Source of the DNA: Domibacillus sp. DTU_2020_1001157_1_SI_ALB_TIR_016
GTDB lineage: Bacteria > Bacillota > Bacilli > Bacillales > Domibacillaceae
Direction of reading: 5' to 3'
NCBI RefSeq assembly: GCF_032341995.1
Contig: NZ_CP135439.1
Coordinates: 2,108,001-2,172,000, forward strand
Length of the DNA stretch: 64,000 nucleotides
Shown: positions 1 to 64,000 of the stretch, one piece after another
How positions within the stretch are numbered: the stretch's first letter is position 1
Layout: every line of letters starts with the position of its first letter
The notes under the pieces: generated by a model
Database searches by the model: none
Told to the model about the DNA's origin: nothing
The model's input: only the letters and a program-made list of their open reading frames with translations
Program-made: the position numbers and the translations under genes

Positions 1-768
1 CTTCTCTTTCTCCAATGACTTATTGGCTGGTGCAAACCAGCCGATCAAGGCAATGGCCACTAATACGCCATAAAAAACCAGCGTCCAGGCAGTGCTGTGT
101 GGAAAGTGATGGTCTAGGACCCCAATATCCTCGTGGGCAAGCGTAATGACAGCCAGTTTGACACCGACCCAGGCTACAATGGCATAAGCCGTTGTTTCCA
201 ATGCCGGACGCTGGTCAAGAAGTTTCACAAACCAGGTTGCTGCATACTTAATCAGGATCAGGCCGGCAATCCCTCCAATCACAACAACTATAAATTGTCC
301 TCCATCCATGCCGCCAAAATCCTCAAGCGGTGAATCTGGAAGGCCAAGAGCTAAAGCAACCGCAGCCAGAATCGAATCAATCGCAAAAGCGAGGTCCGCT
401 AAGGCAATCTTTCCTACTGTAGGCCAGAAACCTTTCCCAGCAGCGTCCTCTTTGATCTCCTCACGAATATTTTCATTTTCTTTCCCGAAACGGGCCTTAA
501 TCACATGCTTTAAGCCTAAGTAAAGAAGATACGCTGCTCCTATCGCCTGGATCTGCCAGACATTTGCAATAAACGAAATGGCAAAAAGCGCTGCAAATCG
601 GAAAGCAAATGCCATTATGATTCCATAATTTATCGCTCTTTTTTTCTGATCTTCGGGTAAATGCTTGGCGATAACCGCCAGCACAAGGGCGTTATCAGCC
701 GATAGCAATCCTTCTAATCCAATTAAAATTAACAATGTCCAGGCATATTCCAGCCAGAGTGACTCCAT
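1..768 (-). CDS. TerC-family integral membrane protein (3' end outside window)
   Basis: The frame is open for 256 codons from an ATG at 768 down to the window edge, so the C-terminus is not seen. TerC-family proteins such as Bacillus YceF and YkoY are about 255-270 residues, so nearly all of it is here. The N-terminal helix carries the family hallmark SADNALV (Asp25-Asn26), and a second conserved acidic helix reads DLAFAIDS (Asp125, Asp131). I see about seven hydrophobic segments. Bacillus relatives act in manganese export and metalation of secreted proteins; that role here is inference. A GGAGAGGG ribosome site precedes two near ATGs; I chose the second (768), which has better spacing. Confidence 0.85.
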   Translation of the reverse strand, partial: MESLWLEYAWTLLILIGLEGLLSADNALVLAVIAKHLPEDQKKRAINYGIIMAFAFRFAALFAISFIANVWQIQAIGAAYLLYLGLKHVIKARFGKENENIREEIKEDAAGKGFWPTVGKIALADLAFAIDSILAAVALALGLPDSPLEDFGGMDGGQFIVVVIGGIAGLILIKYAATWFVKLLDQRPALETTAYAIVAWVGVKLAVITLAHEDIGVLDHHFPHSTAWTLVFYGVLVAIALIGWFAPANKSLEKEK

Positions 769-1157
769 TCATCCCTCTCCTTCCTAAAACGTAAAGTGTG
801 TTGTAAAAATAGCAATATTAACAGTATTACCCTTCTAATCCGTAGGTAACCATTGAATACGGTGGTTTCTTAGAATGTTTCTTCTCTATACGCTAGCAAA
901 AAAAGCCCTCCGAGCCGGGGCGTTTCAAACACAGCATAATACCCTTATGTTGAATCGGTTTCGATTTTAATGGATGTTTTCTTATTATTAGAAAAACTGT
1001 TGTGATAGAAAAAGCCCTTTAGGAATTTGCTTATAACTGAAAAGGAACATTCATCATTTTTGTTTTTATCCCTTTTGGTTTAATTTTATCAAGTTACATA
1101 CTTCAGATTGAACTAATGGATAATAACAAGAAAAGAAAATAAATGGAGTGAAATAAG
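769..1157. other. Intergenic region between the divergent TerC and DUF421 genes
   Basis: No convincing coding frame. It holds a terminator-like hairpin reading on the minus strand (898-921) and the upstream region of the plus-strand DUF421 gene. I looked for a yybP-ykoY manganese riboswitch in front of the TerC gene and did not recognise its conserved core. Confidence 0.5.
898..921 (-). terminator. Terminator-like hairpin in the 5' region of the TerC gene
   Basis: On the minus strand GCCCC and GGGC arms are followed by seven T. No minus-strand gene ends upstream of it, so it would lie in the leader of the TerC transcript and could act as an attenuator. That role is inference. Confidence 0.4.
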
Positions 1158-1787
1158 TTGCCGGATTTTTTAAATAATATACCGTCATTGCCATATCCCT
1201 TAAAGATATTACTTTTGTTATTTTATGGTATTTTTCTTCTTCGCACTGCAGGAAAGAAGTCACTTTCAGAAATGACTGTTGCAGAATCTGTAATGAGGAT
1301 TGCAGTCGGCACGATCATTATTGGACCTTTAGCGTTAAAGACGGAGTGGGAAGCCATTTACGGAGGTACGTTGTTTATTATAGGGATTGTCTTATTAATG
1401 AAAATGCAAATATGGTTCCCAAAATTAAGAGAACTGTTCATAGGAGTACCATCTGTATTAATTAAAGATGGAAAGATGAAATTAGATGAATTAAAAAAAG
1501 CGCGATTAACAACTGATGAACTGGAAGTCGCACTTCGCCAGCAAAAAATCGGAAGCATTGAAGACGTAGAACTGGCTATATTAGAATCTAACGGACATTT
1601 ATCGACTGTTCTAAAGCCGGGTAAGGCTCCTGCAACCAAAGAAGATATCCAAAAAATATTGGACCTATTAGCTGAAAACGGGATTCGTTCTTCTTCAACA
1701 AAGGAATCTTCCCCCACTACACCACCCTTGTTTAAAGAGGCTTATGATGAATCGAAGAATTTGGATTTTAAGCCTGAAGAGTCCTGA
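1158..1787 (+). CDS. DUF421 (YetF-like) membrane protein
   Basis: A 209-residue protein. The first 90 residues hold three hydrophobic segments with the family feature LRTAGKKSLSEMT, followed by a cytosolic domain of the YetF/DUF421 type (residues about 95-165: PSVLIKDGK, then LxxxLRQQ and a VELAILESNG segment). The last 40 residues are polar and rich in Ser, Thr and Pro. The start is a TTG with GGAGTG seven bases upstream; no ATG fits better. Known relatives are spore or vegetative membrane proteins of poorly defined function. It stands alone, divergent from the TerC gene. Confidence 0.8.
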   Translation: MPDFLNNIPSLPYPLKILLLLFYGIFLLRTAGKKSLSEMTVAESVMRIAVGTIIIGPLALKTEWEAIYGGTLFIIGIVLLMKMQIWFPKLRELFIGVPSVLIKDGKMKLDELKKARLTTDELEVALRQQKIGSIEDVELAILESNGHLSTVLKPGKAPATKEDIQKILDLLAENGIRSSSTKESSPTTPPLFKEAYDESKNLDFKPEES

Positions 1788-1800
1788 ATTAAAAAGAAAT

Positions 1801-1826
1801 TCCAAGGAATCCATAAATACCTTGGA
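1801..1826. other. Hairpin after the DUF421 gene
   Basis: TCCAAGG and CCTTGGA form a seven-pair stem with a 12-base loop just after the stop codon. No T-run follows, so it may stabilise the mRNA end or be a weak terminator. Confidence 0.3.
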
Positions 1827-1951
1827 CTATTACCAAATGCAACATAATATCATTTATGTTATATTCGTAAATGAAGTCTTACCGTCTTTAAATCAACAGT
1901 AACGTTTAACAAAACCTTTTCCTAAAAAAATGCCCTCTTTGATTTTGTTAC

Positions 1952-2043
1952 CAGCGTGAGAAGAGCAGAAACGATCCATACTGTTAAGGCAAGGCAAATC
2001 AAAAACCCATTAGGGAGTGATTGATCATGTCACGCAGCAACCG
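1952..2043 (+). repeat. 92-bp direct repeat, copy 1 (SASP leader)
   Basis: This stretch recurs at 35054-35145 with one mismatch (91 of 92). It covers the leader, ribosome site and first codons of the SASP gene. Here it runs on into the rest of the SASP gene; in the second copy it is joined to unrelated genes on both sides. Confidence 0.9.
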
Positions 2044-2224
2044 ACTATTGGCTTCAGGTGCCCAGCAGGCTATTGACCAGATAAAGTAAGAAATTGCTTC
2101 TAAATTTGGTGTTCAGCTAGGTGCGGATACAACAGCGCGTGAAAACGGTTCTGTCGGCGGTGAAATCACGAAGCGTCTTGTAGAAATGACGAAACAGCAA
2201 TTGTCTAGCTTTTCAAACATGTAA
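2027..2224 (+). pseudogene. Alpha/beta-type small acid-soluble spore protein, nonsense-mutated
   Basis: Reading from ATG 2027 gives 65 codons with the unmistakable alpha/beta SASP pattern: GAQQAIDQIK, then [17 protein letters not shown], then [12 protein letters not shown]. Codon 21 (2087-2089) is TAA where family members have Tyr (TAT or TAC), so one base change stops translation after 20 residues. SASPs coat forespore DNA and protect it from UV and chemical damage. The 3' end runs directly into a tnpB remnant, and the last few residues probably derive from that junction. A good AGGGAG ribosome site is present. A sequencing error at the third codon base is possible. Confidence 0.85.
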
Positions 2225-2375
2225 ATGTGGCCATGTAGACAAAAAGAAGCGAAAAAGACACACGTTTGCGTGTGTCAAATGCCAGTATAAACTTCACGCT
2301 GATGCGAATGCGGCCATTAATATTTCGAAAGCCACCAGCGGCCTTTCAAAAAAGAAAAACAAACAAGCAGCTTAA
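2211..2375 (+). pseudogene. tnpB: C-terminal remnant of IS200/IS605-type tnpB
   Basis: In the frame shifted from the SASP gene the sequence reads a zinc-finger and RuvC tail typical of Tnp[15 protein letters not shown], then FACVKC and HADANAAINI, ending at TAA 2373-2375. Only about 50 of some 370-400 residues survive. TnpB is an RNA-guided nuclease of IS200/IS605 and IS607 elements; this piece cannot be active. The left part of the element and any tnpA are absent. The 5' boundary with the SASP gene is near 2205-2214. Confidence 0.85.
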
Positions 2376-2580
2376 CCTAGTCCTGTGGTAACAGCAGGAC
2401 CGCCTGTAAGGTACATGTATGCCGAAGGCATACAAAACGAAGCAGGACGGGCTAATGACACCGCCCTTAACTGAAGGGGAGTTCTAAACAGAAATGGACT
2501 GGGAACGCGTTCGCACTTCAGAATCCCACCCGTCTCACCGCAAGGTGAAGGGCTTGCAGCTTTAGCCGTGGGAGTGTCAA
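2376..2580 (+). ncRNA. Probable omegaRNA / right-end region of the tnpB element
   Basis: About 205 bases follow the tnpB stop, where the omegaRNA scaffold of such elements is encoded. They contain compact hairpins, for example GTATGCC-GAA-GGCATAC at 2417-2433, and finish with TTTAGCCGTGGGAGTGTCAA (2561-2580), which resembles the terminal sequence of many IS605-group right ends. The flank from 2581 on would be the guide. The identification rests on position and on this end sequence; expression is unknown. Confidence 0.6.
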
Positions 2581-2743
2581 CTAAGAATAACGTAAATAAT
2601 ATTAACGTCATAAACCCTATACTAAACATATAGAAGGTGGTTTCTACCTCCCCTATATTTTCTCTTAATGTTCCTCCTATTGCTCCTTCAATACTTAAAG
2701 AAGCACCTGCTATAAGGGCTAAAAAATAAAATAATAGTTTTAT
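2581..2743 (-). pseudogene. N-terminal fragment of a DUF606 (YdcZ-type) transporter
   Basis: On the minus strand from 2743 the frame reads two hydrophobic segments with AGASLSIEGAIGGTLRENIG, the pattern of DUF606/YdcZ small drug/metabolite transporters. It stops being DUF606-like exactly at 2580, where the tnpB right end begins, so the gene was interrupted there. The expected start codon behind an AAGGAG site is ATA instead of ATG, so it has also lost its start. About 54 of some 145 residues remain. Confidence 0.65.
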
Positions 2744-2907
2744 GAATATCTCCTTTTACATAATATGCATCCGCCTGCATATATTTAATGACAAATTTTC
2801 TTTCTATATAATGCTAAAAATACTTTTTACGTGGCAGCAGGGTCAAGTGCGTTAATACAAAGTTTTTGATGCAACTTAGGAAGGTTTGGGAGTTAAATAT
2901 TTAGTAT

Positions 2908-3873
2908 TTAAATACTCTCCTCACCGTGAATCCAGCCTGGGATATAGTGAAGCCATTTGAACTTCCACATTCCCGCATCACGGCGCAGCCGACTTTCATA
3001 ACGGGCACCAAAGATAGGAACATCTAAAGTTTCTCTTGTTGGAATGAATGGTACAACACGATAGATGTCCATCGTTGCAGTATCTCCTGTAACGTTCATA
3101 CGGAAATTTGTCGCTGCGTGCTGCATGTAGGGTTGTCCGTTACGCAACATTTTCAACAAACTCACAATCTCCCGTCGTCCGTCCATAGGTCCAAATGGAG
3201 ACATATCTGCTTTTGCGTCCTCAGTAAAGGCAGTTGTCAGCAAGCTAAAGTCAGCTTGGTCTAATGCCCAGGCATAGCGAATGTACGCTTCGGCCACCTG
3301 TTCTTCATCCGTACCCCGCTCATCAGGTTTGGGAAAAACTTGCCAAGGTGCGTCCAGCTCGCTTAGGATCATCGGAGCTACTACTTTCCCACGCCAGCCG
3401 CCTGTGCCGTCAGGCAGCTTCCAATCCGTTACATAGTTGCTGTTGCCGCGCTGCCAATCCATTTCGAACCGAAGATATGAAATTTTCCAGCCCTCATTGG
3501 TACGTATATACGTGTTCGCAAAATGGCCACCGAATGAAAAGCTGTCAAGTTCTCCGTCTTGGAGGTCATCGGCCAGAATACCTGTCATGTATGCACTTTG
3601 TGAGGCTTGGCCGCCACTTACTGCTACATACGAATTCGTTACTTTATAGCGTATAACATCTAGTTCAGGACCACTGTAAGCCAGCCCTTTGATAATGGCA
3701 TCTACTCCCCTAAGTTCTCCTAAATGGCTGAACTTCGCTACTGCATCGGGCGTAAAATGGTTTTTAATCGACGATAGATTGTTTGCCTCAAGTGCCGAGG
3801 AAAAATCTAAAAAGATTTTTTGAATCTCAGCTCGGTTTGGCTCCGCAGGCTTTATGTTATGATTTGCATTCAT
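2908..3873 (-). CDS. Duplicated SnoaL/NTF2-like protein
   Basis: A 321-residue protein made of two tandem NTF2/SnoaL-like folds: residues about 12-150 and 185-312. Both repeats show the start pattern of the family (helix with YxRYAWALDQADFSLL, then FTEDA, then a GRREIV helix). Such domains serve as polyketide cyclases, dehydratases, dioxygenase small subunits or simple ligand binders; the substrate cannot be read from sequence. The start follows AGGAGTG. It is convergent with nothing and sits downstream of the FMN reductase and luciferase-like genes, which suggests a shared oxidative pathway. Confidence 0.75.
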   Translation of the reverse strand: MNANHNIKPAEPNRAEIQKIFLDFSSALEANNLSSIKNHFTPDAVAKFSHLGELRGVDAIIKGLAYSGPELDVIRYKVTNSYVAVSGGQASQSAYMTGILADDLQDGELDSFSFGGHFANTYIRTNEGWKISYLRFEMDWQRGNSNYVTDWKLPDGTGGWRGKVVAPMILSELDAPWQVFPKPDERGTDEEQVAEAYIRYAWALDQADFSLLTTAFTEDAKADMSPFGPMDGRREIVSLLKMLRNGQPYMQHAATNFRMNVTGDTATMDIYRVVPFIPTRETLDVPIFGARYESRLRRDAGMWKFKWLHYIPGWIHGEESI

Positions 3874-3886
3874 TTCCTACACACTC

Positions 3887-3967
3887 CTAATTTTTGTGAT
3901 GTAAGGAGATACCTATAAGTAAGCCTTCAAGCGAACCACCAATAATCGCTGTTTTTAAAGACTTCAT
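3887..3967 (-). pseudogene. 26-residue stump of a FAD-dependent monooxygenase
   Basis: ATG 3967 has a good AGGAGAG ribosome site and opens a 26-codon frame reading TAIIGGSLEGLLIGISLHH, the dinucleotide-binding start of aromatic-ring monooxygenases, and then TAG. The stop overlaps the ribosome site of the SnoaL gene. It looks like the N-terminus of a monooxygenase whose body was deleted. A genuine leader peptide is the alternative. Confidence 0.45.
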
Positions 3968-4105
3968 TAATGGCTCTCCTTTCCTAAAAACAAAAACATA
4001 AAACGATACTTTCCATTAGTGGATATCTAGCTTTGTAAATGACATTTATAATTAATACCGATTATGAGCTGGCAGCCCCGCATTTTGAGCATTCTATTAA
4101 TTTAT

Positions 4106-4666
4106 CTATCTAGACATCTCCGGTATGTGTAATTGTTTATGCATAAATAAAAGACCTTTGGCAAGTTCATTTATACGCTCTATTATTTCTGAATCCACGA
4201 TTTCATTTTGATTATTAAAATGATCTGGATGCAGATACACATGATGCGGTTCTACATATGCTCTGAAATAACTTGCAATCGGCTTTAATTGGTGCTCAAT
4301 AACAAGGTAATGCTGATACGTTCCTCCTGTCGCTATGAAGCCCATTACCTTTCCAGCGAAAGTGGCAGGAGGAAATAAATCAAATAAGTTTTTTAATGCA
4401 CCCGCAAGAGAGGCTTGAAAGATGGGAGTTCCAATAATATAAAAATCAGCATTTAAAATTTTATCTATCACCTTTTTTGTATCTCCTGCATACTCACTCA
4501 CCTTGCGTCCATCACTAAACTGTACGTCATAGTTCTTTAAGTCAAGCATCTCAGCTTCTACTTGGGGATCAAGCTTCTTAACTTCTTTGAGTACTTCCTT
4601 TACAACAACTGCAGTTTTTGTACCGATTATTGAACCTGATATTCCTAAAAGTTTCATGTCTGTCAC
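4106..4666 (-). CDS. NADPH-dependent FMN reductase
   Basis: A 186-residue flavodoxin-fold protein of the SsuE/MsuE type: beta strand plus phosphate loop LLGISGSIIGTKT at the N-terminus, GTPIFQASLAGALKNLFD (residues about 78-95) and GFIATGGTYQHYL around residue 110. It probably supplies reduced FMN to the two luciferase-like monooxygenases in the same cluster. The start shown is GTG; an ATG three codons later (4657) is equally possible. Confidence 0.8.
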   Translation of the reverse strand: MTDMKLLGISGSIIGTKTAVVVKEVLKEVKKLDPQVEAEMLDLKNYDVQFSDGRKVSEYAGDTKKVIDKILNADFYIIGTPIFQASLAGALKNLFDLFPPATFAGKVMGFIATGGTYQHYLVIEHQLKPIASYFRAYVEPHHVYLHPDHFNNQNEIVDSEIIERINELAKGLLFMHKQLHIPEMSR

Positions 4667-4912
4667 GTGCCTTTCATTTCACTAATTCTCCTGAACATTT
4701 AACTATTTTTAGAGTTGTTTGCACTTTCCAAAATATATCAGTACTCAATAGGAAATCGAGTTCCTCAGCTTTCAAAATGTTTAGCTGAATTAGGTGTGTA
4801 TTTAATAGCTTCATTCTGTGCTTCTCTTTTTAAGGAACGAGGGAGCCAATACAGAAAGTCGGATAGCCACTCAGCCAACGGTGGATCTCATCCTCCCTTT
4901 AAAAAAACACGC

Positions 4913-5875
4913 TTAATTATCAGATGTATGTGTCGGAAAATGAGATAAGATCTCCTCACCGATTTCCTGGATCATCTCTTCTACTGGCCGCGTCGCGAAA
5001 TACGGCACAAATGCCAAATGATTAACCCCTACTTCTTGGAATTTGTATAATAATTCAAGCAGATGATGACGCCCTAAACGGTAACCTAATGGAATGCTTG
5101 TCGGCAGTTCATCTGGATTTTCCGATAAATCGATATACAAAGTTTGCGTAAACGGTTTAAATATTCCCGGGTTTTTCACGTCTGCTAGTGCACGGTAATG
5201 TTGAATCAATGAAGCTTGCTCTTTAATACTGCGCGGGTATTGAATCCAGCCGTCCCCATGCTCAGCAATCCACTCCATGGATTGCTGGCTAAACCCTGTC
5301 ACCATAGTTGGAATGGCACTAACAGGGTTTGGAATTAATTTCATATTTCTGCCATCTATACTGCCTAGGCTAGAATCAACCGTTGGGCGATCTTCCTTAA
5401 GTAATCGCTCAAGGAAATTAAAGCTCTGTTTAAATATGTCTCCCCTTTTCTCCCTCTCTATTCCTAAAGCAGTAAAATCTTTTTGCCGGTCTCCTGAAGC
5501 GACTCCCATTATAAGTCGATTAGGAAACAGCCGGTCGACAGACGTTGCTTCTTTTACAACCCGAACAGGGTGACGCAAGGGAAGAACCACACTAGATGTC
5601 CCTAATGCAATATGATTTGTACGTGCAGCAAGGTAGGTTAAATAAATCCACAAATCATATAGCTGCCCGTGATCGTTAGAGTTTAAGTCCTGCATGGTTA
5701 CATCCCGCAGCCAAATTGCCGAGAATCCCAAATCTTCTATTTTTCGAGCGAGCTCGACTGTATTTTCCATCCTTGGAAGCTCATTTGTCATCGGTTCAAA
5801 TGGTGTTAAAAATCCAAGAGTCATTTTACCTTTTTGATACATTCGATTAAATGCCCCGTGCCGTTTAAGGCTCAT
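4913..5875 (-). CDS. Luciferase-like (LLM class) flavin-dependent monooxygenase
   Basis: A 320-residue bacterial-luciferase TIM barrel. Family marks include the strand LGFLTPFEP near residue 20, GFSAIWLRDV, ALGTSSVVLPLRHPVRVVKEATSVDRL (about 97-123) and GVASGDR. It uses FMNH2 and O2; the substrate is unknown. The start has a GGAGGG site six bases upstream. It lies directly downstream of the ArsR gene (19-base gap) and is probably co-transcribed with it and with the second LLM gene. Confidence 0.85.
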   Translation of the reverse strand: MSLKRHGAFNRMYQKGKMTLGFLTPFEPMTNELPRMENTVELARKIEDLGFSAIWLRDVTMQDLNSNDHGQLYDLWIYLTYLAARTNHIALGTSSVVLPLRHPVRVVKEATSVDRLFPNRLIMGVASGDRQKDFTALGIEREKRGDIFKQSFNFLERLLKEDRPTVDSSLGSIDGRNMKLIPNPVSAIPTMVTGFSQQSMEWIAEHGDGWIQYPRSIKEQASLIQHYRALADVKNPGIFKPFTQTLYIDLSENPDELPTSIPLGYRLGRHHLLELLYKFQEVGVNHLAFVPYFATRPVEEMIQEIGEEILSHFPTHTSDN

Positions 5876-5893
5876 ATAATCCCTCCTATTGTA

Positions 5894-6235
5894 TTACAGG
5901 TTTTTACCGATAAACTCTTCTAATTGTTTAATCACTTCTTCATTTCTGCGGTAATAGGTCCACTGGCCGATTCGTTTCGCTTCTAAAAGACCGCTTTGCT
6001 GCAGCAGGGATAAATATTGAGAAGTCGTTGACTGACCTATGTCTATCTTATCTCGTATATCTCCTACACAAACCCCTCCTGAGAAATCGTCCCCTTTACG
6101 GACATGGACTTGAGGAGGGAAATTTTTTTCCGGCTCTTTTAGCATCTGTAAAATTTTCAGCCTTGTTGCATTTGATAATGCTTTAAATATGTCTACTAAT
6201 TTTTCATCATTGATTAATTGTTGATCTTCAGTCAT
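5894..6235 (-). CDS. ArsR-family transcriptional regulator
   Basis: A 113-residue winged-helix regulator. LVDIFKALSNATRLKILQML opens the fold, and the recognition helix reads IGQSTTSQYLSLLQQSGLLEA, followed by the wing GQWTYYRRN. The usual metal motif (ELCVCDL) is replaced by a stretch with a single Cys (GGVCVGDI), so a non-metal ligand is likely. I chose ATG 6235 because GGAGAC lies just upstream; the frame extends further but without such a site. It probably represses its own operon through the palindromes at 7381-7432. Confidence 0.85.
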   Translation of the reverse strand: MTEDQQLINDEKLVDIFKALSNATRLKILQMLKEPEKNFPPQVHVRKGDDFSGGVCVGDIRDKIDIGQSTTSQYLSLLQQSGLLEAKRIGQWTYYRRNEEVIKQLEEFIGKNL

Positions 6236-6318
6236 TTTGTTGTCTCCTTTTTTAGAAAAAGAGACGCTCCTATTCAATTGATTATGTTGATTCAAAAAGC
6301 AGCCAATGAGAAAGATGA

Positions 6319-7320
6319 TTATTCACTAACGGCTTCTTTTAAAAGTTCAAAGGAGCGTTTTCTTTTTTCAAAATTGTAAATAGGGGTAATAGCCATCAGT
6401 TCATCAATTGGAAACTGATCGGTTAAATCCTTTATTTTTTGTGCAACGGTTTCTTTAGAGCCGATGATATATGTTTCTTTCACAGCTTCTATTTCTCGTT
6501 TTTCAGCTGGATTGATGACATGTGACAATGCTCGTTCAGGATCTACCAGACGTGTAAGCCGCCCGCGGTGCAGGTAGTAATTAAACCGCAATGCACTCTG
6601 AGCAATTTTTTCGGCTTCTTCATCGGTGTCCGCAACAATAATTTTCATGGTTACCAGCACTTGTGGCTGATCTAAGTATTTAGAAGGTTTAAAGTGATCG
6701 ACATACAGCTTTAACGCCTGGTCCATTCCACCCGGCTGATAGTTAATGAATTGTGCAAAAGCGTAAGGCAGTCCTTTCTCCGCTGCTAAAAGGCCTGAAG
6801 AGTTGCTTGTCCCAAGGATCCACACATCTGGTTTTTTCTTGATAACGGGTGTAGTTTCCAAACCTCTGATCGGATGGAGATCAGGCAGCCTGTCCTCGAG
6901 ATATTCTAACACCTGGTCAATTTGTTCAGGGAAAATATCCACATTTCTCACTTTATCACCCTGCAGTGCTCTCGTCGATAAATGATGGCCTCCAGGGGCA
7001 CGGCCTACCCCCATATCTACACGTCCTGGAGCGAGTGCACTCATCACCTTAAAATTCTCGGCTACTTTGTATGCACTGTAGTGCGGCAGCATCACTCCAC
7101 CAGTCCCTACTTTAATATTATCTGTTTTCGCTAACAGGTGGCTAGCAAGAATTTCAGGAGAAGATCCAGCTAACGCATCTGAGCTATGGTGTTCTGATAA
7201 CCAGTAGCGGTGGTACCCTAATTGATCTACATATTTTGCCAGCTCCACTGACTGAGCAAAAGCTTCTTCTGCTGAAATGCCTTCCAATAACTGAGTTTGA
7301 TCCAGTACACTAATTTTCAT
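6319..7320 (-). CDS. Luciferase-like monooxygenase, MsnO8-type
   Basis: A 333-residue LLM-class protein close to the MsnO8/YhbW group: LDQTQLLEG start, YWLSEHHSSDALAGSSPEILASHL, VGTGGVMLPHYSAYKVAE and MGVGRAPGG. The barrel is complete. It is the first gene after the promoter at 7431-7457, followed by the ArsR gene, the other LLM gene, the FMN reductase and the SnoaL protein, which makes a plausible flavin-monooxygenase operon. Two purine-rich ribosome sites (AAGGAGAAGGAG) precede the ATG. Confidence 0.85.
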   Translation of the reverse strand: MKISVLDQTQLLEGISAEEAFAQSVELAKYVDQLGYHRYWLSEHHSSDALAGSSPEILASHLLAKTDNIKVGTGGVMLPHYSAYKVAENFKVMSALAPGRVDMGVGRAPGGHHLSTRALQGDKVRNVDIFPEQIDQVLEYLEDRLPDLHPIRGLETTPVIKKKPDVWILGTSNSSGLLAAEKGLPYAFAQFINYQPGGMDQALKLYVDHFKPSKYLDQPQVLVTMKIIVADTDEEAEKIAQSALRFNYYLHRGRLTRLVDPERALSHVINPAEKREIEAVKETYIIGSKETVAQKIKDLTDQFPIDELMAITPIYNFEKRKRSFELLKEAVSE

Positions 7321-7380
7321 TCCTTTTCTCCTTCTCCTTATTATTAGTATGAATAAAAAGTATATATCGTTAAATCTAAA

Positions 7381-7457
7381 TATATCGATATAAACACAAA
7401 AAGTTAATCGGTATATTACGATATAGCGATATTATAACTTTGTTTTTACTTTGTCAA
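7381..7457 (-). promoter_or_regulatory. Promoter with overlapping ArsR-type operator
   Basis: On the minus strand TTGACA (7457-7452) and TATAAT (7436-7431) are 15 bases apart; TAATAT two bases on gives 17. Just downstream lie ATATAGCGATAT (7421-7432) and the perfect palindrome TATATCGATATA (7381-7392). AT-rich palindromes overlapping the start site suit ArsR repression. The assignment to the regulator at 5894 is inference. Confidence 0.6.
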
Positions 7458-7495
7458 CCATATGATAATTATAATTTTGTATAGTCACCCTAGCA

Positions 7496-7619
7496 TTGTC
7501 TAATCAGCTGGCTGCTGTATTCGATCTTGTCTGCTAAATTTCTATGGTCTTCATTACTGTTAGAAATAATGAGCAGCTGTCCGCCATATCTTTTCACCTG
7601 GAGAGCAGGTCGATAATAT
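7496..7619 (-). other. Unrecognised relic next to the palindrome
   Basis: On the minus strand a short frame beyond the palindrome reads LQVKRYGGQLLIISNSNED and ends in TAG near 7496. It looks like the tail of a real protein but I cannot name the family. Confidence 0.25.
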
Positions 7620-7667
7620 CTCCGGCTTTCATTCTTTTCTTTTAAAAGAAAAGAATGAAAGCCGGAG
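7620..7667. repeat. 48-bp perfect palindrome
   Basis: Two 24-base arms (7620-7643 and 7644-7667) are exact reverse complements with no loop: CTCCGGCTTTCATTCTTTTC begins the left arm. It separates the Fic fragment from an unrelated relic, as expected for a fold-back inversion junction. There is no adjoining T-run that would make it a simple terminator. Confidence 0.95.
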
Positions 7668-8034
7668 TGTGTTCTGCTCCAGAAATAAACACTTCCTGAT
7701 CACCGTATACACCAGCATGTTCATCATCAATCCCCTTTAAAACAAGACGATGAATATTTTTGATTTGTAATTGGGATAAAGGCTCTCTCGCTATTACGAT
7801 TTTTTCAACATACTTAATGGCTTCCTGATGATTAATAACTTCTAGATGTTCCCGTATGGTTTTGCCGCCTACGGTAATACCTTCAAGGACGACCTTTGTT
7901 TCTTTTAATGTAAGTGTATTCCCTTCAATTGCATGGGAATGATACGTTCATTCAAGAAGCAATTTTTCCTTTAAGCTCTCTAATGTATAAACAGGCAGAG
8001 GGCTTTTTGCATTCAGCTGCTTCTTTTTCGTTAA
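7660..8034 (-). pseudogene. Fic-domain protein, N-terminal fragment
   Basis: On the minus strand from about 8034 the frame reads a Fic N-terminal region: SPLPVYTLESLKEKL, then YHSHAIEGNTLTLKETK, GGKTIREHLEVINHQEA, and LHRLVLKGI-type HRLVLKGIDDEHAGVY. The codon before TYHS is TGA (7950-7948) where relatives have Trp. The catalytic HxFxxGNGR motif is missing because the sequence ends at the palindrome. Fic enzymes AMPylate proteins; this copy cannot. Confidence 0.75.
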
Positions 8035-8178
8035 TTACTTGAAACACCACAGCCGCCACCTATCTTGTTTAATTAATTTCATTCTATCTCATTGTATGAA
8101 ACGGATGTTCATAGGTCAATATACAGGGATTCTATTGAGTGCAAACACCTTAGTAACAACAAAAGTGTACATAATCAA

Positions 8179-8228
8179 AAGTATACTTTTGACTAGGTAT
8201 ACCTATGATTGATAACTTTATGATTGTC
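8179..8228 (+). repeat. 50-bp imperfect repeat, copy A
   Basis: Shares about 42 of 50 positions with 8538-8587, including CCTATGATT, TAACTTT and ATTGTC. Both copies contain GTATAC or GTACAC units about 16 bases apart, with a further AAGTGTAC just upstream. Confidence 0.6.
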
Positions 8229-8537
8229 TTTCTATTGGAATCTCAAGCATATAATCAAGATCAATTTGCAAAGAATTCTCCATATGAATATGCTCGCCTT
8301 GTTGAAATGAAATTACATGTTGCCCAATCGTTGCCTGCTACTCACATAAGCTTTTTAAATACATGTGAACCTCTCCACCTAAATCTGAAATTTTGATAGA
8401 GAGGTTTACTTTTACACATACTTCATTTAAAAACTGTAACAAGAGATCAAAAATCATATGAAATACTAAAAGAATCTCTTGATTGGGAATACCTTGTAAT
8501 AACAGAAGTGTACTTTAACAAATATACACCTTTGCTC

Positions 8538-8587
8538 AAGTACACTTTCGATTAAGTACACCTATGATTACTAACTTTTTAATTGTC
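8538..8587 (+). repeat. 50-bp imperfect repeat, copy B
   Basis: Partner of copy A, ending just beyond the 3' end of the ArdC-like remnant. The repeated GTACAC units look like binding sites or element-end repeats; no function can be assigned. Confidence 0.6.
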
Positions 8588-8604
8588 ATCAATAATATAC
8601 GATT

Positions 8605-9078
8605 TTACTTTGGTGACCTAATATAATCAGCTGCTTTTTGGGCCTGTGCTGCTGCCTGCACAATCAGTTTTGAATCTTCTTTTAGGACACGTAGCCAGGA
8701 CTCGATATAGCTGGCAATGTTTTCAATCGTCGCATTCTCAATCCTGGCCACGCCACACAGCATCGCCGCGCCAATTTCCGCAACTAGCTCTTCTTTAGAA
8801 TAGGTTGCATCTCCAAATGCCACGCCGCTTTGTATAATCCCTTTGCGGGCAAGGCGGCTGTTATGGCCTGTGCTGTGAACGAGTTCATGAAACAGAACCG
8901 AATAATACTCTTCTGCTTCCCAGTAGTCTTCCAGCGACGGTCCGCTAACATAATCCAAATTGGGAAAGTAAACAGACCGCCCGGAATGATGAGGAATAAC
9001 TGCGAATGCGCATTTTTATCATCTGCTAGGCAGACTCAATCGGATGATGGTCAAATATTTCCGTCTCCCGCCTGCTTT
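8605..9078 (-). pseudogene. ArdC-like antirestriction protein remnant, copy 1
   Basis: From 8958 to 8605 an intact frame encodes the zincin-like metallopeptidase half of ArdC proteins: HELVHSTGH zinc site and EELVAEIGAAMLC, then a C-terminal helix. Upstream, up to about 9078, the homology continues (KQAGGRRK..., then HHSGRSVYFPNLDYV) but is broken by frameshifts and stops, and the N-terminal ssDNA-binding domain is gone. ArdC proteins are carried by conjugative elements and protect incoming DNA. It is about 85 percent identical in DNA, by eye, to the copy at 28267. Confidence 0.8.
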
Positions 9079-9110
9079 TAAGAACCATTTGTCCGTAAAA
9101 TTGTATTCCG

Positions 9111-9139
9111 CGAAAAAATCAGTATTAGAGGTGGATACT
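9111..9139 (-). terminator. Weak terminator after dctM
   Basis: Minus-strand AGTAT and ATACT arms are followed by a T-rich run (GATTTTTTCG), directly downstream of the dctM stop. The stem has only five pairs. Confidence 0.4.
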
Positions 9140-9142
9140 AGT

Positions 9143-10417
9143 TTATGTAAACCACTCAAGCGGGACTAATACTAATGACGGGAACAAAATTAACAAAATT
9201 AAGATAATGACTTCTACAAGCAGGAAAGGCCAGATGCCTTTCATCAAATCTTCCAAACTGATTTTACTTATTCCGCACATAACATTTAAGACCGTTCCAA
9301 CTGGAGGCGTAAGGAGACCAATTGCGTTGTTCAGAATGAACAGGACACCGAAGTAAACAGGATCAATACCCGCTGCGTCAATAATCGGCATTAAAACAGG
9401 TGTTAAAATTAAAATCGTCGGCGTCATATCCATGGCGGTTCCAACTACGATCACCAGCAGGTTAATCATAATGAGCAGAAGGAGCGGTTTGTCCAGGAAC
9501 GGCTCTAGCATTCCAATGACTGCGCCAGGCAGGTTAGCCACCGTGATCAGCCAGGAGGAAACGAGTGCGGCTGCCACCAGAAACATGACGACACTGGTCA
9601 TCTTGCCTGCATGAACAAATACGTTGAATAAGTCTTTCACTTTTAATTCACGATATACAATAAGACCGACAAACAGTGCGTATACAGCGGCTACAACCGC
9701 GGCTTCCGTCGGTGTAAAAATCCCAAATTTCAATCCTGCAATAATAATAACTGGAAGGAATAAAGCCCAGATTCCGTGACGAACAGCAGCAAGCATCTCT
9801 TTAACCGATGCGCGGGGCTGCACTTCTACCTTATCCTTGCGGGCCACAATGGCCCATGTAACCACCAGGCCGAGAGCCATTAACAGGCCGGGCACAATTC
9901 CCGCCATAAACAGCTGGGTAATAGATACACCACTTGCCACACCGAAAATGATAAAACCAATACTTGGCGGCAGGACCGGGGCAATAATTCCCCCTGTAGC
10001 AATCAGTCCGCTCGACCGGTTTACGTTATAGCCGGCTTTAGCCATAATCGGAATTAAGACGGCACCAAGAGCTGCTGTATCGGCTACAGCTGAACCAGAG
10101 ATACTGGCAAATAATAAAGCCGCCAGAATGGCCACATAACCAAGGCCTCCGCGAATATGGCCAACCAGCGTCATCGCCATTTCAACGATCCGCCGTGACA
10201 GCCCTCCCTGATTCATTAACTCTCCCGCCAGCATAAAGAACGGGATCGCCATAAGCGGGAAGTTATCCGCGCCGCTGATGAGGTTCTGCGCGATAATCTG
10301 GCTGTCAAAAATACCAAGGGCATACATTAAGATCACGCTGCTTACAAGTAGGGCAAAGGCAATCGGCATTCCTAATGCCATTGCACCGAGTAAAGATCCG
10401 ACAAATACACCGATCAT
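9143..10417 (-). CDS. dctM: TRAP transporter large permease DctM
   Basis: A 424-residue membrane protein of the DctM/SiaM type with about twelve hydrophobic segments. Family marks include GMPIAFALL near residue 18, a PLMAIPFFMLAGELM segment and the tail region GLLTPPVGTVLNVMCGI. It forms the Na+-driven channel of a tripartite ATP-independent periplasmic transporter for an organic acid. It overlaps the DctQ gene by four bases (ATGA). The binding protein directly upstream has decayed (11133-11252), so the intact DctP at 18818 or 29584 may serve this permease. Confidence 0.92.
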   Translation of the reverse strand: MIGVFVGSLLGAMALGMPIAFALLVSSVILMYALGIFDSQIIAQNLISGADNFPLMAIPFFMLAGELMNQGGLSRRIVEMAMTLVGHIRGGLGYVAILAALLFASISGSAVADTAALGAVLIPIMAKAGYNVNRSSGLIATGGIIAPVLPPSIGFIIFGVASGVSITQLFMAGIVPGLLMALGLVVTWAIVARKDKVEVQPRASVKEMLAAVRHGIWALFLPVIIIAGLKFGIFTPTEAAVVAAVYALFVGLIVYRELKVKDLFNVFVHAGKMTSVVMFLVAAALVSSWLITVANLPGAVIGMLEPFLDKPLLLLIMINLLVIVVGTAMDMTPTILILTPVLMPIIDAAGIDPVYFGVLFILNNAIGLLTPPVGTVLNVMCGISKISLEDLMKGIWPFLLVEVIILILLILFPSLVLVPLEWFT

Positions 10418-10989
10418 GCCTTTTTCTCCTCCTTGCTTATCATGATGTCGTCTGTGATAAACTCTTCTTCGTGAAGAGCAATCAATTCTTCTGAATCACT
10501 AATCTTAACTAAGTCCTCATCCTTGATTTTGTTAAACATCACCTGATACAAGTTATAAATGGTCATGATTCCCATAGAAATACTGACTAAAATGCCTGTC
10601 CCATATACAAAAGCCAGCGGCAGGCCTGTAGCTGGCGCCTTGCTGTCAATGTTAATCATCGTCATCTTCCAGCTGCCGTCAAGGACAAGGTAAAGGACGG
10701 CTAATATCAGTAAATCGCTGATCACAAGTACAACTCTTTTCATCTTATTAGGAAGCCGCTTAATCAGCATGTCCACGCCTAAGTGTTCTTTGTTTTTAAA
10801 GGCGCCAATGGCACCGAGAAACGTCAGCCAAATAAAAAGGTACCGCGACATTTCTTCTGACCAGGTAATACCTGAATTGAAAAGGTAGCGAAGAACTACG
10901 TTGCCGAATACAAGAACGACCATAATGGCTAATGCAAGAGCCATAACAATGTTTAATGTGTTTTCTAATGATTTTGATATTTTATTCAT
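10414..10989 (-). CDS. dctQ: TRAP transporter small permease DctQ
   Basis: A 191-residue protein with four hydrophobic segments in the first 150 residues and the DctQ signatures VFGNVVLRYLFNSGITWSEE and FIWLTFLGAIGAFKNKEHLGVD. The acidic C-terminal tail is cytosolic. It pairs with the overlapping dctM gene. Its own ribosome site (GGGAGGTAG) is strong. Confidence 0.92.
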   Translation of the reverse strand: MNKISKSLENTLNIVMALALAIMVVLVFGNVVLRYLFNSGITWSEEMSRYLFIWLTFLGAIGAFKNKEHLGVDMLIKRLPNKMKRVVLVISDLLILAVLYLVLDGSWKMTMINIDSKAPATGLPLAFVYGTGILVSISMGIMTIYNLYQVMFNKIKDEDLVKISDSEELIALHEEEFITDDIMISKEEKKA

Positions 10990-11132
10990 TGTCTCTCTAC
11001 CTCCCTAACAAAGTTAAATTTAGTTTATTAAGACTCATTCTCTGGGCACTTATATAGTCAAATGATTTTTTTACTTTGTGGTTCATAGGAGTGACACCAA
11101 AAGGATTCCAAAAATTTCTATTAGGAATTTTT

Positions 11133-11252
11133 CAACCCTTCAAATATGATATTGTCTTTCCCTAATAAAACATCCCGGTAGATTTCTACCTTTATGGATC
11201 CGTCAGTTTCTTTTTCTGCTATATCTGCAGAACCGGTAAGTGTAGCCTTCAC
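11133..11252 (-). pseudogene. DctP-like binding protein remnant
   Basis: Behind a very strong AAGGAGG site a GTG start (11252) opens 39 codons. The piece ETDGSIKVEIYRDVLLG matches the N-terminal core of DctP solute receptors (compare EKETNGEIKVEIYMNGLLG in the intact protein at 18818). There is no signal peptide, and one missing base in the following GG run shifts the rest of the homology (KDNIIFEGLKN) out of frame. It is the expected place for the dctP partner of dctQM. Confidence 0.5.
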
Positions 11253-11269
11253 TACCTTTCCTCCTTTTT

Positions 11270-11283
11270 ATAAAGCGCTTACA
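11270..11283 (-). promoter_or_regulatory. Candidate cre site (CcpA)
   Basis: TGTAAGCGCTTTAT on the minus strand agrees with the Bacillus cre consensus at about 12 of 14 positions, 18 bases upstream of the remnant start. It would place the dctQM unit under catabolite repression. Confidence 0.4.
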
Positions 11284-11555
11284 TTTTTATCTGATAAATA
11301 ACTATACTTCTTTGAATAATAAGCCCTCCTTTTTCATTTTCGATTATAGATAATCGGTATAATATATGAAACATATTACAAGTTGCGTTCATAATTTTCA
11401 ATACTTTCTGAAATTTTTTGTTCGATTCATTTATCGTACTAATTTGATCAGACAAAACAACTAATTTACCATCAAGTACAAGCTCTGGTAAGTCATTGTT
11501 GAATTCATTGCTTCTTCTAAAGAGACATGGGGGCATCCATACTTTTTGCAGTATT
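11284..11555. other. Unassigned interval before dctQM
   Basis: An 85-codon minus-strand frame (11279-11536) and an alternative frame containing YCKKYGCPHVSLEEA are open, but I do not recognise either. It may be another decayed gene. Confidence 0.3.
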
Positions 11556-11594
11556 CAAAAAAAGAAAGACAAGTCTTAATAGAAGACTTATCTT
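11556..11594 (-). terminator. Terminator after the 2-hydroxyacid dehydrogenase gene
   Basis: AAGATAAGTCTT and AAGACTTGTCTT arms (12 pairs, one G-T) with a five-base loop are followed by TCTTTTTTTG on the minus strand. It ends the operon that runs from 18668 to 11644. Confidence 0.8.
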
Positions 11595-11643
11595 TTACAT
11601 AAGGCTAGAGACTATGAGATAGCTAATGTCTGTCTTCCACTAA

Positions 11644-12639
11644 TTAGGTATTCCTCAGTACCTCATTACGCTTTATTTCGTTAAGCAAGTTATCAGGGAT
11701 TGAGTTTCTTACCCCTTGGAGCAAATTCGTTATCGCTAAGTCGGCCATTTTTGTTCTGGTGACAATGCTCGCGCTTCCAATATGCGGAAGAGTCACCACG
11801 CTCGGCAGCGTTAACAAAGGGTGGTCTAAAGAAACCGGCTCGTTTTCGAAAACGTCTATACCCGCTCCCCAAATCTGTTTGGTTTTTAACGCGTGGTATA
11901 AAGCGTCTTCATCCACGATTCCTCCTCTCGCCGTATTAATTAGAACAGCATTTTCTTTCATTAATGCCAGCTGTTCTTTGCCTATTAAGTGGTGTGTTTC
12001 TCTTGTATAAGGCGTCATAACGCACACAAAGTCCGAGAAAGTAAGGAGGTTTTCAAGTGATGCAAATTTAATTTTAAGTGTTTCTTCTTGGTGAACCTTC
12101 CGGCTTCTATTATAATAAAGAACATTCATATCAAAGCCTTTGGCCCTTTTCACAAGGGCTTCTCCAATCCTTCCCAGTCCAACAATCCCTAATGTCGCGC
12201 CATAAATATCCTGACCGGTTAACTGCATGGGAGACCATGTTGTCCATTCACCTTTTCTCAAATAATCTGATGATTCCACTATGCGGCGTGCTGTTGCCAT
12301 TAATAAAGCAAAGGTTAAATCCGCTGTTGTTTCAGTTAAAACCCCTGGTGTATTTGTGACCATAATGCCGCGTTTTGTCGCACTGTTCAAATCGATGTTA
12401 TTATAACCAACAGCCATATTTGCAATAATTTTAAGATTTTTCGCTTTACTCATCAAAGAATCGTCAATCGTTTCTGTCAGTAAACATAATAAGCCGTCTA
12501 CACATCGAATCTCCTTTTCTAATACTTCAGGCGGAACTGGAATCTCCGCTTCTTGCCACATTCGCACGTCGCATAAATAACTTACTTTCTCTACAAGCGG
12601 CTTTGGAAGTTTTCTCGTAATGTATACTTTTGGTTTCAT
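11644..12639 (-). CDS. D-2-hydroxyacid dehydrogenase (glyoxylate/2-ketogluconate reductase type)
   Basis: A 331-residue NAD(P)-dependent dehydrogenase. The Rossmann motif GLGRIGEALVKRA starts near residue 152; the catalytic triad is visible as Arg in NTARGGIVDE, Glu in DVFENEP and His in LPHIGSA. Such enzymes interconvert glyoxylate/glycolate, hydroxypyruvate/glycerate or 2-ketogluconate/gluconate. It overlaps the RraA-type aldolase gene by four bases, which suggests it reduces or oxidises an aldolase product. It is the last gene of the island operon. Confidence 0.87.
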   Translation of the reverse strand: MKPKVYITRKLPKPLVEKVSYLCDVRMWQEAEIPVPPEVLEKEIRCVDGLLCLLTETIDDSLMSKAKNLKIIANMAVGYNNIDLNSATKRGIMVTNTPGVLTETTADLTFALLMATARRIVESSDYLRKGEWTTWSPMQLTGQDIYGATLGIVGLGRIGEALVKRAKGFDMNVLYYNRSRKVHQEETLKIKFASLENLLTFSDFVCVMTPYTRETHHLIGKEQLALMKENAVLINTARGGIVDEDALYHALKTKQIWGAGIDVFENEPVSLDHPLLTLPSVVTLPHIGSASIVTRTKMADLAITNLLQGVRNSIPDNLLNEIKRNEVLRNT

Positions 12640-13346
12640 ATACTTTCACCGCTGCTGATAAGCGAAGGCGTAACAATTAATTCACAGCCTTTTTCTTTTA
12701 GCGTACGGTCTACCCAGGATCGGTCAACGGTTCCTTGTTCAATAGCCTCAAATATTTTTTCTTCATTCTGGGCCATTTTTTGTGCTTTTTTCAGAATCTC
12801 TTCAGCTTCATCGATTGGAACAACAACCAGTCCATCTTCATCTCCGACAATCAAATCGCCTGGATGTATAATCATACCGCCAATCGAAATCGGTACATTA
12901 ATTTCACCCGGACCGTCTTTGTAAGGGCCTCGGTGCGTCACACCTTTTGCATAAACAGGAAATGTATCATTTCTGAAAGCCAGAGAATCCCGAATGGCAC
13001 CATTAATCACAAAGCCGCCAATACCCTTTCTCTTCGCGATTCTTTGCATTATTTCCCCTACAATCGCGTTTGTCGTATCGCCGCCTGCATCAACAACAAT
13101 TACCTCTCCTGGCTGTGCAAGGTCAATGGCTTTATGCACAAGCAGATTGTCTCCAGGTCTTGTTTTCACTGTAATCGCAGAGCCGACCAGTTTCCCATCC
13201 TTATGGTACGGCCGCAGTTCCGCACCTGCTGCATGGATACGGTTCATATTATCACTGATATGCGGCGTCACAACATCTTTGAATTGTTCCACGATGGCTG
13301 GATCAATCTGCTTTTCGACTGAAAATATTCTAAATCCCATGTTCAT
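12636..13346 (-). CDS. RraA-family aldolase/decarboxylase
   Basis: A 236-residue RraA/MenG-fold protein. The active-site segment GGFVINGAIRDSLAF (Arg-Asp pair) matches the 4-hydroxy-4-methyl-2-oxoglutarate / 4-carboxy-4-hydroxy-2-oxoadipate aldolases that cleave to pyruvate with a divalent metal, and the tail has VGDEDGLVVVP. True RNase E inhibitors of this fold lack that catalytic pair in this form and are shorter (about 160). Its position between an enoyl-CoA hydratase and a hydroxyacid dehydrogenase suggests a catabolic aldolase; the substrate is unknown. Confidence 0.8.
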   Translation of the reverse strand: MNMGFRIFSVEKQIDPAIVEQFKDVVTPHISDNMNRIHAAGAELRPYHKDGKLVGSAITVKTRPGDNLLVHKAIDLAQPGEVIVVDAGGDTTNAIVGEIMQRIAKRKGIGGFVINGAIRDSLAFRNDTFPVYAKGVTHRGPYKDGPGEINVPISIGGMIIHPGDLIVGDEDGLVVVPIDEAEEILKKAQKMAQNEEKIFEAIEQGTVDRSWVDRTLKEKGCELIVTPSLISSGESI

Positions 13347-13362
13347 GTTTTACGCCCCCACT

Positions 13363-14127
13363 TTATTTATGTTGATAAACGGGTTTTCTTTTTTCAAAAA
13401 AAGCTGTAATGGATTCTTTCACATCCTCTGTCTCATGAAGAGAAGCGAAGTCATTCATTCCTTTTCGGAAAAATTGGTCCCCTTTCAGGCAATCTTGAAT
13501 GACTCTTTTAATCGTTTGAATCGTGACATTTGAATACGAAGCGAGAAGCTGTGCTGTTTTCTTTCCTTCAAGCTCCAGCTTCTCGGTTTCCACGACCTTA
13601 TTCGCCATACCGATTCTTAATGCCTCGGATGCTGAGATTCTTTCACCAGTTAAAAACAGAAAGGCGGCATGCGATTCTCCAGAAAGCTCCATAAACCTTT
13701 CCAGCCCCCCATTACCCGGAAAAACAGCCCGGCTTACCTCCGGGTAGCCGAATGAAACGTCGTCGGCGAATAAACGAATATCGAATGCACTGGCCAATTC
13801 CGCTCCGCCGCCAAGTGCATTTCCTTTTACACAAACAATCGTTGGCTGGGGAACATTCATAATGGCTTGCAGCATGCCGTGTCCTTCAATCCAAGCCTCT
13901 TTTGCTTTGTTTTGCTTAATCCGATCAGGAAATTCTTTTAAATCAGCGCCACAGCAAAAGTGCTCGCCAGCTGTCTCAAATAAAATGACCCGCACGTTTT
14001 TATTGCTTGCAAGAGATTGAAAGGTCTCCTTTATGTCCCGTTTGACTGCGTTTGACAAAATATTTAATGGAGGATTATGAAGCAAAATAGAGGCGATACC
14101 TTCATCAATCGAAACTGTCACATTCAT
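13363..14127 (-). CDS. Enoyl-CoA hydratase/isomerase family protein
   Basis: A 254-residue crotonase-fold protein. Both oxyanion-hole segments are present (HFCCGADLKEF and NALGGGAELASAFDIR). The first catalytic Glu position is kept (GYPEVSRAVFPGNGG), but the second (Glu164 of rat hydratase) appears to be Phe in the helix SHAAFLFLTGE, so isomerase, hydrolase or lyase chemistry is as likely as simple hydration. It overlaps the flavoprotein gene by four bases and belongs to the CoA pathway of the island. Confidence 0.83.
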   Translation of the reverse strand: MNVTVSIDEGIASILLHNPPLNILSNAVKRDIKETFQSLASNKNVRVILFETAGEHFCCGADLKEFPDRIKQNKAKEAWIEGHGMLQAIMNVPQPTIVCVKGNALGGGAELASAFDIRLFADDVSFGYPEVSRAVFPGNGGLERFMELSGESHAAFLFLTGERISASEALRIGMANKVVETEKLELEGKKTAQLLASYSNVTIQTIKRVIQDCLKGDQFFRKGMNDFASLHETEDVKESITAFFEKRKPVYQHK

Positions 14128-15872
14128 AATTTAACTTCACTTTTTTCATTTTTACGATGACGAGGCCATTGGCGCGTGTGCACTCCCATCTCTCCATTTT
14201 CTTGTGCAATAAAAATACTCTTAATCCAGTTCTCATCATCTTTTTCCGGATAATCTTCGCGGTAATGACAGCTTCTGCTTTCTGTACGTGTTTGCGCAGA
14301 TAAAACAATCGATTTTGCCACGGTCAGCATATGTTTAAAATCGATGGCTGCAGAAAGATTGTCTTGATCAATGTGAAACTCACCGCTTTCAAGTGACTGC
14401 TCACATGCTTGAATATGGGTCATGGCGTCATTCAAGCGATCTTCATTGCGAATCACAAGACAATTTTGGTACATATTTTCTTGTAAAGAAATGATGGCGT
14501 CATTCAGCTCTTTCTGACCTTTGCTGCGCCTCATCCAGCCCATAAGATTTTCAAGTACTGCGTGTGATTTTTCTTCAGACTCCATATGGTTTCCTGACTG
14601 CTCAGCGTGCTTGGCAGCGGCCTGGCCTGTACGATGACCAAAAACCTGGCCTTCAGCAAGTGAGTTGCCTCCTGGACGATCCGGGCCGCGCAATCCTCCT
14701 GCTGTTTCTCCAGCGATAAATAAACCGGCTACTTTTGTCGTTCCATCCGGCGATTCAATTAAAGCGCCGCCATTCATACACTGTGCTACAAGCGCCACTT
14801 CAAAAGGATCATTAAAAACATCGATGCCTTTTGCTTTTAAAACACCTTTTGTTTTCGGTATCTTTTCATCGACAATCGCTTCGGATCCAGGAGGCATAAT
14901 CCCCCACACACCACCATTTGGCGTCGGGTTTAATTCGAGTTCTTTTTGAATGGACGTATCCAAATAATAAGCCGCAGAAGAAATTGTAAACGGGAAGACC
15001 TTTTCGTTGTAAACGTCATCAATTGATATATTTTCAGGAACATGCTTTTGGAGAATATTTTCTCCCTTACTGTTGGTCAAAATCGGTTTTGTTTTCCATA
15101 CAGGGCCTGATAACAGGGTCATGGATGGCTTAACCGCTGCCGGTCCAATCTGAATAAATTCCATATTGACCAGTGGGATTCCAAGTTCATAGGCCATGGC
15201 ATACCCATTTCCGATCATGTCAGAAGTTCCAACTGCGTATTTGTAAACATGCTGGGCACCGCCGCATGCAAGAATCACAGAAGGCGTTTTATAAAGGGTG
15301 ATTTCTTTTGTTTCACGGTTCATGCCCAATGCGCCTGAGATGGCTTGGTCATCACCTGTTAATAATTTAAATACCATCATATTTTCATCAATCGGCACAT
15401 TGCGCTTTTTGATTTGTTTTCCAAGTGCCACTAAAATGTGTCGTGCTGTAACACCATTTACCCGGCACGTTCTTGGATATGTAGCAAAATCACTCATTCC
15501 TTGTACGAGTTTGCCGTTTTCCTGTTTATCAAAGTTCAAACCAATATCGATCAAATCTTGAATGCGGTCAGGAACTTCTGATGCGAGTGTCCAGACAAGC
15601 TCTGGATCAATAAATCCTCTTCCAGCATCAAGCGTGTCCTCATAATGAATTTCTGGATGATCCCGTTCATCCGCATGTCCAATCGCTGCAGCGATCGCCA
15701 ATAATTCCGAAAACGCGGTGGCAGTCGAACCGCCTGTCAGCCATCTTGCTTTGATTGCCATCCGCACATTGGCGCCTGTTTGTGCTGCTGAAAGAGCTGC
15801 TCTTGCAGCAGCTCCTCCGCCTCCAACAACCAGTACATCGGTTTCAATTATATGGTCTACTTTAATAGTCAC
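14124..15872 (-). CDS. Fumarate reductase/succinate dehydrogenase-type flavoprotein
   Basis: A 582-residue FAD protein: N-terminal dinucleotide fold DVLVVGGGGAAARAALSAA, RWLTGGSTATAFSE, and a catalytic-Arg style region (GGLRGPDRPGGNSLAEGQVFGHRTG) with a helical C-terminal domain. The His that binds FAD covalently in SdhA/FrdA is not present (LTGGST), so the flavin is probably non-covalent, as in L-aspartate oxidase or AprA relatives. The start is GTG, four bases after the CoA-transferase stop. It may oxidise a dicarboxylate-like intermediate of the pathway. Confidence 0.82.
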   Translation of the reverse strand: MTIKVDHIIETDVLVVGGGGAAARAALSAAQTGANVRMAIKARWLTGGSTATAFSELLAIAAAIGHADERDHPEIHYEDTLDAGRGFIDPELVWTLASEVPDRIQDLIDIGLNFDKQENGKLVQGMSDFATYPRTCRVNGVTARHILVALGKQIKKRNVPIDENMMVFKLLTGDDQAISGALGMNRETKEITLYKTPSVILACGGAQHVYKYAVGTSDMIGNGYAMAYELGIPLVNMEFIQIGPAAVKPSMTLLSGPVWKTKPILTNSKGENILQKHVPENISIDDVYNEKVFPFTISSAAYYLDTSIQKELELNPTPNGGVWGIMPPGSEAIVDEKIPKTKGVLKAKGIDVFNDPFEVALVAQCMNGGALIESPDGTTKVAGLFIAGETAGGLRGPDRPGGNSLAEGQVFGHRTGQAAAKHAEQSGNHMESEEKSHAVLENLMGWMRRSKGQKELNDAIISLQENMYQNCLVIRNEDRLNDAMTHIQACEQSLESGEFHIDQDNLSAAIDFKHMLTVAKSIVLSAQTRTESRSCHYREDYPEKDDENWIKSIFIAQENGEMGVHTRQWPRHRKNEKSEVKL

Positions 15873-15876
15873 GCCT

Positions 15877-17472
15877 TTACACCCTTTCCATTACTTTTTT
15901 ATTCTCGTCATGGCTGAAAAGCGCTGGATCCATCAGCTTGACATTATCTGCGACTCTTACCGGGCATTCTACATTTAAAAGAATATCTTTTTGCACATCT
16001 ATACCAGGTGCATATTCAATAAGAACCAGCCCGTCATTTTCTAGACGGAATACACATCGTTCTGTCACATAAAGAACTTCCTGCCCTTTTTTCAGTGCCT
16101 CCTGCGCATTAAATGTCATATGCTCAATGGAGTTAATAAATTTCTTATGCCTTCCTTCACGTTCAATGTTGATTTCTCCATTTTCGATTGAAACTTTTAA
16201 TCCCCCGCTCGTTAATGTGCCGCAAAACATAATTTTTGGTGTTTTATGCGTAATGTCGATAAAACCGCCGGAACCACGGAATATTCCGTTAAACTTACTT
16301 ACATTCACATTCCCAGCTCCGTCAATTTGCGCAAATCCCAGTAATGTTGTGGAAAGGCCGCCTGACTGGTAATAATCAAATATTTGAGGAGAAGTGACAA
16401 AGGCCTCTGGATTTGTATGGGCACCAAACACTTCTACACCCATAGGAACGCCGCCAATTGCTCCATGTTCTAAAGAAAACGTCACATCATCGAAAAATCC
16501 TCCTTCTAAAGCAAGCTGTGGAAGGTCAACGGGAATGCCTACACCAAGGTTGATGATGGATCCTTTCTCGACTTCTTGAGCTGCCCTGCGCAAAATCACT
16601 TTTTTGGCATCAAGAGGCAGCGCTTTCTTAAGCTGATTGAGCGGCTTTTTAATTTCTCCTGTCCAGCTCGGCTCGTAATCAGGCAGCAAGCTTTGTGTCT
16701 GCTCTTCATCAATCACAATCGCATCAACTAAAATGCCAGGTATTTCGACAGAACGCGGATGCAGTGTTTTATTCTCGGTAACTCGCTTTACCTGGGCGAT
16801 AACATATCCGCCGCTTGCTTTAGCAGCCATCGCCATCTCAAGACCGCTTAATGTCGCTGGTTCTTCTTCAAGTGTAATATTACCGTTTTCATCTGCCGTT
16901 GTTCCTCTGATAATGGCAACATCGATTGGAAAAGAAGGATAAAATAAATGTTCCTTTCCATCAATTTCAAGCAGTCGAACGATTTCTTCTTTCGTATAAT
17001 CGTTTAACCGGCCGCCGTCCTGACGTGGATCGACATATGTGTGCAGCCCTACTGTTGTTAAAAGACCCGGATGTCCACCCGCTATAGAGCGAATTAATTG
17101 AAATAAGGTACCCATTGAAAAATTGTACGCTTCGATTTCATTATTTTTAATCATGTCTGTTAATTTAGGGCTTTCCTTCACATTAAAACTGCCGCTTATC
17201 AGCCGTTTCAGCATTCCTTTTTGCGCTACATGTTCAAGCCCCGTACTTTTATTTGGATCCCAGCCGACCCTTACCGGTGTAATGACCGATAAATTCTTCG
17301 GTTCTCCCGTGCGTGCAAACCTGTCTCCGAGTGCAGCCATTACTTTTTCCGGACAGAGAATGGAAATCAGGCCGCCAATCGTAATGGTGGCATCACTTGG
17401 AATATTTTTTACTGCTTCTTCAGCTGAAACAATTTTTGAGTTATTTTTTTGGATACGAGATGATGTTCCCAT
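15877..17472 (-). CDS. Acyl-CoA:carboxylate CoA-transferase (fused alpha-beta)
   Basis: A 531-residue class I CoA-transferase with both halves in one chain: alpha-like residues about 10-270, beta-like about 285-520. The catalytic Glu lies in SLEHGAIGG (Glu335), and the NLGVGIPVDLP and FAQIDGAGNVNVSKF motifs are intact. Length and architecture match propionate/acetate CoA-transferases. It would activate the imported acid by transfer from acetyl- or propionyl-CoA. Ribosome site GGGGGAG is good. Confidence 0.88.
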   Translation of the reverse strand: MGTSSRIQKNNSKIVSAEEAVKNIPSDATITIGGLISILCPEKVMAALGDRFARTGEPKNLSVITPVRVGWDPNKSTGLEHVAQKGMLKRLISGSFNVKESPKLTDMIKNNEIEAYNFSMGTLFQLIRSIAGGHPGLLTTVGLHTYVDPRQDGGRLNDYTKEEIVRLLEIDGKEHLFYPSFPIDVAIIRGTTADENGNITLEEEPATLSGLEMAMAAKASGGYVIAQVKRVTENKTLHPRSVEIPGILVDAIVIDEEQTQSLLPDYEPSWTGEIKKPLNQLKKALPLDAKKVILRRAAQEVEKGSIINLGVGIPVDLPQLALEGGFFDDVTFSLEHGAIGGVPMGVEVFGAHTNPEAFVTSPQIFDYYQSGGLSTTLLGFAQIDGAGNVNVSKFNGIFRGSGGFIDITHKTPKIMFCGTLTSGGLKVSIENGEINIEREGRHKKFINSIEHMTFNAQEALKKGQEVLYVTERCVFRLENDGLVLIEYAPGIDVQKDILLNVECPVRVADNVKLMDPALFSHDENKKVMERV

Positions 17473-17525
17473 CTCATCTCCCCCTTTTTTCTTTATAATT
17501 TTAACGGCTTACAGCCACACAGTTT

Positions 17526-18668
17526 TTATTTGCTTCGCTGGTCAAACTTTCTTTCCAATACACTCGATGCGAGCATCGTTTTATGAACTTGCAGCGTACC
17601 GCCTGCTATAGAAGCAGCCCGTACACAGCGGTAATACCATTCCAGTGGATATTGCTTTGAAAAACCGTAACCGCCATGAAGCTGAATGCACGTATCGGTA
17701 ATCTTTTGAGAAGCTTCTGCCACGAAAATTTTCGCAACACTCACTGCATTTTTATCAGGCTTATTATCTGAAGCTGCTTCCGCTGCGCGGTATAAAAGTG
17801 TACGAGCCGCTTCAAGCTGTACATACATGTCTGAGATCATCCATTGTAATCCCTGGAACTCACAAATTTCTTTGCCAAACTGCTTCCTTTGCTTTACATG
17901 TTCCATCGTACGGTCAAATGCCGCCTGGGTAATCCCCATTGTTTGCGCCAAGAATCCCAAGCGAACGCCATTGTACACGCCCATTAACTTTTTAAAGGCA
18001 TCCTGAGTGACCAGAACATTTTCTTTTGGCACCATTGCATCTTCAAAATAGAGCGCACATTGAATTTCACCGCTCATATTTTCTTCATTTGGTCCTACCG
18101 TAAAGCCCGGTGTTCCACGTTCTACAAGGATGGCGCCAATATCGGATGTACGGCCTGAATTGCCGAAGCGTGCGTATACAACAAATACATCAGAAAGATG
18201 CGCATCACTGATAAAGACTTTTGATCCATTTAAACGATAATATTCACCGTCTTCAACAGCCGTCGTCTTAATATCGGTTGCTGCACTTCCCGCTTCTGGT
18301 TCACTCATCCCGAGTGCAACGAACAGCTTGCCGGATGTAATAAGCGGTAAATATTTTTTCTTCTGCTCTTCATTTCCCAACGTGTTAATGAAGGACGCGA
18401 TCCCCATGCTTGCGTGATATGCATGGCGGCCGCTTGTCGGGCATACGCGGCACAATTCTTCAATGATCAGCACCGCATCAAATAAATTCAGGCCCATTCC
18501 CCCGTATTCTTCTGGAAGTGTTAATCCTAAAAATCCGTGGTCCGCTAGATTCTTTGCATTGGCCCAGAACTTTTCACCCTCCAGCCATTCTGTAGCAGGC
18601 TCTAGTTTACGTTTGGCAAAATCCCGTGCGACTTCTTTCCAATCTTGTTGCGTTTCAGTTAGTTGCAT
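17526..18668 (-). CDS. Acyl-CoA dehydrogenase homologue lacking the usual catalytic Glu
   Basis: A 380-residue acyl-CoA dehydrogenase fold: EEYGGMGLNLFDAVLIIEEL, MSEPEAGSAATDIKT (FAD loop), and HGGYGFSKQYPLEWYYR near the end. The catalytic Glu of most family members sits in IYEGT; here the segment reads SIAGGT. The alternative Glu position of isovaleryl-CoA and long-chain enzymes also holds no Glu (YNGVRLG). It may use another base or pair with another subunit. The start at 18668 is preferred over an upstream in-frame ATG because GGGGAAGGG precedes it. Confidence 0.82.
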   Translation of the reverse strand: MQLTETQQDWKEVARDFAKRKLEPATEWLEGEKFWANAKNLADHGFLGLTLPEEYGGMGLNLFDAVLIIEELCRVCPTSGRHAYHASMGIASFINTLGNEEQKKKYLPLITSGKLFVALGMSEPEAGSAATDIKTTAVEDGEYYRLNGSKVFISDAHLSDVFVVYARFGNSGRTSDIGAILVERGTPGFTVGPNEENMSGEIQCALYFEDAMVPKENVLVTQDAFKKLMGVYNGVRLGFLAQTMGITQAAFDRTMEHVKQRKQFGKEICEFQGLQWMISDMYVQLEAARTLLYRAAEAASDNKPDKNAVSVAKIFVAEASQKITDTCIQLHGGYGFSKQYPLEWYYRCVRAASIAGGTLQVHKTMLASSVLERKFDQRSK

Positions 18669-18817
18669 ATGGATCCCTTCCCCTTTTCTTGAAATAATTT
18701 TTAACAATCCAAACGATAATAAAAGAGCTGTTTTTGAAACGGAGCCGGAAATTATTCTTCCAGCTCTGCGTAATTGAAATTACGAGTTTTTATCGTTTTA
18801 TCTTTCATTACGTTAGC

Positions 18818-19837
18818 CTATTTTCCTGCTTCCGCAACGAACTCGTCATAATACTCCTTGCCGATTTTTTCTTTAAATTCCTCATTCACACTTTGAGATT
18901 TCTCCTCAAATTCTTTCCGTGCTTCTGGGGATAGTTCTGTAATCACCATGCCCTTATCTTCCAGTGTTTTTAAATACTCCTGACTTTTTTCGCGATTAAG
19001 TTCTCTTTGATAAATAGAAGCTTCTTCACCGGCTTCTTTGATCACTTTTTGTTGTTCTGGAGTCAATTGATCATAAAACTTCTTAGAGATGACAAGTCCC
19101 ATTGGATTGTAGACATGATTTGTTTGAGTCAGATACTTTTGCACCTCATAAAATTTATCAAGCGCCATGTTTCCATACGGATTTTCCTGTGCATCGATAA
19201 CTTTTTGCTCCATCGCTGTAAAAAGTTCTGTATAAGGCATTGGTGTCGGGTTCGTACCTAATGCTTTCCATGTTGCTAGATTAAGTGGTGTTTGCATTGT
19301 CCGAATTTTGAATCCTTCCATATCTTGAAGCGTTTTTACTTCATGTTTACTATTTGTAAGCTGTCTAAAACCATTTTCCATATAACCTAAAAGCAAAAGC
19401 TGCTCTTCTTCCAACTGCTTTGCTGCTTTTTCACCGAAAGGCCCGTCTAATATTTTATCTGCTGTAGCTTCGTCTTTAATCATGAAAGGCAAATCAAATG
19501 CCAGCATAGATGGCGCCCAGTTTGCTAACATTGATGTAGAAACACCCACGCTTTCGATAGTTCCTAATTGAAGAGCTTCAATCATGGATTGGTCATTCCC
19601 TAGCAAACCATTCATGTAGATCTCTACTTTAATTTCCCCATTCGTTTCTTTCTCTACAATTTCTTTAAATTTTTCATAACCGTCATGAAGAGTGTGTTTA
19701 TCATTATTTACTGATCCAAGCTTCATCACTATTGGCTTACTGCCATTTGCCTCTGTTCCTTTCTCTTCGTTACCGGAACAAGCAGTCAATCCAACAATTG
19801 ACATGCAAATTAAAACTAACAGTAAAATCTTTTTCAC
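18818..19837 (-). CDS. dctP: TRAP transporter solute-binding lipoprotein DctP
   Basis: A 339-residue binding protein with a lipoprotein signal (LTAC, Cys20) and the DctP fold. The conserved substrate Arg lies in MEGFKIRTMQTPLN, and the ENPYGNMAL segment is typical. It delivers an organic acid to a DctQM permease. The nearest intact DctQM (9143-10989) is at the other end of the operon, and the neighbouring dctM is a relic (19888-20238), so partnership is uncertain. Confidence 0.88.
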   Translation of the reverse strand: MKKILLLVLICMSIVGLTACSGNEEKGTEANGSKPIVMKLGSVNNDKHTLHDGYEKFKEIVEKETNGEIKVEIYMNGLLGNDQSMIEALQLGTIESVGVSTSMLANWAPSMLAFDLPFMIKDEATADKILDGPFGEKAAKQLEEEQLLLLGYMENGFRQLTNSKHEVKTLQDMEGFKIRTMQTPLNLATWKALGTNPTPMPYTELFTAMEQKVIDAQENPYGNMALDKFYEVQKYLTQTNHVYNPMGLVISKKFYDQLTPEQQKVIKEAGEEASIYQRELNREKSQEYLKTLEDKGMVITELSPEARKEFEEKSQSVNEEFKEKIGKEYYDEFVAEAGK

Positions 19838-19887
19838 TACATTCCCTCCCCTGTATAATGCTTTATAATTGTTTTCGAGTTACTAGA

Positions 19888-20238
19888 TCAACAAAAGCTG
19901 AAATCTGCTTTTGTTAAAAATTCCAGCGGCACTGTGACGGTGATCGTTGGGAACAAAATAAGAAGAATCAAAACCATAATTTCTTCCGACGGGAAAGGTC
20001 AAATGACTTTAATAATATTTTTCTTCCCTTCCGATTTTTGTCATGCTACAAACAAAAGCACGTATGACATCGACAGGAGGAGTTAACGAGCCAATAACAC
20101 AACTAAGGACGAAGAAGATACTAAAAATAAACCGGATCAAGGTCTGTATATTTCATCAAGCATTAAAACAAGTGTGAGAATAACAGTCATCGTTAAGCCC
20201 ATCGCCATTTCACCAATTAAAAAGGAAACGCTTTTTTC
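19888..20238 (-). pseudogene. DctM C-terminal relic
   Basis: In three shifting frames the minus strand gives pieces of a DctM tail: FLIGEMAMGLTMTVILTLVLM, then IFFVLSCVIGSLTPPVD, then PFPSEEIMVLILLILFP and VPLEFLT. At least two frameshifts and several stops separate them. It begins right after an operator half-site (20242-20262), so the promoter end of a former TRAP operon survives with most of its gene deleted. Confidence 0.65.
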
Positions 20239-20241
20239 GAT

Positions 20242-20262
20242 TATATATTATCGATAAAATGT
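20242..20262. promoter_or_regulatory. Degenerate GntR-type operator
   Basis: TATATATTATCGATAA is one and a half arms of the palindrome found intact at 27182-27203 and 23192-23209. It lies before the DctM relic. Confidence 0.5.
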
Positions 20263-20476
20263 TCAAGTGAAATGGCTGTACTCAAACGGGTTAACGTATG
20301 ACTTTCAATGAGTAAACAGGAATTATATGTGTGAAAGTAAATAGAACTCAACGAATAATAGAAAGCTTTTACCTTCTAAAAAATTTAAGCAGCATTGTCT
20401 CCGGCAATGACAAGTCATAAGGGCTAAGGTCATCACCAAGAATTAATCATTTCTGCAGATCTATTTACTTACTTTT

Positions 20477-21937
20477 TTAATTGGCATCATAAATGACTTT
20501 TAGTTCGGTAAAGAAATCTTTTGCTGTGCTGCCAATGGAATACGGACCGATAGCAGAATGCTTCAATCCGCCAAATGGTGCATGAGATTCGCTGATTGTA
20601 CCGTTATTTAGATGGATCATGCCTGCTTGTGCCCCATTCACAAATGCAGTTTGATAGGCTTTATTTTGGGTAAAACAAGAAGCTGCAAGTCCATACTCAT
20701 TGTCATTGCATATTTCAAGCGCTTCCTCGAAGCTCGATGCAGATAACACAACAAGTACCGGGCCGAATATCTCTTCTTTCGCTATTTTGTGACTAGGTTT
20801 TACGCTAGAAAATATAGTCGGTTCATAATAGTATCCCCGTTTCTCAAGCTTTGCCTCTTTTCCTCCTGTGACGAGCTCTGCTCCTTCTTCCAGACCGATT
20901 TCGACATAGGATTGAGTCGTTTTAAGCTGTTCTTTTGATACAAGAGGACCCATGGTAATGTTGTCCTCTATACCATCGCCAATCGTATATTCTTCTGTTT
21001 TTTTCTTCAAAGCTTCTACAACCCGACCGACATCTGCTTCACTTACAATGACTCGGCTGATGGATGTACATCTTTGTCCGGCATTCGCAAACGCAGCTGG
21101 AATAATTTGATTTACGGCTCCTTCAATATCCGGGTAATCGAACACAATTGCTGCATTTTTCCCACCCATTTCAAGCTGTACCTGTACGAGCCTCTTGGCT
21201 GCCTGTTCGTAAATGCTTGAGCCGACACCAGTTGAGCCTGTGAAGGTAATTCCGCGTACTTTCGGGTGGTTTACAAGCTGATTTCCAACACTTCGACCCG
21301 AACCGATCACTAAATTTAAAACACCCTCCGGCAGGCCAGCTTTTTCAAACAATTCGACGATTTTAGCACCCATTGCAGCTGTTATACTGGCCGGCTTAAA
21401 AACGACTGTATTTCCTGCAGCTAGTGCCGGAGCGATTTTTCGAAGCGGTGTCACAAGCGGAAAGTTCCACGGGGAAATGGCTAAAATAACGCCTTTCGGT
21501 ACGCGGATTGTCCGAATATCTACATTTTCTCGTTCGCTTGGCAGTGTTTCACCAGATAATCTGGATGCTTCGCCGGCTGTAAAGCGAACTTCGCTGATCG
21601 TTTTATTAATCTCACCCAGTGATTCAACAAGAGGTTTCCCCTGCTCGATGGTTAACAATTCAGCTACTTCCTTTTTATTTGCTTCTAGCACCTCAGCAAA
21701 TTGATATAAATATTTCCCTCGTGTAACAGCTGGAACTTTAGACCAGGATTGAAATGCTTTGTGAGCTGATTCTACTGCACGGTTTGCATCTTCTTCCGTT
21801 GAATTTGGTGCAATTGCAATCGTTTCTTCAATATTAGCCGGGTTTTCTCTTTGATAGGTTTCATTATTTGATGACGGAACCCATTTTCCACCGATATAGT
21901 TGTTAACAATAATAGTCGAATTTTGAATAGCCTCCAT
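20477..21937 (-). CDS. NAD(P)-dependent aldehyde dehydrogenase
   Basis: A 486-residue aldehyde dehydrogenase with the catalytic Cys in FANAGQRCTS, the general base Glu in VQLEMGGKN and the fold signature FTGSTGVGSSI. Overall pattern resembles vanillin/benzaldehyde and related aldehyde dehydrogenases. It follows the iron alcohol dehydrogenase gene by only a few bases, so the pair probably oxidises an alcohol to the acid. I chose ATG 21937 because AGAGGTGAG lies seven bases upstream; a GTG three codons earlier is the alternative. Confidence 0.88.
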   Translation of the reverse strand: MEAIQNSTIIVNNYIGGKWVPSSNNETYQRENPANIEETIAIAPNSTEEDANRAVESAHKAFQSWSKVPAVTRGKYLYQFAEVLEANKKEVAELLTIEQGKPLVESLGEINKTISEVRFTAGEASRLSGETLPSERENVDIRTIRVPKGVILAISPWNFPLVTPLRKIAPALAAGNTVVFKPASITAAMGAKIVELFEKAGLPEGVLNLVIGSGRSVGNQLVNHPKVRGITFTGSTGVGSSIYEQAAKRLVQVQLEMGGKNAAIVFDYPDIEGAVNQIIPAAFANAGQRCTSISRVIVSEADVGRVVEALKKKTEEYTIGDGIEDNITMGPLVSKEQLKTTQSYVEIGLEEGAELVTGGKEAKLEKRGYYYEPTIFSSVKPSHKIAKEEIFGPVLVVLSASSFEEALEICNDNEYGLAASCFTQNKAYQTAFVNGAQAGMIHLNNGTISESHAPFGGLKHSAIGPYSIGSTAKDFFTELKVIYDAN

Positions 21938-21949
21938 ATTTCTCACCTC

Positions 21950-23119
21950 TTATTTAATAGTATTAAGCATTGTAATCAAGTCTTGGACTGTCGTATTTTT
22001 GGGATTGGCACTTGTCATTCCGCTATCAAACGCTTCTTGAGCTACAACTTGAATTTCTTCATCTGACAATTCAACATTGATAGCTGTCAATGTCTTCGGA
22101 ATATCTAAATCTTTTACTAAGTCTTCAACGGCTTTGACTGACTTTTCTGCTGCATCCCGCTCACTTAAACCATGCGTGTTTTCTCCAAGCTGATCTGCAA
22201 TTCGTTTAAACTTTCCAAAATTAGTACTCAAATTGTACTCCATGACTACTGGCAAAAGAATGGAATTTGCTAAACCATGGGCAACTTTATACCGGCCGCC
22301 TAATGGATGGGACAATGCATGAACCGCTGCGACCCTTCCCCAAATAAAAGCAGCACCAGCGATCGTACTTGCCATCATCATGTGAGACGCCGCTTCAACA
22401 TTGGTACGATCTGCTACAAAAGGGCGAAGCCATTTACCGATTAGGTCAATTGCATGTAAGCCCAATGCTTCTGTGATAGGCTGTGCCTGATTGGATGTGT
22501 ACGACTCAATCGCATGGCTTAGAGCGTCCATACCTGTAATAGCTGCAAGCCCTCTTGGCAAAGTTGTCAGCAACTCGGGATCTAGAATCGCTGCCTTCGG
22601 GTGCAGATGCTGGCTAAGAATACCCATTTTATATTTTCTCTCTTCATCTTTTAATACGGTTGCGTGTGTGACTTCTGATCCCGTTCCTGCTGTCGTCGGG
22701 ATCGCGATAATATCTGGTCCTTTATTGGGAACCTGGTTTTTCCCTTCAAATTGACTTAAATCACCAGGATTTGCAACAGCGATCGAAACGCCTTTTGCTG
22801 TATCAATTGAACTACCTCCGCCAAAACCAATAATCGCTTCACATTGTGAATCATGAAAGATTTTTTCTACTTTTTTTACGACTCTTAATGTTGGATCAGG
22901 TTCTACTTCATCAAACACCTCATATTTAATTTCTCCACTTTCTAAGATTGTTTCCAATCGCTTAAGCGCTCCCGAAGTTGCAAGGCCTTTATCTGTACAA
23001 ATAAGGACTTTTTTATAATCATTTTTCTTAATAATGTCCGATAATTCCTGGAGACGCCCTACCCCGAAGTAAATCTGTGTATGCAGCCCAAATTCAAATG
23101 AATCTGTTAGTAAGTTCAT
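21950..23119 (-). CDS. Iron-containing alcohol dehydrogenase
   Basis: A 389-residue group III alcohol dehydrogenase. The NAD site reads GFGGGSSIDTAKG; the metal ligands sit in TGMDALSHAIESY and VHALSHPLGGRYKVAHG. The protein is complete. A perfect 18-bp palindrome at 23192-23209, 70 bases upstream, should be an operator for the GntR protein at 27318. It is probably the first gene of an alcohol-aldehyde oxidation unit. Confidence 0.9.
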   Translation of the reverse strand: MNLLTDSFEFGLHTQIYFGVGRLQELSDIIKKNDYKKVLICTDKGLATSGALKRLETILESGEIKYEVFDEVEPDPTLRVVKKVEKIFHDSQCEAIIGFGGGSSIDTAKGVSIAVANPGDLSQFEGKNQVPNKGPDIIAIPTTAGTGSEVTHATVLKDEERKYKMGILSQHLHPKAAILDPELLTTLPRGLAAITGMDALSHAIESYTSNQAQPITEALGLHAIDLIGKWLRPFVADRTNVEAASHMMMASTIAGAAFIWGRVAAVHALSHPLGGRYKVAHGLANSILLPVVMEYNLSTNFGKFKRIADQLGENTHGLSERDAAEKSVKAVEDLVKDLDIPKTLTAINVELSDEEIQVVAQEAFDSGMTSANPKNTTVQDLITMLNTIK

Positions 23120-23191
23120 AAATAACCTCCCGATAAATAAGTTTAATGGTAAAAGTAACCGTTTTCAAAATTGATATTATTTAATCAATAC

Positions 23192-23209
23192 TATATTATC
23201 GATAATATA
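23192..23209. promoter_or_regulatory. GntR-type operator upstream of the alcohol dehydrogenase
   Basis: TATATTATCGATAATATA is a perfect 18-bp palindrome with the same core (ATATTATCGATAATAT) as the two sites flanking the GntR promoter. Confidence 0.7.
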
Positions 23210-23268
23210 TAACCAAAAGATATCAACTTTTCACTAACCTGTCAAAATAATTTTTAAATTCAATCTTT

Positions 23269-25359
23269 TTAAACTAAAATCTCATTTTGTCGTTTTGATT
23301 CACGGTAAATAATGGATCTTTCTAAAATCTCCGCCACATCCATTGTTTTAATGGTTTCTTCTACTTCCTTTGCCTTTGTTCCATCACTTAACATTGTTAA
23401 GCAATACGGGCATCCAGAACCGATGACGCTTGGACTAACTGCCAGGGCTTGCTCCGTTCTTGCAACATTAATACGACTTCCTGCGGTTTCTTCCACCCAC
23501 ATTAAACCGCCGCCTGCACCGCAGCACATCCCTGTTTCACGCCGCCGATCCATTTCCACAAGTTTCACCCCTGGAATTGACTTTAAAATTTCTCTCGGAG
23601 GATCATAGACTTCATTGTAACGGCCAAGATAGCAGGAATCGTGGAATGTAATGGCTTCGTTCACTTCATATTGCGGCTTTAAACGCCCCTCTTTGAGGAG
23701 CTGGTCAAGCAGCTCTGAATGATGGTATACTTCCGCCTTAAATCCAAAATCTGGATATTCGTTTTTAAAAATGTTATAGGCATGAGGATCGATGGTAACA
23801 ATTTTTTTTACATCATTTTTCTCAAATTCTGCAATGTTTGCTGCGGCTAGTTCCTGGAATAAAAATTCATTGCCAAGACGGCGTGGTGTATCGCCTGAGT
23901 TTTTTTCTTTATTGCCGAGAATCGCAAAAGACACACCTGCTTCATTCATCAGTTTTGCGAATGACAATGCAATTTTCTGGCTTCTGCTGTCAAACGCACC
24001 CATCGAGCCGACCCAGAATAAAAATTCCGGTTCTTCTCCCGCTTTTTGTGCTTCTTTCATGGTCGGGATATACACATCATCACGCAGCTCGCGCCATTTT
24101 TCTTTATCTTTCCGGTTCAAGCCCCACGGATTTCCCTGACGCTCAATGTTCATCATGGCACGCTGGGCTTCAGCGTTCATTTTCCCTTCTGTTAGCACGA
24201 GGTAGCGGCGCATGTCGATAATTTTATCTACGTGCTCATTCATAACCGGACATTGATCTTCACAGTTTCGGCATGTCGTACATGCCCAAATTTCTTCTTC
24301 TGTTATCACATCGCCGATCATTGAAGGGCTATATGGATCGATCCCTTTTCCAATTTTATTGCCTTGCGTATTGGAAAACGCGAATGCGGGAACCCATGGC
24401 TGTTGTGATGTGATAGCTGCACCTGAAAACGTTAGATGATCGCGCAGTTTAACGATTAAATCCATTGGGGACAGCATCTTGCCAGTGCCAGTAGCCGGAC
24501 ACATATTCGTGCAGCGTCCGCATTCCACACATGCATACAAATCAATTAACTGGTTCTGTGTGAAATTTTCCACCTTTCCAACACCAAACGTTTCCTGAGT
24601 CTCATCTTCAAAGTTAATTTTTTCTAACTTTCCTGGTGAAGAAAGCCGGCTGAAAAATACGTTTGCCGGTCCTGCAATTAAATGTGCATGTTTTGACTGC
24701 GGAACATACACGAGGAAGGCGAGCAAGAAAAATAAATGAACCCACCATGCTGCATAAAATAAACCAATTGCCATGGTCTCTCCTACCCCGCTCAATATAA
24801 ATGCAACCGAAGAGGCAACAGGCTCAAACACAGATAGTTCATGCTGATGCCAGATAAGCGACATCCCATTTCCAAATAAAACAGATATCATTAATCCGCC
24901 GATAAAAAGGAGGACAAGTCCTGATTTAAATCCTCTTTTCAAACGGACAAGTTTTTCAATGTAGCGGCGGTGGAAGGCCCAGACAACAGCTACTAAAATC
25001 ACGAGTGTAACAATCTCCTGGAAAAGAGTGAAAACCGGATAGAGCGGGCCCAGCGGCAGATGCGCCCCCGGGACCAGACCTTTTATAATAAAATCAATTG
25101 CACCTAATTGAACGAGAAGAAAGCCGTAAAAGAACATCACATGAATAGTCCCGCTTTTTTTATCTTTCATAAGCTTTTTCTGGCCAAAGACGTTTACTTT
25201 TACTTTATCCCATCGTTCTTTTAGCTGATTATCAAATTCGACTTTCTTGCCCAATTTAATAAATTGATAACGTGTTTTGAGTAAATAGGTAAATAAATAG
25301 ACCGCATAACCGACAACAATAAGAAACGCTATAAGATTAATTGTTAATAAGGTATTCAT
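23269..25359 (-). CDS. Membrane Fe-S oxidoreductase, FadF/heterodisulfide-reductase-like ETF partner
   Basis: A 696-residue protein. Residues 1-235 carry about six hydrophobic segments like a NarI/cytochrome-b domain with His residues. Two ferredoxin-type [4Fe-4S] sites follow (CVECGRCTNMCPATG near 275 and CTTCRNCEDQCPV near 370), then two CCG domains (DSCYLG ... GMCCGAGGG and SGCPYCLTML). This is the architecture of Bacillus FadF, which takes electrons from ETF to menaquinone. It lies right after etfBA, so it probably completes the acyl-CoA oxidation chain of the island. Confidence 0.87.
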   Translation of the reverse strand: MNTLLTINLIAFLIVVGYAVYLFTYLLKTRYQFIKLGKKVEFDNQLKERWDKVKVNVFGQKKLMKDKKSGTIHVMFFYGFLLVQLGAIDFIIKGLVPGAHLPLGPLYPVFTLFQEIVTLVILVAVVWAFHRRYIEKLVRLKRGFKSGLVLLFIGGLMISVLFGNGMSLIWHQHELSVFEPVASSVAFILSGVGETMAIGLFYAAWWVHLFFLLAFLVYVPQSKHAHLIAGPANVFFSRLSSPGKLEKINFEDETQETFGVGKVENFTQNQLIDLYACVECGRCTNMCPATGTGKMLSPMDLIVKLRDHLTFSGAAITSQQPWVPAFAFSNTQGNKIGKGIDPYSPSMIGDVITEEEIWACTTCRNCEDQCPVMNEHVDKIIDMRRYLVLTEGKMNAEAQRAMMNIERQGNPWGLNRKDKEKWRELRDDVYIPTMKEAQKAGEEPEFLFWVGSMGAFDSRSQKIALSFAKLMNEAGVSFAILGNKEKNSGDTPRRLGNEFLFQELAAANIAEFEKNDVKKIVTIDPHAYNIFKNEYPDFGFKAEVYHHSELLDQLLKEGRLKPQYEVNEAITFHDSCYLGRYNEVYDPPREILKSIPGVKLVEMDRRRETGMCCGAGGGLMWVEETAGSRINVARTEQALAVSPSVIGSGCPYCLTMLSDGTKAKEVEETIKTMDVAEILERSIIYRESKRQNEILV

Positions 25360-25394
25360 TGGCGTAATTCCCCTTAACTTAACGTTTTGATTAT

Positions 25395-26372
25395 TTAAAC
25401 GTTAATAAGTTCTTTTTTAAGCTCTTTTATTAACAATGGAACAACCTCAAATAAATCGCCTACAATGCCGTAATCTGCCACTCCAAAAATCGGTGCTTCA
25501 GGATCTTTATTAATGGCGACTGTCACTTTCGAATTCGACATGCCAGCTAAATGCTGGATTGCTCCAGAAATCCCACATGCAATATAAAGATCTGGTGTTA
25601 CAACTTTCCCTGTTTGACCAATTTGAAGTGAATAGTCACAGTAATCAGCATCGCATGCGCCGCGTGAAGCGCCGACCGCTCCGCCAAATAGCTCGGCGAG
25701 TTCTTCAAGTACTTTAAAACCTTCCGCACTCTTCACGCCGCGGCCTCCTGCTACAATCACCTGCGCTTCAGAAAGATCTACCCCTTCAGATGTTTTACGA
25801 ACGATTTCTTTAATCACAGTGCGCAAATCTTTGATTTCTGGACTTAATGATTGAATATCACCGGACCGGGATTTGTCTTCCTCCAGTGCCGAAATATTAT
25901 TCGGACGGATTGTTGCAAATAAAAGCCCGTCCGTAATCATTTTCTTTTCAAAGGCTTTGCCAGAATAAATCGGGCGTGTAAAAACAATGTTTCCACCTTC
26001 AATAGCTACATCGACAGCATCAGAAATGAGACCTGAACCAAGCTTAGTAGCAAGGCGCGGCGAGAGATCTTTTCCTCGCGCGGTATGACCCATTATAATT
26101 CCATCCGGCTTTTCTTGGTTTATAGCCGCCATGGCAGCCTGAGCAAAGCCATCAGTTGTGTAATTTTTTAGCTGCTCATTTTCTACAGTGATGACACGGT
26201 CTGCGCCGTATGTAATCATTTCACCAGCTAAATGACTCACGCTCTCCCCGCAAAGAACACCAATAATTTCTCCGCCTTCAGCGATTGTCCGGCTAGCCGC
26301 AAGCGCTTCCAAAGATACCTTGCGCAAGGATCCGTCACGAACTTCTCCGATTACTAATATTTTACGTGTCAT
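25395..26372 (-). CDS. etfA: Electron transfer flavoprotein alpha subunit
   Basis: A 325-residue EtfA: N-terminal domain with [14 protein letters not shown] and [15 protein letters not shown]-terminal FAD domain with [49 protein letters not shown] and [18 protein letters not shown]. All FAD-binding elements are present. It accepts electrons with EtfB from the acyl-CoA dehydrogenase-type enzymes. Gap to etfB is 16 bases. Confidence 0.95.
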
Positions 26373-26388
26373 TGTTATCTCCCCTTTA

Positions 26389-27162
26389 TTAAATGACTTT
26401 CGCTTCTTTTTGCAGCAAGTTCACTAGTTGCGTTACCTGGTCTTCTAATTCACCTTCAAGCACCCTGCCTGCCTCTTTTTTAGGAGGCAGATAAATATCA
26501 ATGACTTTTGTTTTAGCCTCAACATCATCTTCATCAAGATCCAGATCGCCAATCTCCAACTCTTCAAACGGCTTTTTCTTTGCTTTCATGATACCCGGCA
26601 GGGAAGGATAACGAGGTTCATTTAATCCTTGTTGAGCTGTTACAAGCACTGGAAGATTAACTTCAAGAATTTCACTGTCACCTTCAACATCACGTTCTAC
26701 TGTTGCTGTTTCACCATTAATAGTAAGTTTGGTGATTGTCGTAACATACGGAATGTCAAGCAGCTCAGCCAGGCGCGGTCCTACTTGACCAGACCCTCCG
26801 TCAATCGCAACGTTCCCGCCGAGAATAATATCAAAATCATTTTCCTTAAAAAAATGGGCCAAGATCTTAGCTGTTGTAAATTCATCGCCATCTTCCAAAT
26901 CATCTTCCGTATTCACAAGAACTGCTTTATCTGCACCCATTGCTAAAGCGGTTCTCAGCTCTTTTTCTGCGTCTTCAACGCCAACAGAAATGACAGTCAC
27001 TTCACCATCATGTTTGTCTTTCAACTGAATGGCTTCCTCAATCGCGTATTCATCATAAGGATTAATGATAAATTCTGCACCTGACTCTTCAATGTTACCG
27101 TTTTCAATAACAAGTTTTTCCTCGGTATCAAAAGTCCTTTTCATAATAACGTAAATATTCAT
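26389..27162 (-). CDS. etfB: Electron transfer flavoprotein beta subunit
   Basis: A 257-residue EtfB with the family core NPYDEYAIEEAIQLKD, DGGSGQVGPRLAELLDIP and the recognition-loop region GLNEPRYPSLPGIMKAKKKP. First gene of the etfB-etfA-FadF-like unit; a strong AGGGAGGT ribosome site precedes it. A 22-bp operator lies 20 bases upstream of the start, where a repressor would block transcription. Confidence 0.95.
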   Translation of the reverse strand: MNIYVIMKRTFDTEEKLVIENGNIEESGAEFIINPYDEYAIEEAIQLKDKHDGEVTVISVGVEDAEKELRTALAMGADKAVLVNTEDDLEDGDEFTTAKILAHFFKENDFDIILGGNVAIDGGSGQVGPRLAELLDIPYVTTITKLTINGETATVERDVEGDSEILEVNLPVLVTAQQGLNEPRYPSLPGIMKAKKKPFEELEIGDLDLDEDDVEAKTKVIDIYLPPKKEAGRVLEGELEDQVTQLVNLLQKEAKVI

Positions 27163-27181
27163 GCTAATACCTCCCTTTCAA

Positions 27182-27203
27182 TATATATTATCGATAATAT
27201 ATA
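27182..27203. promoter_or_regulatory. GntR-type operator before etfB
   Basis: TATATATTATCGATAATATATA (beginning at 27182) reads as a perfect 22-bp palindrome centred at 27192/27193. It is the longest of the family of sites. Confidence 0.75.
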
Positions 27204-27279
27204 AAAGATAACAATAATCCTTTGAATTGTCAAAATATTTTTTGAAGTTTGCTTATTTGTTTTTTTTACGTTAGAATTA

Positions 27280-27295
27280 ATATTATCGATAATAT
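27280..27295. promoter_or_regulatory. GntR-type operator before the regulator gene
   Basis: ATATTATCGATAATAT, a perfect 16-bp palindrome, lies 23 bases before the start codon of the GntR gene and points to autoregulation. Confidence 0.75.
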
Positions 27296-27317
27296 ATAAG
27301 ACTAAAGGGGCGTTTTT

Positions 27318-27977
27318 ATGTCGAAAGTTGTTAAAAATTATTCTCTCTCGGATCAAGTTTGCGATCTCCTAAAAGATGCAATTATTAAGGGCGAATTAAA
27401 GCCTGGAGATCGGCTTTTAGAATTAGAAATGGCCAAAACGTACAATGTAAGCCAAGCACCGATAAGAGAAGCACTCTCAAGATTGAAAAAAGAGGGATTT
27501 GTTGTTCATTACCCTCATAAAGGAACCTTCGTTTCAAACTTTTCCAAAAAGAATATAGAAGAAATCTACAGTTTCCGTGAAGCCGTAGAACCTCTAGCAA
27601 TTGAACGGGCTATACAAAACATTACAGAAGAAGATCTGGCGGAACTTAATGAGATTTATCAAAACATGCTTCAAGCAGGAAAAGAGAATGATTTAGAAGA
27701 GTTAAATAATACAGATATTGCTTTCCACACATATATCTATAAGCTTGCCGATCATGAATTTATGTTCAAAGTTTGGGAAGACTTAAGTGCAGTTTCTAAC
27801 AGAATATGGTACTTTAGTAATCAAATTTATTTTGAAGAATTAAATGAGGTTGTTAAGCTTCATGAACCGATACTGAATGCTTTATATGAACGAGATGTTG
27901 AAAAATGTATAGATGCTTTTAAAGTTCATATGAAATTTGTATGGGAAAAAATTAAAAATGAAGAAACATTCAACTAA
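27318..27977 (+). CDS. GntR-family regulator with FCD domain
   Basis: A 219-residue FadR-subfamily regulator: winged helix at residues 8-70 (LKDAIIKGELKPGDRLLE, VSQAPIREALSRLKKEGFV, PHKGTFV) and an all-helical FCD ligand domain with the metal-type residues in DIAFHTYIYK and KLHEPILNAL. It is divergent from etfB, with one palindrome in front of each gene. Matching palindromes at 23192 and 20242 indicate control of the whole catabolic island. Its ligand is probably an acid or acyl-CoA of the pathway. Confidence 0.9.
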   Translation: MSKVVKNYSLSDQVCDLLKDAIIKGELKPGDRLLELEMAKTYNVSQAPIREALSRLKKEGFVVHYPHKGTFVSNFSKKNIEEIYSFREAVEPLAIERAIQNITEEDLAELNEIYQNMLQAGKENDLEELNNTDIAFHTYIYKLADHEFMFKVWEDLSAVSNRIWYFSNQIYFEELNEVVKLHEPILNALYERDVEKCIDAFKVHMKFVWEKIKNEETFN

Positions 27978-28001
27978 TGGATTCAAAAATTGATCAAAAA
28001 A

Positions 28002-28058
28002 TTAGCGCCTAACTCCATCAAAATCTTTGATTTAGTGGGGGGGTTAGGCGCTAAAATC
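28002..28058 (+). terminator. Terminator after the GntR gene
   Basis: TTAGCGCCTAAC (28002-28013) and GTTAGGCGCTAA (28043-28054) form a 12-pair stem; the loop contains a nested ATCAAA-ATC-TTTGAT hairpin and a run of seven G. It is followed by a short T-rich stretch. Confidence 0.7.
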
Positions 28059-28266
28059 TTTATTCTCCCTATTCTTCTATATATTTTTTTATTACATTGA
28101 TTGCCACTCCTATTGCCGGTTCTTACTTATAATCACTCATACTAATCCTCTTTTCTATTTACAATTCATTTCCAACCAAAGCAGTAGAAAGGCTGATCCA
28201 TACAACCAAATTAAATCCTCTTCCCAAGTACAAGGAGTTTAACGAGCGTTTTTATAAAAAGCTTTT

Positions 28267-29037
28267 TTATTCCGGTTCTGACATAGAGACATGATCAGCC
28301 GCTTTTTGGGCCTGCGCCGCCGCATAGACGATCAGCTTAGAATCTTCCTTGAGTACCCGCAGCCAGGATTGTATATAGCTGGCACTGTTTTCAATCGTCG
28401 CATTCTCAATCCTGGCCAGGCCGCACAGCATAGCCGCGCCAATTTCCGCAACCAGCTCTTCTTTAGAATAGGTTGCATCCCCAAACGACACGCCACTCTC
28501 TATAATTCCTTTGCGGGCAAGGCGGCTGTTATGGCCCGTGCTGTGTACCAATTCATGAAACTGGACTGAATAATACACTTCTCCTTCCCGGTAATCTTCC
28601 AGCGGAGGCACGCTAACACGATCCAATTTGTGAAAATACACAGCACGCCCGGACTGGTGGCGGATAATGGGTGAGTCGACATATCCCTCCACAATCTCTT
28701 GAGCGGATTCAATTGGATTATGGTCAAACATTTCCGTCTCCCGCTTGCTTTGGAGACCCTCTGCCTGCTTGATCACATTAAAGACTTTGTAGTAGCGAAG
28801 AAACGGGATCTGTTCCTTTTACCCGGTTTCTTCATTTTCGCTCTCTATCCACTTCCAGAACACCACGATATGGCCTTTTTCACCTTTATGGACTTTGCCG
28901 CCAGCTTCCCTGATCTGCTTAAACGTGCTGTACTCACCTGGCTCCAAAAGAAGGGAATTAATACCGCGGTACGGTTTTTGATTGACCCCGTTAACCGGTG
29001 TTCCGTTATTCCAAGGGCGCCGCCACGGGATCGTCCC
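28267..29037 (-). pseudogene. ArdC-like antirestriction protein with nonsense codon, copy 2
   Basis: Both ArdC domains lie in one frame: the N-terminal ssDNA-binding domain (IPWRRPWNNG, NQKPYRGINSLLL, KGEKGHIVVFWKW) and the zincin domain (HELVHSTGHNSRLARKG, EELVAEIGAAMLC). A TAA at 28821-28819 divides them inside an otherwise unbroken frame that continues with QIPFLRYYKVFN. The natural start is missing because the 5' end is fused to an IS3 transposase fragment near 29040. Products of the two halves, if any, would be separate. Confidence 0.85.
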
Positions 29038-29580
29038 TTTCTCCATATGAAGAAACAAGCCCTTGTTCCTTCATAATGCGGCCAATGCATCGCCTGGAAA
29101 CAGTGAATCCACGTTTATGCAGTTCGACTTTGATCTTGCGGGTGCCGTAGGCATTTCGGTTTTGTTCGAAAATCTCTATGATAGTGCCTGTTACGTTATC
29201 TTCTGACCGACGTTCTTTGGCCTCATATAGTACGTACTACGCGAGATTTGCAGGACGCTGCACATTGCTGATACTGAGTATTTGTCTTTGTTTCGCTTGA
29301 TGACATTTACTTTCGTCCCATGATCAGCGCGGCTTGCTTTAAAATATCGTTTTCCATCCGCAGTTGCTTTAGTTCCTTGCGAAGTTCTAAAAGCTCCTGC
29401 TGTTCAGAAGAACGATTGTCTTTCTCTTTAAAAGAACCGGACGTTTCATCCTGGTGAATCCACCGGTCAAGAGATGACCGAGTCAGCTCATACTCATCAA
29501 TAATAGCTCGTTTCGTTTTTCCATTCCGGTACAGCTGCACCATTTGCTTTTTGAACTCGGGCGTGAATGTGCGGCGTTCT
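29038..29580 (-). mobile_element. IS3-family insertion sequence remnant
   Basis: The segment holds most of orfA (29579-29307) and the first third of orfB (about 29300-29040: KYSVSAMCSVLQISRS, then after a frameshift NRNAYGTRKIKVELHKRG and RCIGRIMKEQGLV). The DDE catalytic domain and both terminal inverted repeats are missing. The left end stops one codon after the DctP stop codon and the right end runs into ArdC, so two rearrangements cut it. Confidence 0.85.
29307..29579 (-). pseudogene. IS3-family OrfA, 5'-truncated
   Basis: Reads ERRTFTPEFKKQMVQLYRNG, helix-turn-helix ELTRSSLDRWIHQ, and a leucine zipper (LLELRKELKQLRMENDILK) ending ALIMGRK. No start codon remains; the frame begins right after a TAA at the junction with the DctP gene. 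Confidence 0.8.
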
Positions 29581-29583
29581 TAT

Positions 29584-30627
29584 TTATTTCTGCTGTGCTT
29601 TAATCTCATTTACAATTTCTTCAGCCCAAGGATTCTCTTTATAAAATTCCGTATATACTCCCTCAGTAGCCTCGATCATATCATTCATAAATTTTTCGTC
29701 CGGCACTGTAATCGTTAATCCTTTTTCTTTAAGAAATTTTTTGTCTTCTGCTTCGCCGCTTTCAGTTAACTCCCACTCGCGTTCTACCGTAGCCTGTACA
29801 GCTTCTGCAACCACTTTCTGCTGCTCTGGATTTAGGCTGCTCCAAAATTTATTACTTGCAACATAATTGTTCGGCAAAAACAGATGACGTGATTCTAGTA
29901 CATTTGTTTGCACTTCATACCATGCATTAGAGCGCAATGCCGCATACGGATTATCCTGTCCATCGATTACTTTTTGTTCAAGAGCAGGGAAAATTTCAGG
30001 AAGTGGCATTGGAGAAATATTCGCTCCTAAAGATTGACCCAATGCGATCATCATCGGTACATTTGGCATTCTTAGTTTTAACCCTTCAAAATCTCCAATC
30101 TTTTCAACCGGACGATTACTAGAGAAAACTCGGAATCCGTTAATTCCATAACCAAGATGTTTCAATCCCGTATTCACTTCAAATTCCGTTTTAATGTCTT
30201 CACCGATTTCACTGTCCAGCACAGCTTTTGCATTTGCATAATCCTTAAACAAGAAAGGCATCGAGAAGATACCTATCTTCGGAACATCCGGCTCCATAAT
30301 TTGACTTAATACAGCCATCTCAATGGTTCCATTTCGAGTCCCATCGTACATTGCTTCTTCCCCGCCAAGAGTGCTGTTCGGGAAATGGTCTACCTGTATG
30401 GTCCCATTTGAATTTTCTTCAACCACGGGAATAAATTTCTCTATTATCGCTTTATTCACGACATGGTCATCCGCATAAAAGTTTGTGATTTTAAGTGTAA
30501 CCGGCTTACCAGAACTGTTAGAGCCGTTCGAAGTGTTTCCCGCATTCTCGCTTCCACTGCTGCATCCCCCGAGCAAAACGAATACTGATAAAGGAAGGGC
30601 TAATACTTTAACCATAGGTTTTTTCAT
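29584..30627 (-). CDS. dctP: TRAP transporter solute-binding lipoprotein DctP, second
   Basis: A 347-residue DctP with a lipoprotein signal (LLGGC, Cys22) followed by a Ser/Asn/Gly linker. The substrate Arg lies in FEGLKLRMPNVPMM, and GQDNPYAALRSNAWYEVQ is typical. I chose ATG 30627 (GGGGG site upstream) rather than an upstream in-frame start. No DctQM genes adjoin it; the IS3 remnant abuts its stop codon, so partner genes may have been lost there. Confidence 0.88.
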   Translation of the reverse strand: MKKPMVKVLALPLSVFVLLGGCSSGSENAGNTSNGSNSSGKPVTLKITNFYADDHVVNKAIIEKFIPVVEENSNGTIQVDHFPNSTLGGEEAMYDGTRNGTIEMAVLSQIMEPDVPKIGIFSMPFLFKDYANAKAVLDSEIGEDIKTEFEVNTGLKHLGYGINGFRVFSSNRPVEKIGDFEGLKLRMPNVPMMIALGQSLGANISPMPLPEIFPALEQKVIDGQDNPYAALRSNAWYEVQTNVLESRHLFLPNNYVASNKFWSSLNPEQQKVVAEAVQATVEREWELTESGEAEDKKFLKEKGLTITVPDEKFMNDMIEATEGVYTEFYKENPWAEEIVNEIKAQQK

Positions 30628-30750
30628 ATAGAATACCCCCTTGTTTATAATGAAAGACGGATATAGCAATATATCAATTTCAACTAAACAAAACTTCCTG
30701 ACTTATCATTTAATACGGAAAACAGCTTCAAAATCAATGATTGGTATTTT

Positions 30751-31065
30751 CTATTTAATTGGGGAAAAATTTGCAGCATATAAAATTTTAGATTCCTGCT
30801 TTTCAAGCAATGGCAGACCTTTCGGAATAAAGTTTTCCAACCATTCCTGGTCACTGTAAAGCGCTTTTCGTTTTTCTGCCCGTGTATCCATGCTTTCATA
30901 TTCCCATACATGAATAACCTGGTTCAGTTCACCAATTTCCGTATACCAATAGCCGACTAGTTTAGCGTACTTCGAAATAATCGGAAGGCCTTTTTCTTCA
31001 AAAAGCTGAATATATTCCTGTGTCTTGCCAATTTTAATAGAATAAGTCCTCATCTCATAAATCAT
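30751..31065 (-). CDS. NIPSNAP-family protein
   Basis: A 104-residue ferredoxin-like alpha/beta barrel protein: MIYEMRTYSIKIGKTQEY start, LVGYWYTEIGELNQVIHVWEYESMDTRAEKR core. NIPSNAP proteins are dimeric and of unclear role, often found with catabolic oxidoreductases. The start at 31065 fits the AAGGAG site at seven bases; two upstream ATG/GTG codons do not. Confidence 0.8.
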   Translation of the reverse strand: MIYEMRTYSIKIGKTQEYIQLFEEKGLPIISKYAKLVGYWYTEIGELNQVIHVWEYESMDTRAEKRKALYSDQEWLENFIPKGLPLLEKQESKILYAANFSPIK

Positions 31066-31163
31066 TTTCATTCTCCTTACCATTAATATTTTCTCGTTTT
31101 TTCAACATTGTTTTTTGAGTATTTTTATCAAAGCATTCTATAGCGATTAATAAAAAGGCTACG

Positions 31164-31179
31164 GAACACTCTGTTGTTC
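31164..31179 (-). terminator. Weak terminator after the aldehyde dehydrogenase relic
   Basis: Minus-strand GAACA and TGTTC arms precede CCTTTTTATT at 31150-31160. Confidence 0.35.
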
Positions 31180-31224
31180 ATTATTCTTGTGTTTCTTTTT
31201 CACTGCTTTTGTCTGTTTCCACCT

Positions 31225-31746
31225 TTATTTCGCTTCAATACCCATTGAAATGCATTTTTCTGCTAAATATTCATCTAATCCTTGATGTCCACCTTCACGT
31301 CCCATGCCGCTTTCTTTTATTCCGCCAAATGGCGCTTGGGCAACCGCTGGAACGACATCATTCATGCCGATAATACCAAACTCTAACGCTTCAGCAATCC
31401 GGACTGATCGGCTGATATTTTGTGTATAAAAATACGACGCGAGACCGTATTCTGTACTGTTTGCCAATTGGATGACTTCTTCTTCGGTATCAAACGGAAT
31501 GATAGGAGCAACCGGTCCAAATGTTTCCTCTGTTGTAATTAGCATATTTGAGCTGACATTCCCTAAGATTGTTGGTTCATAAAACAACCCATCTGACAGC
31601 TCTCCTCCTATGTGCTGCCCCCCACACAAAATATGTGCTCCTTTCGATACAACATCGTTTATGTACTCTTCTACTTTCGCTAAACGGTCCGAACTGACCA
31701 GGGGACCTACTTGAACACTTGGATCTAAACTATTTCGATACTCATC
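31225..31746 (-). pseudogene. Aldehyde dehydrogenase C-terminal third
   Basis: About 172 codons remain, reading from YRNSLDPSVQVGPLVSSDRL through EETFGPVAPIIPFD to GMGREGGHQGLDEYL. The nucleotide-binding part and the catalytic Cys are gone. A perfect AAGGAGGGG ribosome site lies directly before the junction, so an internal deletion removed the N-terminal two thirds and left the promoter end. Confidence 0.8.
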
Positions 31747-31809
31747 TTAAACCCCTCCTTGATTTATGTAAGTTCTAAAAACAATAAAATCGTTTTTCTA
31801 CTGGTAAAA

Positions 31810-32982
31810 TTAGTGTAAAGTGCCGTTGTACGCGTTCTCAATAATAGACTGAATATCTTCTGCTCTTGTCAATCTAGGATTTACGAGTACATTTCCACTA
31901 CGCATTGAGTCTTCTACCAACTTCGGCAAAGCATCTAATGAAACACCTAGCTCCTGAATATTAAGAGGGATGTTCATCGACTGATTCATTTGAATGACTT
32001 CCTCGATCGCTTTTTCAGCAGCCTGTACAGCTGTTAATCCAATAACATCTGCTCCTAGGGCGGCCGCAATATCTTTATACTGTTCAGCGCATGCCGGCAA
32101 ATTGTATCTCATTACAAACGGCAGTAAGGCTGCATTCGCAATTCCATGAGGAACGTTAAATACTCCTCCAAATGTGTGCGAAATGGCATGAACATTCCCT
32201 AATCGGGATTGGGCAAAAGCTGCTCCAGCAAGCATGGACGCAACCAGCATGTTCTCCCTGCTCTCTAAATCTGTTCCGACAAAATACGTTTTCGTTAAAT
32301 TTTCCCCAATCATTTTAACCGCCTGTATCGCAAACGCCTGGCTGATCGGATTTGCCGTCTTGGAGGTATAAGATTCGATGGCATGTGTTAAGGCATCCAT
32401 CCCTGTAGCCGCTGTAATTCCTTGAGGCAGATTCAGTGTAAGAATCGGATCCAGTATAGCAAGACGCGGATATAAGTTTGGACTAATCACAGCTAATTTA
32501 AAGGACGTTTCCCTATTTGTTACAACGGTTGATGGGGTTACTTCACTTCCAGTTCCTGCTGTTGTAGGGATCGCGATAATTGGCAGCGGCGGATTCTGAA
32601 TTTTCCCCACACCTTCATAATCAATGATGTTGCCCGGGTTAACAGCCATAACGGCGATTCCTTTAGCCGTATCAATACTGCTTCCACCACCAACAGCGAG
32701 TACAGCCTCACTTTTATGCTGCTGCAAAAATTCAGTACCGTTTTCTATCGTTTCAGCAGATGGATTAGGTTCAATCTCATCATAAATTTCATACTGCACA
32801 TTTGCATCCAGAAGTGACTTTTCAACTTCCTCTAAAAGGTTAGCTGTCCGTACGCCTTTATCTGTTACAATCAATACATTGGAAATCCCTAGTTCTCTGA
32901 TGAATTCTCCCGTTTTTTTTGATATACCACTCCCGCTCTCAATACGTGTCGGCATATAATAAGCAAAAGACTTAGCAGACAT
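31810..32982 (-). CDS. Iron-containing alcohol dehydrogenase, second
   Basis: A 390-residue group III enzyme with GGGSSIDTAKG and metal-site motifs TGMDALTHAIESYTS and VHAISHTFGGVFNVPHG. It is a paralogue of the enzyme at 21950. It is followed by an aldehyde dehydrogenase relic in the same arrangement as the intact pair at 20477-23119, so the two loci probably arose from the same gene set. Confidence 0.9.
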   Translation of the reverse strand: MSAKSFAYYMPTRIESGSGISKKTGEFIRELGISNVLIVTDKGVRTANLLEEVEKSLLDANVQYEIYDEIEPNPSAETIENGTEFLQQHKSEAVLAVGGGSSIDTAKGIAVMAVNPGNIIDYEGVGKIQNPPLPIIAIPTTAGTGSEVTPSTVVTNRETSFKLAVISPNLYPRLAILDPILTLNLPQGITAATGMDALTHAIESYTSKTANPISQAFAIQAVKMIGENLTKTYFVGTDLESRENMLVASMLAGAAFAQSRLGNVHAISHTFGGVFNVPHGIANAALLPFVMRYNLPACAEQYKDIAAALGADVIGLTAVQAAEKAIEEVIQMNQSMNIPLNIQELGVSLDALPKLVEDSMRSGNVLVNPRLTRAEDIQSIIENAYNGTLH

Positions 32983-33082
32983 TGATTAAAACTCCTTTCC
33001 CCGCCGGATGAATTCTTCAAAAGCATCATTCTCCCAAAACGACGGGCTGTAATTTTACTTTCTTTCCGAATAAAAAGATGTA

Positions 33083-34429
33083 TTATTTTGCAACTGATTC
33101 GCCAGCCAATTCAGCAGGCTGTCCAACTGGCTGATTTAATTGATTTTTTCTCATAGCAAACAGAAAAACACTTGCTAGTAAAAGAGCTCCGCTTAAGAAG
33201 AATAATGCCAGGCTTACACTTCCTGTAGTTTCATATATCGCCCCGATAGCATAAGGCCCTGCAAACCCGCTTAGATTTCCGATCGAGTTGATCGCGGCAA
33301 TCCCTACAGCAGCAGCAGATGTGCTAAGGAACTGTGTGGCCAAAGACCAGAATGGGCCATAAAAACTGTACATGCCTGAAACGGCTACTGCCATCATCGC
33401 AATTGAAATAAGCGGGTTAGATGTCATGCCTGATGCAAACAACCCCACAGAACCAACAATTAACGGAATGGCTGCATGAATCCGTCTTTCTCCAGAACGG
33501 TCCGAACGACGGGACCAGATATTCATGGCAATCGCCCCTGCGATATATGGAATCGTCGTCAATAATCCAACTTGCGTGTTCGTTAATACATCTGACAGTG
33601 ACTTCAGGATCTGCGGCAGCCAGAAGCCAATTCCATACAAGCCGATGTTAAATGTAAAGTAAATTAAAGCCAAATACCATACGCGAGGATTTGTTAACGT
33701 TTGCTTATGGCTATGTTGCTTTAAACCTGGCTCTGCCTTCGCATTTTCTTCTTTTTCTTTTTTCAATTCCGTTGTTAACCAATTTTTCTCTTCACTTGTC
33801 AGCCACTTTGCTTGTTCTGGCCGGTCTGTTAAATAAAACAACGTAAAAACCCCTAAAATAACTGCTGGTATTCCTTCAAGAATGAACATCCAGCGCCATC
33901 CATCCATTCCTGCCCAATGGATATTATCCATAATCCATGTAGATAGCGGGGCTCCGATAATATAAGAAACCGCAATGGCGGTCATAAACATCGCAATGGT
34001 TTTTGCCCGTTCTTTCGCTCTGAACCAGTAAGTCAAATACAAAATAATACCTGGGAAAAACCCGGCCTCCAGCCCACCAAGCAAAAAACGCAAAATATAC
34101 AGCTGTGCAGCACTTTGAACAAATCCTGTTAGAGCAACAACAATGCCCCAGGTAACCAGAATACGGGCAATCCATTTTCTTGCCCCAAATTTCTCCAGCA
34201 TGACATTACTCGGTACTTCGAGCATGAAATAACTAATAAAGAAAATACCTGATGCGATGCCAAACATTTGGCTTGTCAGTGACAGTGCTTCATTCATGTC
34301 CAAAGCGGCATAACCTAAATTCGCTCTGTCAATGAATGCGATTACATAAAGCAAAATAAGAAAGGGTACAATTCGCCTTGTCACTTTTTTTGTGACTTGC
34401 TTTTCCAAAGGTGTTGTTGCATTGCTCAT
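33083..34429 (-). CDS. MFS transporter, anion:cation symporter (ACS) type
   Basis: A 448-residue protein with twelve predicted membrane segments. IPFLILLYVIAFIDRANLGYAAL and the GLEAGFFPGIILYLTYWF segment are typical of the ACS group (phthalate, tartrate, glucarate and nicotinate permeases). A lysine-rich loop lies mid-protein between segments 6 and 7. First gene of a unit with the alcohol dehydrogenase behind it; it may import an organic acid. Confidence 0.88.
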   Translation of the reverse strand: MSNATTPLEKQVTKKVTRRIVPFLILLYVIAFIDRANLGYAALDMNEALSLTSQMFGIASGIFFISYFMLEVPSNVMLEKFGARKWIARILVTWGIVVALTGFVQSAAQLYILRFLLGGLEAGFFPGIILYLTYWFRAKERAKTIAMFMTAIAVSYIIGAPLSTWIMDNIHWAGMDGWRWMFILEGIPAVILGVFTLFYLTDRPEQAKWLTSEEKNWLTTELKKEKEENAKAEPGLKQHSHKQTLTNPRVWYLALIYFTFNIGLYGIGFWLPQILKSLSDVLTNTQVGLLTTIPYIAGAIAMNIWSRRSDRSGERRIHAAIPLIVGSVGLFASGMTSNPLISIAMMAVAVSGMYSFYGPFWSLATQFLSTSAAAVGIAAINSIGNLSGFAGPYAIGAIYETTGSVSLALFFLSGALLLASVFLFAMRKNQLNQPVGQPAELAGESVAK

Positions 34430-34705
34430 ATTACTTCCTCCTTTTTATAAATAACCAAATTACATCATGAATCACTTTGTCTTACTGCCTTTGAAATCAA
34501 AATCCTAATTTATTTACTCATTGAGAAGTATTAAAAGTATATTTCTTCGATGAGCTGAGGATAAAACCAAACAATTTGTAAGGGTTTTCAAGAGTGAGGT
34601 TCTAAAATCATTTTCCATTTAATGGTGAGATATACATTTGTGTAAGGAACTTGTATTCATTAACAAAAAAACTCTTTCTTTACTGACTGCTTTTGTAGCT
34701 CGTAC

Positions 34706-34729
34706 TTGTAATACAAATTTGTATTACAA
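34706..34729. promoter_or_regulatory. 24-bp palindromic operator
   Basis: Arms TTGTAATACAAA and TTTGTATTACAA are perfect reverse complements. Related TGTAATACA and TAATACAAA half-sites lie at 34842-34872. The spacing suits a dimeric GntR/HutC-type repressor, probably the one whose gene is truncated at 34935. Confidence 0.65.
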
Positions 34730-34778
34730 ATATTTCATTAGTTATATAATTATGTATCTAATTTTATTATAAGCACTT

Positions 34779-34792
34779 TGAAAGCGATTGTA
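34779..34792 (+). promoter_or_regulatory. Candidate cre site
   Basis: TGAAAGCGATTGTA overlaps TGTAAACGTGATTT; each agrees partly with the CcpA cre consensus. Confidence 0.3.
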
Positions 34793-34934
34793 AACGTGAT
34801 TTTTTTAAAAAAATAAAGGGATTTTAGATCGAAATTAAAAGTTGTAATACATATAAATTATTTATAATACAAATTTTTCGCTTTTTATTCTTTCCTAAAA
34901 GAAATATATGGAGTATGAAAGGTGGTAAATAGAC

Positions 34935-35126
34935 ATGTCCCAAAAAGAAAAGGTTTTTCAAATCATCTCTCGTGAGCTATTAAACATGATTGAAATCGGG
35001 AAGTTCTCGTCCGGATCTAAGCTGCCAACTGAAATGGAATTAACTAGCCATTTCAGCGTGAGAAGAGCAGAAACGATTCATACTGTTAAGGCAAGGCAAA
35101 TCAAAAACCCATTAGGGAGTGATTGA
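34935..35126 (+). pseudogene. GntR-family regulator, truncated after the helix-turn-helix
   Basis: ATG 34935 with a good ribosome site (GAAAGGTGG) opens a GntR winged helix: VFQIISRELLNMIEIGKFSS, GSKLPTEMELTSHFSV. Where the family continues with SRxTVREAL, the 92-bp SASP-leader repeat begins (35054) and gives 23 unrelated codons to TGA. The ligand domain is absent. Confidence 0.8.
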
Positions 35127-35145
35127 TCATGTCACGCAGCAACCG
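35054..35145 (+). repeat. 92-bp direct repeat, copy 2
   Basis: 91 of 92 bases match 1952-2043. Here the SASP leader and its first six codons are wedged between the gntR fragment and the chemoreceptor fragment. Confidence 0.9.
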
Positions 35146-36057
35146 CAAAACCCCGGCCATGCTCCCCCGCACGCGCTGCTTTGATGGCCGCATTTAAAGC
35201 CAGCAAGTTTGTTTGAGCTGATATGTCCTGAATCACATTTGCCAAATGGGAGATTTCAAGGGTCCTTTTTTCAAGTCCTTGTACTTTTTCAACAGACTCT
35301 GAAAAGAGGGAGGTAATATGCTGCATCTGTCCGGCGGTTTGTTCCATTTGTATTCGGCCTTCCTCTGAAACATGAAGCACCCTGTTTGATGTTTCGGAAA
35401 GCTGTATGCCGCTTTTATGGGTATCTGCAATTTGTTGATTTAGGGATTCAATGAGTTCACTGATAGAAGATGCAGCATCTGCCTGCTGTTCTGTTCCTAG
35501 AGCCAATTCATCCATTGAGCTAGCAATTTGCTAGCTGCCGTCTTTTACTTCAACAACCATTGAATATAATGTGCCGCTTTGTGTACCAACTTGCTGTGAA
35601 ACAGTAAGAAGTTAAGAAACAATTGATCGTAAATTATCAGCCATTTTGTTTACGGATTCTGCAAGCTGTCCAACATTATCCTTGCCATCGTAATCGATCG
35701 ATTCAATATTTAATTTGCCCTGGGTAATACTTGTGCTGACATGTATAACTTTTTTCAAATTCAATTCAACAACACGGCCGATCCATTTAGAGAAAATGAT
35801 GCTCACGAGGAACGCAATGATTACAGATAGAATTAGCAAAACAAGGGATTGTCTTGCCGCTTCTTTTGCCTCTTGAACAGAAGCTGAATAGTCATTTTCT
35901 AAATAGCGGTTGCAGCAATAAATAATAAAATAACGATTGCAAGAACTGAACCTTATTTTTGGCTGATGCGGTTATTTTTAAATAAAGGAATTCCTTTATT
36001 TGTTCGTGTCTTTCCTTCTTTTTTCTTGCGTGGCCAGTGTATTTTCTTCTTCGGCAT
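35146..36057 (-). pseudogene. Methyl-accepting chemotaxis protein, decayed
   Basis: From ATG 36057 (MPKKKIHWPRKKKEG) the minus strand gives IPLFKNNRISQK, a frameshifted first membrane helix (LAIVILLFIAATAI), almost no extracellular domain, a second membrane helix with HAMP (LILSVIIAFLVSIIFSKWIG), and the signalling domain with [29 protein letters not shown]. In-frame TAA (35614-35612) and TAG (35532-35530) interrupt it, and the tail is cut by the SASP-leader repeat. It lies directly downstream of the sugar-binding protein gene and may once have coupled that sugar to chemotaxis. Confidence 0.85.
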
Positions 36058-36104
36058 GTTTTCACCATCCATATAGTGTAGTCGCTGAATTGTAAAAACT
36101 ATTA

Positions 36105-36164
36105 ATTTAAGAAAAGCAAAGGACCGGACCCAAAGGCAATGAGAATGGACTTCGGGTCGGTCCT
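36105..36164 (-). terminator. Terminator of the sugar operon
   Basis: AGGACCGACCC and GGGTCCGGTCCT arms on the minus strand, with one bulge, are followed by a T-rich tail (TTGCTTTTCTT), 16 bases after the binding-protein stop. Confidence 0.7.
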
Positions 36165-36179
36165 GATTTGTTTTAAACT

Positions 36180-37349
36180 TTATTGCGCTGCTTGTTGAAT
36201 AACATCTGGTGCATCTGTGTGGTAAACCATTTTCCAAGATTCCAAAATGTTTTCCTTCGTTACATTTAATGAAGGTACTGCAACATATGGCGGTGCTTCT
36301 TTTCCAAGCAAGGAGTACCCTGATAAAATCGCTTCAGCAATCCCTTGGTCATATGGAAGCTGTGCACCAAGCCCTTTTACAATTCCGCCTTGTGCAATAT
36401 CGAGAGCAACGTTTGTCCCAAGATCAATCGTTGTGATAACAAGGTCGTCTTTTCCTGCTGTACGGGCAGCGGAAAGCACTCCTTCAGCCGGTACATCCCA
36501 TACCGCGAAGATCCCATCTAAATCATTATTTTTTGTCAACATAGCAGATGCGATTTTTTCACCTGTATTTGGATCTGTAATACCGCTGCGTGCAACGATT
36601 TCAATGTTTGGATATTTTTCTTTAATTGTTTTTTCAAATGCTTCCGTGCGCTGGCGTGTAACAAAGAAATCTGCATCATGATAAATCACGCCGATTTTCC
36701 CTTTTTCTTCAAGCTGGTCAGCCATAATTTCTGCTGCCTCTACACCGTTGCCATAGTTATCAGCAGAAACAACGCTAACATAATCTTTCCCTGCTACTAA
36801 CCCTTGTGGTGCGTTATCCATGAAAACTAATTTTACACCTGCTGCTGCTGCTTTTTTGTACGCATCGGCTGTTGAAACAGGATCTACCGGAATACTTACG
36901 ATAATATCTGGATCTTTTGCTAGTACTGTTTCAATATCAGACACTTGCTTTTCTGCTTTGAATTGTCCATCTGTTACCGCAATGACTTCGATTCCCATCC
37001 GTTTAAAAGCGGCTTTGAGTCCATCGATTTGTGCTTTAGACCAGTCATTGCCGGCATAATGCATAACGATGGCGGCTTTATATTTTCCTTCTTTTACTTT
37101 AGCGATCTCTTCCTCTGATAAATTCAATGTTTTTGCAGAAATCGCTCCTTCCCCATTCGGACCTTTACTTAAAATCTTCGTGCCACTTGGAATGTCTTCA
37201 CTAATCGTTAAAGCGCCTGAATCTGGAAGCTCAGCTGCTTTTTGTTCTGTTTGGCCCTTATCAGAACTTGCGTTTTGGTTTCCACATCCTGCAAGAGCAA
37301 GAAAAGCACCTAAGAGCACTGTTATAAACAATAAAAACGATTTTTTCAT
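36180..37349 (-). CDS. Sugar ABC transporter substrate-binding lipoprotein (SBP2)
   Basis: A 389-residue periplasmic-binding-protein type 1 fold of the ribose/xylose class. Lipoprotein signal ends LALAGC (Cys22). The mature region includes KAAIVMHYAGNDWSKAQ, KRMGIEVIAVTDGQF, DPDIIVSIPVDPVSTADAY and GKIGVIYHDADFFV. It is clearly paralogous to the protein at 45292 and to the C-terminal domain of the kinase at 49496. It is the last intact gene of the operon; ATG 37349 follows GGAGGG. Confidence 0.9.
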   Translation of the reverse strand: MKKSFLLFITVLLGAFLALAGCGNQNASSDKGQTEQKAAELPDSGALTISEDIPSGTKILSKGPNGEGAISAKTLNLSEEEIAKVKEGKYKAAIVMHYAGNDWSKAQIDGLKAAFKRMGIEVIAVTDGQFKAEKQVSDIETVLAKDPDIIVSIPVDPVSTADAYKKAAAAGVKLVFMDNAPQGLVAGKDYVSVVSADNYGNGVEAAEIMADQLEEKGKIGVIYHDADFFVTRQRTEAFEKTIKEKYPNIEIVARSGITDPNTGEKIASAMLTKNNDLDGIFAVWDVPAEGVLSAARTAGKDDLVITTIDLGTNVALDIAQGGIVKGLGAQLPYDQGIAEAILSGYSLLGKEAPPYVAVPSLNVTKENILESWKMVYHTDAPDVIQQAAQ

Positions 37350-37445
37350 ATTAATCCCTCCATCTCCAAAGGTATAACCGCTTTCTTTTTCATTCGAAAG
37401 AGCAGCCACGGTCGTCTGTGGCATCACTCTTCCATTTAAAAAGAA

Positions 37446-38285
37446 TTAATCAAGCTTTTTTAATTCTGCTTTCAAATATTCAATAGACGTTCTTGCGTAC
37501 CAGTCGGGCTCAGCTTGGCGTGTATGGAAACCAACTTCCATTGATAAGTATCCATCGTAATTAATATCTTTTAGAGCCTTTAATACCGCCGGAAAATCAC
37601 ATCTGCCCTGTCCAGGCGGCAGCCGGTCGCTGTCAGCAATATGAACATGGTGAAGTTTATCTGCCATACGGTATACATAGTCGCTTGCCACTTCATTTCG
37701 GTAGAGAGCATGGAATGTATCAAACATCACTTTCACGTTTGATGCACCTGTTTGCTCACTTAGAATCAGTGCATCATCTGCTGTTTCAATTAAATTACTG
37801 TCAGCAGGCGTTGGTTCAACGACCATAGTCACGCCAAGTTCTTTTGCATAGTTTGCCACATCCCCTAAACCTTCAAGGCTGTAGTTCCATGCATCTTGCT
37901 GAGATGTTCCGTGAACGACCCAGCCGGCAATCCACATAACTGTCGAGCATTCCCATTCATGAGCAAGGCGAACCACTTCTTTATAATGATTGATTGTAAA
38001 TTCTCTTTCTTCCCGTAGCGGAGAGCTTGGGTTCATTCCCGGTCCTCCTCCAGGTGCAGGAAGCATTGCTGCCACTTTTAAATTTCTTTGTTTTAAAAGC
38101 GTTGAAATCTCTTGTCTTCGTTCTTTTGATAAATAGTCAGGCCAGGCGTGCGGACTGGCACAGCCGATCTCGATTGCATCATAGCCGAATGATGACAGCC
38201 GGTTAATCACGTCATCCAGCGGATAAGAAGGAACCCACGCTGGAAAACCGCTGTAAGGCCACGTATTAAAGGCAATACCTTTCAT
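37446..38285 (-). CDS. Sugar phosphate isomerase/epimerase family TIM barrel (C)
   Basis: A 279-residue xylose-isomerase-like (AP endonuclease 2 fold) protein. Metal-site elements are visible: Glu in MVVEPTP, Asp/His in MFDTFHALY, HVHIADSD and Glu in YLSMEVGFH. Family members act as epimerases, isomerases or 3-keto-sugar lyases/hydratases. One of three such barrels in the operon, 22 bases before the zinc dehydrogenase gene in transcription order. Confidence 0.82.
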   Translation of the reverse strand: MKGIAFNTWPYSGFPAWVPSYPLDDVINRLSSFGYDAIEIGCASPHAWPDYLSKERRQEISTLLKQRNLKVAAMLPAPGGGPGMNPSSPLREEREFTINHYKEVVRLAHEWECSTVMWIAGWVVHGTSQQDAWNYSLEGLGDVANYAKELGVTMVVEPTPADSNLIETADDALILSEQTGASNVKVMFDTFHALYRNEVASDYVYRMADKLHHVHIADSDRLPPGQGRCDFPAVLKALKDINYDGYLSMEVGFHTRQAEPDWYARTSIEYLKAELKKLD

Positions 38286-38306
38286 CTTCTCTCGCCCCTT
38301 TTGATT

Positions 38307-39341
38307 TTATTCCCAAACAAATACGGCTTTTTCCGTTTTTCTTTCATCAAATAAACGGAAAGCGGTTTCTGCTTCTGTCAGTGGAAAAATATGTGTAACC
38401 AGCTTTTTAACAGGCAATTTCTTTTTCACGATAAAATCTGCAATTTCATCATATTCATGAATTGGGAAATACCACGAACCCATTACCGTAATTTGTTTGC
38501 GGATCAATTGTTCACTCGGTTTAATCGTTGTTTCCTTGCTTTCACCAATGAATGCTACACGCCCGTGAGGTCTAACACAGCTTAACGCATCGTTTTCTGC
38601 ATAAGGACTTCCTGAACAGTCAATGGCCGCGTCTGCACCTTGGCCGTTTGTAATGCGGGCAATTTCTTCTAATACATTGGCGTCTTTTCCGTTAATCGTA
38701 TAATCCGCGCCTAATTCTTTTGCCATTTCTAATCGCTCATCCAGCATATCGACCGCAATAACGGTTGCACCAAGGCCTTTTGCAATCATAACCCCGGCAT
38801 TCCCCATCGGCCCGAGGCCGAACATTACGAGCGTATCTCTTCCGGAAATGTTTAAACGTTTTTGGGCATGGTACAATGTGCCGACAGCATCCGTTGAGAC
38901 AGCTGCCGTTACAAAGTTCATATCATCTGGGAGTCTCATGCAGTTTTCAGCCGGCGCCACCATGTAATCCGCGTCTCCGCCGTGGGCATCAAAGCCAATA
39001 CATTTAAATTCTTTACAGAACATTTTATAGCCGCTCTTACAGTGTGCACATTCACCACACCCAAGTGCTAGGTAAACAGCAACGCGATCACCCACTTTAT
39101 GAGTTGTAACGCCATCTCCTACTTCTGTGATTATGCCAGCCGGTTCATGTCCCGGAATAATAGATGCTTTTTTATTGCCGTCGCCAAAAACCGATGTTCC
39201 ATAATACAAGCTCATATCACTTCGGCAGATGGCTGATGCTTTTAATTGAATAAGTACTTCACCCAGGCCGGGTGTTGGAATATCAACCTGCTGGATTTCT
39301 ACTTTTTTCTCACCTGGAAATATAACCGCTCGCATTGTCAT
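38307..39341 (-). CDS. Zinc-dependent alcohol dehydrogenase family protein
   Basis: A 344-residue medium-chain dehydrogenase. Catalytic zinc ligands sit in AICRSDMSLYYG and PGHEPAG; the structural zinc site is GCGECAHCKSGYKMFC; the NAD fold reads MFGLGPMGNAGVMIAKGLGATVIAVD. It would oxidise or reduce a polyol or sugar intermediate. Start ATG 39341 has GGAGGG at six bases. Confidence 0.88.
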   Translation of the reverse strand: MTMRAVIFPGEKKVEIQQVDIPTPGLGEVLIQLKASAICRSDMSLYYGTSVFGDGNKKASIIPGHEPAGIITEVGDGVTTHKVGDRVAVYLALGCGECAHCKSGYKMFCKEFKCIGFDAHGGDADYMVAPAENCMRLPDDMNFVTAAVSTDAVGTLYHAQKRLNISGRDTLVMFGLGPMGNAGVMIAKGLGATVIAVDMLDERLEMAKELGADYTINGKDANVLEEIARITNGQGADAAIDCSGSPYAENDALSCVRPHGRVAFIGESKETTIKPSEQLIRKQITVMGSWYFPIHEYDEIADFIVKKKLPVKKLVTHIFPLTEAETAFRLFDERKTEKAVFVWE

Positions 39342-39360
39342 CAATATCCCTCCACTTATG

Positions 39361-40332
39361 TTACGCCCACCACATCTCGCCGACAGGCTCTTTAAACATG
39401 ACATCTTTTAATAATGAAATCGCTTTGCCTAGTCCTTCATCAACGGAGGCAAGCATATCTTCGTGTTCAATTGAAACAACATAATCATAACCAACCGCCC
39501 GCAGAGTACTCATAATATCTTTCCACATTTTTTCATTCTGCCCATAACCAACAGAACGGAAAGTCCACGCACGGTTTAAAATGTCGCTGTAGTGTTTTGT
39601 ATCCAGAACACCATTTACATCAATATTCGCTTGGTCTAAATACGTATCTTTTGCATGGAAGTGGTAAATGGCATTTTCTTTTCCAAGCTTTTTCACCGCT
39701 TCTACCGGATTAATTCCCTGCCAGAGAAGATGGCTTGGATCAAAATTCGCACCGATTGCTTCTCCTGCATGCTCTCTCAGCTTCAGCAGCGTGTCCGGAT
39801 TATACACAACAAAACCGGGATGCATTTCGAGTGCAATTTGATTAATCCCATGTGACTGTGCAAATTTCACTTCTTCTTTCCAGTATGGAATGACGACTTC
39901 AGTCCATTGCCAGTCCAGCATTTCCGCATACTCCGGCGGCCAGGAACACGTCACCCAGTTTGGGAATTTAGCTTCTGCATGATCACCTGGGCAGCCGGAA
40001 AAACCGTTTACAACCGGGATTTCCAGACGTTCTGCAAGCTTCACGGTTTTTTGCCAAACGGCGTGAGATTCTGCCGCGAATTTTTTGTTCGGGTGAAGCG
40101 GGTTTCCATGGCAGCTCAACCCGCTGATTGTCATTCCTCGGCTTTCTACGGCTTTTTTAAATGCCTTTATTTTCTCCGGGCTGCTTAAAAGTTCATCTGG
40201 ATCACAGTGACTATTCCCAGGGTAATTTCCAGTTCCGAGCTCTACTGCTTCCACGCCCATTTCTTTCAGCTTATCCAGCATGCCCTCAAAAGGCAGCTGT
40301 TGATATAAAACGGTAAACACACCCAGCTTCAC
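39361..40332 (-). CDS. Sugar phosphate isomerase/epimerase family TIM barrel (B)
   Basis: A 323-residue TIM barrel with the metal-binding pattern of the family: LEMHPGF (Glu), ANFDPSHLLWQG (Asp/His), YHFHAKDTYLD, and VSIEHEDML (Glu). The long CSWPPEYAEMLDWQWTEVVIPYW insertion is typical of a sub-group found with Gfo/Idh dehydrogenases. It overlaps the dehydrogenase gene upstream by four bases. A 3-keto-sugar lyase or hydratase role is plausible. Confidence 0.83.
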   Translation of the reverse strand: MKLGVFTVLYQQLPFEGMLDKLKEMGVEAVELGTGNYPGNSHCDPDELLSSPEKIKAFKKAVESRGMTISGLSCHGNPLHPNKKFAAESHAVWQKTVKLAERLEIPVVNGFSGCPGDHAEAKFPNWVTCSWPPEYAEMLDWQWTEVVIPYWKEEVKFAQSHGINQIALEMHPGFVVYNPDTLLKLREHAGEAIGANFDPSHLLWQGINPVEAVKKLGKENAIYHFHAKDTYLDQANIDVNGVLDTKHYSDILNRAWTFRSVGYGQNEKMWKDIMSTLRAVGYDYVVSIEHEDMLASVDEGLGKAISLLKDVMFKEPVGEMWWA

Positions 40333-41507
40333 AATGAAACCTCCTTAATCGACTCTACTTTCATCCATTTTTGCTGTTCATGACTTTGCAGAATAGCATC
40401 GGTAATGCACATGGAGATGTGGCCATCTTCAAATGTAGCAAACGGTGTTTCGTCATGATTCGGATCTTTGCCTTCGCGGATAAAGCTGTAAAAATTCATC
40501 ATCATATTTTTCATGGCATCCGGCCAGCCTTCATTATGGCCTCCGGGATGATGAATGAAAGCTTTTGCTTCCGGGGCAAATAACGATGGGTCCGCCATCA
40601 GCAGCTCATTTGGTTTGTCACGGTGGCCAATCCAAAGTTTCTCAGGTTCTTCCTGATTCCATTGAGCGGAGTGCTTGCTCCCATTCACTTCAAAACTTAA
40701 CCGGTTTTTTCTGCCCGCGCTCACCTGGGAGACGGTGAAAACGCCTTTTGTTCCATCCTCAAAACGGATAAGTACTGAGGCATAATCTTCTGTATCGATC
40801 GGGATATCTTCGTATTCGGCTTCTGTTAAAGCTTGACCGCCAAATGTTTCTTGTGTGGAAGACGGTTTTTTTCTGACGGGAATGACTGTCGCTAAATCCG
40901 CAAACACTTCCACAATTTTTTTGCCTGTTACATATTGAACCGTGTCGCACCAATGAGAGCCAATATCTGCGACTGCACGTGATTTACCGCCGACCTCCGG
41001 AGCCAAACGCCAATTGAAGTCGGTTTCATACAAAAGCCAGTCCTGCAAGTAGCTCCCATGCACTAAATTGATTCTGCCAAGTTCTTCTTTCTTAATCATG
41101 ATTGCCAGCTGCTTCACAATTGGGAATTGGCGGTAGTTGAAGCTCACACCATGAACAACACTGTGTTCTTTGGCAAGGGAAAGAAGTTCCGCCGATTCCA
41201 CGCTGGACATGGCCAGCGGTTTTTCCGAAATAATATGTTTTCCTGCTAGAATAATCTCTTTATTGATTGAAAAGTGAAGCTGGTTTGGGGTGCAATTATG
41301 AACCACTTCAATCTCTTCGTCCTCCAGCATATCTCTATAATCGCCATACGCTTTTGGAATACCAAGCTCAGCCGCTTTTCGTTCTGCCGATTCCTGCCCA
41401 TGCCCGGCAAGTGCCACAACATCTACAAAACCAAGTCTTCTAATCGCTTCAATATGAGTGGGACCAATAAAGCCGGTGCCAATCACGCCCACTTTTACTC
41501 TCTTCAT
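40329..41507 (-). CDS. Gfo/Idh/MocA-family oxidoreductase (second)
   Basis: A 392-residue NAD(P)-dependent sugar dehydrogenase: VGVIGTGFIGPTHIEAIRRLG nucleotide fold, HIISEKPLAMSS (catalytic Lys-Pro region), and DIGSHWCDTVQYV (active-site His). With the barrel it overlaps, it probably handles one oxidation or reduction in a 3-keto-sugar route; in the levoglucosan model it would occupy the LgdC position. Confidence 0.86.
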   Translation of the reverse strand: MKRVKVGVIGTGFIGPTHIEAIRRLGFVDVVALAGHGQESAERKAAELGIPKAYGDYRDMLEDEEIEVVHNCTPNQLHFSINKEIILAGKHIISEKPLAMSSVESAELLSLAKEHSVVHGVSFNYRQFPIVKQLAIMIKKEELGRINLVHGSYLQDWLLYETDFNWRLAPEVGGKSRAVADIGSHWCDTVQYVTGKKIVEVFADLATVIPVRKKPSSTQETFGGQALTEAEYEDIPIDTEDYASVLIRFEDGTKGVFTVSQVSAGRKNRLSFEVNGSKHSAQWNQEEPEKLWIGHRDKPNELLMADPSLFAPEAKAFIHHPGGHNEGWPDAMKNMMMNFYSFIREGKDPNHDETPFATFEDGHISMCITDAILQSHEQQKWMKVESIKEVSL

Positions 41508-41529
41508 TTGTGTCCCCCCTACTCGACAA

Positions 41530-42528
41530 TTATCGTTTGATTGCTTTTTTACCGAATGCTACAGCCAAAATAATAATTAATCCTTTAATCATCATTTGCT
41601 GGCTGACATCCAAGCCCATAATGATCAGTCCATTGTTAATCGTTCCGATCATTAAGGAACCGATCACTGTGCCAATAACTGTTCCGACTCCGCCAAAAAG
41701 ACTCGTTCCGCCGAGAATAACCGCGGCAATAACAGAAAGTTCGTCTCCTTCACCAAATGTGAAACGTCCTGCGTGCATGCGGCCTGCATAAAGCAGCCCG
41801 GCAAAGCCCGCCATAAAGCCGGAACCAAGGAAAACAAGAAGCTTAATACGCTGTGTTTTAACACCTGAGAATCTTGCGGCACTTTCATTTCCGCCTGTTG
41901 CAAGCGTTTGTCTTCCGAATGATGTTTTACGAAGTAAAAAGTGGGCAATAATGGTTGCTGCCACTGTCCAAACCAAAAGAATAGGAATTGGTCCGATATC
42001 ACCTGATCCAAATACAAAGTTGAATGTTGCATCTACAATCGGCACTGGTGCCGTGTCTGTAATCCACATCGCAAGACCTGCGACGGTTCCCATCGTACCA
42101 AGTGTCACCAGGAAGGATGGAATCGCTAGTTTTGTTACTAATAAACCATTTACTAATCCAACAAGAAGGCCTGTTCCTAAACCAACCGCTACGCCGCCGA
42201 TCATGCCAAATCCGGCTTGGATGGTTAATGCTGCTGTTAAAGAAGACAATGCGGCAATCGATCCGACAGACAGGTCAATTTCTCCTGTGCTGATAACAAA
42301 TGTCATCGCAAGGCCCATTAAAGAAATCATCGCCGTTTGACGAATGATATTAAGCAGGTTGTCTGTTGTAACAAATCCCTGATCATGCAAAGTAACTGAG
42401 AAATAAATGATGACACCGATAAAAGCAAGATAAACAATGTAGTCCCGCCAATCGAATGTTTTCTTGCGCGAAACCGTATGGCTGCCCAGAGCAACTGTAC
42501 CATTTAGATTAGAACCCTTGGATTGCAT
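41530..42528 (-). CDS. Sugar ABC transporter permease, RbsC type
   Basis: A 332-residue permease with about nine to ten membrane segments. The family landmarks GEIDLSVGSIAALSS, NGLLVTKLAIPSFLVTLGTM, TGGNESAARFSGV and GGTSLFGGVGTVIGTVIG are all present. It overlaps the ATPase gene by 20 bases. ATG 42528 (GGAGGAG upstream) is chosen over upstream in-frame starts. Confidence 0.92.
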   Translation of the reverse strand: MQSKGSNLNGTVALGSHTVSRKKTFDWRDYIVYLAFIGVIIYFSVTLHDQGFVTTDNLLNIIRQTAMISLMGLAMTFVISTGEIDLSVGSIAALSSLTAALTIQAGFGMIGGVAVGLGTGLLVGLVNGLLVTKLAIPSFLVTLGTMGTVAGLAMWITDTAPVPIVDATFNFVFGSGDIGPIPILLVWTVAATIIAHFLLRKTSFGRQTLATGGNESAARFSGVKTQRIKLLVFLGSGFMAGFAGLLYAGRMHAGRFTFGEGDELSVIAAVILGGTSLFGGVGTVIGTVIGSLMIGTINNGLIIMGLDVSQQMMIKGLIIILAVAFGKKAIKR

Positions 42529-44014
42529 GTTGTAACTCCTCCTCTGTTTCAATTTCACGTCTTTGCATTTCTTTGATAATGCGCCCTTCATGCATGACCA
42601 ATATACGGTCACTTAATGCGAGAAGCTCCGGAAGTTCTGAGGAAATGACCAGAACGGCTTTCCCGCTGTCTGCTAGTTCCCGAACTACATCAACAATTTC
42701 CGTTTTAGCTCCGATGTCCACCCCAATGGTTGGTTCATCAAGCATAAGCACCGCTGGATCATTTGCCAGCCATTTTGCCAAAACAATTTTCTGCTGATTG
42801 CCGCCGGATAATAGATTGGTTGTTTTATAAATATCGTCTGTTTTAATGTTTAGTTTTCTTACAAAGTCATTGGCCACTTTATTGGCTTTTTTATTATCAA
42901 TAAAGAAACCTTTCTGCATTTTTGATAAGATCGGCAGGATAATGTTGTCTTTTACACTATGCTCTAGAACAAGACCTTGGACACGCCGGTCTTCCGGAAT
43001 AAGAGCCAATCCTGCTTTAATAGCATCGGATGCATTTTTAACCGTTACAGGCTGGCCGTTTATAATAATATCGCCGCTGTCTTTCGGACCCGTTCCAAAG
43101 ATAGCGCTTACCGTTTCAGTACGGCCGCTTCCCATCAATCCTGCGATGCCAACAATCTCACCCGGGTACAGGTTAAAATTCACATCCTGGACTTTTGAAT
43201 CAAGTGATAAATTCTTTACTTCCAGTACAGGCGCAACGTCTTTTGCATACTCCCGTTCTTTCCATTCAAATGCTTTATCCATACCCGTTCCGACAATGTA
43301 CTGAATAACCATATCAAGATCGATTTGTTTGCAGTCTTCAGTAGCGACATGTTTCCCGTCACGTAAAATGGTAATTCGGTCACAAACTTCAAGAATCTCA
43401 TCCATACGATGTGAAATATAAATAATCGCATAGCCTTTTGATTTCAATTGATTAATAAAGGAAAATAATATTTTTGTTTCTTTTTTTGTTAAAGAAGCGG
43501 TTGGCTCGTCCATGACGAGAATTTTTGTTTCCTGTGATAATGCTTTTGCGATTTCGGTCATCTGCCAATACCCTACACCGAGATTACCGACAAGTTCGTT
43601 CGGATCAATGTCGACTTCTAGCTCTTGAAGCAAATTTCTCGTTTTTTCCACACACTCTTTATCATTTAGTAGTCCGATTGATGTTTTATCTTCTCTAGTA
43701 AGAAAAATATTTTGTGCTACTGTTAACGTAGGAATTAAGCTGAACTCCTGAAAAATCATAGATATATAATTTTTTCTTGCATCATCTGTATTGTTAATTT
43801 CAACGAGCTGGTCATCAATGTAAATTTCGCCTTGATCGGCTGTGTAAACACCTGTTAAAATTTTCATTAATGTCGATTTTCCGGCTCCGTTCCCGCCCAT
43901 GAGCGCATGAACTTCACCCTTTTTAACAGAGAAATCAACTGAATTGAGTACCGTAATTCCATTAAACGCTTTTGAGATATTTTTCATCGAAAGCATCGGC
44001 TTTTCCAATCTCAT
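42509..44014 (-). CDS. Sugar ABC transporter ATP-binding protein, RbsA/MglA type
   Basis: A 501-residue tandem ATPase. The first domain has Walker A GGNGAGKST and Walker B ILVMDEPTASL; its signature is degenerate (GVGYWQMTEIAKAL). The second has a degenerate Walker A (GLMGSGRTE) but a good signature (LSGGNQQKIVLAKWL) and LMLDEPTIGVD. This is the normal pattern for monosaccharide importers. It works with the permease at 41530 and the two binding proteins. Confidence 0.93.
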   Translation of the reverse strand: MRLEKPMLSMKNISKAFNGITVLNSVDFSVKKGEVHALMGGNGAGKSTLMKILTGVYTADQGEIYIDDQLVEINNTDDARKNYISMIFQEFSLIPTLTVAQNIFLTREDKTSIGLLNDKECVEKTRNLLQELEVDIDPNELVGNLGVGYWQMTEIAKALSQETKILVMDEPTASLTKKETKILFSFINQLKSKGYAIIYISHRMDEILEVCDRITILRDGKHVATEDCKQIDLDMVIQYIVGTGMDKAFEWKEREYAKDVAPVLEVKNLSLDSKVQDVNFNLYPGEIVGIAGLMGSGRTETVSAIFGTGPKDSGDIIINGQPVTVKNASDAIKAGLALIPEDRRVQGLVLEHSVKDNIILPILSKMQKGFFIDNKKANKVANDFVRKLNIKTDDIYKTTNLLSGGNQQKIVLAKWLANDPAVLMLDEPTIGVDIGAKTEIVDVVRELADSGKAVLVISSELPELLALSDRILVMHEGRIIKEMQRREIETEEELQHAIQGF

Positions 44015-44071
44015 TCACCTTCTTTATAACAGAGGCTGCGGCTGCAGCCTCCATTTATTTTTTCAAATTCC

Positions 44072-45265
44072 TTATTTTGAAAGATTCACCATTTCGCCTT
44101 GTTTCGAAAGATTCACCCATTCGCCTTTTTCCGCTGATTCCAGAATCGCATCTGAAATAACGGCGATTTGGTAGCCGTCTTCAAAGTCAGGTGAGACTTT
44201 TGTATCTTCCGCAATAGATTTCATAAAGTCATATGTTTCAATAATTTTCGTTTCACCGTAGCCGATTCCAAGTGCCGGGATTGGCCATAAGCCTTCTCCG
44301 TATGGATGAGCAGGACCTGTATACACGGTTCTGAAACCACGGCTGTCGCCCGGATCATCTGAGAAGCATACCTGCAGTTCATCGCGGCGCTCATAGTTAA
44401 AGACAAGAGACCCTTTTTCACCGTGAATTTCAAATGTCAGGAAGTTGTTGCGTCCCCACGCGTTGCGGGTTGCTTCAATGCTTCCAACAGCACCATTTTC
44501 AAATTTCACAAGTGTCATGAATTCATCATCTACATCAACCGCTGCTTTTGGTACATCTTCATCTGCTTTTACGGTACCAAGCTTATCAGCGCCCCCGCTT
44601 TGAATTGGGCGTTCGCCGATCCATGTTTTTGCGACAGCGTTTACATCGGAGATCTCACCGACAAGGTAGCGGGCAAAGTCAATCACGTGTGTTCCGATAT
44701 CGCCAAGTGCACCGGAACCTGCACGGTCTTTTTGGAAGCGCCATGAAAGGGGTGAATTCGGATCAGCCGACCAGTCCTGCAGGTACGTGCCGCGGAAATT
44801 CAAAATCTCGCCCAGCTTGCCTTCTTCAATGTATTTTTTCGCCAGCGCAACCGCTGGTGTTCTGCGGTAGTTGAACGCAACCATGTGCTTTACGCCTGCT
44901 TCTTTTACGGCATCTAGCATGGTTTTTGCTTCCGCTGCATCACGCGCAAGCGGCTTTTCGGAAATAATATGCTTGCCCGCTTTAGCGGCAGCGATCGCAA
45001 TTTCAGCATGAGAATCATTTGGCGTTACAATGTCGATAATATCGATTTCCGGATCTTCCACTACTTTTCTCCAGTCTGAAGAATAGTTGTCAAACCCAAG
45101 GCGTGCTGCTGCATCTTTTGCCAATTCGTCTGTTACATCTACTACCGTGTGACGGTGTGGAATTACTGGAGCCGGCCAGAAAAACATTGGCATCCCTGCA
45201 TAAGCAAGTGCATGCGCTTTCCCCATAAATCCTCCGCCAATCATGCCTACATTAAGTTTTTTCAT
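44072..45265 (-). CDS. Gfo/Idh/MocA dehydrogenase, levoglucosan dehydrogenase-like
   Basis: A 397-residue NAD-dependent dehydrogenase: MIGGGFMGKAHALAYAGMPM, HIISEKPLARD, AFNYRRTPAVALAKKY, GTYLQDWSADPNSPLSWRF and DIGTHVIDFARYL. These blocks, especially the PMFFWPAP and the LQDWSADPNSPLSWRF segments, resemble what I recall of levoglucosan dehydrogenase (LgdA). That enzyme oxidises C3 of 1,6-anhydroglucose. The substrate assignment is from memory and unverified. GGAGG ribosome site; between the ATPase and first binding protein. Confidence 0.8.
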   Translation of the reverse strand: MKKLNVGMIGGGFMGKAHALAYAGMPMFFWPAPVIPHRHTVVDVTDELAKDAAARLGFDNYSSDWRKVVEDPEIDIIDIVTPNDSHAEIAIAAAKAGKHIISEKPLARDAAEAKTMLDAVKEAGVKHMVAFNYRRTPAVALAKKYIEEGKLGEILNFRGTYLQDWSADPNSPLSWRFQKDRAGSGALGDIGTHVIDFARYLVGEISDVNAVAKTWIGERPIQSGGADKLGTVKADEDVPKAAVDVDDEFMTLVKFENGAVGSIEATRNAWGRNNFLTFEIHGEKGSLVFNYERRDELQVCFSDDPGDSRGFRTVYTGPAHPYGEGLWPIPALGIGYGETKIIETYDFMKSIAEDTKVSPDFEDGYQIAVISDAILESAEKGEWVNLSKQGEMVNLSK

Positions 45266-45291
45266 TTTTATTCCTCCATTGTTTGTGTAAT

Positions 45292-46458
45292 TTATTGTTG
45301 AACTGCGCTTTGAATTAATTCGGGAACATCTTGGCGGTAAACAAGCTTCCAAGACTCTTCCAAGTTATCTTCTGTTACTTGTACAGCTGGTGTTGTTACA
45401 TATGAGGGCGCTTTCTTACCAAGCAAAGCATACCCGCCTAAAATGGCTTCAGCGATTCCCTGGTCATATGGAAGCTGTGCGCCAAGTCCTTTTACTGTGC
45501 CTCCGGATGCCATTTCCAGCCCAACGTTTGTACCCAGGTCTGTGGTTGTGATGACAAGATCGTCTCTTCCTGCTGTACGTGCTGCTGAAACGACTCCTTC
45601 ACCCGGCACGTCCCAGATCGCAAAGATCCCATCTAAATCATTGTGCTGGGTCAACATAGCCGACGCTACTTTTTCACCGTCGTTTGGACCTGTAATGCCT
45701 CCATGGGCGACGATTTCAATATCTGGGTATTTTTCTTTTATTGTTTCTTCAAAAGCGGTTTGGCGCTGCTTTGTTACAAAGAAATCTGCATCATGGAAAA
45801 CGACGCCAATCTTGCCTTTGCCATCAAGTTCTTTCGCCATTACTTCCGCAGCCTCTACACCATTTCCGTAGTTATCGCCTGATACAATACTGACAAAATC
45901 CTTTCCTGGCTCTAACCCTTGGGCAGTACCATCCATGAAGACTAATTTGATGCCTGCGTCAGCTGCTTTTTTGTAAGCTGCTGCAGTCGACACAGGGTCT
46001 ACTGGCACACTAACAATGATATCCGGTTTTTTCGCAGTAACTGTTTCAATATCAGAAACCTGCTTTTCTGCTTTAAATTGAGCATCTGTTACGGCAATGA
46101 CTTCAATACCCATACGATCAAAGCTTGCTTTCAGCGCATCTGTCTGGGCAGTCATGTAGTCAGTGCCCGAATAATGCATGACAAGTGCTGCTGTGTAATT
46201 GCCTTCTTTTATCTTTGCAATATCTTCTTCCGTTAATTCCAGTGTTTTCGCTGAAACAGCTTTTTCTCCAAAAGGACCTTTCCCCATAATCTCTTTATCT
46301 TCAATTTCAGGATTAATGGTTAAAGAACCCGTTTTCGCTATTTCCACTGGTTTATTTGCTGGTTCTTCCTGTTTCGCAGCTTGCTGTCCCTGACATGCCG
46401 CAAGCAAAAGGCTGCCGCTCAATAACATAGATGTTAATAATGGAGCTTTTCTTTTCAT
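45292..46458 (-). CDS. Sugar ABC transporter substrate-binding lipoprotein (SBP1)
   Basis: A 388-residue binding protein with a lipoprotein signal (LLLAAC, Cys22) and a type 1 sugar-binding fold: KGPFGEKAVSAKTLELTEED, ALVMHYSGTDYMTAQ, KPDIIVSVPVDPVSTAAAY, GKIGVVFHDADFFV. It is the paralogue of SBP2; two binding proteins for one permease suggest two ligands or affinities. The ATG at 46458 is preferred over a TTG two codons upstream. Confidence 0.9.
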   Translation of the reverse strand: MKRKAPLLTSMLLSGSLLLAACQGQQAAKQEEPANKPVEIAKTGSLTINPEIEDKEIMGKGPFGEKAVSAKTLELTEEDIAKIKEGNYTAALVMHYSGTDYMTAQTDALKASFDRMGIEVIAVTDAQFKAEKQVSDIETVTAKKPDIIVSVPVDPVSTAAAYKKAADAGIKLVFMDGTAQGLEPGKDFVSIVSGDNYGNGVEAAEVMAKELDGKGKIGVVFHDADFFVTKQRQTAFEETIKEKYPDIEIVAHGGITGPNDGEKVASAMLTQHNDLDGIFAIWDVPGEGVVSAARTAGRDDLVITTTDLGTNVGLEMASGGTVKGLGAQLPYDQGIAEAILGGYALLGKKAPSYVTTPAVQVTEDNLEESWKLVYRQDVPELIQSAVQQ

Positions 46459-46479
46459 CCCCAAGTCCCCTTTTTTCGT

Positions 46480-47304
46480 TTAGTTTGCCATTTGTGTTTT
46501 TTCAAATGACGCTAAGAAGCTTCGGCTTATTTCCGCCCCTTGCTTTGGTACCTCATAGCTGTCTAGCTCAACCGTAATCCAATCATCGTAACCGGCTTCA
46601 TTTAGAATGCGGACCATTTCCTCAAACTTCTGATGGCCTTTTCCTAAAGGAAGAAACTCGCCATTCTCATAATCTTTAAAGTGAATGTATTTAATCCGGT
46701 CTGCATATTTACGAACAACTTCTACCGGATCACCGCCGCCTGCTTCAATATGAGCCGTATCAGGGCATAAATCGATAGTTGTATGCTGCATTAACTTATC
46801 TAATTGTTCAGGCGCTTCCACATTTGTTCCAAGGTGCGGGTGATACGTTGGGATCAACCCATGTTTTTCTGCAATCTCTTGTACCTTATTAAGTGCTGTC
46901 CCCAAATCTTCGTAATCGCTTTCTAGAATACCCGCCGAACGGACAGCTCCTCCGCCGATAACTAAATGACGAGCACTAAATTCAGCAGAAAGTGCAGCTA
47001 CTTCTTCAATTTTTGTTAATTCTTCTTCCAAAATATCCGGGTAAATAAAGTTCCCGCCTGTATAAACACCAATCAAGGTTAGTTTGTATTTTGCAAGCAA
47101 CGCTTTAAATTCTTCTTTATTGTCCTTATACTGCATCAGGTTTCCATCAAAAATTTCAAATCCTTTAAAGCCGGCTTCCGAAATGTCCTTTAAAGCTTCC
47201 TCGGTAGAGCCATTCGCTAGGTAATAAAGATCTTTTATTGAAGTGACTCCGGCAGGATGACCGACAACCCCGCCCCACGTATTTGTTTGGTATCCAAATT
47301 TCAT
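46480..47304 (-). CDS. Sugar phosphate isomerase/epimerase family TIM barrel (A)
   Basis: A 274-residue TIM barrel, first gene of the operon behind two LacI-type operators. Metal-site residues appear in LVIGGGAVRS, YHPHLGTNVE, DLCPDTAHIEAGGGDP, KYIHFKDYENG and ITVELDSYE. The family includes hydroxypyruvate isomerase, inosose dehydratase and 3-keto-sugar lyases. Its leading place suggests a committed step. Confidence 0.83.
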   Translation of the reverse strand: MKFGYQTNTWGGVVGHPAGVTSIKDLYYLANGSTEEALKDISEAGFKGFEIFDGNLMQYKDNKEEFKALLAKYKLTLIGVYTGGNFIYPDILEEELTKIEEVAALSAEFSARHLVIGGGAVRSAGILESDYEDLGTALNKVQEIAEKHGLIPTYHPHLGTNVEAPEQLDKLMQHTTIDLCPDTAHIEAGGGDPVEVVRKYADRIKYIHFKDYENGEFLPLGKGHQKFEEMVRILNEAGYDDWITVELDSYEVPKQGAEISRSFLASFEKTQMAN

Positions 47305-47409
47305 TATTTTTCCCCCATTTGAATAGTTTATAAAAGTACATCAACGACTGCGAATGTGGCTCCACCACCTCCTTAAAATGAGCAGCTTGCGAATTTTAAA
47401 GAATCAATG

Positions 47410-47421
47410 GTAAACGTTTAC
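47410..47421. promoter_or_regulatory. LacI-type operator 1 of the sugar operon
   Basis: GTAAACGTTTAC, a perfect 12-bp palindrome with the CG centre of LacI/GalR operators, lies 106 bases before the first operon gene. Confidence 0.75.
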
Positions 47422-47514
47422 ATTCACTAAAAAAATTATCTGTAGTATAACTACTTACCTTTTCGTTAAAGCTTTTGCCATCAAAACTTCTAGTGAGGCT
47501 GTTTTATTCTGCCC

Positions 47515-47526
47515 GTAAACGTTTAC
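47515..47526. promoter_or_regulatory. LacI-type operator 2 of the sugar operon
   Basis: An identical GTAAACGTTTAC 105 bases (ten helical turns) from operator 1, just after the lacI stop. Equal phasing would allow looping. Confidence 0.75.
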
Positions 47527-47548
47527 ATCATTTTTTAAAATTTGTCTT

Positions 47549-48550
47549 TCAATGTCTGCATTTATAGCATGAATCCCGAAGAACCAGCTTGTTTTCTAAA
47601 ATGTACTGTGTTTTCTTCATTTCCTGCTTTGTCATGAGGCCTATTAAAAGTTCCATCGCTTTTGTGCCTATGTCAAAAGTCGGCTGTGAGATCGTTGTTA
47701 GTGCTGGCTTAAAGATGGCCGAAAACTTTATATTGTCAAAGCCAATAACCGATATGTCGTTCGGAACAGATAATCCTTTTCGTTCAATTGCATTAACAGC
47801 ACCAAAGGCCATCTCATCGTTTGCCGCAAAAACTGCTGTAGGTGTGTGGCTGTACGCTAAAAGTTTGAGCATCATATTCAAGCCGCTTTTATAAGAAAAG
47901 TTGCCTTCCTGCACTAATTCGGGTTCAACCTTCAGATTATACTGTGCCATCGCCTGATAAAATCCCTTCAGCCTGTCTCTGCTCAGTACGCTATTCATGG
48001 GGCCTGAGATAAAGCCTATTCTCTTGTGCCCAAGATTAATCAGATACTCGGTTGCTTTTCTTGCACCGCTGACGTTGTCAATAGAAACTGTCGGAACATT
48101 AACGCCTTCCAAGTATTCGCATGCAAGAACGACCGGATACTCAGAGGCTATTTCTTCCACGATGTCCGCTTCAATTCCTGCTGTCAGCAAAATCATTCCT
48201 GCTGCCTTTTTTTGGCGAAGTATACTTAAGTATCCCTTCTCACGTTCAGCACTATTGTCTGCATCTCCAAGCAAAACCTGGTAACCGTTTTCAAGAGCTA
48301 AAAATTCTATCCCTCTCAGCACATCGGAAAAGAATGTATTCGTAATATCCGGGACAACTACTAGAATCGTTGTTGTTTCAGACATTCGTAGCTGGCGGGC
48401 GGCTGCATTAGGTTGATAATTTAAATCTTCGATGACTTCTAATACTTTTTTGATAGTCTCCTTCGCCACCGTTTCCGGTTTGCTTAACACCCTTGATACA
48501 GTAGCAATTGAAACATTTGCTTGTTTGGCTACCTCTTTAATTCCTGGCAT
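47549..48550 (-). CDS. LacI-family transcriptional regulator
   Basis: A 333-residue repressor: DNA-binding head IKEVAKQANVSIATVSRVLSKP with hinge LNYQPNAAARQL, then a periplasmic-binding-like core (FFSDVLRGIEFLALENGY, KRIGFISGPMNS, AVFAANDEMAFGAV). It most likely controls the operon at 36180-47304 through the two palindromes and itself through a TGTAAACGTATTCA site at 48602. Confidence 0.92.
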   Translation of the reverse strand: MPGIKEVAKQANVSIATVSRVLSKPETVAKETIKKVLEVIEDLNYQPNAAARQLRMSETTTILVVVPDITNTFFSDVLRGIEFLALENGYQVLLGDADNSAEREKGYLSILRQKKAAGMILLTAGIEADIVEEIASEYPVVLACEYLEGVNVPTVSIDNVSGARKATEYLINLGHKRIGFISGPMNSVLSRDRLKGFYQAMAQYNLKVEPELVQEGNFSYKSGLNMMLKLLAYSHTPTAVFAANDEMAFGAVNAIERKGLSVPNDISVIGFDNIKFSAIFKPALTTISQPTFDIGTKAMELLIGLMTKQEMKKTQYILENKLVLRDSCYKCRH

Positions 48551-48601
48551 TTTAGGATTCTCTTTTCTTTTTTGTCTCTTGTTATTTTGCTATAACCGCA
48601 T

Positions 48602-48615
48602 TGTAAACGTATTCA
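48602..48615 (-). promoter_or_regulatory. LacI/cre-like site upstream of lacI
   Basis: TGTAAACGTATTCA shares the GTAAACGT half with the operon operators and lies 52 bases before the lacI start. It could be a self-control site or a cre. Confidence 0.45.
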
Positions 48616-48730
48616 TTTTAAGTGTCTAACCGGTTTCAAACACAGTTTTCTTCCATTCGACAAGGCATTTTCCAGGTTTCAGACCTAAAAATGATTCGTT
48701 TAAACAAAAAAAGTATAAATTTTAAAAAAT

Positions 48731-48757
48731 AAAAAAACTCAGCACCTTAGGCTGAGT
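48731..48757 (-). terminator. Terminator of the kinase-regulator unit
   Basis: ACTCAGC, a seven-base loop and GCTGAGT are followed by seven T on the minus strand, 12 bases after the response-regulator stop. Confidence 0.88.
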
Positions 48758-48768
48758 TCCATAATTTC

Positions 48769-49476
48769 TTATGACATATATCTTTGCAATTCATCGATTT
48801 TATGCTTTGAAACCTTTGCTGACCGGTCATAATCTTTAAAATATGCTTTATATCCTTGACCCGCTGCTTCAATTTTTATTAAAAGCCTCATATTAATGAT
48901 ACAGGATCTATGAGACGCTATAAACCTGGAGTCAAGAGCTTCTTCTAAGCTTGCTAACGTTTCATTTGTTTCGAATTTATTATTTCTTGTATAAATGACG
49001 GATTTGCGATCCTCTCTCTCTATAAAGATAATTTCATCAAGCGGAATAAAAATGATATTTTTGTGCTGTTTAATCGTTAAATTCTTTTTAGCAGACGGCT
49101 CTTTACCAGCTTTTAGTTTACCGGCTTGTGCAGCCCTCTCTAACGCACTGTATAAACGATTTCGCTCAATTGGCTTTAAAATATAATCAACAGCTCTTAC
49201 ATTAAATGCCTCGAGTGCATAATCGTCATGGCCGGTAGTAAAAATAACCTGCAAGGATGGAAAAAGTTCTTTACATGCTTTAACTGCTTCCATACCATCC
49301 ATTAAAGGCATTCCAATATCCACCAAAGCAATATCCGGTTTTTCTTTCGTCACATACTTGATTAATTCTTCACCGTTCGTTGCTTCTCCAACAATTTTAT
49401 AATCAGGTAAACTGCCGATAAAATATCTTAACAGTTTTCTTGAGGCTGCGTCATCCTCAGCGATTAACACTTTCAT
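48769..49476 (-). CDS. LytTR-family response regulator
   Basis: A 235-residue protein: receiver at residues 1-120 with acidic pocket EDD (7-9), phospho-acceptor Asp53 in ALVDIGMP and Lys in LKPIE; LytTR DNA-binding domain at about 133-233 (IIFIPLDEIIFIEREDRKSVIYT, FIASHRSCIINMRLL). LytTR regulators bind pairs of short direct repeats in promoters. It sits 19 bases after the hybrid kinase gene, its obvious partner. The adjacent sugar operon and lacI are the likely targets (inference). Confidence 0.92.
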   Translation of the reverse strand: MKVLIAEDDAASRKLLRYFIGSLPDYKIVGEATNGEELIKYVTKEKPDIALVDIGMPLMDGMEAVKACKELFPSLQVIFTTGHDDYALEAFNVRAVDYILKPIERNRLYSALERAAQAGKLKAGKEPSAKKNLTIKQHKNIIFIPLDEIIFIEREDRKSVIYTRNNKFETNETLASLEEALDSRFIASHRSCIINMRLLIKIEAAGQGYKAYFKDYDRSAKVSKHKIDELQRYMS

Positions 49477-49495
49477 CCGGTATTTCCCTCTTTCT

Positions 49496-52400
49496 TTACA
49501 CTTCTTCTTGAGCTGCTGCTTTTTGAATGATGGCTGGCGCCTCCTTGTTATAAACGAGTTTCCAGGCGTCCAGAATATTTTCTTTTGTTACTCTTAAAGA
49601 TGGGACAGCCACATAGGGCGGCGCATATTTTCCAATTAACGCATATCCTGCTAGAATGGCTTCAGCGACTCCCTGCTGGTATGGAAGCTGCGCACCCAGT
49701 CCCTTTATTAGACCGCCCTGGGCGATTTCCACTGCCACATTTAAGCCCAAATCGGCCGTTGTAATGACCAAATCATTTCTTCCTTCAGCATGAGCAGCTT
49801 TTAAGGCTCCTTCAGCTGGCACATCCCACACGACAAAGATACCATTCAAGTCCTGATGTTTTCCAATCATGGAAGCTGCTGCTTTTTGTCCATCATTCGG
49901 ACCGTCAATGCCAATGCGGTCAACAATTCGAATTTTAGGATAAGCTTCTTGTATCGTTTTTTCAAATGCTTCTGTTCTTTGTTTGGTTGCAAAAAAATCC
50001 TCTTTATAATAAATAACGCCTATATTGCCTTTTCCACCTAATTTATCAGCCATAACATGAGCGGATTCAATACCATTTCCATAGTTGTCTGAGGATACAA
50101 TACTAACATAATCTTTTCCATGCTGTAGATTCTTTGGTATATTATCCATGAATACCAGCTTTGTATTCGCCTGGGCTGCTTTTTTATATATGCTTTCCAT
50201 TCGTGCCGGTTTTACAGGGATACTTATAAGTATATCCGGCCTTTGGGCTAAAATGGCTTCAATATCCGCCACTTGCTTTTCCCAGTCAAATTGGGCATCC
50301 GTTACCGCTATGATCTCAATCCCCATTTTTTCAAAAGTGGCTTTTACTCCTTCCACTTGGGACCTTGACCAATCGCTTCCGCCATAGTGCATGGCGATGG
50401 CTGCTTTGTAGTTCTTTTTCTTGATTTTCTTCAAATCTTCTAAAGATAACTGGAGTGTTTTTGCGGAGACAGCTTCTTCCCCGTAAGGTCCTGTGCTTAA
50501 AATGTTATGATCTGGGATATTTTGATAAATTGTTTTATTTAACGTTTCCTGCACGACTGTTAAAAACTCTTTTACATTTATGGGTTTTGTCACATAGTTA
50601 TCAAACCCTTTAGCCAAGGCATATTGAATATCCACTGGCATCGCATTTGCACTGACTGCAATAACGGCAATATCCTTCGTTTGTTCATTCCTTTTTAGCC
50701 TGTCAAAAACTTCGTAACCATGAATATCGGGGAGATTAATATCAAGCAAAATTAAATCCACTTTTTTCTTCGCTGCGAGTTCTAATCCTTTTTTTCCAGT
50801 GGGGGCTGATAAGAGCGTAAAGGAAGGCTGCGATTCAATAATGTTACTTACTAAATGAAAATTGGCCTTATTATCTTCGATATAGAGCAAGCGGTAGTGC
50901 TCTGCTTTATCATTGCTTACAGTACGTGGTTCCACCTGCTCACCCCACCTGACAGCGGCTTTTAAATTAGTTGGAACGGGCAGACTAAAAGAAAAATCAC
51001 TTCCTTTTCCTTTAGTGCTTGTCACACTAATATCCCCTCCCATTAAGTGTACAAGCTGTTTAACGAGAGACAAGCCGATGCCTGTTCCTGCTTCCTTTGT
51101 GCCTTCGATTCGATAGAACGGAACAAATATTTTAGTATATTCTTCTTTTGAAAGCCCTATACCTGTATCCACGATATGAACAACCTGCTCGCTCCCTTTT
51201 TGATAGCAATCAATATTTATTTTTCCGTAATCCTTGTTATACTTAATGGCATTATCCAGAAGGTTAAGGATTATTTGTTTAAGGCGAATTGGATCAGCAA
51301 GAACTAAGGTGTTTTGAAAGGGAGTTAATTGATTATGAATGCTTATGTTCTTTTTCTTTGCCAGCGGCTGAACAATATTGATGCATTCGTTCATAACGGT
51401 AAGAAGATTAACCTCATCTATTGAAATTTTCAAATTGCCTGTTTCGATTCTCGATAAATCCAATACTTCATTTACTAATTCTAGTAAATGTCTTCCTCCA
51501 TTTAAAATTTCCTGAACAAAGTCTTGCTGCGTTTCGGTTAATCCCTCTTCCACTTCCAAAAGCTGAGCAAAGCCAAGAATGCCATTTAGCGGCGTACGGA
51601 GCTCATGGCTCATTTTAGACAGAAAGTCCGATTTAGCTACATTTGCTTTTTCAGCTTCTTCTTTTGCTTGAATAATCATTTTTTCCATTCTTTTGCTTTC
51701 AGTCACATCTTCAAAACCCCACAAATAACCATAATCTTCGTTTTCCTTATTAAGTGGAACACAGTTACACTGCAGTATGACAGTTTGATGGACTTCAATC
51801 TCTTTTGCTATGCTGTTCTGATTTCCGAGCTTTTCAGTTTCCAGCTCATTCATTTCTTCTTCAAAAAAGCTATGTAGGTCCGGAGCATGATGTCCAATGT
51901 ATAAATCAATCTCGCCGTCTAACTTGAACATTTCATAAAACTTCTTGTTCATAAGCCTAATCTTTTTATTTCGATCTGTCACAATAATTCCGCTGTCCAG
52001 CCGATCAATCAAATTGCGCTGAAAAGCGTAAGAATCCATTAATTTTCTTTCTTGTTGTTTTTGAAATGTAATTTCGGATAGTGTCACAAGGGCAGAACGT
52101 TCATACTTACCCGGTAATGTAAGCGGGTTAGAATTAACAGAAAGCCACTTTGTTTCCTTGTTTTTATCTTTTACTCCTAATATAAAATCTTTAATAGGAG
52201 TGCCATTCCGCTGGGTAATGACCCCCGGCAGCTCTGAATAAGGAATCGTTGAGCCGTTTTCTTTTATGTACTCCTGATTTAATTCCTTCATAGAAGATTC
52301 TGTAAAATCACCTGTTTTAATCCTAAGCATTTTGTTTGCGCTTTCATTAAGCGTGATGATTTCTCCCCCTGTTTCAATCAGTACCGCTTCGGACATTGTC

Positions 52401-52807
52401 CCAAGAACCGTCCGATATAAATTTTCTTTTTGTCGGATCTCTTCTTCCATCTTTTTTCTTTTTGTGATGTCAATACACGTTCCGACTATTTCAACCACTT
52501 TCCCTTCTGAAACCAAAGGTCTTAAATATGTCACATACTGTATATCATTGTACACACCTTCGTATTTGACAAAACGGCCTTCCCACGCTTTTTCGTAATA
52601 TGTAATTAATAAGTTTGCCATCTCAATGTCGTCTGGATACACTTCATATAATGTTTTTCCAATAAGCCCTTCTGGGTGAAAATTCATTTTATAAAGTAAT
52701 TCGCCTTCAGAAAACGTATGGATAAACTTGTTATTTTTGCGTATAAACTTAAATATCATTCCCGTGTCCTGAAAGCCTTCCTCTGAAACATATCCCGAAT
52801 CCTTCAT
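49496..52807 (-). CDS. Soluble hybrid histidine kinase fused to a sugar-binding-protein domain
   Basis: An 1103-residue single frame. Order: PAS (about 10-118), PAS (125-250), PAS (258-375), HisKA with His401 in MSHELRTPLNG, HATPase (N box LLDNAIKYN near 516, DTGIGL 547, GTGIGLS 574), receiver (637-755, Asp689 in LILLDINLPD, Lys741), then a type 1 sugar-binding-protein domain (about 768-1095). The last part matches the mature SBP1 and SBP2 of the next operon almost end to end (for example ILSTGPYGEEAVSAKTL, MHYGGSDWSRSQ, FVVWDVPAEGAL) but follows a receiver and has no signal peptide. No membrane segment is seen, so sensing should be cytosolic. GGAGAG site at 52807. Confidence 0.93.
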   Translation of the reverse strand: MKDSGYVSEEGFQDTGMIFKFIRKNNKFIHTFSEGELLYKMNFHPEGLIGKTLYEVYPDDIEMANLLITYYEKAWEGRFVKYEGVYNDIQYVTYLRPLVSEGKVVEIVGTCIDITKRKKMEEEIRQKENLYRTVLGTMSEAVLIETGGEIITLNESANKMLRIKTGDFTESSMKELNQEYIKENGSTIPYSELPGVITQRNGTPIKDFILGVKDKNKETKWLSVNSNPLTLPGKYERSALVTLSEITFQKQQERKLMDSYAFQRNLIDRLDSGIIVTDRNKKIRLMNKKFYEMFKLDGEIDLYIGHHAPDLHSFFEEEMNELETEKLGNQNSIAKEIEVHQTVILQCNCVPLNKENEDYGYLWGFEDVTESKRMEKMIIQAKEEAEKANVAKSDFLSKMSHELRTPLNGILGFAQLLEVEEGLTETQQDFVQEILNGGRHLLELVNEVLDLSRIETGNLKISIDEVNLLTVMNECINIVQPLAKKKNISIHNQLTPFQNTLVLADPIRLKQIILNLLDNAIKYNKDYGKINIDCYQKGSEQVVHIVDTGIGLSKEEYTKIFVPFYRIEGTKEAGTGIGLSLVKQLVHLMGGDISVTSTKGKGSDFSFSLPVPTNLKAAVRWGEQVEPRTVSNDKAEHYRLLYIEDNKANFHLVSNIIESQPSFTLLSAPTGKKGLELAAKKKVDLILLDINLPDIHGYEVFDRLKRNEQTKDIAVIAVSANAMPVDIQYALAKGFDNYVTKPINVKEFLTVVQETLNKTIYQNIPDHNILSTGPYGEEAVSAKTLQLSLEDLKKIKKKNYKAAIAMHYGGSDWSRSQVEGVKATFEKMGIEIIAVTDAQFDWEKQVADIEAILAQRPDILISIPVKPARMESIYKKAAQANTKLVFMDNIPKNLQHGKDYVSIVSSDNYGNGIESAHVMADKLGGKGNIGVIYYKEDFFATKQRTEAFEKTIQEAYPKIRIVDRIGIDGPNDGQKAAASMIGKHQDLNGIFVVWDVPAEGALKAAHAEGRNDLVITTADLGLNVAVEIAQGGLIKGLGAQLPYQQGVAEAILAGYALIGKYAPPYVAVPSLRVTKENILDAWKLVYNKEAPAIIQKAAAQEEV

Positions 52808-53095
52808 TTGATTCTCTCCTCACTTGTTAAAAAACGAAATAAAAGTAAAAAAACCTTAACAGTAATTCTGGCATTGGCAAGGCTGAATGACAACCCTTTC
52901 CTTAAAAAACAATTTCTTATTGGCTTGTTTTAAACTAAATGAGATAAGGTTTTGAACGTTCTCCTTGGGCTGCAACATTGATTTCTTTTAATTCTCCTTC
53001 TTCAAGTAAAGATGTATCGATATTGTACTTACAGCTGTATAGAAAAAGTACATTATTATCTTTACGCTCAAATAAAGATGGAAAGGAGAATGCAA
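52808..53095. other. Region between the kinase gene and the integrase fragment
   Basis: Mostly non-coding. A minus-strand frame (about 53027-52935) reads DTSLLEEGELKEINVAAQGE and ends in TAG; it looks like the tail of a lost gene that I cannot identify. This is also the left border of the prophage relic. Confidence 0.4.
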
Positions 53096-53361
53096 ATGGC
53101 CAGTATTCGCAAGTATAAAAAAAGCGGTGAGAAAAAAGTGTATTATGAATTCCGCATTCGTTATAAAGACCCTATAACACATAAGTATAAAGAAAAATCA
53201 AAGAGAGGTTTTACGTCGGCAATTGAGGCTCAAATTGCTGCTGCAGAAGAAGAAAAAAGAATTTTGGAAGGCTTTGAAGTCAATGAAAAAGTATATACCC
53301 TGGAATCATTCTTAACAAACTGGCTGCTTGAGTACAAAAAAAGGTTCGGTCCGTAAAAACC
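53096..53361 (+). pseudogene. Phage/ICE tyrosine integrase, N-terminal fragment
   Basis: ATG 53096 behind AAAGGAGA opens the arm-type DNA-binding domain of a Tn916/phage integrase (ASIRKYKKSGEKKVYYEFRI, KRGFTSAIEAQIAAAEEE) and the start of the core-binding domain (YTLESFLTNWLLEYKK). In an A-run the frame shifts; the correct continuation KKGSVRKN lies in another frame. About 85 of some 370 residues remain before the junction with DUF2213, so it is inactive. Confidence 0.8.
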
Positions 53362-53770
53362 GCTGCTCTATAATATCGCTCATGAAGCCGATACTAATTT
53401 CACTTTGTTCCCCGCTGAAAATACGGTCCATTAAAGCAGCATCCGTTATCGTCATTGTGACAACCAGCATGCCACCTTCCACCCGGCTGTCCGTGTGTGA
53501 CATTCCTTTTGAATAGCGGCTAACGTTTTCAACCGTCACCGCTTCATTTGGATGCCCGTCTGTGACCGGTTTAGATCGAGCGGAGAAAATAGCTAAATCA
53601 CTGAATACTTCATCCGGCAACTTTGCTTCATACTGAATCGCCCCGTCTTGCCTTTGATAAGGGAAAACCCCTGGCCGAGTAATAGGAGCTGTCACGGTTA
53701 AAAAGCCAGCTGAATCTTTTTTCAGCATGGAATCTGTAATCAGCATGCGGTCATAACGCTGTACCTTCAC
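53362..53770 (-). pseudogene. DUF2213 phage protein, C-terminally truncated
   Basis: GTG 53770 behind AAAGGAGGTGAG gives a DUF2213 N-terminal domain: VKVQRYDRMLITDSM, APITRPGVFPYQRQDG, KPVTDGHPNEAVT, YSKGMSHTDSRVEGG and SEISIGFMSDI. Family members are phage prohead-protease or scaffold-region proteins that follow the portal and minor head genes. The homology stops near 53362, where the integrase fragment begins in the opposite direction. Confidence 0.75.
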
Positions 53771-53794
53771 AATGTTCTCACCTCCTTTTAAGAC

Positions 53795-53819
53795 AATAAA
53801 AAAAGACCAATTTCGGTCT
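53795..53819 (-). terminator. Terminator-like hairpin before DUF2213
   Basis: AGACC-GAAATT-GGTCT with a following T-run on the minus strand, just upstream of the DUF2213 ribosome site. Such hairpins after small genes are common in phage head modules. Confidence 0.6.
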
Positions 53820-53940
53820 CGAAGCATTTTTAACAGAAGTTTATTTGTTTTAAGAAAGGTTATTGGATATATTATATAATTTAGAAATATTTTATAGATT
53901 GCAATAATTTGAGTTTACTTATCAATACAGCGGACAGAAG

Positions 53941-55047
53941 GTGCCTCATATGGATCATAATAACAATGCTAGTAATCAGAATATTTCAAATAATAAAATC
54001 GAATATAAACATAATGTTCCAAGCGAGAAGGGATTCGTATTTAAATTTGTAAAGAAAGATAACAATTTTATTCATACATTTAGCGAAGGCTCTTTTCTAA
54101 AAAAGTTAGGTCTTTCTTCTTCATCTTTTGTTGGCAAGCCGTTATCTGATTTCTTTTCTGGAGATCAACTAAATGCTGCCTTCTATTGCTATGAAACAGC
54201 CTGGAACGGCAATATTATTAGCTTCGAAGGAAGTACAAATGGATTCTCTTATCTTACTACGTTAACTCCAATAACTATAAATTCCCAAGTCGTTGAAGTA
54301 ATTGGCACAGTTTTCGAAATCACAGAGTTCCGAAAGAATGCCTTAAAAATTCAGGAACTAGAAAAACTTTCGTTAATTGGTGAATTAGCAGCTGGTGTTG
54401 CCCATGAAATTCGAAATCCTTTAACATCCATAACAGGTTTTGCTCAATTGATTGAGGAACTTTCAAATGACGAGACAATAAATATTTATTTGGAAGTAAT
54501 GCTTACAGAACTAAATCGAATTAATACCATCGTCAATGAGTTTATGTTTATATCTAAACCTAAAGAAAATATGGATACTAGAGATACAGACATTAAGGTG
54601 TTAATCTCTCATGTTATAAAATTTATGAGCCCCCAAGCAACCCTTAGAGGGGTACGTCTTTCCGAATCTATTAGTTCCAATTCAACACTTATTGCTCATT
54701 GCGACCCCAACCAGATAATACAAGTTTTAATGAACCTGGTACAAAATGCGATTGAAGCAACGACCGATCCCGCACAGGAAATAGTGATTTCACTTAAAAA
54801 TACAAATAAAAATAGCCTTTTAATAGAAGTTACTGATAAAGGGAGTGGTATCTCAAAAGAAAGACTAAAAAGATTATTTGAACCTTTCTATACAACAAAA
54901 GAAAAAGGGACAGGCTTAGGACTTATGATGTGTAGACGGATTATAGAAAACCATAACGGCACAATAAAGATTAACAGTCAACTTGGTGAAGGAACGACTG
55001 TCAGAATCACTTTACCTAAATCCTTTAATCATCAAAAACAGGATTAG
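53941..55047 (+). CDS. PAS-domain histidine kinase, sporulation-kinase type
   Basis: A 368-residue soluble kinase. An N-terminal PAS (about 30-135: GFVFKFVKKDNNFIHTFSEG) is followed by HisKA with the His in GVAHEIRNPLTSITGFAQLIEE and HATPase with NLVQNAIEA, DKGSGI and GTGLGL. The core resembles KinA/KinE-type kinases that feed the Spo0 phosphorelay. Its PAS is a close relative of the first PAS of the kinase at 49496. The start follows GAAGG; TTG/GTG codons upstream exist. It lies against the phage genes, and its last 23 bases overlap the 3' end of the head gene, so its C-terminus is partly phage-derived sequence. Confidence 0.9.
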   Translation: MPHMDHNNNASNQNISNNKIEYKHNVPSEKGFVFKFVKKDNNFIHTFSEGSFLKKLGLSSSSFVGKPLSDFFSGDQLNAAFYCYETAWNGNIISFEGSTNGFSYLTTLTPITINSQVVEVIGTVFEITEFRKNALKIQELEKLSLIGELAAGVAHEIRNPLTSITGFAQLIEELSNDETINIYLEVMLTELNRINTIVNEFMFISKPKENMDTRDTDIKVLISHVIKFMSPQATLRGVRLSESISSNSTLIAHCDPNQIIQVLMNLVQNAIEATTDPAQEIVISLKNTNKNSLLIEVTDKGSGISKERLKRLFEPFYTTKEKGTGLGLMMCRRIIENHNGTIKINSQLGEGTTVRITLPKSFNHQKQD

Positions 55048-55801
55048 CAGTACAACGGCAGTTATAATCAGTACCCGGCAATCCGGCAGCTGGAGGATTG
55101 GCGTATTCAAAAACCTGTCCTTCCAGCCCCTTATAAGAATCCCGGACCCACTCATCATTAGATGTTACCCATCTGAACTTTTCCACTCCCATTGCCTTAT
55201 GTCGCTCAGCGGTCATCTGACCAAGAATGGAGCCGGTCTGATCTCGGGCAATAAACTTCGCACGATTTACTGACATTCCGGTGCGCCGCACTAGCTGATC
55301 GCGTATTTCTTTTTCACTGGTGCCATTCTTTACACCCTGATAGACAATGGATTCAATTTCAGGAAAGTATTCATCCCGTATCGTGCTGATATAGCTCACA
55401 TTCTCCGCTATGGATGTTCTCATAAACTCATCAAGCCAAGGCTCAAACTGCGTTGGATCGATACCTTTCACGCGCCCTTGATCCTGCATGTTCTTTTTGT
55501 TAAAAACATTAATGCCGTTCACAAAGTTTGTAGCAGCATTTAGCACAGCATCAGCCGTAAAGATGCCGAGCGATAAACCTTTTATCACTTCAATAGCTTG
55601 TCTGATCACATCAAGCGGACCGTCTATTCTGTATGATTCATCATCAACCCGGTTTCGATAGTTTTTGATTTCCGGCTTAATACTTTCATCAAACACACTC
55701 AGCGTGACCTTTCCCAGTTCGTCTATGAGCCTCTTAATGATTCGGTAATATGAAACTGCTACAGCATCAGGAAAACGCGTGGGTGGCATTTTCCTAGCCA
55801 T
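55025..55801 (-). CDS. Phage minor head protein, MuF/SPP1 gp7-like
   Basis: A 258-residue protein with the gp7/MuF C-terminal motif (RFIARDQTGSI-type segment KFIARDQTGSILGQMTAERH, then RWVTSNDEWVRDSYKGLEGQ and GTDYNCRCTA). These proteins join portal to capsid during head assembly. It overlaps the portal gene by 43 bases. Downstream, the plus-strand kinase gene overlaps its end. Confidence 0.83.
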   Translation of the reverse strand: MARKMPPTRFPDAVAVSYYRIIKRLIDELGKVTLSVFDESIKPEIKNYRNRVDDESYRIDGPLDVIRQAIEVIKGLSLGIFTADAVLNAATNFVNGINVFNKKNMQDQGRVKGIDPTQFEPWLDEFMRTSIAENVSYISTIRDEYFPEIESIVYQGVKNGTSEKEIRDQLVRRTGMSVNRAKFIARDQTGSILGQMTAERHKAMGVEKFRWVTSNDEWVRDSYKGLEGQVFEYANPPAAGLPGTDYNCRCTANPVFDD

Positions 55802-57153
55802 TTTGATGACTTCCTTTCCAAGCCCTCATAAACTTCTTTAGCCATGCGCTCATAATCTATAGAATCACCGCTCATTTTTAGTTCTTCTGTCAAACCAAAC
55901 TGCCCAAAGCGTGCTTCTCTTACTTCATCTGCTGTATGAACACCGTTAACGATGTAGATCGCATCCGTTTCAGCGGTTAGCTTCCTGATCTCTGCATCTG
56001 TTTTTGCATCAACAGACCAAAGTGGATTGAACTTGATTTCCCACTCCAGTGAGTCCGGATCCACACGGCCGCCTGGTTCATCCTCTGCCCATAAAATCAT
56101 ACGAATGAGCCTTCCGAGCAACGGCTTCATTTCATTTTCCTGATGAGCAGCAATGCGAGAATAATAGTTCATTACATCGTATTGTGCGCCTGCTATTGTG
56201 CCAGCTTCCTGCCCTTTAATAACTGTCTTGGGCATGCGAGCGGCACCAGCTATATAATCCCAAACGAAATCAAGCAGGTCTTTCATGCCGACTGTACTGG
56301 TAGATTCTTTTTTCAGCTCTTCATGATCCGCAATAATAGCAAGCGCCTCAGTCCGGAACATGAAGTCCATGAGCATGCCTAGCTCCCGCCTGTCTTCTTT
56401 CTTCAGACTGGCGACATCTTTGGATTTGTACACTTTGAAGGTATAGTCATAAAGAATCTGGCCAACGGACCATAAAGAAGTATCAAGCACTTTAATAACG
56501 TCATAAAGCGGCTCAAGCAATGACTGGCCTCTTTCATCATCCTCAAGCCGCCTCGTTTGATCGTGAAGAAAGCGGGATAAGTGGACAAGAGTATCTTCTA
56601 ATTGCGGCACTACGATTCCTGAATTGCTGGAGCGACGACGGATTTTAAAACGCTCCACCTGACCATATTTCGGACTAAACATATCCTCGTTTGTTAAGAA
56701 ACTGATCACCTTCATGCTCGAAAAAGCATGGAGATAATCGATTCTTTTTATTGTTTCTTCTTTCAGCTCAGCAGCAAGATTAATCGGGGTCTTCTGAGTC
56801 ACCCCTAAAGAAATAAATCCATCACCACGCAGCCGTTCATGCTGCCGCATTTTTTTGAAGGCTTCTTTTGCATTCAGATCAGCAAGCCGGCTCATAATGT
56901 CTTTGCCCAGCTTGTCATTGTCCATGCGTAACATGAACCAGCTGCGTGTCATGTCTTCAGCGGGTATATCGATAATGTTTTGAACGATCCGATTACTGGC
57001 ATAAAGGTTTGTGATGTCTTCATCAGTTAATTTTTGACGCAGGCTCGGACGCTGCCGGACCAACATGTCTTTCTGGCTTCCTTTACCGTGACCAACCATA
57101 AAATCATTTCTCATTTGGTTCACTTGCTGTCTAGCCGCATCGAGTGTGTTCAT
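55759..57153 (-). CDS. Phage portal protein, DUF1073 type
   Basis: A 464-residue protein: LYASNRIVQNIIDIPAEDMTRSWF, RLRGDGFISLGV, LDTSLWSVGQILYDYTFKVYKSKD, and PKTVIKGQEAGTIAGAQYD. This is the DUF1073 portal family. It forms the dodecameric DNA-entry ring of the capsid. It lies between the large terminase and minor head genes in the normal order, and the frame is intact. Confidence 0.85.
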   Translation of the reverse strand: MNTLDAARQQVNQMRNDFMVGHGKGSQKDMLVRQRPSLRQKLTDEDITNLYASNRIVQNIIDIPAEDMTRSWFMLRMDNDKLGKDIMSRLADLNAKEAFKKMRQHERLRGDGFISLGVTQKTPINLAAELKEETIKRIDYLHAFSSMKVISFLTNEDMFSPKYGQVERFKIRRRSSNSGIVVPQLEDTLVHLSRFLHDQTRRLEDDERGQSLLEPLYDVIKVLDTSLWSVGQILYDYTFKVYKSKDVASLKKEDRRELGMLMDFMFRTEALAIIADHEELKKESTSTVGMKDLLDFVWDYIAGAARMPKTVIKGQEAGTIAGAQYDVMNYYSRIAAHQENEMKPLLGRLIRMILWAEDEPGGRVDPDSLEWEIKFNPLWSVDAKTDAEIRKLTAETDAIYIVNGVHTADEVREARFGQFGLTEELKMSGDSIDYERMAKEVYEGLERKSSKWLGKCHPRVFLML

Positions 57154-57157
57154 CTAT

Positions 57158-58453
57158 TCACCTCCCCAGTAACTGTTTATACCGCTCAAGTGGATTCTTC
57201 AGATCTGCGACTTCATAGCCATCAAGGCCGTACCAGATTGCTGAAAATGTATGCGGATCAACATTAAACTCATCTGGAATGATTTCATCTAACTTGTTCT
57301 TTTTGTAAGTGAGCGTCTTTAATTCGGCAATCACGTTAGGACACTGATCAGAGCAAATGATTTTCTTGAAACGCTTGACCTTTTTCGTGTTAGCCAGGCG
57401 GGAACCTTGAAACTTTTCAGCTCCTCGAATGTTAAAGCCTTGCTGTCGGAAAAACTCAATGGCCTTTGGCTCTGCTGAGTCCGCAATGATGAGCTCACGG
57501 GTTTCTTTAAATTCAATGATGTCCTCTGCTGTCTGAGGATCCGTCATTTTGTTTTTGTAGTACTCCCAGGAGAGATAAAGGATTTTTCTTCTATCATCTA
57601 CAGCCATTCGAACGATAGCGTTATAAGAATCTTCGAATCCAAAGTCCATGCCTACCCGTTTATCAATTTTTACCGTTCTCCGTATAGCCTCCATCACTTC
57701 ATTGTGTGGCTGCACTTCAAACTGAGGCAGCACCTTCACGCCGTTCACGCCAAAACGGCCTTTCCGAGCAATACGGTAAAGGTCTGGATCATAGTCTTTT
57801 AATTCATCCAACTGAGCAATGTAGCTTTCAGGTAGAAAAAAGTTATCGTCAGCGGTTGAATGGTGATAGTAAGTATCATTCGTGATGACTGTCCGTTTTT
57901 CGTAAAGATCCGCGTCATCCAATACGAGGCGGTTGTTTTGTTCATCCTTGAAAAAATGCTTAAAGGACCAGTTATCCTCCCCGATTGGATTAGTTGATAA
58001 GATCATGTGCAGCTTTAATGTTGGATGCCGGAGACGTCCGAGCAATTCCTTAAAGCCTGAATACTTAATTTCTGAACACTCTTCCAGCCAGACAAGTGAG
58101 ATGTTATTGATCGACTTTAATTTAGCTGGCTTGTCCATCCCTTTAAAAATGATCTTGCTCCCATTCGGGAAGCGGATTTGCATAGGAGATGTCATGCATT
58201 TAATGCGGCCATCAAGCCCTAGATCAATGACCAGCTCCTCGAGTAAAGAGTAAGTCGAATCGCGGTGTGTATCGTATACCTCACGCACAACAAGGGCGGT
58301 TCGTTTTTCTGCCAACAGCTTCAGAATGATTTTTAATGCAACGTGATAGCTTTTACCTGATCCATAGCCGCCAACAAGAAACTGAAATTTAGTGGACCAT
58401 TCAAAAAGAAAATCGTCAAAGTGTGGGCTTACTTCTTTTTCAACTACTGTCAT
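57158..58453 (-). CDS. Phage terminase large subunit, PBSX type
   Basis: A 431-residue packaging motor. The ATPase domain has [14 protein letters not shown] (Walker A, near residue 32), VWLEECSE (Walker B) and [17 protein letters not shown]; the nuclease domain has acidic residues in [21 protein letters not shown] and [15 protein letters not shown]. All look intact. It overlaps the small-subunit fragment by four bases. Confidence 0.9.
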
Positions 58454-58878
58454 GCACCCTCACCTTTTCTTTTGATGACAATTTCAATTGGTCCATCATC
58501 GTTATTATTACTCAGCTTCTCGACCTCGGCTTTAGACTTAGCAATAGCGGCTTGCATACCTTCAAGCTTTAAGCGGTGCTCATCATGAACATACGCCAAC
58601 TTGTCAAATTGCTTGATCAGAGAGCGGAGCTCGGCCATCGCTCGAGACTGGGCGTTAAGAAAGGTTGCCTGTCGATCCCAAGCGAATTGAAACTCCCATT
58701 CCTGCTTTTCTGATATTGAATCTTCATCCGAGTAAGTTTCAGTCTTCTTGATCTCTTTGATCATTTCATCCTTATCTTCAACCCACATAATCTGTTGAGA
58801 GCGAATGATTGCGGCAAATTGGATCTGTATCTGCTGCCAGATTAAATCAGCGGCGGAAAGCTCGGTCATCGCACCCAT
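58450..58878 (-). pseudogene. Terminase small subunit, C-terminal part
   Basis: 142 codons resembling the C-terminal half of PBSX-type small terminases: [25 protein letters not shown] and [21 protein letters not shown]. It overlaps the N-terminal part in another frame, so the gene is split by a frameshift (and probably an internal deletion). Separate translation is possible but no strong ribosome site is seen. Confidence 0.75.
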
Positions 58879-59150
58879 GACCTCTTGCGTTTCGGAAACT
58901 TAGTAGCAGGCTTTGGATTTCCTTTGTTGCCTGGTTGTCCGCCCTGCTTTTTGGGGGTTGCATCCTTCTGTTTAATGGGTGCAACCTTTTCGCTTTTGAT
59001 TGCATCCTTTTTGGTTGGATCTCGTGACCATCCTTCACGGCTTTTCCGGCTTTTTAAGGTACCGAGTTTTATGTCATACTTTTCCGCTAATGCAGCAAGT
59101 GTGATCTTGGTTGTTTCCCATTCTGATCTGATATCTTCCCAGTTCGCCAC
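58866..59150 (-). pseudogene. Terminase small subunit, N-terminal part
   Basis: 94 codons with the helix-turn-helix of PBSX-type small terminases: TLAALAEKYDIKLGTLKSRKSREGW, then a Lys/Gly-rich linker with GGQPGNKGNPKP. It runs into TGA within the frameshifted overlap with the C-terminal part. Confidence 0.78.
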
Positions 59151-59189
59151 TTCACATCACCACCACCTCCGAGAATTTAATGGGCAAAG

Positions 59190-59211
59190 AAAAAAGCACC
59201 GTTGTGGGTGC
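59190..59211 (-). terminator. Terminator before the small terminase gene
   Basis: AGCACC-CACAA-CGGTGCT-type arms (AGCACC/GGTGCT) and six T on the minus strand. Confidence 0.75.
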
Positions 59212-59232
59212 TAATAGAAAATGAAGCTACAT

Positions 59233-59415
59233 TCATGTCATACTTATAACTTTTAATTTCTTTTTACTTATGTATAACTTTTTGCTTAATGCTTCTTCAA
59301 CTAGCTTCCTTACGCCGCCAGCTAAATCCGGATTTATTTCTACTTGTTCATATTTTTGTAGACCTTCCAGCATCCCATTAGAGTCTAAGCAATAATAACT
59401 AACTTTTATTTTCAA
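59233..59415 (-). CDS. Small hypothetical protein (60 aa)
   Basis: Reads KIKVSYYCLDSNGMLEGLQK, then EALSKKLYISKKKLKVIS. TTG start behind GGAGATGATG. I do not recognise it; its place before the terminase terminator suggests a phage gene. Confidence 0.5.
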   Translation of the reverse strand: MKIKVSYYCLDSNGMLEGLQKYEQVEINPDLAGGVRKLVEEALSKKLYISKKKLKVISMT

Positions 59416-59515
59416 TTCATCATCTCCTTACACCTTACATTCGATTAAAGGAGATAAATTCCTTCCTTGCTCCTACTTGGTTTAGTGATATGATTGTCCA
59501 AGCGAGGTGAACATC

Positions 59516-59686
59516 ATGGAAACAAAGCAAGAAATCGATTTAAGCATTATTTATAACATCCGAGAATTCCCGGACATCAAAAGCGGTCGTTGTGATAATT
59601 GTGACAATGCCCAGTTTAAAAGCTCCATCAAAAATATGATATTCCTTCGTGAATGCCGTAAGTGTGGCATGAAGAAGATTGTTTAA
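59516..59686 (+). CDS. Small zinc-ribbon protein (56 aa)
   Basis: ATG 59516 behind AGGTGA encodes a 56-residue protein with CDNCDN and CRKCGMKK, two CxxC pairs that should bind one zinc. It is on the strand opposite to the phage genes and is followed at once by its own terminator. Function unknown; a small nucleic-acid-binding or regulatory protein is plausible. Confidence 0.6.
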   Translation: METKQEIDLSIIYNIREFPDIKSGRCDNCDNAQFKSSIKNMIFLRECRKCGMKKIV

Positions 59687-59708
59687 CCCTGTTGCTAGCA
59701 GGGTTTTT
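59687..59708 (+). terminator. Terminator after the zinc-ribbon gene
   Basis: CCCTG, a seven-base loop, CAGGG and five T directly follow the stop codon. Confidence 0.8.
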
Positions 59709-59712
59709 ATTA

Positions 59713-60092
59713 TTGGCGTATTGTTTGGTACACCCATATTGAAATTAATAGAATAGGCAGCACAGCCCAAGGTAAAACCGAAAGCAAAAATTCAATATAT
59801 TATTAGTTCCTAGATTTACTTCAAAGTACACGATTACTAAACCTCGTTTTTTCTTTCACCATACATCACCAATGAACTTGTAAGCTACTTTCTATCTAAC
59901 TTTTCTGCCTAATTCGACCATTCACGCGACCGTATACAGGTCTATTTGTAGCCATCAGCTCCCAGATATTTAATGAGATCAATGCTTATTACGGGTAACA
60001 ACACGATTAACCAATAATGATTAAAAAAGTGTTTATTTAACAATAATCATCGTTTATAATTTATTTTTAAATTCTATTTGAGGAGTTTTTAA
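59713..60092. other. Interval with one relic
   Basis: Apart from the small relic at 59896-59985 I see nothing coding. The stretch is AT-rich and includes the upstream region of the zinc-ribbon membrane protein. Confidence 0.4.
59896..59985 (-). pseudogene. Relic of a small basic phage protein
   Basis: The minus strand reads WELMATNRPVYGRVNGRIRQ and ends in TAG. It resembles the end of the intact small protein at 60488 (EELMGKNMTTSKRVGGRIR). No start is visible. Confidence 0.4.
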
Positions 60093-60440
60093 GTGAAAAC
60101 ATCTACATCTTGTCCAAATTGCAAGAAAAAGCTAACCCTAGAAAATTTCGAAGACTTTTCATCGCCCTTCACGATGAAATGCCCTCATTGTAAAGCTAAA
60201 TTAAGGGAAACTAAGGTTACACCTTTTTTACTTTTAGTCGCTTTAGTCGTTATTCCTTTGTTGATTTGGTTAGGAATTACAGTACAAAACTTTCTTGCTG
60301 GGTTTTTCCCTATTGTAGACAGTGTCCCAACCGTTTTTGTATTTTTAGCTTTTTGTTACCCGGTTTATGCTTTATATGAAAGATTCAATGCTCTTGTTAT
60401 GTTTAACAAAGGAAACTTACATTTAAAAAGACAATCCTAG
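60093..60440 (+). CDS. Zinc-ribbon membrane protein
   Basis: A 115-residue protein with an N-terminal zinc ribbon (CPNCKKKL and CPHCKAKL) followed by two hydrophobic segments (residues about 44-70 and 76-95) and a basic tail. GTG start with GAGGAG upstream. Similar small proteins occur widely in Bacilli without known function. It lies on the plus strand within the prophage relic. Confidence 0.7.
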   Translation: MKTSTSCPNCKKKLTLENFEDFSSPFTMKCPHCKAKLRETKVTPFLLLVALVVIPLLIWLGITVQNFLAGFFPIVDSVPTVFVFLAFCYPVYALYERFNALVMFNKGNLHLKRQS

Positions 60441-60460
60441 TTTGCAAGAATCATTCTTAC

Positions 60461-60490
60461 CCCTCCCTTTAACTAGCGGAGGGTTATTTA
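60461..60490 (+). terminator. Terminator after the zinc-ribbon membrane protein
   Basis: CCCTCC and GGAGGG arms followed by TTATTTATTTT. It also overlaps the end of the convergent small gene. Confidence 0.6.
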
Positions 60491-60649
60491 TTTTCTATTT
60501 ATACTTCTAATTCGGCCACCTACCCGCTTTGAGGTAGTCATGTTCTTCCCCATTAATTCTTCTATTTCCCGCCGGCTTAACTTCTCTGGGCTTGACGTAT
60601 CTTTGATCTGCTTCTTAATTTCTCTCGGTAGCTGATCTTCTATTTTCAT
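60488..60649 (-). CDS. Small phage protein (53 aa)
   Basis: ATG 60649 behind AAGGAGATAG encodes KIEDQLPREIKKQIKDTS, then LSRREIEELMGKNMT and a basic tail RVGGRIRS. Similar short basic proteins sit in the early/late boundary of Bacillus phages. Function unknown. Confidence 0.6.
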   Translation of the reverse strand: MKIEDQLPREIKKQIKDTSSPEKLSRREIEELMGKNMTTSKRVGGRIRSINRK

Positions 60650-61059
60650 CTTTCTATCTCCTTATAAAAGCACCGCCTTGCGCTATTTGCTCTTTTGAAT
60701 TAAAAAACCCGTTCATACACAATCACCTGGGAGAATGGCCAGGATTGCAGGTAACGGTCGTTGTCCAATGATAATTGGTTTTGCAAAGGACTTTCACACT
60801 TTGCGACCCCGTGGCTATCGTGCGCAATACTGCTAGACTCCAGTTGTTCCCCCGTAAATTCAGCCGGCAACCTTCATAGTCATTCGATACACCTGAGTAC
60901 GTCTTGATAAGGGAAAGGCGCTTCTCCCACCGACTGTCGCTAAGTGCTTCATCCGATAAGAAAATGTTACCTTTATTCGAAAAATAAAAGGGTGCCCAAA
61001 ATGGTGCCTGTTTTGTTCAGGAAATGTCCGATTTTTGTTCGCTTTTTATCCAAACACGC
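60650..61059. other. Decayed phage segment
   Basis: No intact gene. On the minus strand a start-less open frame (about 60965-60735) reads SDSRWEKRLSLIKTYSGVSN, while another frame gives FPYQDV and RLPAEFTGEQLESSS, faintly like the DUF2213 pattern. Probably a relic; I cannot assign it. Confidence 0.3.
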
Positions 61060-61443
61060 TTAAATAATTCCCAGGGCGGTAGCAAGACGATAAATGGCCG
61101 AGCGTTTTTTGTCATAGTACTTTCCTTTCTTTAAGCCTAATTCCAAATAGATGTTGATATCCTTTGTTTCATCAGAAGTGAAGTACTTCATTTCAATGAT
61201 TCTTCGTTCAATAAAATCTAGGCTCCGATTTAGCGCACGATCGATCTGCTTCACCTTTAACTCATTCAGCTGGTCCTGCTGCCGAACTGAAGGAAAAAGA
61301 TCAATTACTCCAGCTTCTTCCCTCTCTTTTTTGTTTTCAATTTGTACTTTAAGAGCTCGATAATTCCGTAGCTCCATAATCAGCAGGTTTTGAATTTCTT
61401 TTTCGTCTATATTTTTAAAAAGTGCTAGCTGCTTTACCGTCAT
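61060..61443 (-). CDS. ArpU-family phage late-gene regulator
   Basis: A 127-residue ArpU/RinA-like protein, mostly helical with a C-terminal sigma-4-like region (RALNRSLDFIERRIIEMKYF ... KYYDKKRSAIYRLATALGI). Such proteins activate phage late (packaging and head) operons. ATG 61443 has AGAGGAG upstream. It is the expected gene before a terminase module. Confidence 0.75.
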   Translation of the reverse strand: MTVKQLALFKNIDEKEIQNLLIMELRNYRALKVQIENKKEREEAGVIDLFPSVRQQDQLNELKVKQIDRALNRSLDFIERRIIEMKYFTSDETKDINIYLELGLKKGKYYDKKRSAIYRLATALGII

Positions 61444-61479
61444 TTTCTTCTCCTCTTTCTCTCTCTTTGTAAATGAAAA

Positions 61480-61529
61480 TAAAAAAGGACACCAAACAGC
61501 ACACGGATTTCCGCGTCTGTTCAGTGCCC
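61480..61529 (-). terminator. Terminator upstream of the ArpU gene
   Basis: A long hairpin, outer arms GGGCACTGAACAG and CTGTTTGGTGTCC, followed by TTTTTTATTTT on the minus strand. Confidence 0.8.
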
Positions 61530-61731
61530 TTGGGGTTTCCAATAAGCGTATTTATTTAGTTTGAACTTACAGTTAGGTAAAAATTTGAGTTATTGTGCTT
61601 TTAAAAAATAGGGTTCGCGCTTTATTATAAGAAAGAGAGAAGCTTTGCTCCTCTGCTTTATTCCTTATTTAATTAAAACACCCGCTATCTGAACTAAGAA
61701 AGGCTATACAACTTGTTGTCTTACGTACAAA

Positions 61732-62580
61732 TTAATTATGGAAAAGTTGAACATCAACCAAAGCTTGCTGGAGATTTGCCCATGTTACTTGTTTGCTGAA
61801 ATCTAAACCAAGACTTACGACTGTTTGTGCAATTTCAGGTCGGATTCCTGTAAGAATCGTCTGAACACCAAGCAGTTTTAATGCATCGATTACTTTAAAA
61901 ATTTGGTCTGCCACCATTGTATCAACCACTAGTACGCCAGATAAATCAAGTATCAGATGCGTTAAGTTTAGCCTTTTGGCTGCTTTTAATGTTTCTTCCA
62001 TCAACAGTCCAGCTCTTTCTGTATCCATATTGCCAATCAACGGCAAAACGGCTATACCTTTTGAAAGAGGAACTACTGGAACGGATAACTCTATAAATGC
62101 CGTTTTCGCATTCTCAAGGGTTTCCTTGTAAAAATGGATATAGGTCAAACTGAAGCAATAAACAGCATGGTCAAGGAGCGGGTCAATCACCCTGGCAGAG
62201 GCAAACACTGTTCTCACCGACAAATTATGTTTGATTACAGCTTCTTCTATAACTTCACTTATAAAAGTACGGTAAAAGGCTGTATCTCCAAGTGCCTCAT
62301 CTAATGAAACGCCTAAACTGTACGCAAATTGCCCTGTTTCTTTTCCCCATTGTTCTATATCGTTATATATTTTTTCTTTATCTACGCCTTTTACAAGGGC
62401 TTCTCCAAAACGAGCTACAAAATTGGCTCTAATATTTATAACTTCTTGTTCATCCAACTGGGAGGCAATTTGTTTTTGTTCTTCAGTAGCTTCAGCTAAT
62501 CTAATTTCATGGACCTTTTTAGCAATTTCGTGCTTTGCTTCTAATATTGCTTCCCCAAGAATCTTTAAGTCATTTTCCAT
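61732..62580 (-). CDS. RsbR-like stressosome protein
   Basis: A 282-residue RsbR paralogue: variable N-terminal domain of globin-like helices (residues 1-150), then a STAS domain (about 163-280) with VVPLSKGIAVLPLIGNMD, LDLSGVLVVDTMVADQIF and LTGIRPEIAQTVVSLG. The Ser and Thr in LDLSGVLVVDTM match the region phosphorylated by RsbT. These proteins build the stressosome that controls the general stress sigma factor. It sits inside the prophage relic between ArpU and DUF3954, which is unusual. Confidence 0.88.
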   Translation of the reverse strand: MENDLKILGEAILEAKHEIAKKVHEIRLAEATEEQKQIASQLDEQEVINIRANFVARFGEALVKGVDKEKIYNDIEQWGKETGQFAYSLGVSLDEALGDTAFYRTFISEVIEEAVIKHNLSVRTVFASARVIDPLLDHAVYCFSLTYIHFYKETLENAKTAFIELSVPVVPLSKGIAVLPLIGNMDTERAGLLMEETLKAAKRLNLTHLILDLSGVLVVDTMVADQIFKVIDALKLLGVQTILTGIRPEIAQTVVSLGLDFSKQVTWANLQQALVDVQLFHN

Positions 62581-62886
62581 TCATTTTTATCCTCCGAAGT
62601 GTGCACCAATTTTCAGTATACTAAAGAACATATTACAAGGTTGCGATATGCTTCACAACCTTTATATTAGCTATTTTTCAGCTCATCCATACACGTTAAG
62701 GCGGAAATAAAAAATAGTTAGACAAAAACAATGGGAAGCCTTAACCCAAGTTCTTACATGCTGTAGATAACTTCCTGTCATCTCTGCCTGGATATATCTT
62801 TGCTGCTGTATTTCTATTGAATTTTAACCTTGAGCTATCTGTGGTTCGAGAAAGTGTTTTACTCAACGGTTTCGGTCAACTATCGA
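62581..62886. other. Interval upstream of the RsbR-like gene
   Basis: No coding frame I can support; presumably the RsbR-like gene promoter. Confidence 0.4.
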
Positions 62887-63060
62887 TTAAAATTTAATAT
62901 CAGTCTCCAGCTTAGCATGACAAGGCTTGTTGCCCTGCCAGCTAATAATCTGCTTGCCGTGTCCGCTTTCAGGCTTGTCAACTTCCCGCAACTTACCGTC
63001 CATAACCACATATACAGCGTCTTTCAATAAATTAATTTCTGTTGTTGTTTTAATCTCCAC
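62887..63060 (-). CDS. DUF3954 small phage protein (57 aa)
   Basis: GTG 63060 opens 57 codons: EIKTTTEINLLKDAVYVVMD, GKLREVDKPESGHGKQIISW, then a short beta tail. This is the DUF3954 family of Bacillus phages, small beta-rich proteins of unknown function near regulatory genes. A G-rich ribosome site (GGGGGG) precedes it. Confidence 0.7.
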   Translation of the reverse strand: MEIKTTTEINLLKDAVYVVMDGKLREVDKPESGHGKQIISWQGNKPCHAKLETDIKF

Positions 63061-63110
63061 AAGAGAGCCCCCCAGTCTGTTAAAATAAGATCGCGAGTAA
63101 TATTTTAAAG

Positions 63111-63138
63111 GCCGGGGGATTTCCTCTCGGCTTTTTTT
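63111..63138 (+). terminator. Terminator-like hairpin upstream of DUF3954
   Basis: GCCG...CGGC with G-T pairs inside and seven T follow on the plus strand. No plus-strand gene precedes it. Confidence 0.5.
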
Positions 63139-63243
63139 AAAACTTTTTATTTATTTTTTCATATATGTGTATAAAGAGCTGAGGAGTAGGAAATGCTATT
63201 ACTGTTATCTATATCCAACTCCTAAAGCTCGTAACTTTGTCTA

Positions 63244-63274
63244 CAGTCAGGCCCCAGCCTGGCTGTCTTTTTTT
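63244..63274 (+). terminator. Second plus-strand terminator-like hairpin
   Basis: CAGTCAGGC-CCCA-GCCTGGCTG, nine pairs with one G-T, followed by TCTTTTTTT. As with the first, no plus-strand gene is seen before it, so an unannotated plus-strand transcript between 62.6 and 63.2 kb is possible. Confidence 0.6.
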
Positions 63275-63575
63275 ATACAAGTCCCCACCGCTTCTTTGCT
63301 TCCTGCAGCCAACCAGCTGGCAGCTGAGGATATCGATTAATAATGTTTTCTTCCGTAAGACCCTGTTTGAGATACCGCTCGTATTGCTGCTTGTTTGGTC
63401 TTGTCAGACAAAGATTGTTCCTTTTGCGCTCACTGTTTTTAGAAAAACGTAAAGCATCATCTTGTTCTGCTTTCTTCACATGAGCTGGTCGCTTTGATTC
63501 AAACTCTTTAGCACAATAAGCCTGCACTTCCTCGGGTGTCCACTGCTGCACAATTACTGCTCCACGGTATGCCAT
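63273..63575 (-). CDS. Hypothetical phage protein (100 aa)
   Basis: Reads MAYRGAVIVQQWTPEEVQAY, then KNNLCLTRPNKQQYERYLKQ-like segments and a helix-turn-helix-like end (GLTEENIINRYPQLPAGWLQEAKKRWG). The end could be a small DNA-binding helix pair. ATG 63575 follows GGAAGGAG; an upstream in-frame start lacks such a site. Function unknown. Confidence 0.6.
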   Translation of the reverse strand: MAYRGAVIVQQWTPEEVQAYCAKEFESKRPAHVKKAEQDDALRFSKNSERKRNNLCLTRPNKQQYERYLKQGLTEENIINRYPQLPAGWLQEAKKRWGLV

Positions 63576-63747
63576 TTTTTGTTCTCCTTCCGTCAATTCC
63601 TCCAATTATTTTTTATCACCTGTTTGTAACGCCAAATCAATCATTAATAATAAAAAATACATTTTTCGACAAATAGTTATTCCCTTTTATATATAAATAT
63701 TCTATAATATCCCTAAAGATGGTTACTATGAACTCAGGAGGAACGTC

Positions 63748-63915
63748 ATGAATTATACCCAAGGCGCTTTTTGTGACTTACTTGCTCGTATTAATAACCT
63801 TCGCCATCTAATGATTACAGCTGGACAGCAATATGGCCTTGGAAGCCAAGAGACGTTGCGTTACAGTGAACAGTTAGATGAGCTGATCCTTCAATATCAA
63901 TTTCAAAATAGATGA
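63748..63915 (+). CDS. Spo0E-family aspartyl-phosphate phosphatase
   Basis: A 55-residue two-helix protein: LLARINNLRHLMITAGQQYG, then SQETLRYSEQLDELILQYQ, which carries the SxxLDxL pattern of Spo0E-type phosphatases. They dephosphorylate Spo0A~P and delay sporulation. GGAGG lies seven bases before the ATG. It stands near the right edge of the prophage relic. Confidence 0.75.
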   Translation: MNYTQGAFCDLLARINNLRHLMITAGQQYGLGSQETLRYSEQLDELILQYQFQNR

Positions 63916-64000
63916 TTCAATTTAAAGCCGGATGAGTTTCGACTTTTTTTATTTAATTTTAAATCAATAGTTTCTTTCTTTTTTGTATGGGTATATATAC

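Follow-up and report, generated by a model that had tools for sequence, protein, structure and literature searches.

The 64,000-nucleotide stretch of Domibacillus sp. DTU_2020_1001157_1_SI_ALB_TIR_016 analysed here (contig NZ_CP135439.1), referred to as the window, carries on its reverse strand a gene for a predicted histidine kinase ending in a sugar-binding-protein (SBP) domain, together with genes for a LytTR response regulator, a LacI-family repressor and a sugar-catabolic operon (Table 1). A single unbroken frame from the kinase through the binding domain, as claimed in an earlier sequence-only reading, was confirmed by the open reading frame check, which runs from ATG to stop without a break, and by the orthologues. 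Pfam placed PAS_4 in two stretches (best at residues 41-118) and PAS_8 at residues 262-322, and matched Peripla_BP_4 at residues 803-1048 (137 bits against a cut-off of 35.1); no HPt domain was matched within the protein. The H-box, together with the N box and GTGIGLSLV motif of HATPase_c, is identical in all 11 orthologues compared, in which the receiver phospho-acceptor Asp (LILLDINLPD) and Lys (TKP) are also conserved and the first G box of HATPase_c follows DTGxG, varying at its third and last positions. As a single chain that combines HisKA, HATPase_c and receiver with intact catalytic residues, the protein is classed as a hybrid histidine kinase. The highest 19-residue hydropathy is 1.40, so that no membrane segment is expected, and none was detected in the 11 fusions tested (ten plus that of genome G1147, with G013 outside the set), bearing out the soluble protein of that reading.

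Levoglucosan is a sugar produced by burning wood. The neighbouring operon is assigned from its genes as a levoglucosan (lgd) operon because its dehydrogenase clears the NCBIfam cut-off (NF052479), the sugar itself being attributed on the basis of LgdA and genome context. Since the LgdA family match begins at residue 30, the true start of this gene is probably the ATG at that position. The TIM-barrel gene and the second Gfo/Idh/MocA gene are, by domain and context, the candidates for lgdB1 and lgdC. The same combination of lgdA, ABC importer, binding protein and LacI has been described for several lgd operons, including that of Bacillus smithii, in two reports (PMC7676230, PMC10066097), the main texts of which contain no mention of "histidine kinase".

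Table 1. Positions of the kinase gene, its domains and the neighbouring features in the window.
Feature	Position	Strand	Basis
Hybrid histidine kinase with C-terminal SBP domain (predicted)	49496..52807	-	1103 aa; frame, Pfam, orthologues
N-terminal PAS region	51842..52687	-	Pfam PAS matches, residues 41 to 322
HisKA, residues 391-457	51437..51637	-	Pfam; H-box SKMSHELRTPLNG
HATPase_c, residues 505-612	50972..51295	-	Pfam
Receiver domain (Response_reg), residues 641-752	50552..50887	-	Pfam
Complete SBP domain, residues ~759-1099, without signal peptide	49511..50533	-	Pfam, alignment, predicted structure
LytTR response regulator, likely partner	48769..49476	-	Pfam: receiver and LytTR
Terminator-like hairpin, regulator/lacI gap	48734..48760	-	1 in region against shuffle average of 1.2
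Candidate LytTR binding site	48635..48705	-	Half-sites GTTTAAA 48699-48705, GTCTGAA 48678-48684, GTTTGAA 48635-48641
Promoter-like TAGACA-17-TACAAT upstream of lacI	48600..48628	-	2 such sites in region against shuffle average of 3.9
LacI-family repressor	47549..48550	-	Pfam
Two palindromic LacI-type operators TGTAAACGTTTAC (47515-47527, 47410-47422)	47410..47527	-	Pattern, predicted
AP_endonuc_2 TIM-barrel protein, LgdB1-like by position	46480..47304	-	Pfam, position
Sugar-binding lipoprotein SBP1	45292..46464	-	Pfam, lipobox; 58% identical to kinase C-terminus
Levoglucosan dehydrogenase (LgdA)	44072..45352	-	NF052479, 757.5 bits, cut-off 650
Sugar ABC transporter ATPase	42509..44014	-	Pfam
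Sugar ABC transporter permease	41530..42612	-	Pfam
Second Gfo/Idh/MocA dehydrogenase, LgdC-like by context	40329..41507	-	191.7 bits, below LgdA cut-off
Second sugar-binding lipoprotein SBP2	36180..37427	-	Lipobox; 65% identical to kinase C-terminus

Origin, distribution and pocket of the fused domain

The proposed match of the kinase C-terminus to the mature parts of both binding lipoproteins was found, with a start about ten residues earlier than had been placed: the free binding proteins align from TIYQNIPD onwards, at about residue 760, so that the receiver passes directly into the mature part of a binding protein, no additional linker being visible. A strict lipobox pattern is matched by 46 of the 53 free binding proteins, SBP1 and SBP2 both having a lipobox, whereas the fusions have no hydrophobic segment and the fused domain lacks the export signal and lipobox of sugar ABC binding proteins. 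In the phylogenetic tree, which includes ten of the 12 copies, the fused domains group together in a single clade (support 100/97) that lies within the lgd binding proteins, pointing to a single origin from them. The tree and the pocket counts leave out two fragments and a frame truncated at a locus end (L091:18824, L067, L016); L016 is the fusion of G013 and, like the fusion of G1147, lies outside both. Recruitment downstream of the signal peptide, also part of the sequence-only reading, is thus backed by the alignment, the tree and the lack of a hydrophobic segment.

Among the genomes searched, the fusion was present in 12, belonging to six genera and five families, all Bacilli, and the matched stretch was free of internal stops in every one. 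Full-length orthologues in D. robiginosus and D. indicus (97%) and D. enclensis (78%), recovered by a scan reaching close relatives only, together with the fusions in five further genera outside Domibacillus, exclude chance or assembly error. Ka/Ks ratios over eight pairs (0.12-0.17 for the SBP domain, 0.04-0.24 for the junction) indicate purifying selection across both. In a phylum sample of 398 genomes the fusion was found only in the window's own gene, four candidates being scored per genome in this and two further fusion scans, which distant fusions may escape; plasmid records yielded only free binding proteins, none of the 55 covering 80% of receiver plus SBP. The presumed rarity of kinases with a receiver followed by Peripla_BP_4 holds among the matches listed when 61 Bacilli genomes were searched with Peripla_BP_4, where one of 150, this kinase, lay in a frame longer than 450 aa, and no description of the architecture was found in the open-access literature searched.

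Structure prediction, a check suggested at the outset, returned a confident fold for the binding-protein part (pLDDT mostly >90), with the ribose-binding protein 2ioy as the best PDB match (TM 0.93 on target), and the model suggests a complete bilobed Peripla_BP_4 fold with a sugar pocket. Five positions mapped from ribose-binding protein (D888, R944, W994, D1019, Q1040) are identical in 10/10 fused copies and 47/47 close free proteins. Column 940, equivalent to the pocket-lining Ala137 of RbsB, is V in all 47 free proteins and A in all ten fused copies, so that the affinity or the ligand of the fused domain may differ; the loop surrounding the equivalent of Asp67 in RbsB is also altered in the fused clade. 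Columns conserved in the free proteins were changed more often in the fused clade (12/119) than in five pooled control clades (16/595; p 0.0008), a difference that loses significance when only the most divergent of these clades serves as control (6/127; p 0.14).

The LytTR regulator and its candidate DNA site

The LytTR regulator occurs, at an identity of at least 63%, in the cluster of all 12 fusion genomes and adjoins the kinase in 11 of them, lying at the opposite end of the cluster in G075; this co-occurrence upholds the probable partnership proposed earlier. LytTR regulators are also listed among lgdA neighbours in PMC10066097. Genes of ~690 aa beside related LytTR regulators were considered as CstA/BtsT transporters and rejected, Pfam assigning three of those tested to FapA and one to GGDEF-EAL.

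Upstream of lacI, the half-site GTCTGAA lies 21 bp and GTTTGAA 43 bp beyond GTTTAAA. PMC6193735 describes response regulators with a receiver and LytTR domain and with 21-bp-period repeats (9 bp + 12 bp) just upstream of the promoter, as in the window; their half-sites are of the ACCnnTTAn type, from which the present ones differ in sequence, and their partners are membrane proteins, whereas here a soluble hybrid kinase would be the sensor. With the degenerate half-site GTYTVAW, 21-bp-period repeats precede lacI in 7/8 regions against 15/16,000 shuffled ones, a control that ignores both the choice of the pattern after viewing the alignment and the kinship of the regions (three Domibacillus, two of one other genus). 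The phase is visible only with this degenerate half-site: a direct-repeat search under a fixed 8-of-9 rule (periods 20-23) gave scattered matches only, and an unbiased scan (periods 10-39, 7-of-8 identity) gave no preference for 21, found in 2/8 regions against up to 4 for other periods. No phased repeats were present in the five fusion-negative operons examined; the half-sites of G562 are spaced 42 bp, not 21, and G1147 has the kinase-regulator pair, with the exact repeat absent from its retrieved loci. Across genome G000 the pattern was matched 15 times and its reversed control 4 times, so that many of the genome-wide matches may be spurious.

A proposed cytosolic sensor and its alternatives

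We put at roughly 60% the probability that the gene encodes a kinase which senses levoglucosan in the cytosol and controls the neighbouring operon for catabolism of that sugar through the C-terminal binding-protein domain and the LytTR regulator. Levoglucosan would be imported unmodified via the ABC transporter and, once inside, would close the C-terminal Venus-flytrap domain, the specific input of the kinase; closure would shift the HisKA-HATPase-receiver core between kinase and phosphatase activity, and the PAS domains would supply a further input of a general kind. The LytTR regulator, phosphorylated directly or via an unlinked HPt protein, would then bind the phased repeats that precede the lacI promoter. 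It may thereby control lacI and, jointly with LacI at its two operators, the lgd operon, probably by read-through since no terminator-like site was found downstream of lacI in the region. We infer the ligand, its cytosolic binding, the gating, the phosphotransfer route, the contact between regulator and repeats and the direction of regulation.

The change at column 940 in all ten fused copies would also suit a different compound sensed in the cytosol (for example 3-keto-levoglucosan, a keto-glucose intermediate or glucose), with the kinase reporting pathway flux rather than substrate; pathway intermediates do arise intracellularly, according to PMC10066097, but the five mapped pocket residues are those of the 47 close free proteins, and we regard this reading as unlikely. 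Unlikely as well is a C-terminal domain serving as a protein-protein module, which binds another lgd protein or mediates dimerisation while the kinase senses via PAS alone. LytTR-paired relatives of the kinase that lack the SBP domain have PAS or Cache inputs, which also counts against our main proposal in that the domain may only tune an existing input; the excess of altered conserved columns over the pooled controls likewise fits a protein-protein module. Against such a module, the polar pocket positions are untouched in every fused copy counted, the SBP domain is constant among kinase orthologues while their PAS content varies, and a LacI fusion took the same binding-protein family independently. 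For a non-functional remnant, or an assembly artefact joining a binding protein to a kinase, no supporting evidence was found, and its recurrence without stops across six genera and the purifying selection on junction and domain already contradict it, making it extremely improbable.

Known sensors and a parallel fusion to LacI

The PAS-HisKA-HATPase-receiver order of the proposed levoglucosan sensor is that of ArcB/TorS/LuxQ-type hybrid kinases, and TorS, LuxQ and ArcB are among its best NCBIfam alignments, all below cut-off; unlike them, it has neither membrane segment nor HPt and carries the binding-protein domain after the receiver. EvgS is a Venus-flytrap kinase, whereas VirA-ChvE and LuxQ-LuxP are kinases fed by a separate periplasmic binding protein. 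In BvgS and EvgS the fold is extracytoplasmic and N-terminal; here it is covalently attached, C-terminal and without export signal, and the N-terminal extracytoplasmic domain followed by a membrane segment that marks the BvgS type was not detected. LacI, CcpA and RbsR repressors use the periplasmic-binding-protein fold as a cytosolic sugar sensor, but they bind DNA, are not kinases and have the domain of the LacI branch itself. To our knowledge, the Venus-flytrap kinases described so far detect their ligands on the outer side of the membrane; if the proposal is true, a cytosolic C-terminal binding-protein domain behind a receiver is a new route for a ligand into a kinase, and one that comes with concrete candidates for ligand, DNA site and pathway. 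That such a fold can feed a histidine kinase, as proposed here, is described for BvgS in PMC4352136.

In seven related operons, the same binding-protein family is fused to a LacI repressor, the domain of the LacI branch and the SBP domain both being present and the fusion being, according to the tree, independent of that to the kinase. Evenly balanced, in our estimate, is the wider proposal that transport binding proteins have become indoor sensors at least twice in levoglucosan operons, behind a kinase receiver and behind LacI, the kinase being a cytosolic, C-terminally gated anhydrosugar sensor that integrates PAS signals. The parallel LacI fusion makes this evolutionary route testable and offers an idea for biosensor design. 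Kinase and LacI fusions alike retain the GPxGE N-terminal segment of the mature protein and most of the pocket, and in both the Asp67-equivalent loop is changed.

A kinase fused to a sugar-binding protein

The unbroken frame from kinase to binding protein described in the sequence-only reading is real and uninterrupted, encoding 1103 aa. Pfam places PAS, HisKA (residues 391-457), HATPase_c (505-612), Response_reg (641-752) and Peripla_BP_4 (803-1048) domains in it, and by its tested features the protein fits the hybrid histidine kinase class. The accompanying claim that no membrane segment is present also held, hydropathy remaining below 1.6 in every 19-residue window of 11/11 fusions tested (ten plus G1147, with G013 left out) and reaching at most 1.40 among the first ten. 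Mature binding-protein sequence begins at the junction, near residue 760 (TIYQNIPDHNILSTGPYGEEAVSAKTL in the window; consensus TINQxIPDxxILSKGPxGExAVSAKTL in a 45-row alignment), and thus no extra linker is seen between the receiver and the binding-protein (SBP) domain. Only the two operon lipoproteins are near to this domain in the host genome (65% and 58%), the third-closest binding protein reaching 24%; a strict lipobox was present in 46 of 53 free relatives. BvgS-type flytrap kinases are defined by an N-terminal, extracytoplasmic sensor, whereas the fused kinase lacks that feature. No description of a cytosolic or C-terminal binding-protein kinase was found among the open-access papers listed, which does not prove absence, and PMC8846402 calls PBP-clan domains periplasmic.

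Distribution, origin and recurrence

The fusion was found in 12 genomes from six genera, five families and two orders, all Bacilli (G000, the window's own, G009, G011, G013, G015, G018, G075, G184, G214, G355, G562 and G1147), a count that already includes the full-length orthologues of Domibacillus indicus and D. robiginosus (97%) and D. enclensis (78%). A receiver-plus-SBP query was covered end to end in 6/24 genomes of the family sample (window's own included), 9/397 of the order sample (four outside the genus) and 2/398 of the class sample (one being the window's own); the phylum sample of 398 genomes held no such fusion except the window's own. Sixteen genomes around G355 contained it in G1147, G355 and G184, and no further fusions appeared around G562 (4 genomes) or G214 (7 genomes). 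Contamination is estimated at 7-9% for G075, G214, G562 and G1147, whose fusions each lie on a contig of at least 160 kb. Among 150 Peripla_BP_4 matches listed from 61 Bacilli genomes, one fell in a frame longer than 450 aa, the fused kinase itself. Since a receiver-plus-SBP search at E 1e-25 came up empty in G012, of the same species, the locus seems, from these searches, to vary between strains.

A tree of 70 binding-protein domains places the ten kinase-fused copies included in one clade (support 100/97), which lies within the free lgd-type binding proteins and has the free binding protein of G562's own operon as its neighbour (100/97). N-terminal PAS content varies by lineage (whole proteins of 845 to 1103 aa), and the HisKA-HATPase-receiver-SBP order is constant. 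The 11 fusions compared (G013 left out) share identical H-box, N-box and GTGIGLSLV sequences and keep the DTGxG box as well as the receiver Asp and Lys. Across eight pairs, with silent sites near saturation in the most distant, Ka/Ks was 0.12-0.17 for the SBP domain, 0.04-0.24 for the junction, 0.07-0.18 for the receiver, 0.04-0.14 for the kinase core and 0.10-0.36 for the PAS region.

Seven further genomes encode a LacI-family protein of 662-707 aa to whose C-terminus a further domain is added, which shares 32-38% identity with the window's fused domain. Pfam recognised LacI HTH, LacI effector domain and Peripla_BP_4 in all six submitted, and at the junction the mature binding protein's GPxGE segment recurs. 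Their operons carry lgdA-like, transporter and binding-protein genes; in the one run against NCBIfam, an LgdA-like protein passes the cut-off at 667 bits and a second, at 598, fails. The equivalents of R944, W994, D1019 and Q1040 are kept in 7/7, that of D888 being T or N. These seven domains group in a clade of their own (100/100), whose exact placement is unsure on account of long branches, and a sample of 299 genomes from the order had the fusion in 3 at E below 1e-90. Thus the lgd-type binding-protein family has on at least two independent occasions been joined to the C-terminal end of a cytosolic regulator, which is the strongest argument that the domain may serve as an indoor sensor.

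Binding pocket and surface

Structure prediction, which the sequence-only reading had proposed as a check, returned a binding-protein fold for the SBP part (pLDDT mostly above 90), best matched by ribose-binding protein 2ioy (TM 0.93 on target); the receiver scored about 45-65, probably owing to the few alignment rows covering it. For pocket mapping, the ribose contacts used were those of E. coli ribose-binding protein. The equivalents D888, R944, W994, D1019 and Q1040 are identical in 10/10 fused and 47/47 close free proteins. At position 889, Asn is present in 10/10 fused and 32/47 free copies, and nothing in either group aligns with F164 of ribose-binding protein. PMC2315655 describes the ribose pockets of the two ribose-binding proteins as identical. 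Column 940, equivalent to the pocket-lining Ala137 of ribose-binding protein, is V in 47/47 free and A in 10/10 fused proteins; specificity or affinity may therefore have shifted. Trp842 (at least 9/10) and Ala940 mark the fused clade, unlike close free proteins, and are possible signs of altered ligand affinity.

Of the columns conserved in free proteins, the fused clade altered 12/119; five control clades of free proteins altered 0-6 of 110-127 (p 0.0008 with the controls pooled, p 0.14 against the most changed of them). Three of the twelve (866, 868, 869) lie in a single loop that reads PVDPVST in the majority of free proteins and PVKPARM, PVNPARM, PVDPELT or PVDPVLT in the six commonest fused forms listed. 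Column 866, aligned with Asp67 of ribose-binding protein (RbsB), is D in 5/10, K in 3/10 (window included) and N in 2/10 fused copies. The surface around Asp67 is presumably a docking face for partners. D67R is a studied mutant of ribose-binding protein (PDB 1ba2, by its title).

Levoglucosan operon, regulator and candidate site

The neighbouring dehydrogenase scored 757.5 bits against the NCBIfam levoglucosan dehydrogenase (LgdA) model (cut-off 650), and the corresponding enzymes of the only two other fusion genomes tested scored 761 and 762. Operon content (LgdA, ABC importer, TIM-barrel enzymes, second Gfo/Idh/MocA enzyme) matches the lgd loci published in PMC7676230, which mentions LacI, and PMC10066097, which mentions ROK, LytTR, PucR and LacI; 'histidine kinase' is absent from both main texts, and no open-access paper joining levoglucosan, histidine kinase and regulator was found. 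Because LgdA oxidises levoglucosan after ABC import, the free sugar should occur in the cytosol, an expectation drawn from the published pathway and our own reasoning. Imported levoglucosan would then probably close the C-terminal flytrap and closure would alter the kinase/phosphatase state, after which the LytTR regulator would probably act at candidate repeats ahead of lacI, jointly with LacI at two operators.

Coordinates of the features discussed
Feature	Position	Strand
LgdA dehydrogenase	44072-45352	
LacI operator	47410-47422	
LacI operator	47515-47527	
Fused kinase	49496-52807	-
Ala940 codon	49990	
Trp842 codon	50284	
Integrase-like fragment	53012-53356	+
Prophage structural genes	53312-58453	
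368-aa sensor kinase	53941-55047	+
Second lgd cluster (G000:C2)	L139:5082-9184	
LacI-SBP fusion	L080:7169-9292	
LacI-SBP fusion	L081:11495-13618	
LacI-SBP fusion	L082:12018-14066	
LacI-SBP fusion	L083:6181-8208	
LacI-SBP fusion	L084:11014-13047	
LacI-SBP fusion	L085:7824-9812	
LacI-SBP fusion	L086:6730-8751	

All 12 fusion genomes have the LytTR regulator, at 63% identity or above, and it adjoins the kinase in 11 (in G075 it lies at the opposite end of the same cluster); in the 27 genomes that have an lgd-type binding protein and no fusion seen, the best identity is 61%. Between regulator and lacI, GTYTVAW half-sites in 21-bp phase, preceded by a terminator-like hairpin, form a candidate LytTR site, and PMC6193735 gives LytTR sites as 9-bp repeats with a 12-bp spacer, a 21-bp period. 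Exact pairs occur in 7/8 lacI-upstream regions versus 15/16,000 dinucleotide shuffles, a figure that flatters the repeat because the sites had been inspected before the pattern was picked and several of the genomes are closely related; in the eighth (G562) the half-sites stand 42 bp apart. Scanning all loci located the pair in 10/12 fusion genomes (absent from G562 and G1147), none of the five fusion-negative operons examined from the 27 genomes contained it, and 2/10 fusion-less genomes whose regulator loci were scanned (G180, G125) had it downstream of a related LytTR regulator, at a distance of about 0.1-0.6 kb. Genome-wide there were 15 matches versus 4 for a reversed control, one other lying upstream of a second lgd cluster that is partly decayed; when periods were scanned without bias, 21 bp did not stand out. 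A promoter-like TAGACA-17-TACAAT follows the repeats, its -35 and -10 conserved in the alignment, promoter-like sites in the region being no commoner than in shuffles. No terminator-like hairpin was seen between lacI and the lgdB1-like gene.

The second lgd cluster lies about 11 kb ahead of the window, with an lgdA copy 99% identical; by eye, lacI appears truncated, repeats and LacI-type operators are intact, and a transporter-like and a transposase-like gene are close by. One lgd-like cluster from Klebsiella pneumoniae, near insertion sequences, is carried by a mobilizable IncR plasmid (L096, NZ_CP063938.1). Directly beyond the kinase gene are prophage head protease, head morphogenesis, portal and terminase genes, together with an integrase-like N-terminal fragment recognised by eye, without PHROGs confirmation. 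Amid the head genes, on the strand opposite to the fused kinase, is a sensor kinase that shares 38% identity, over its N-terminus, with the first of the fused kinase's PAS regions.
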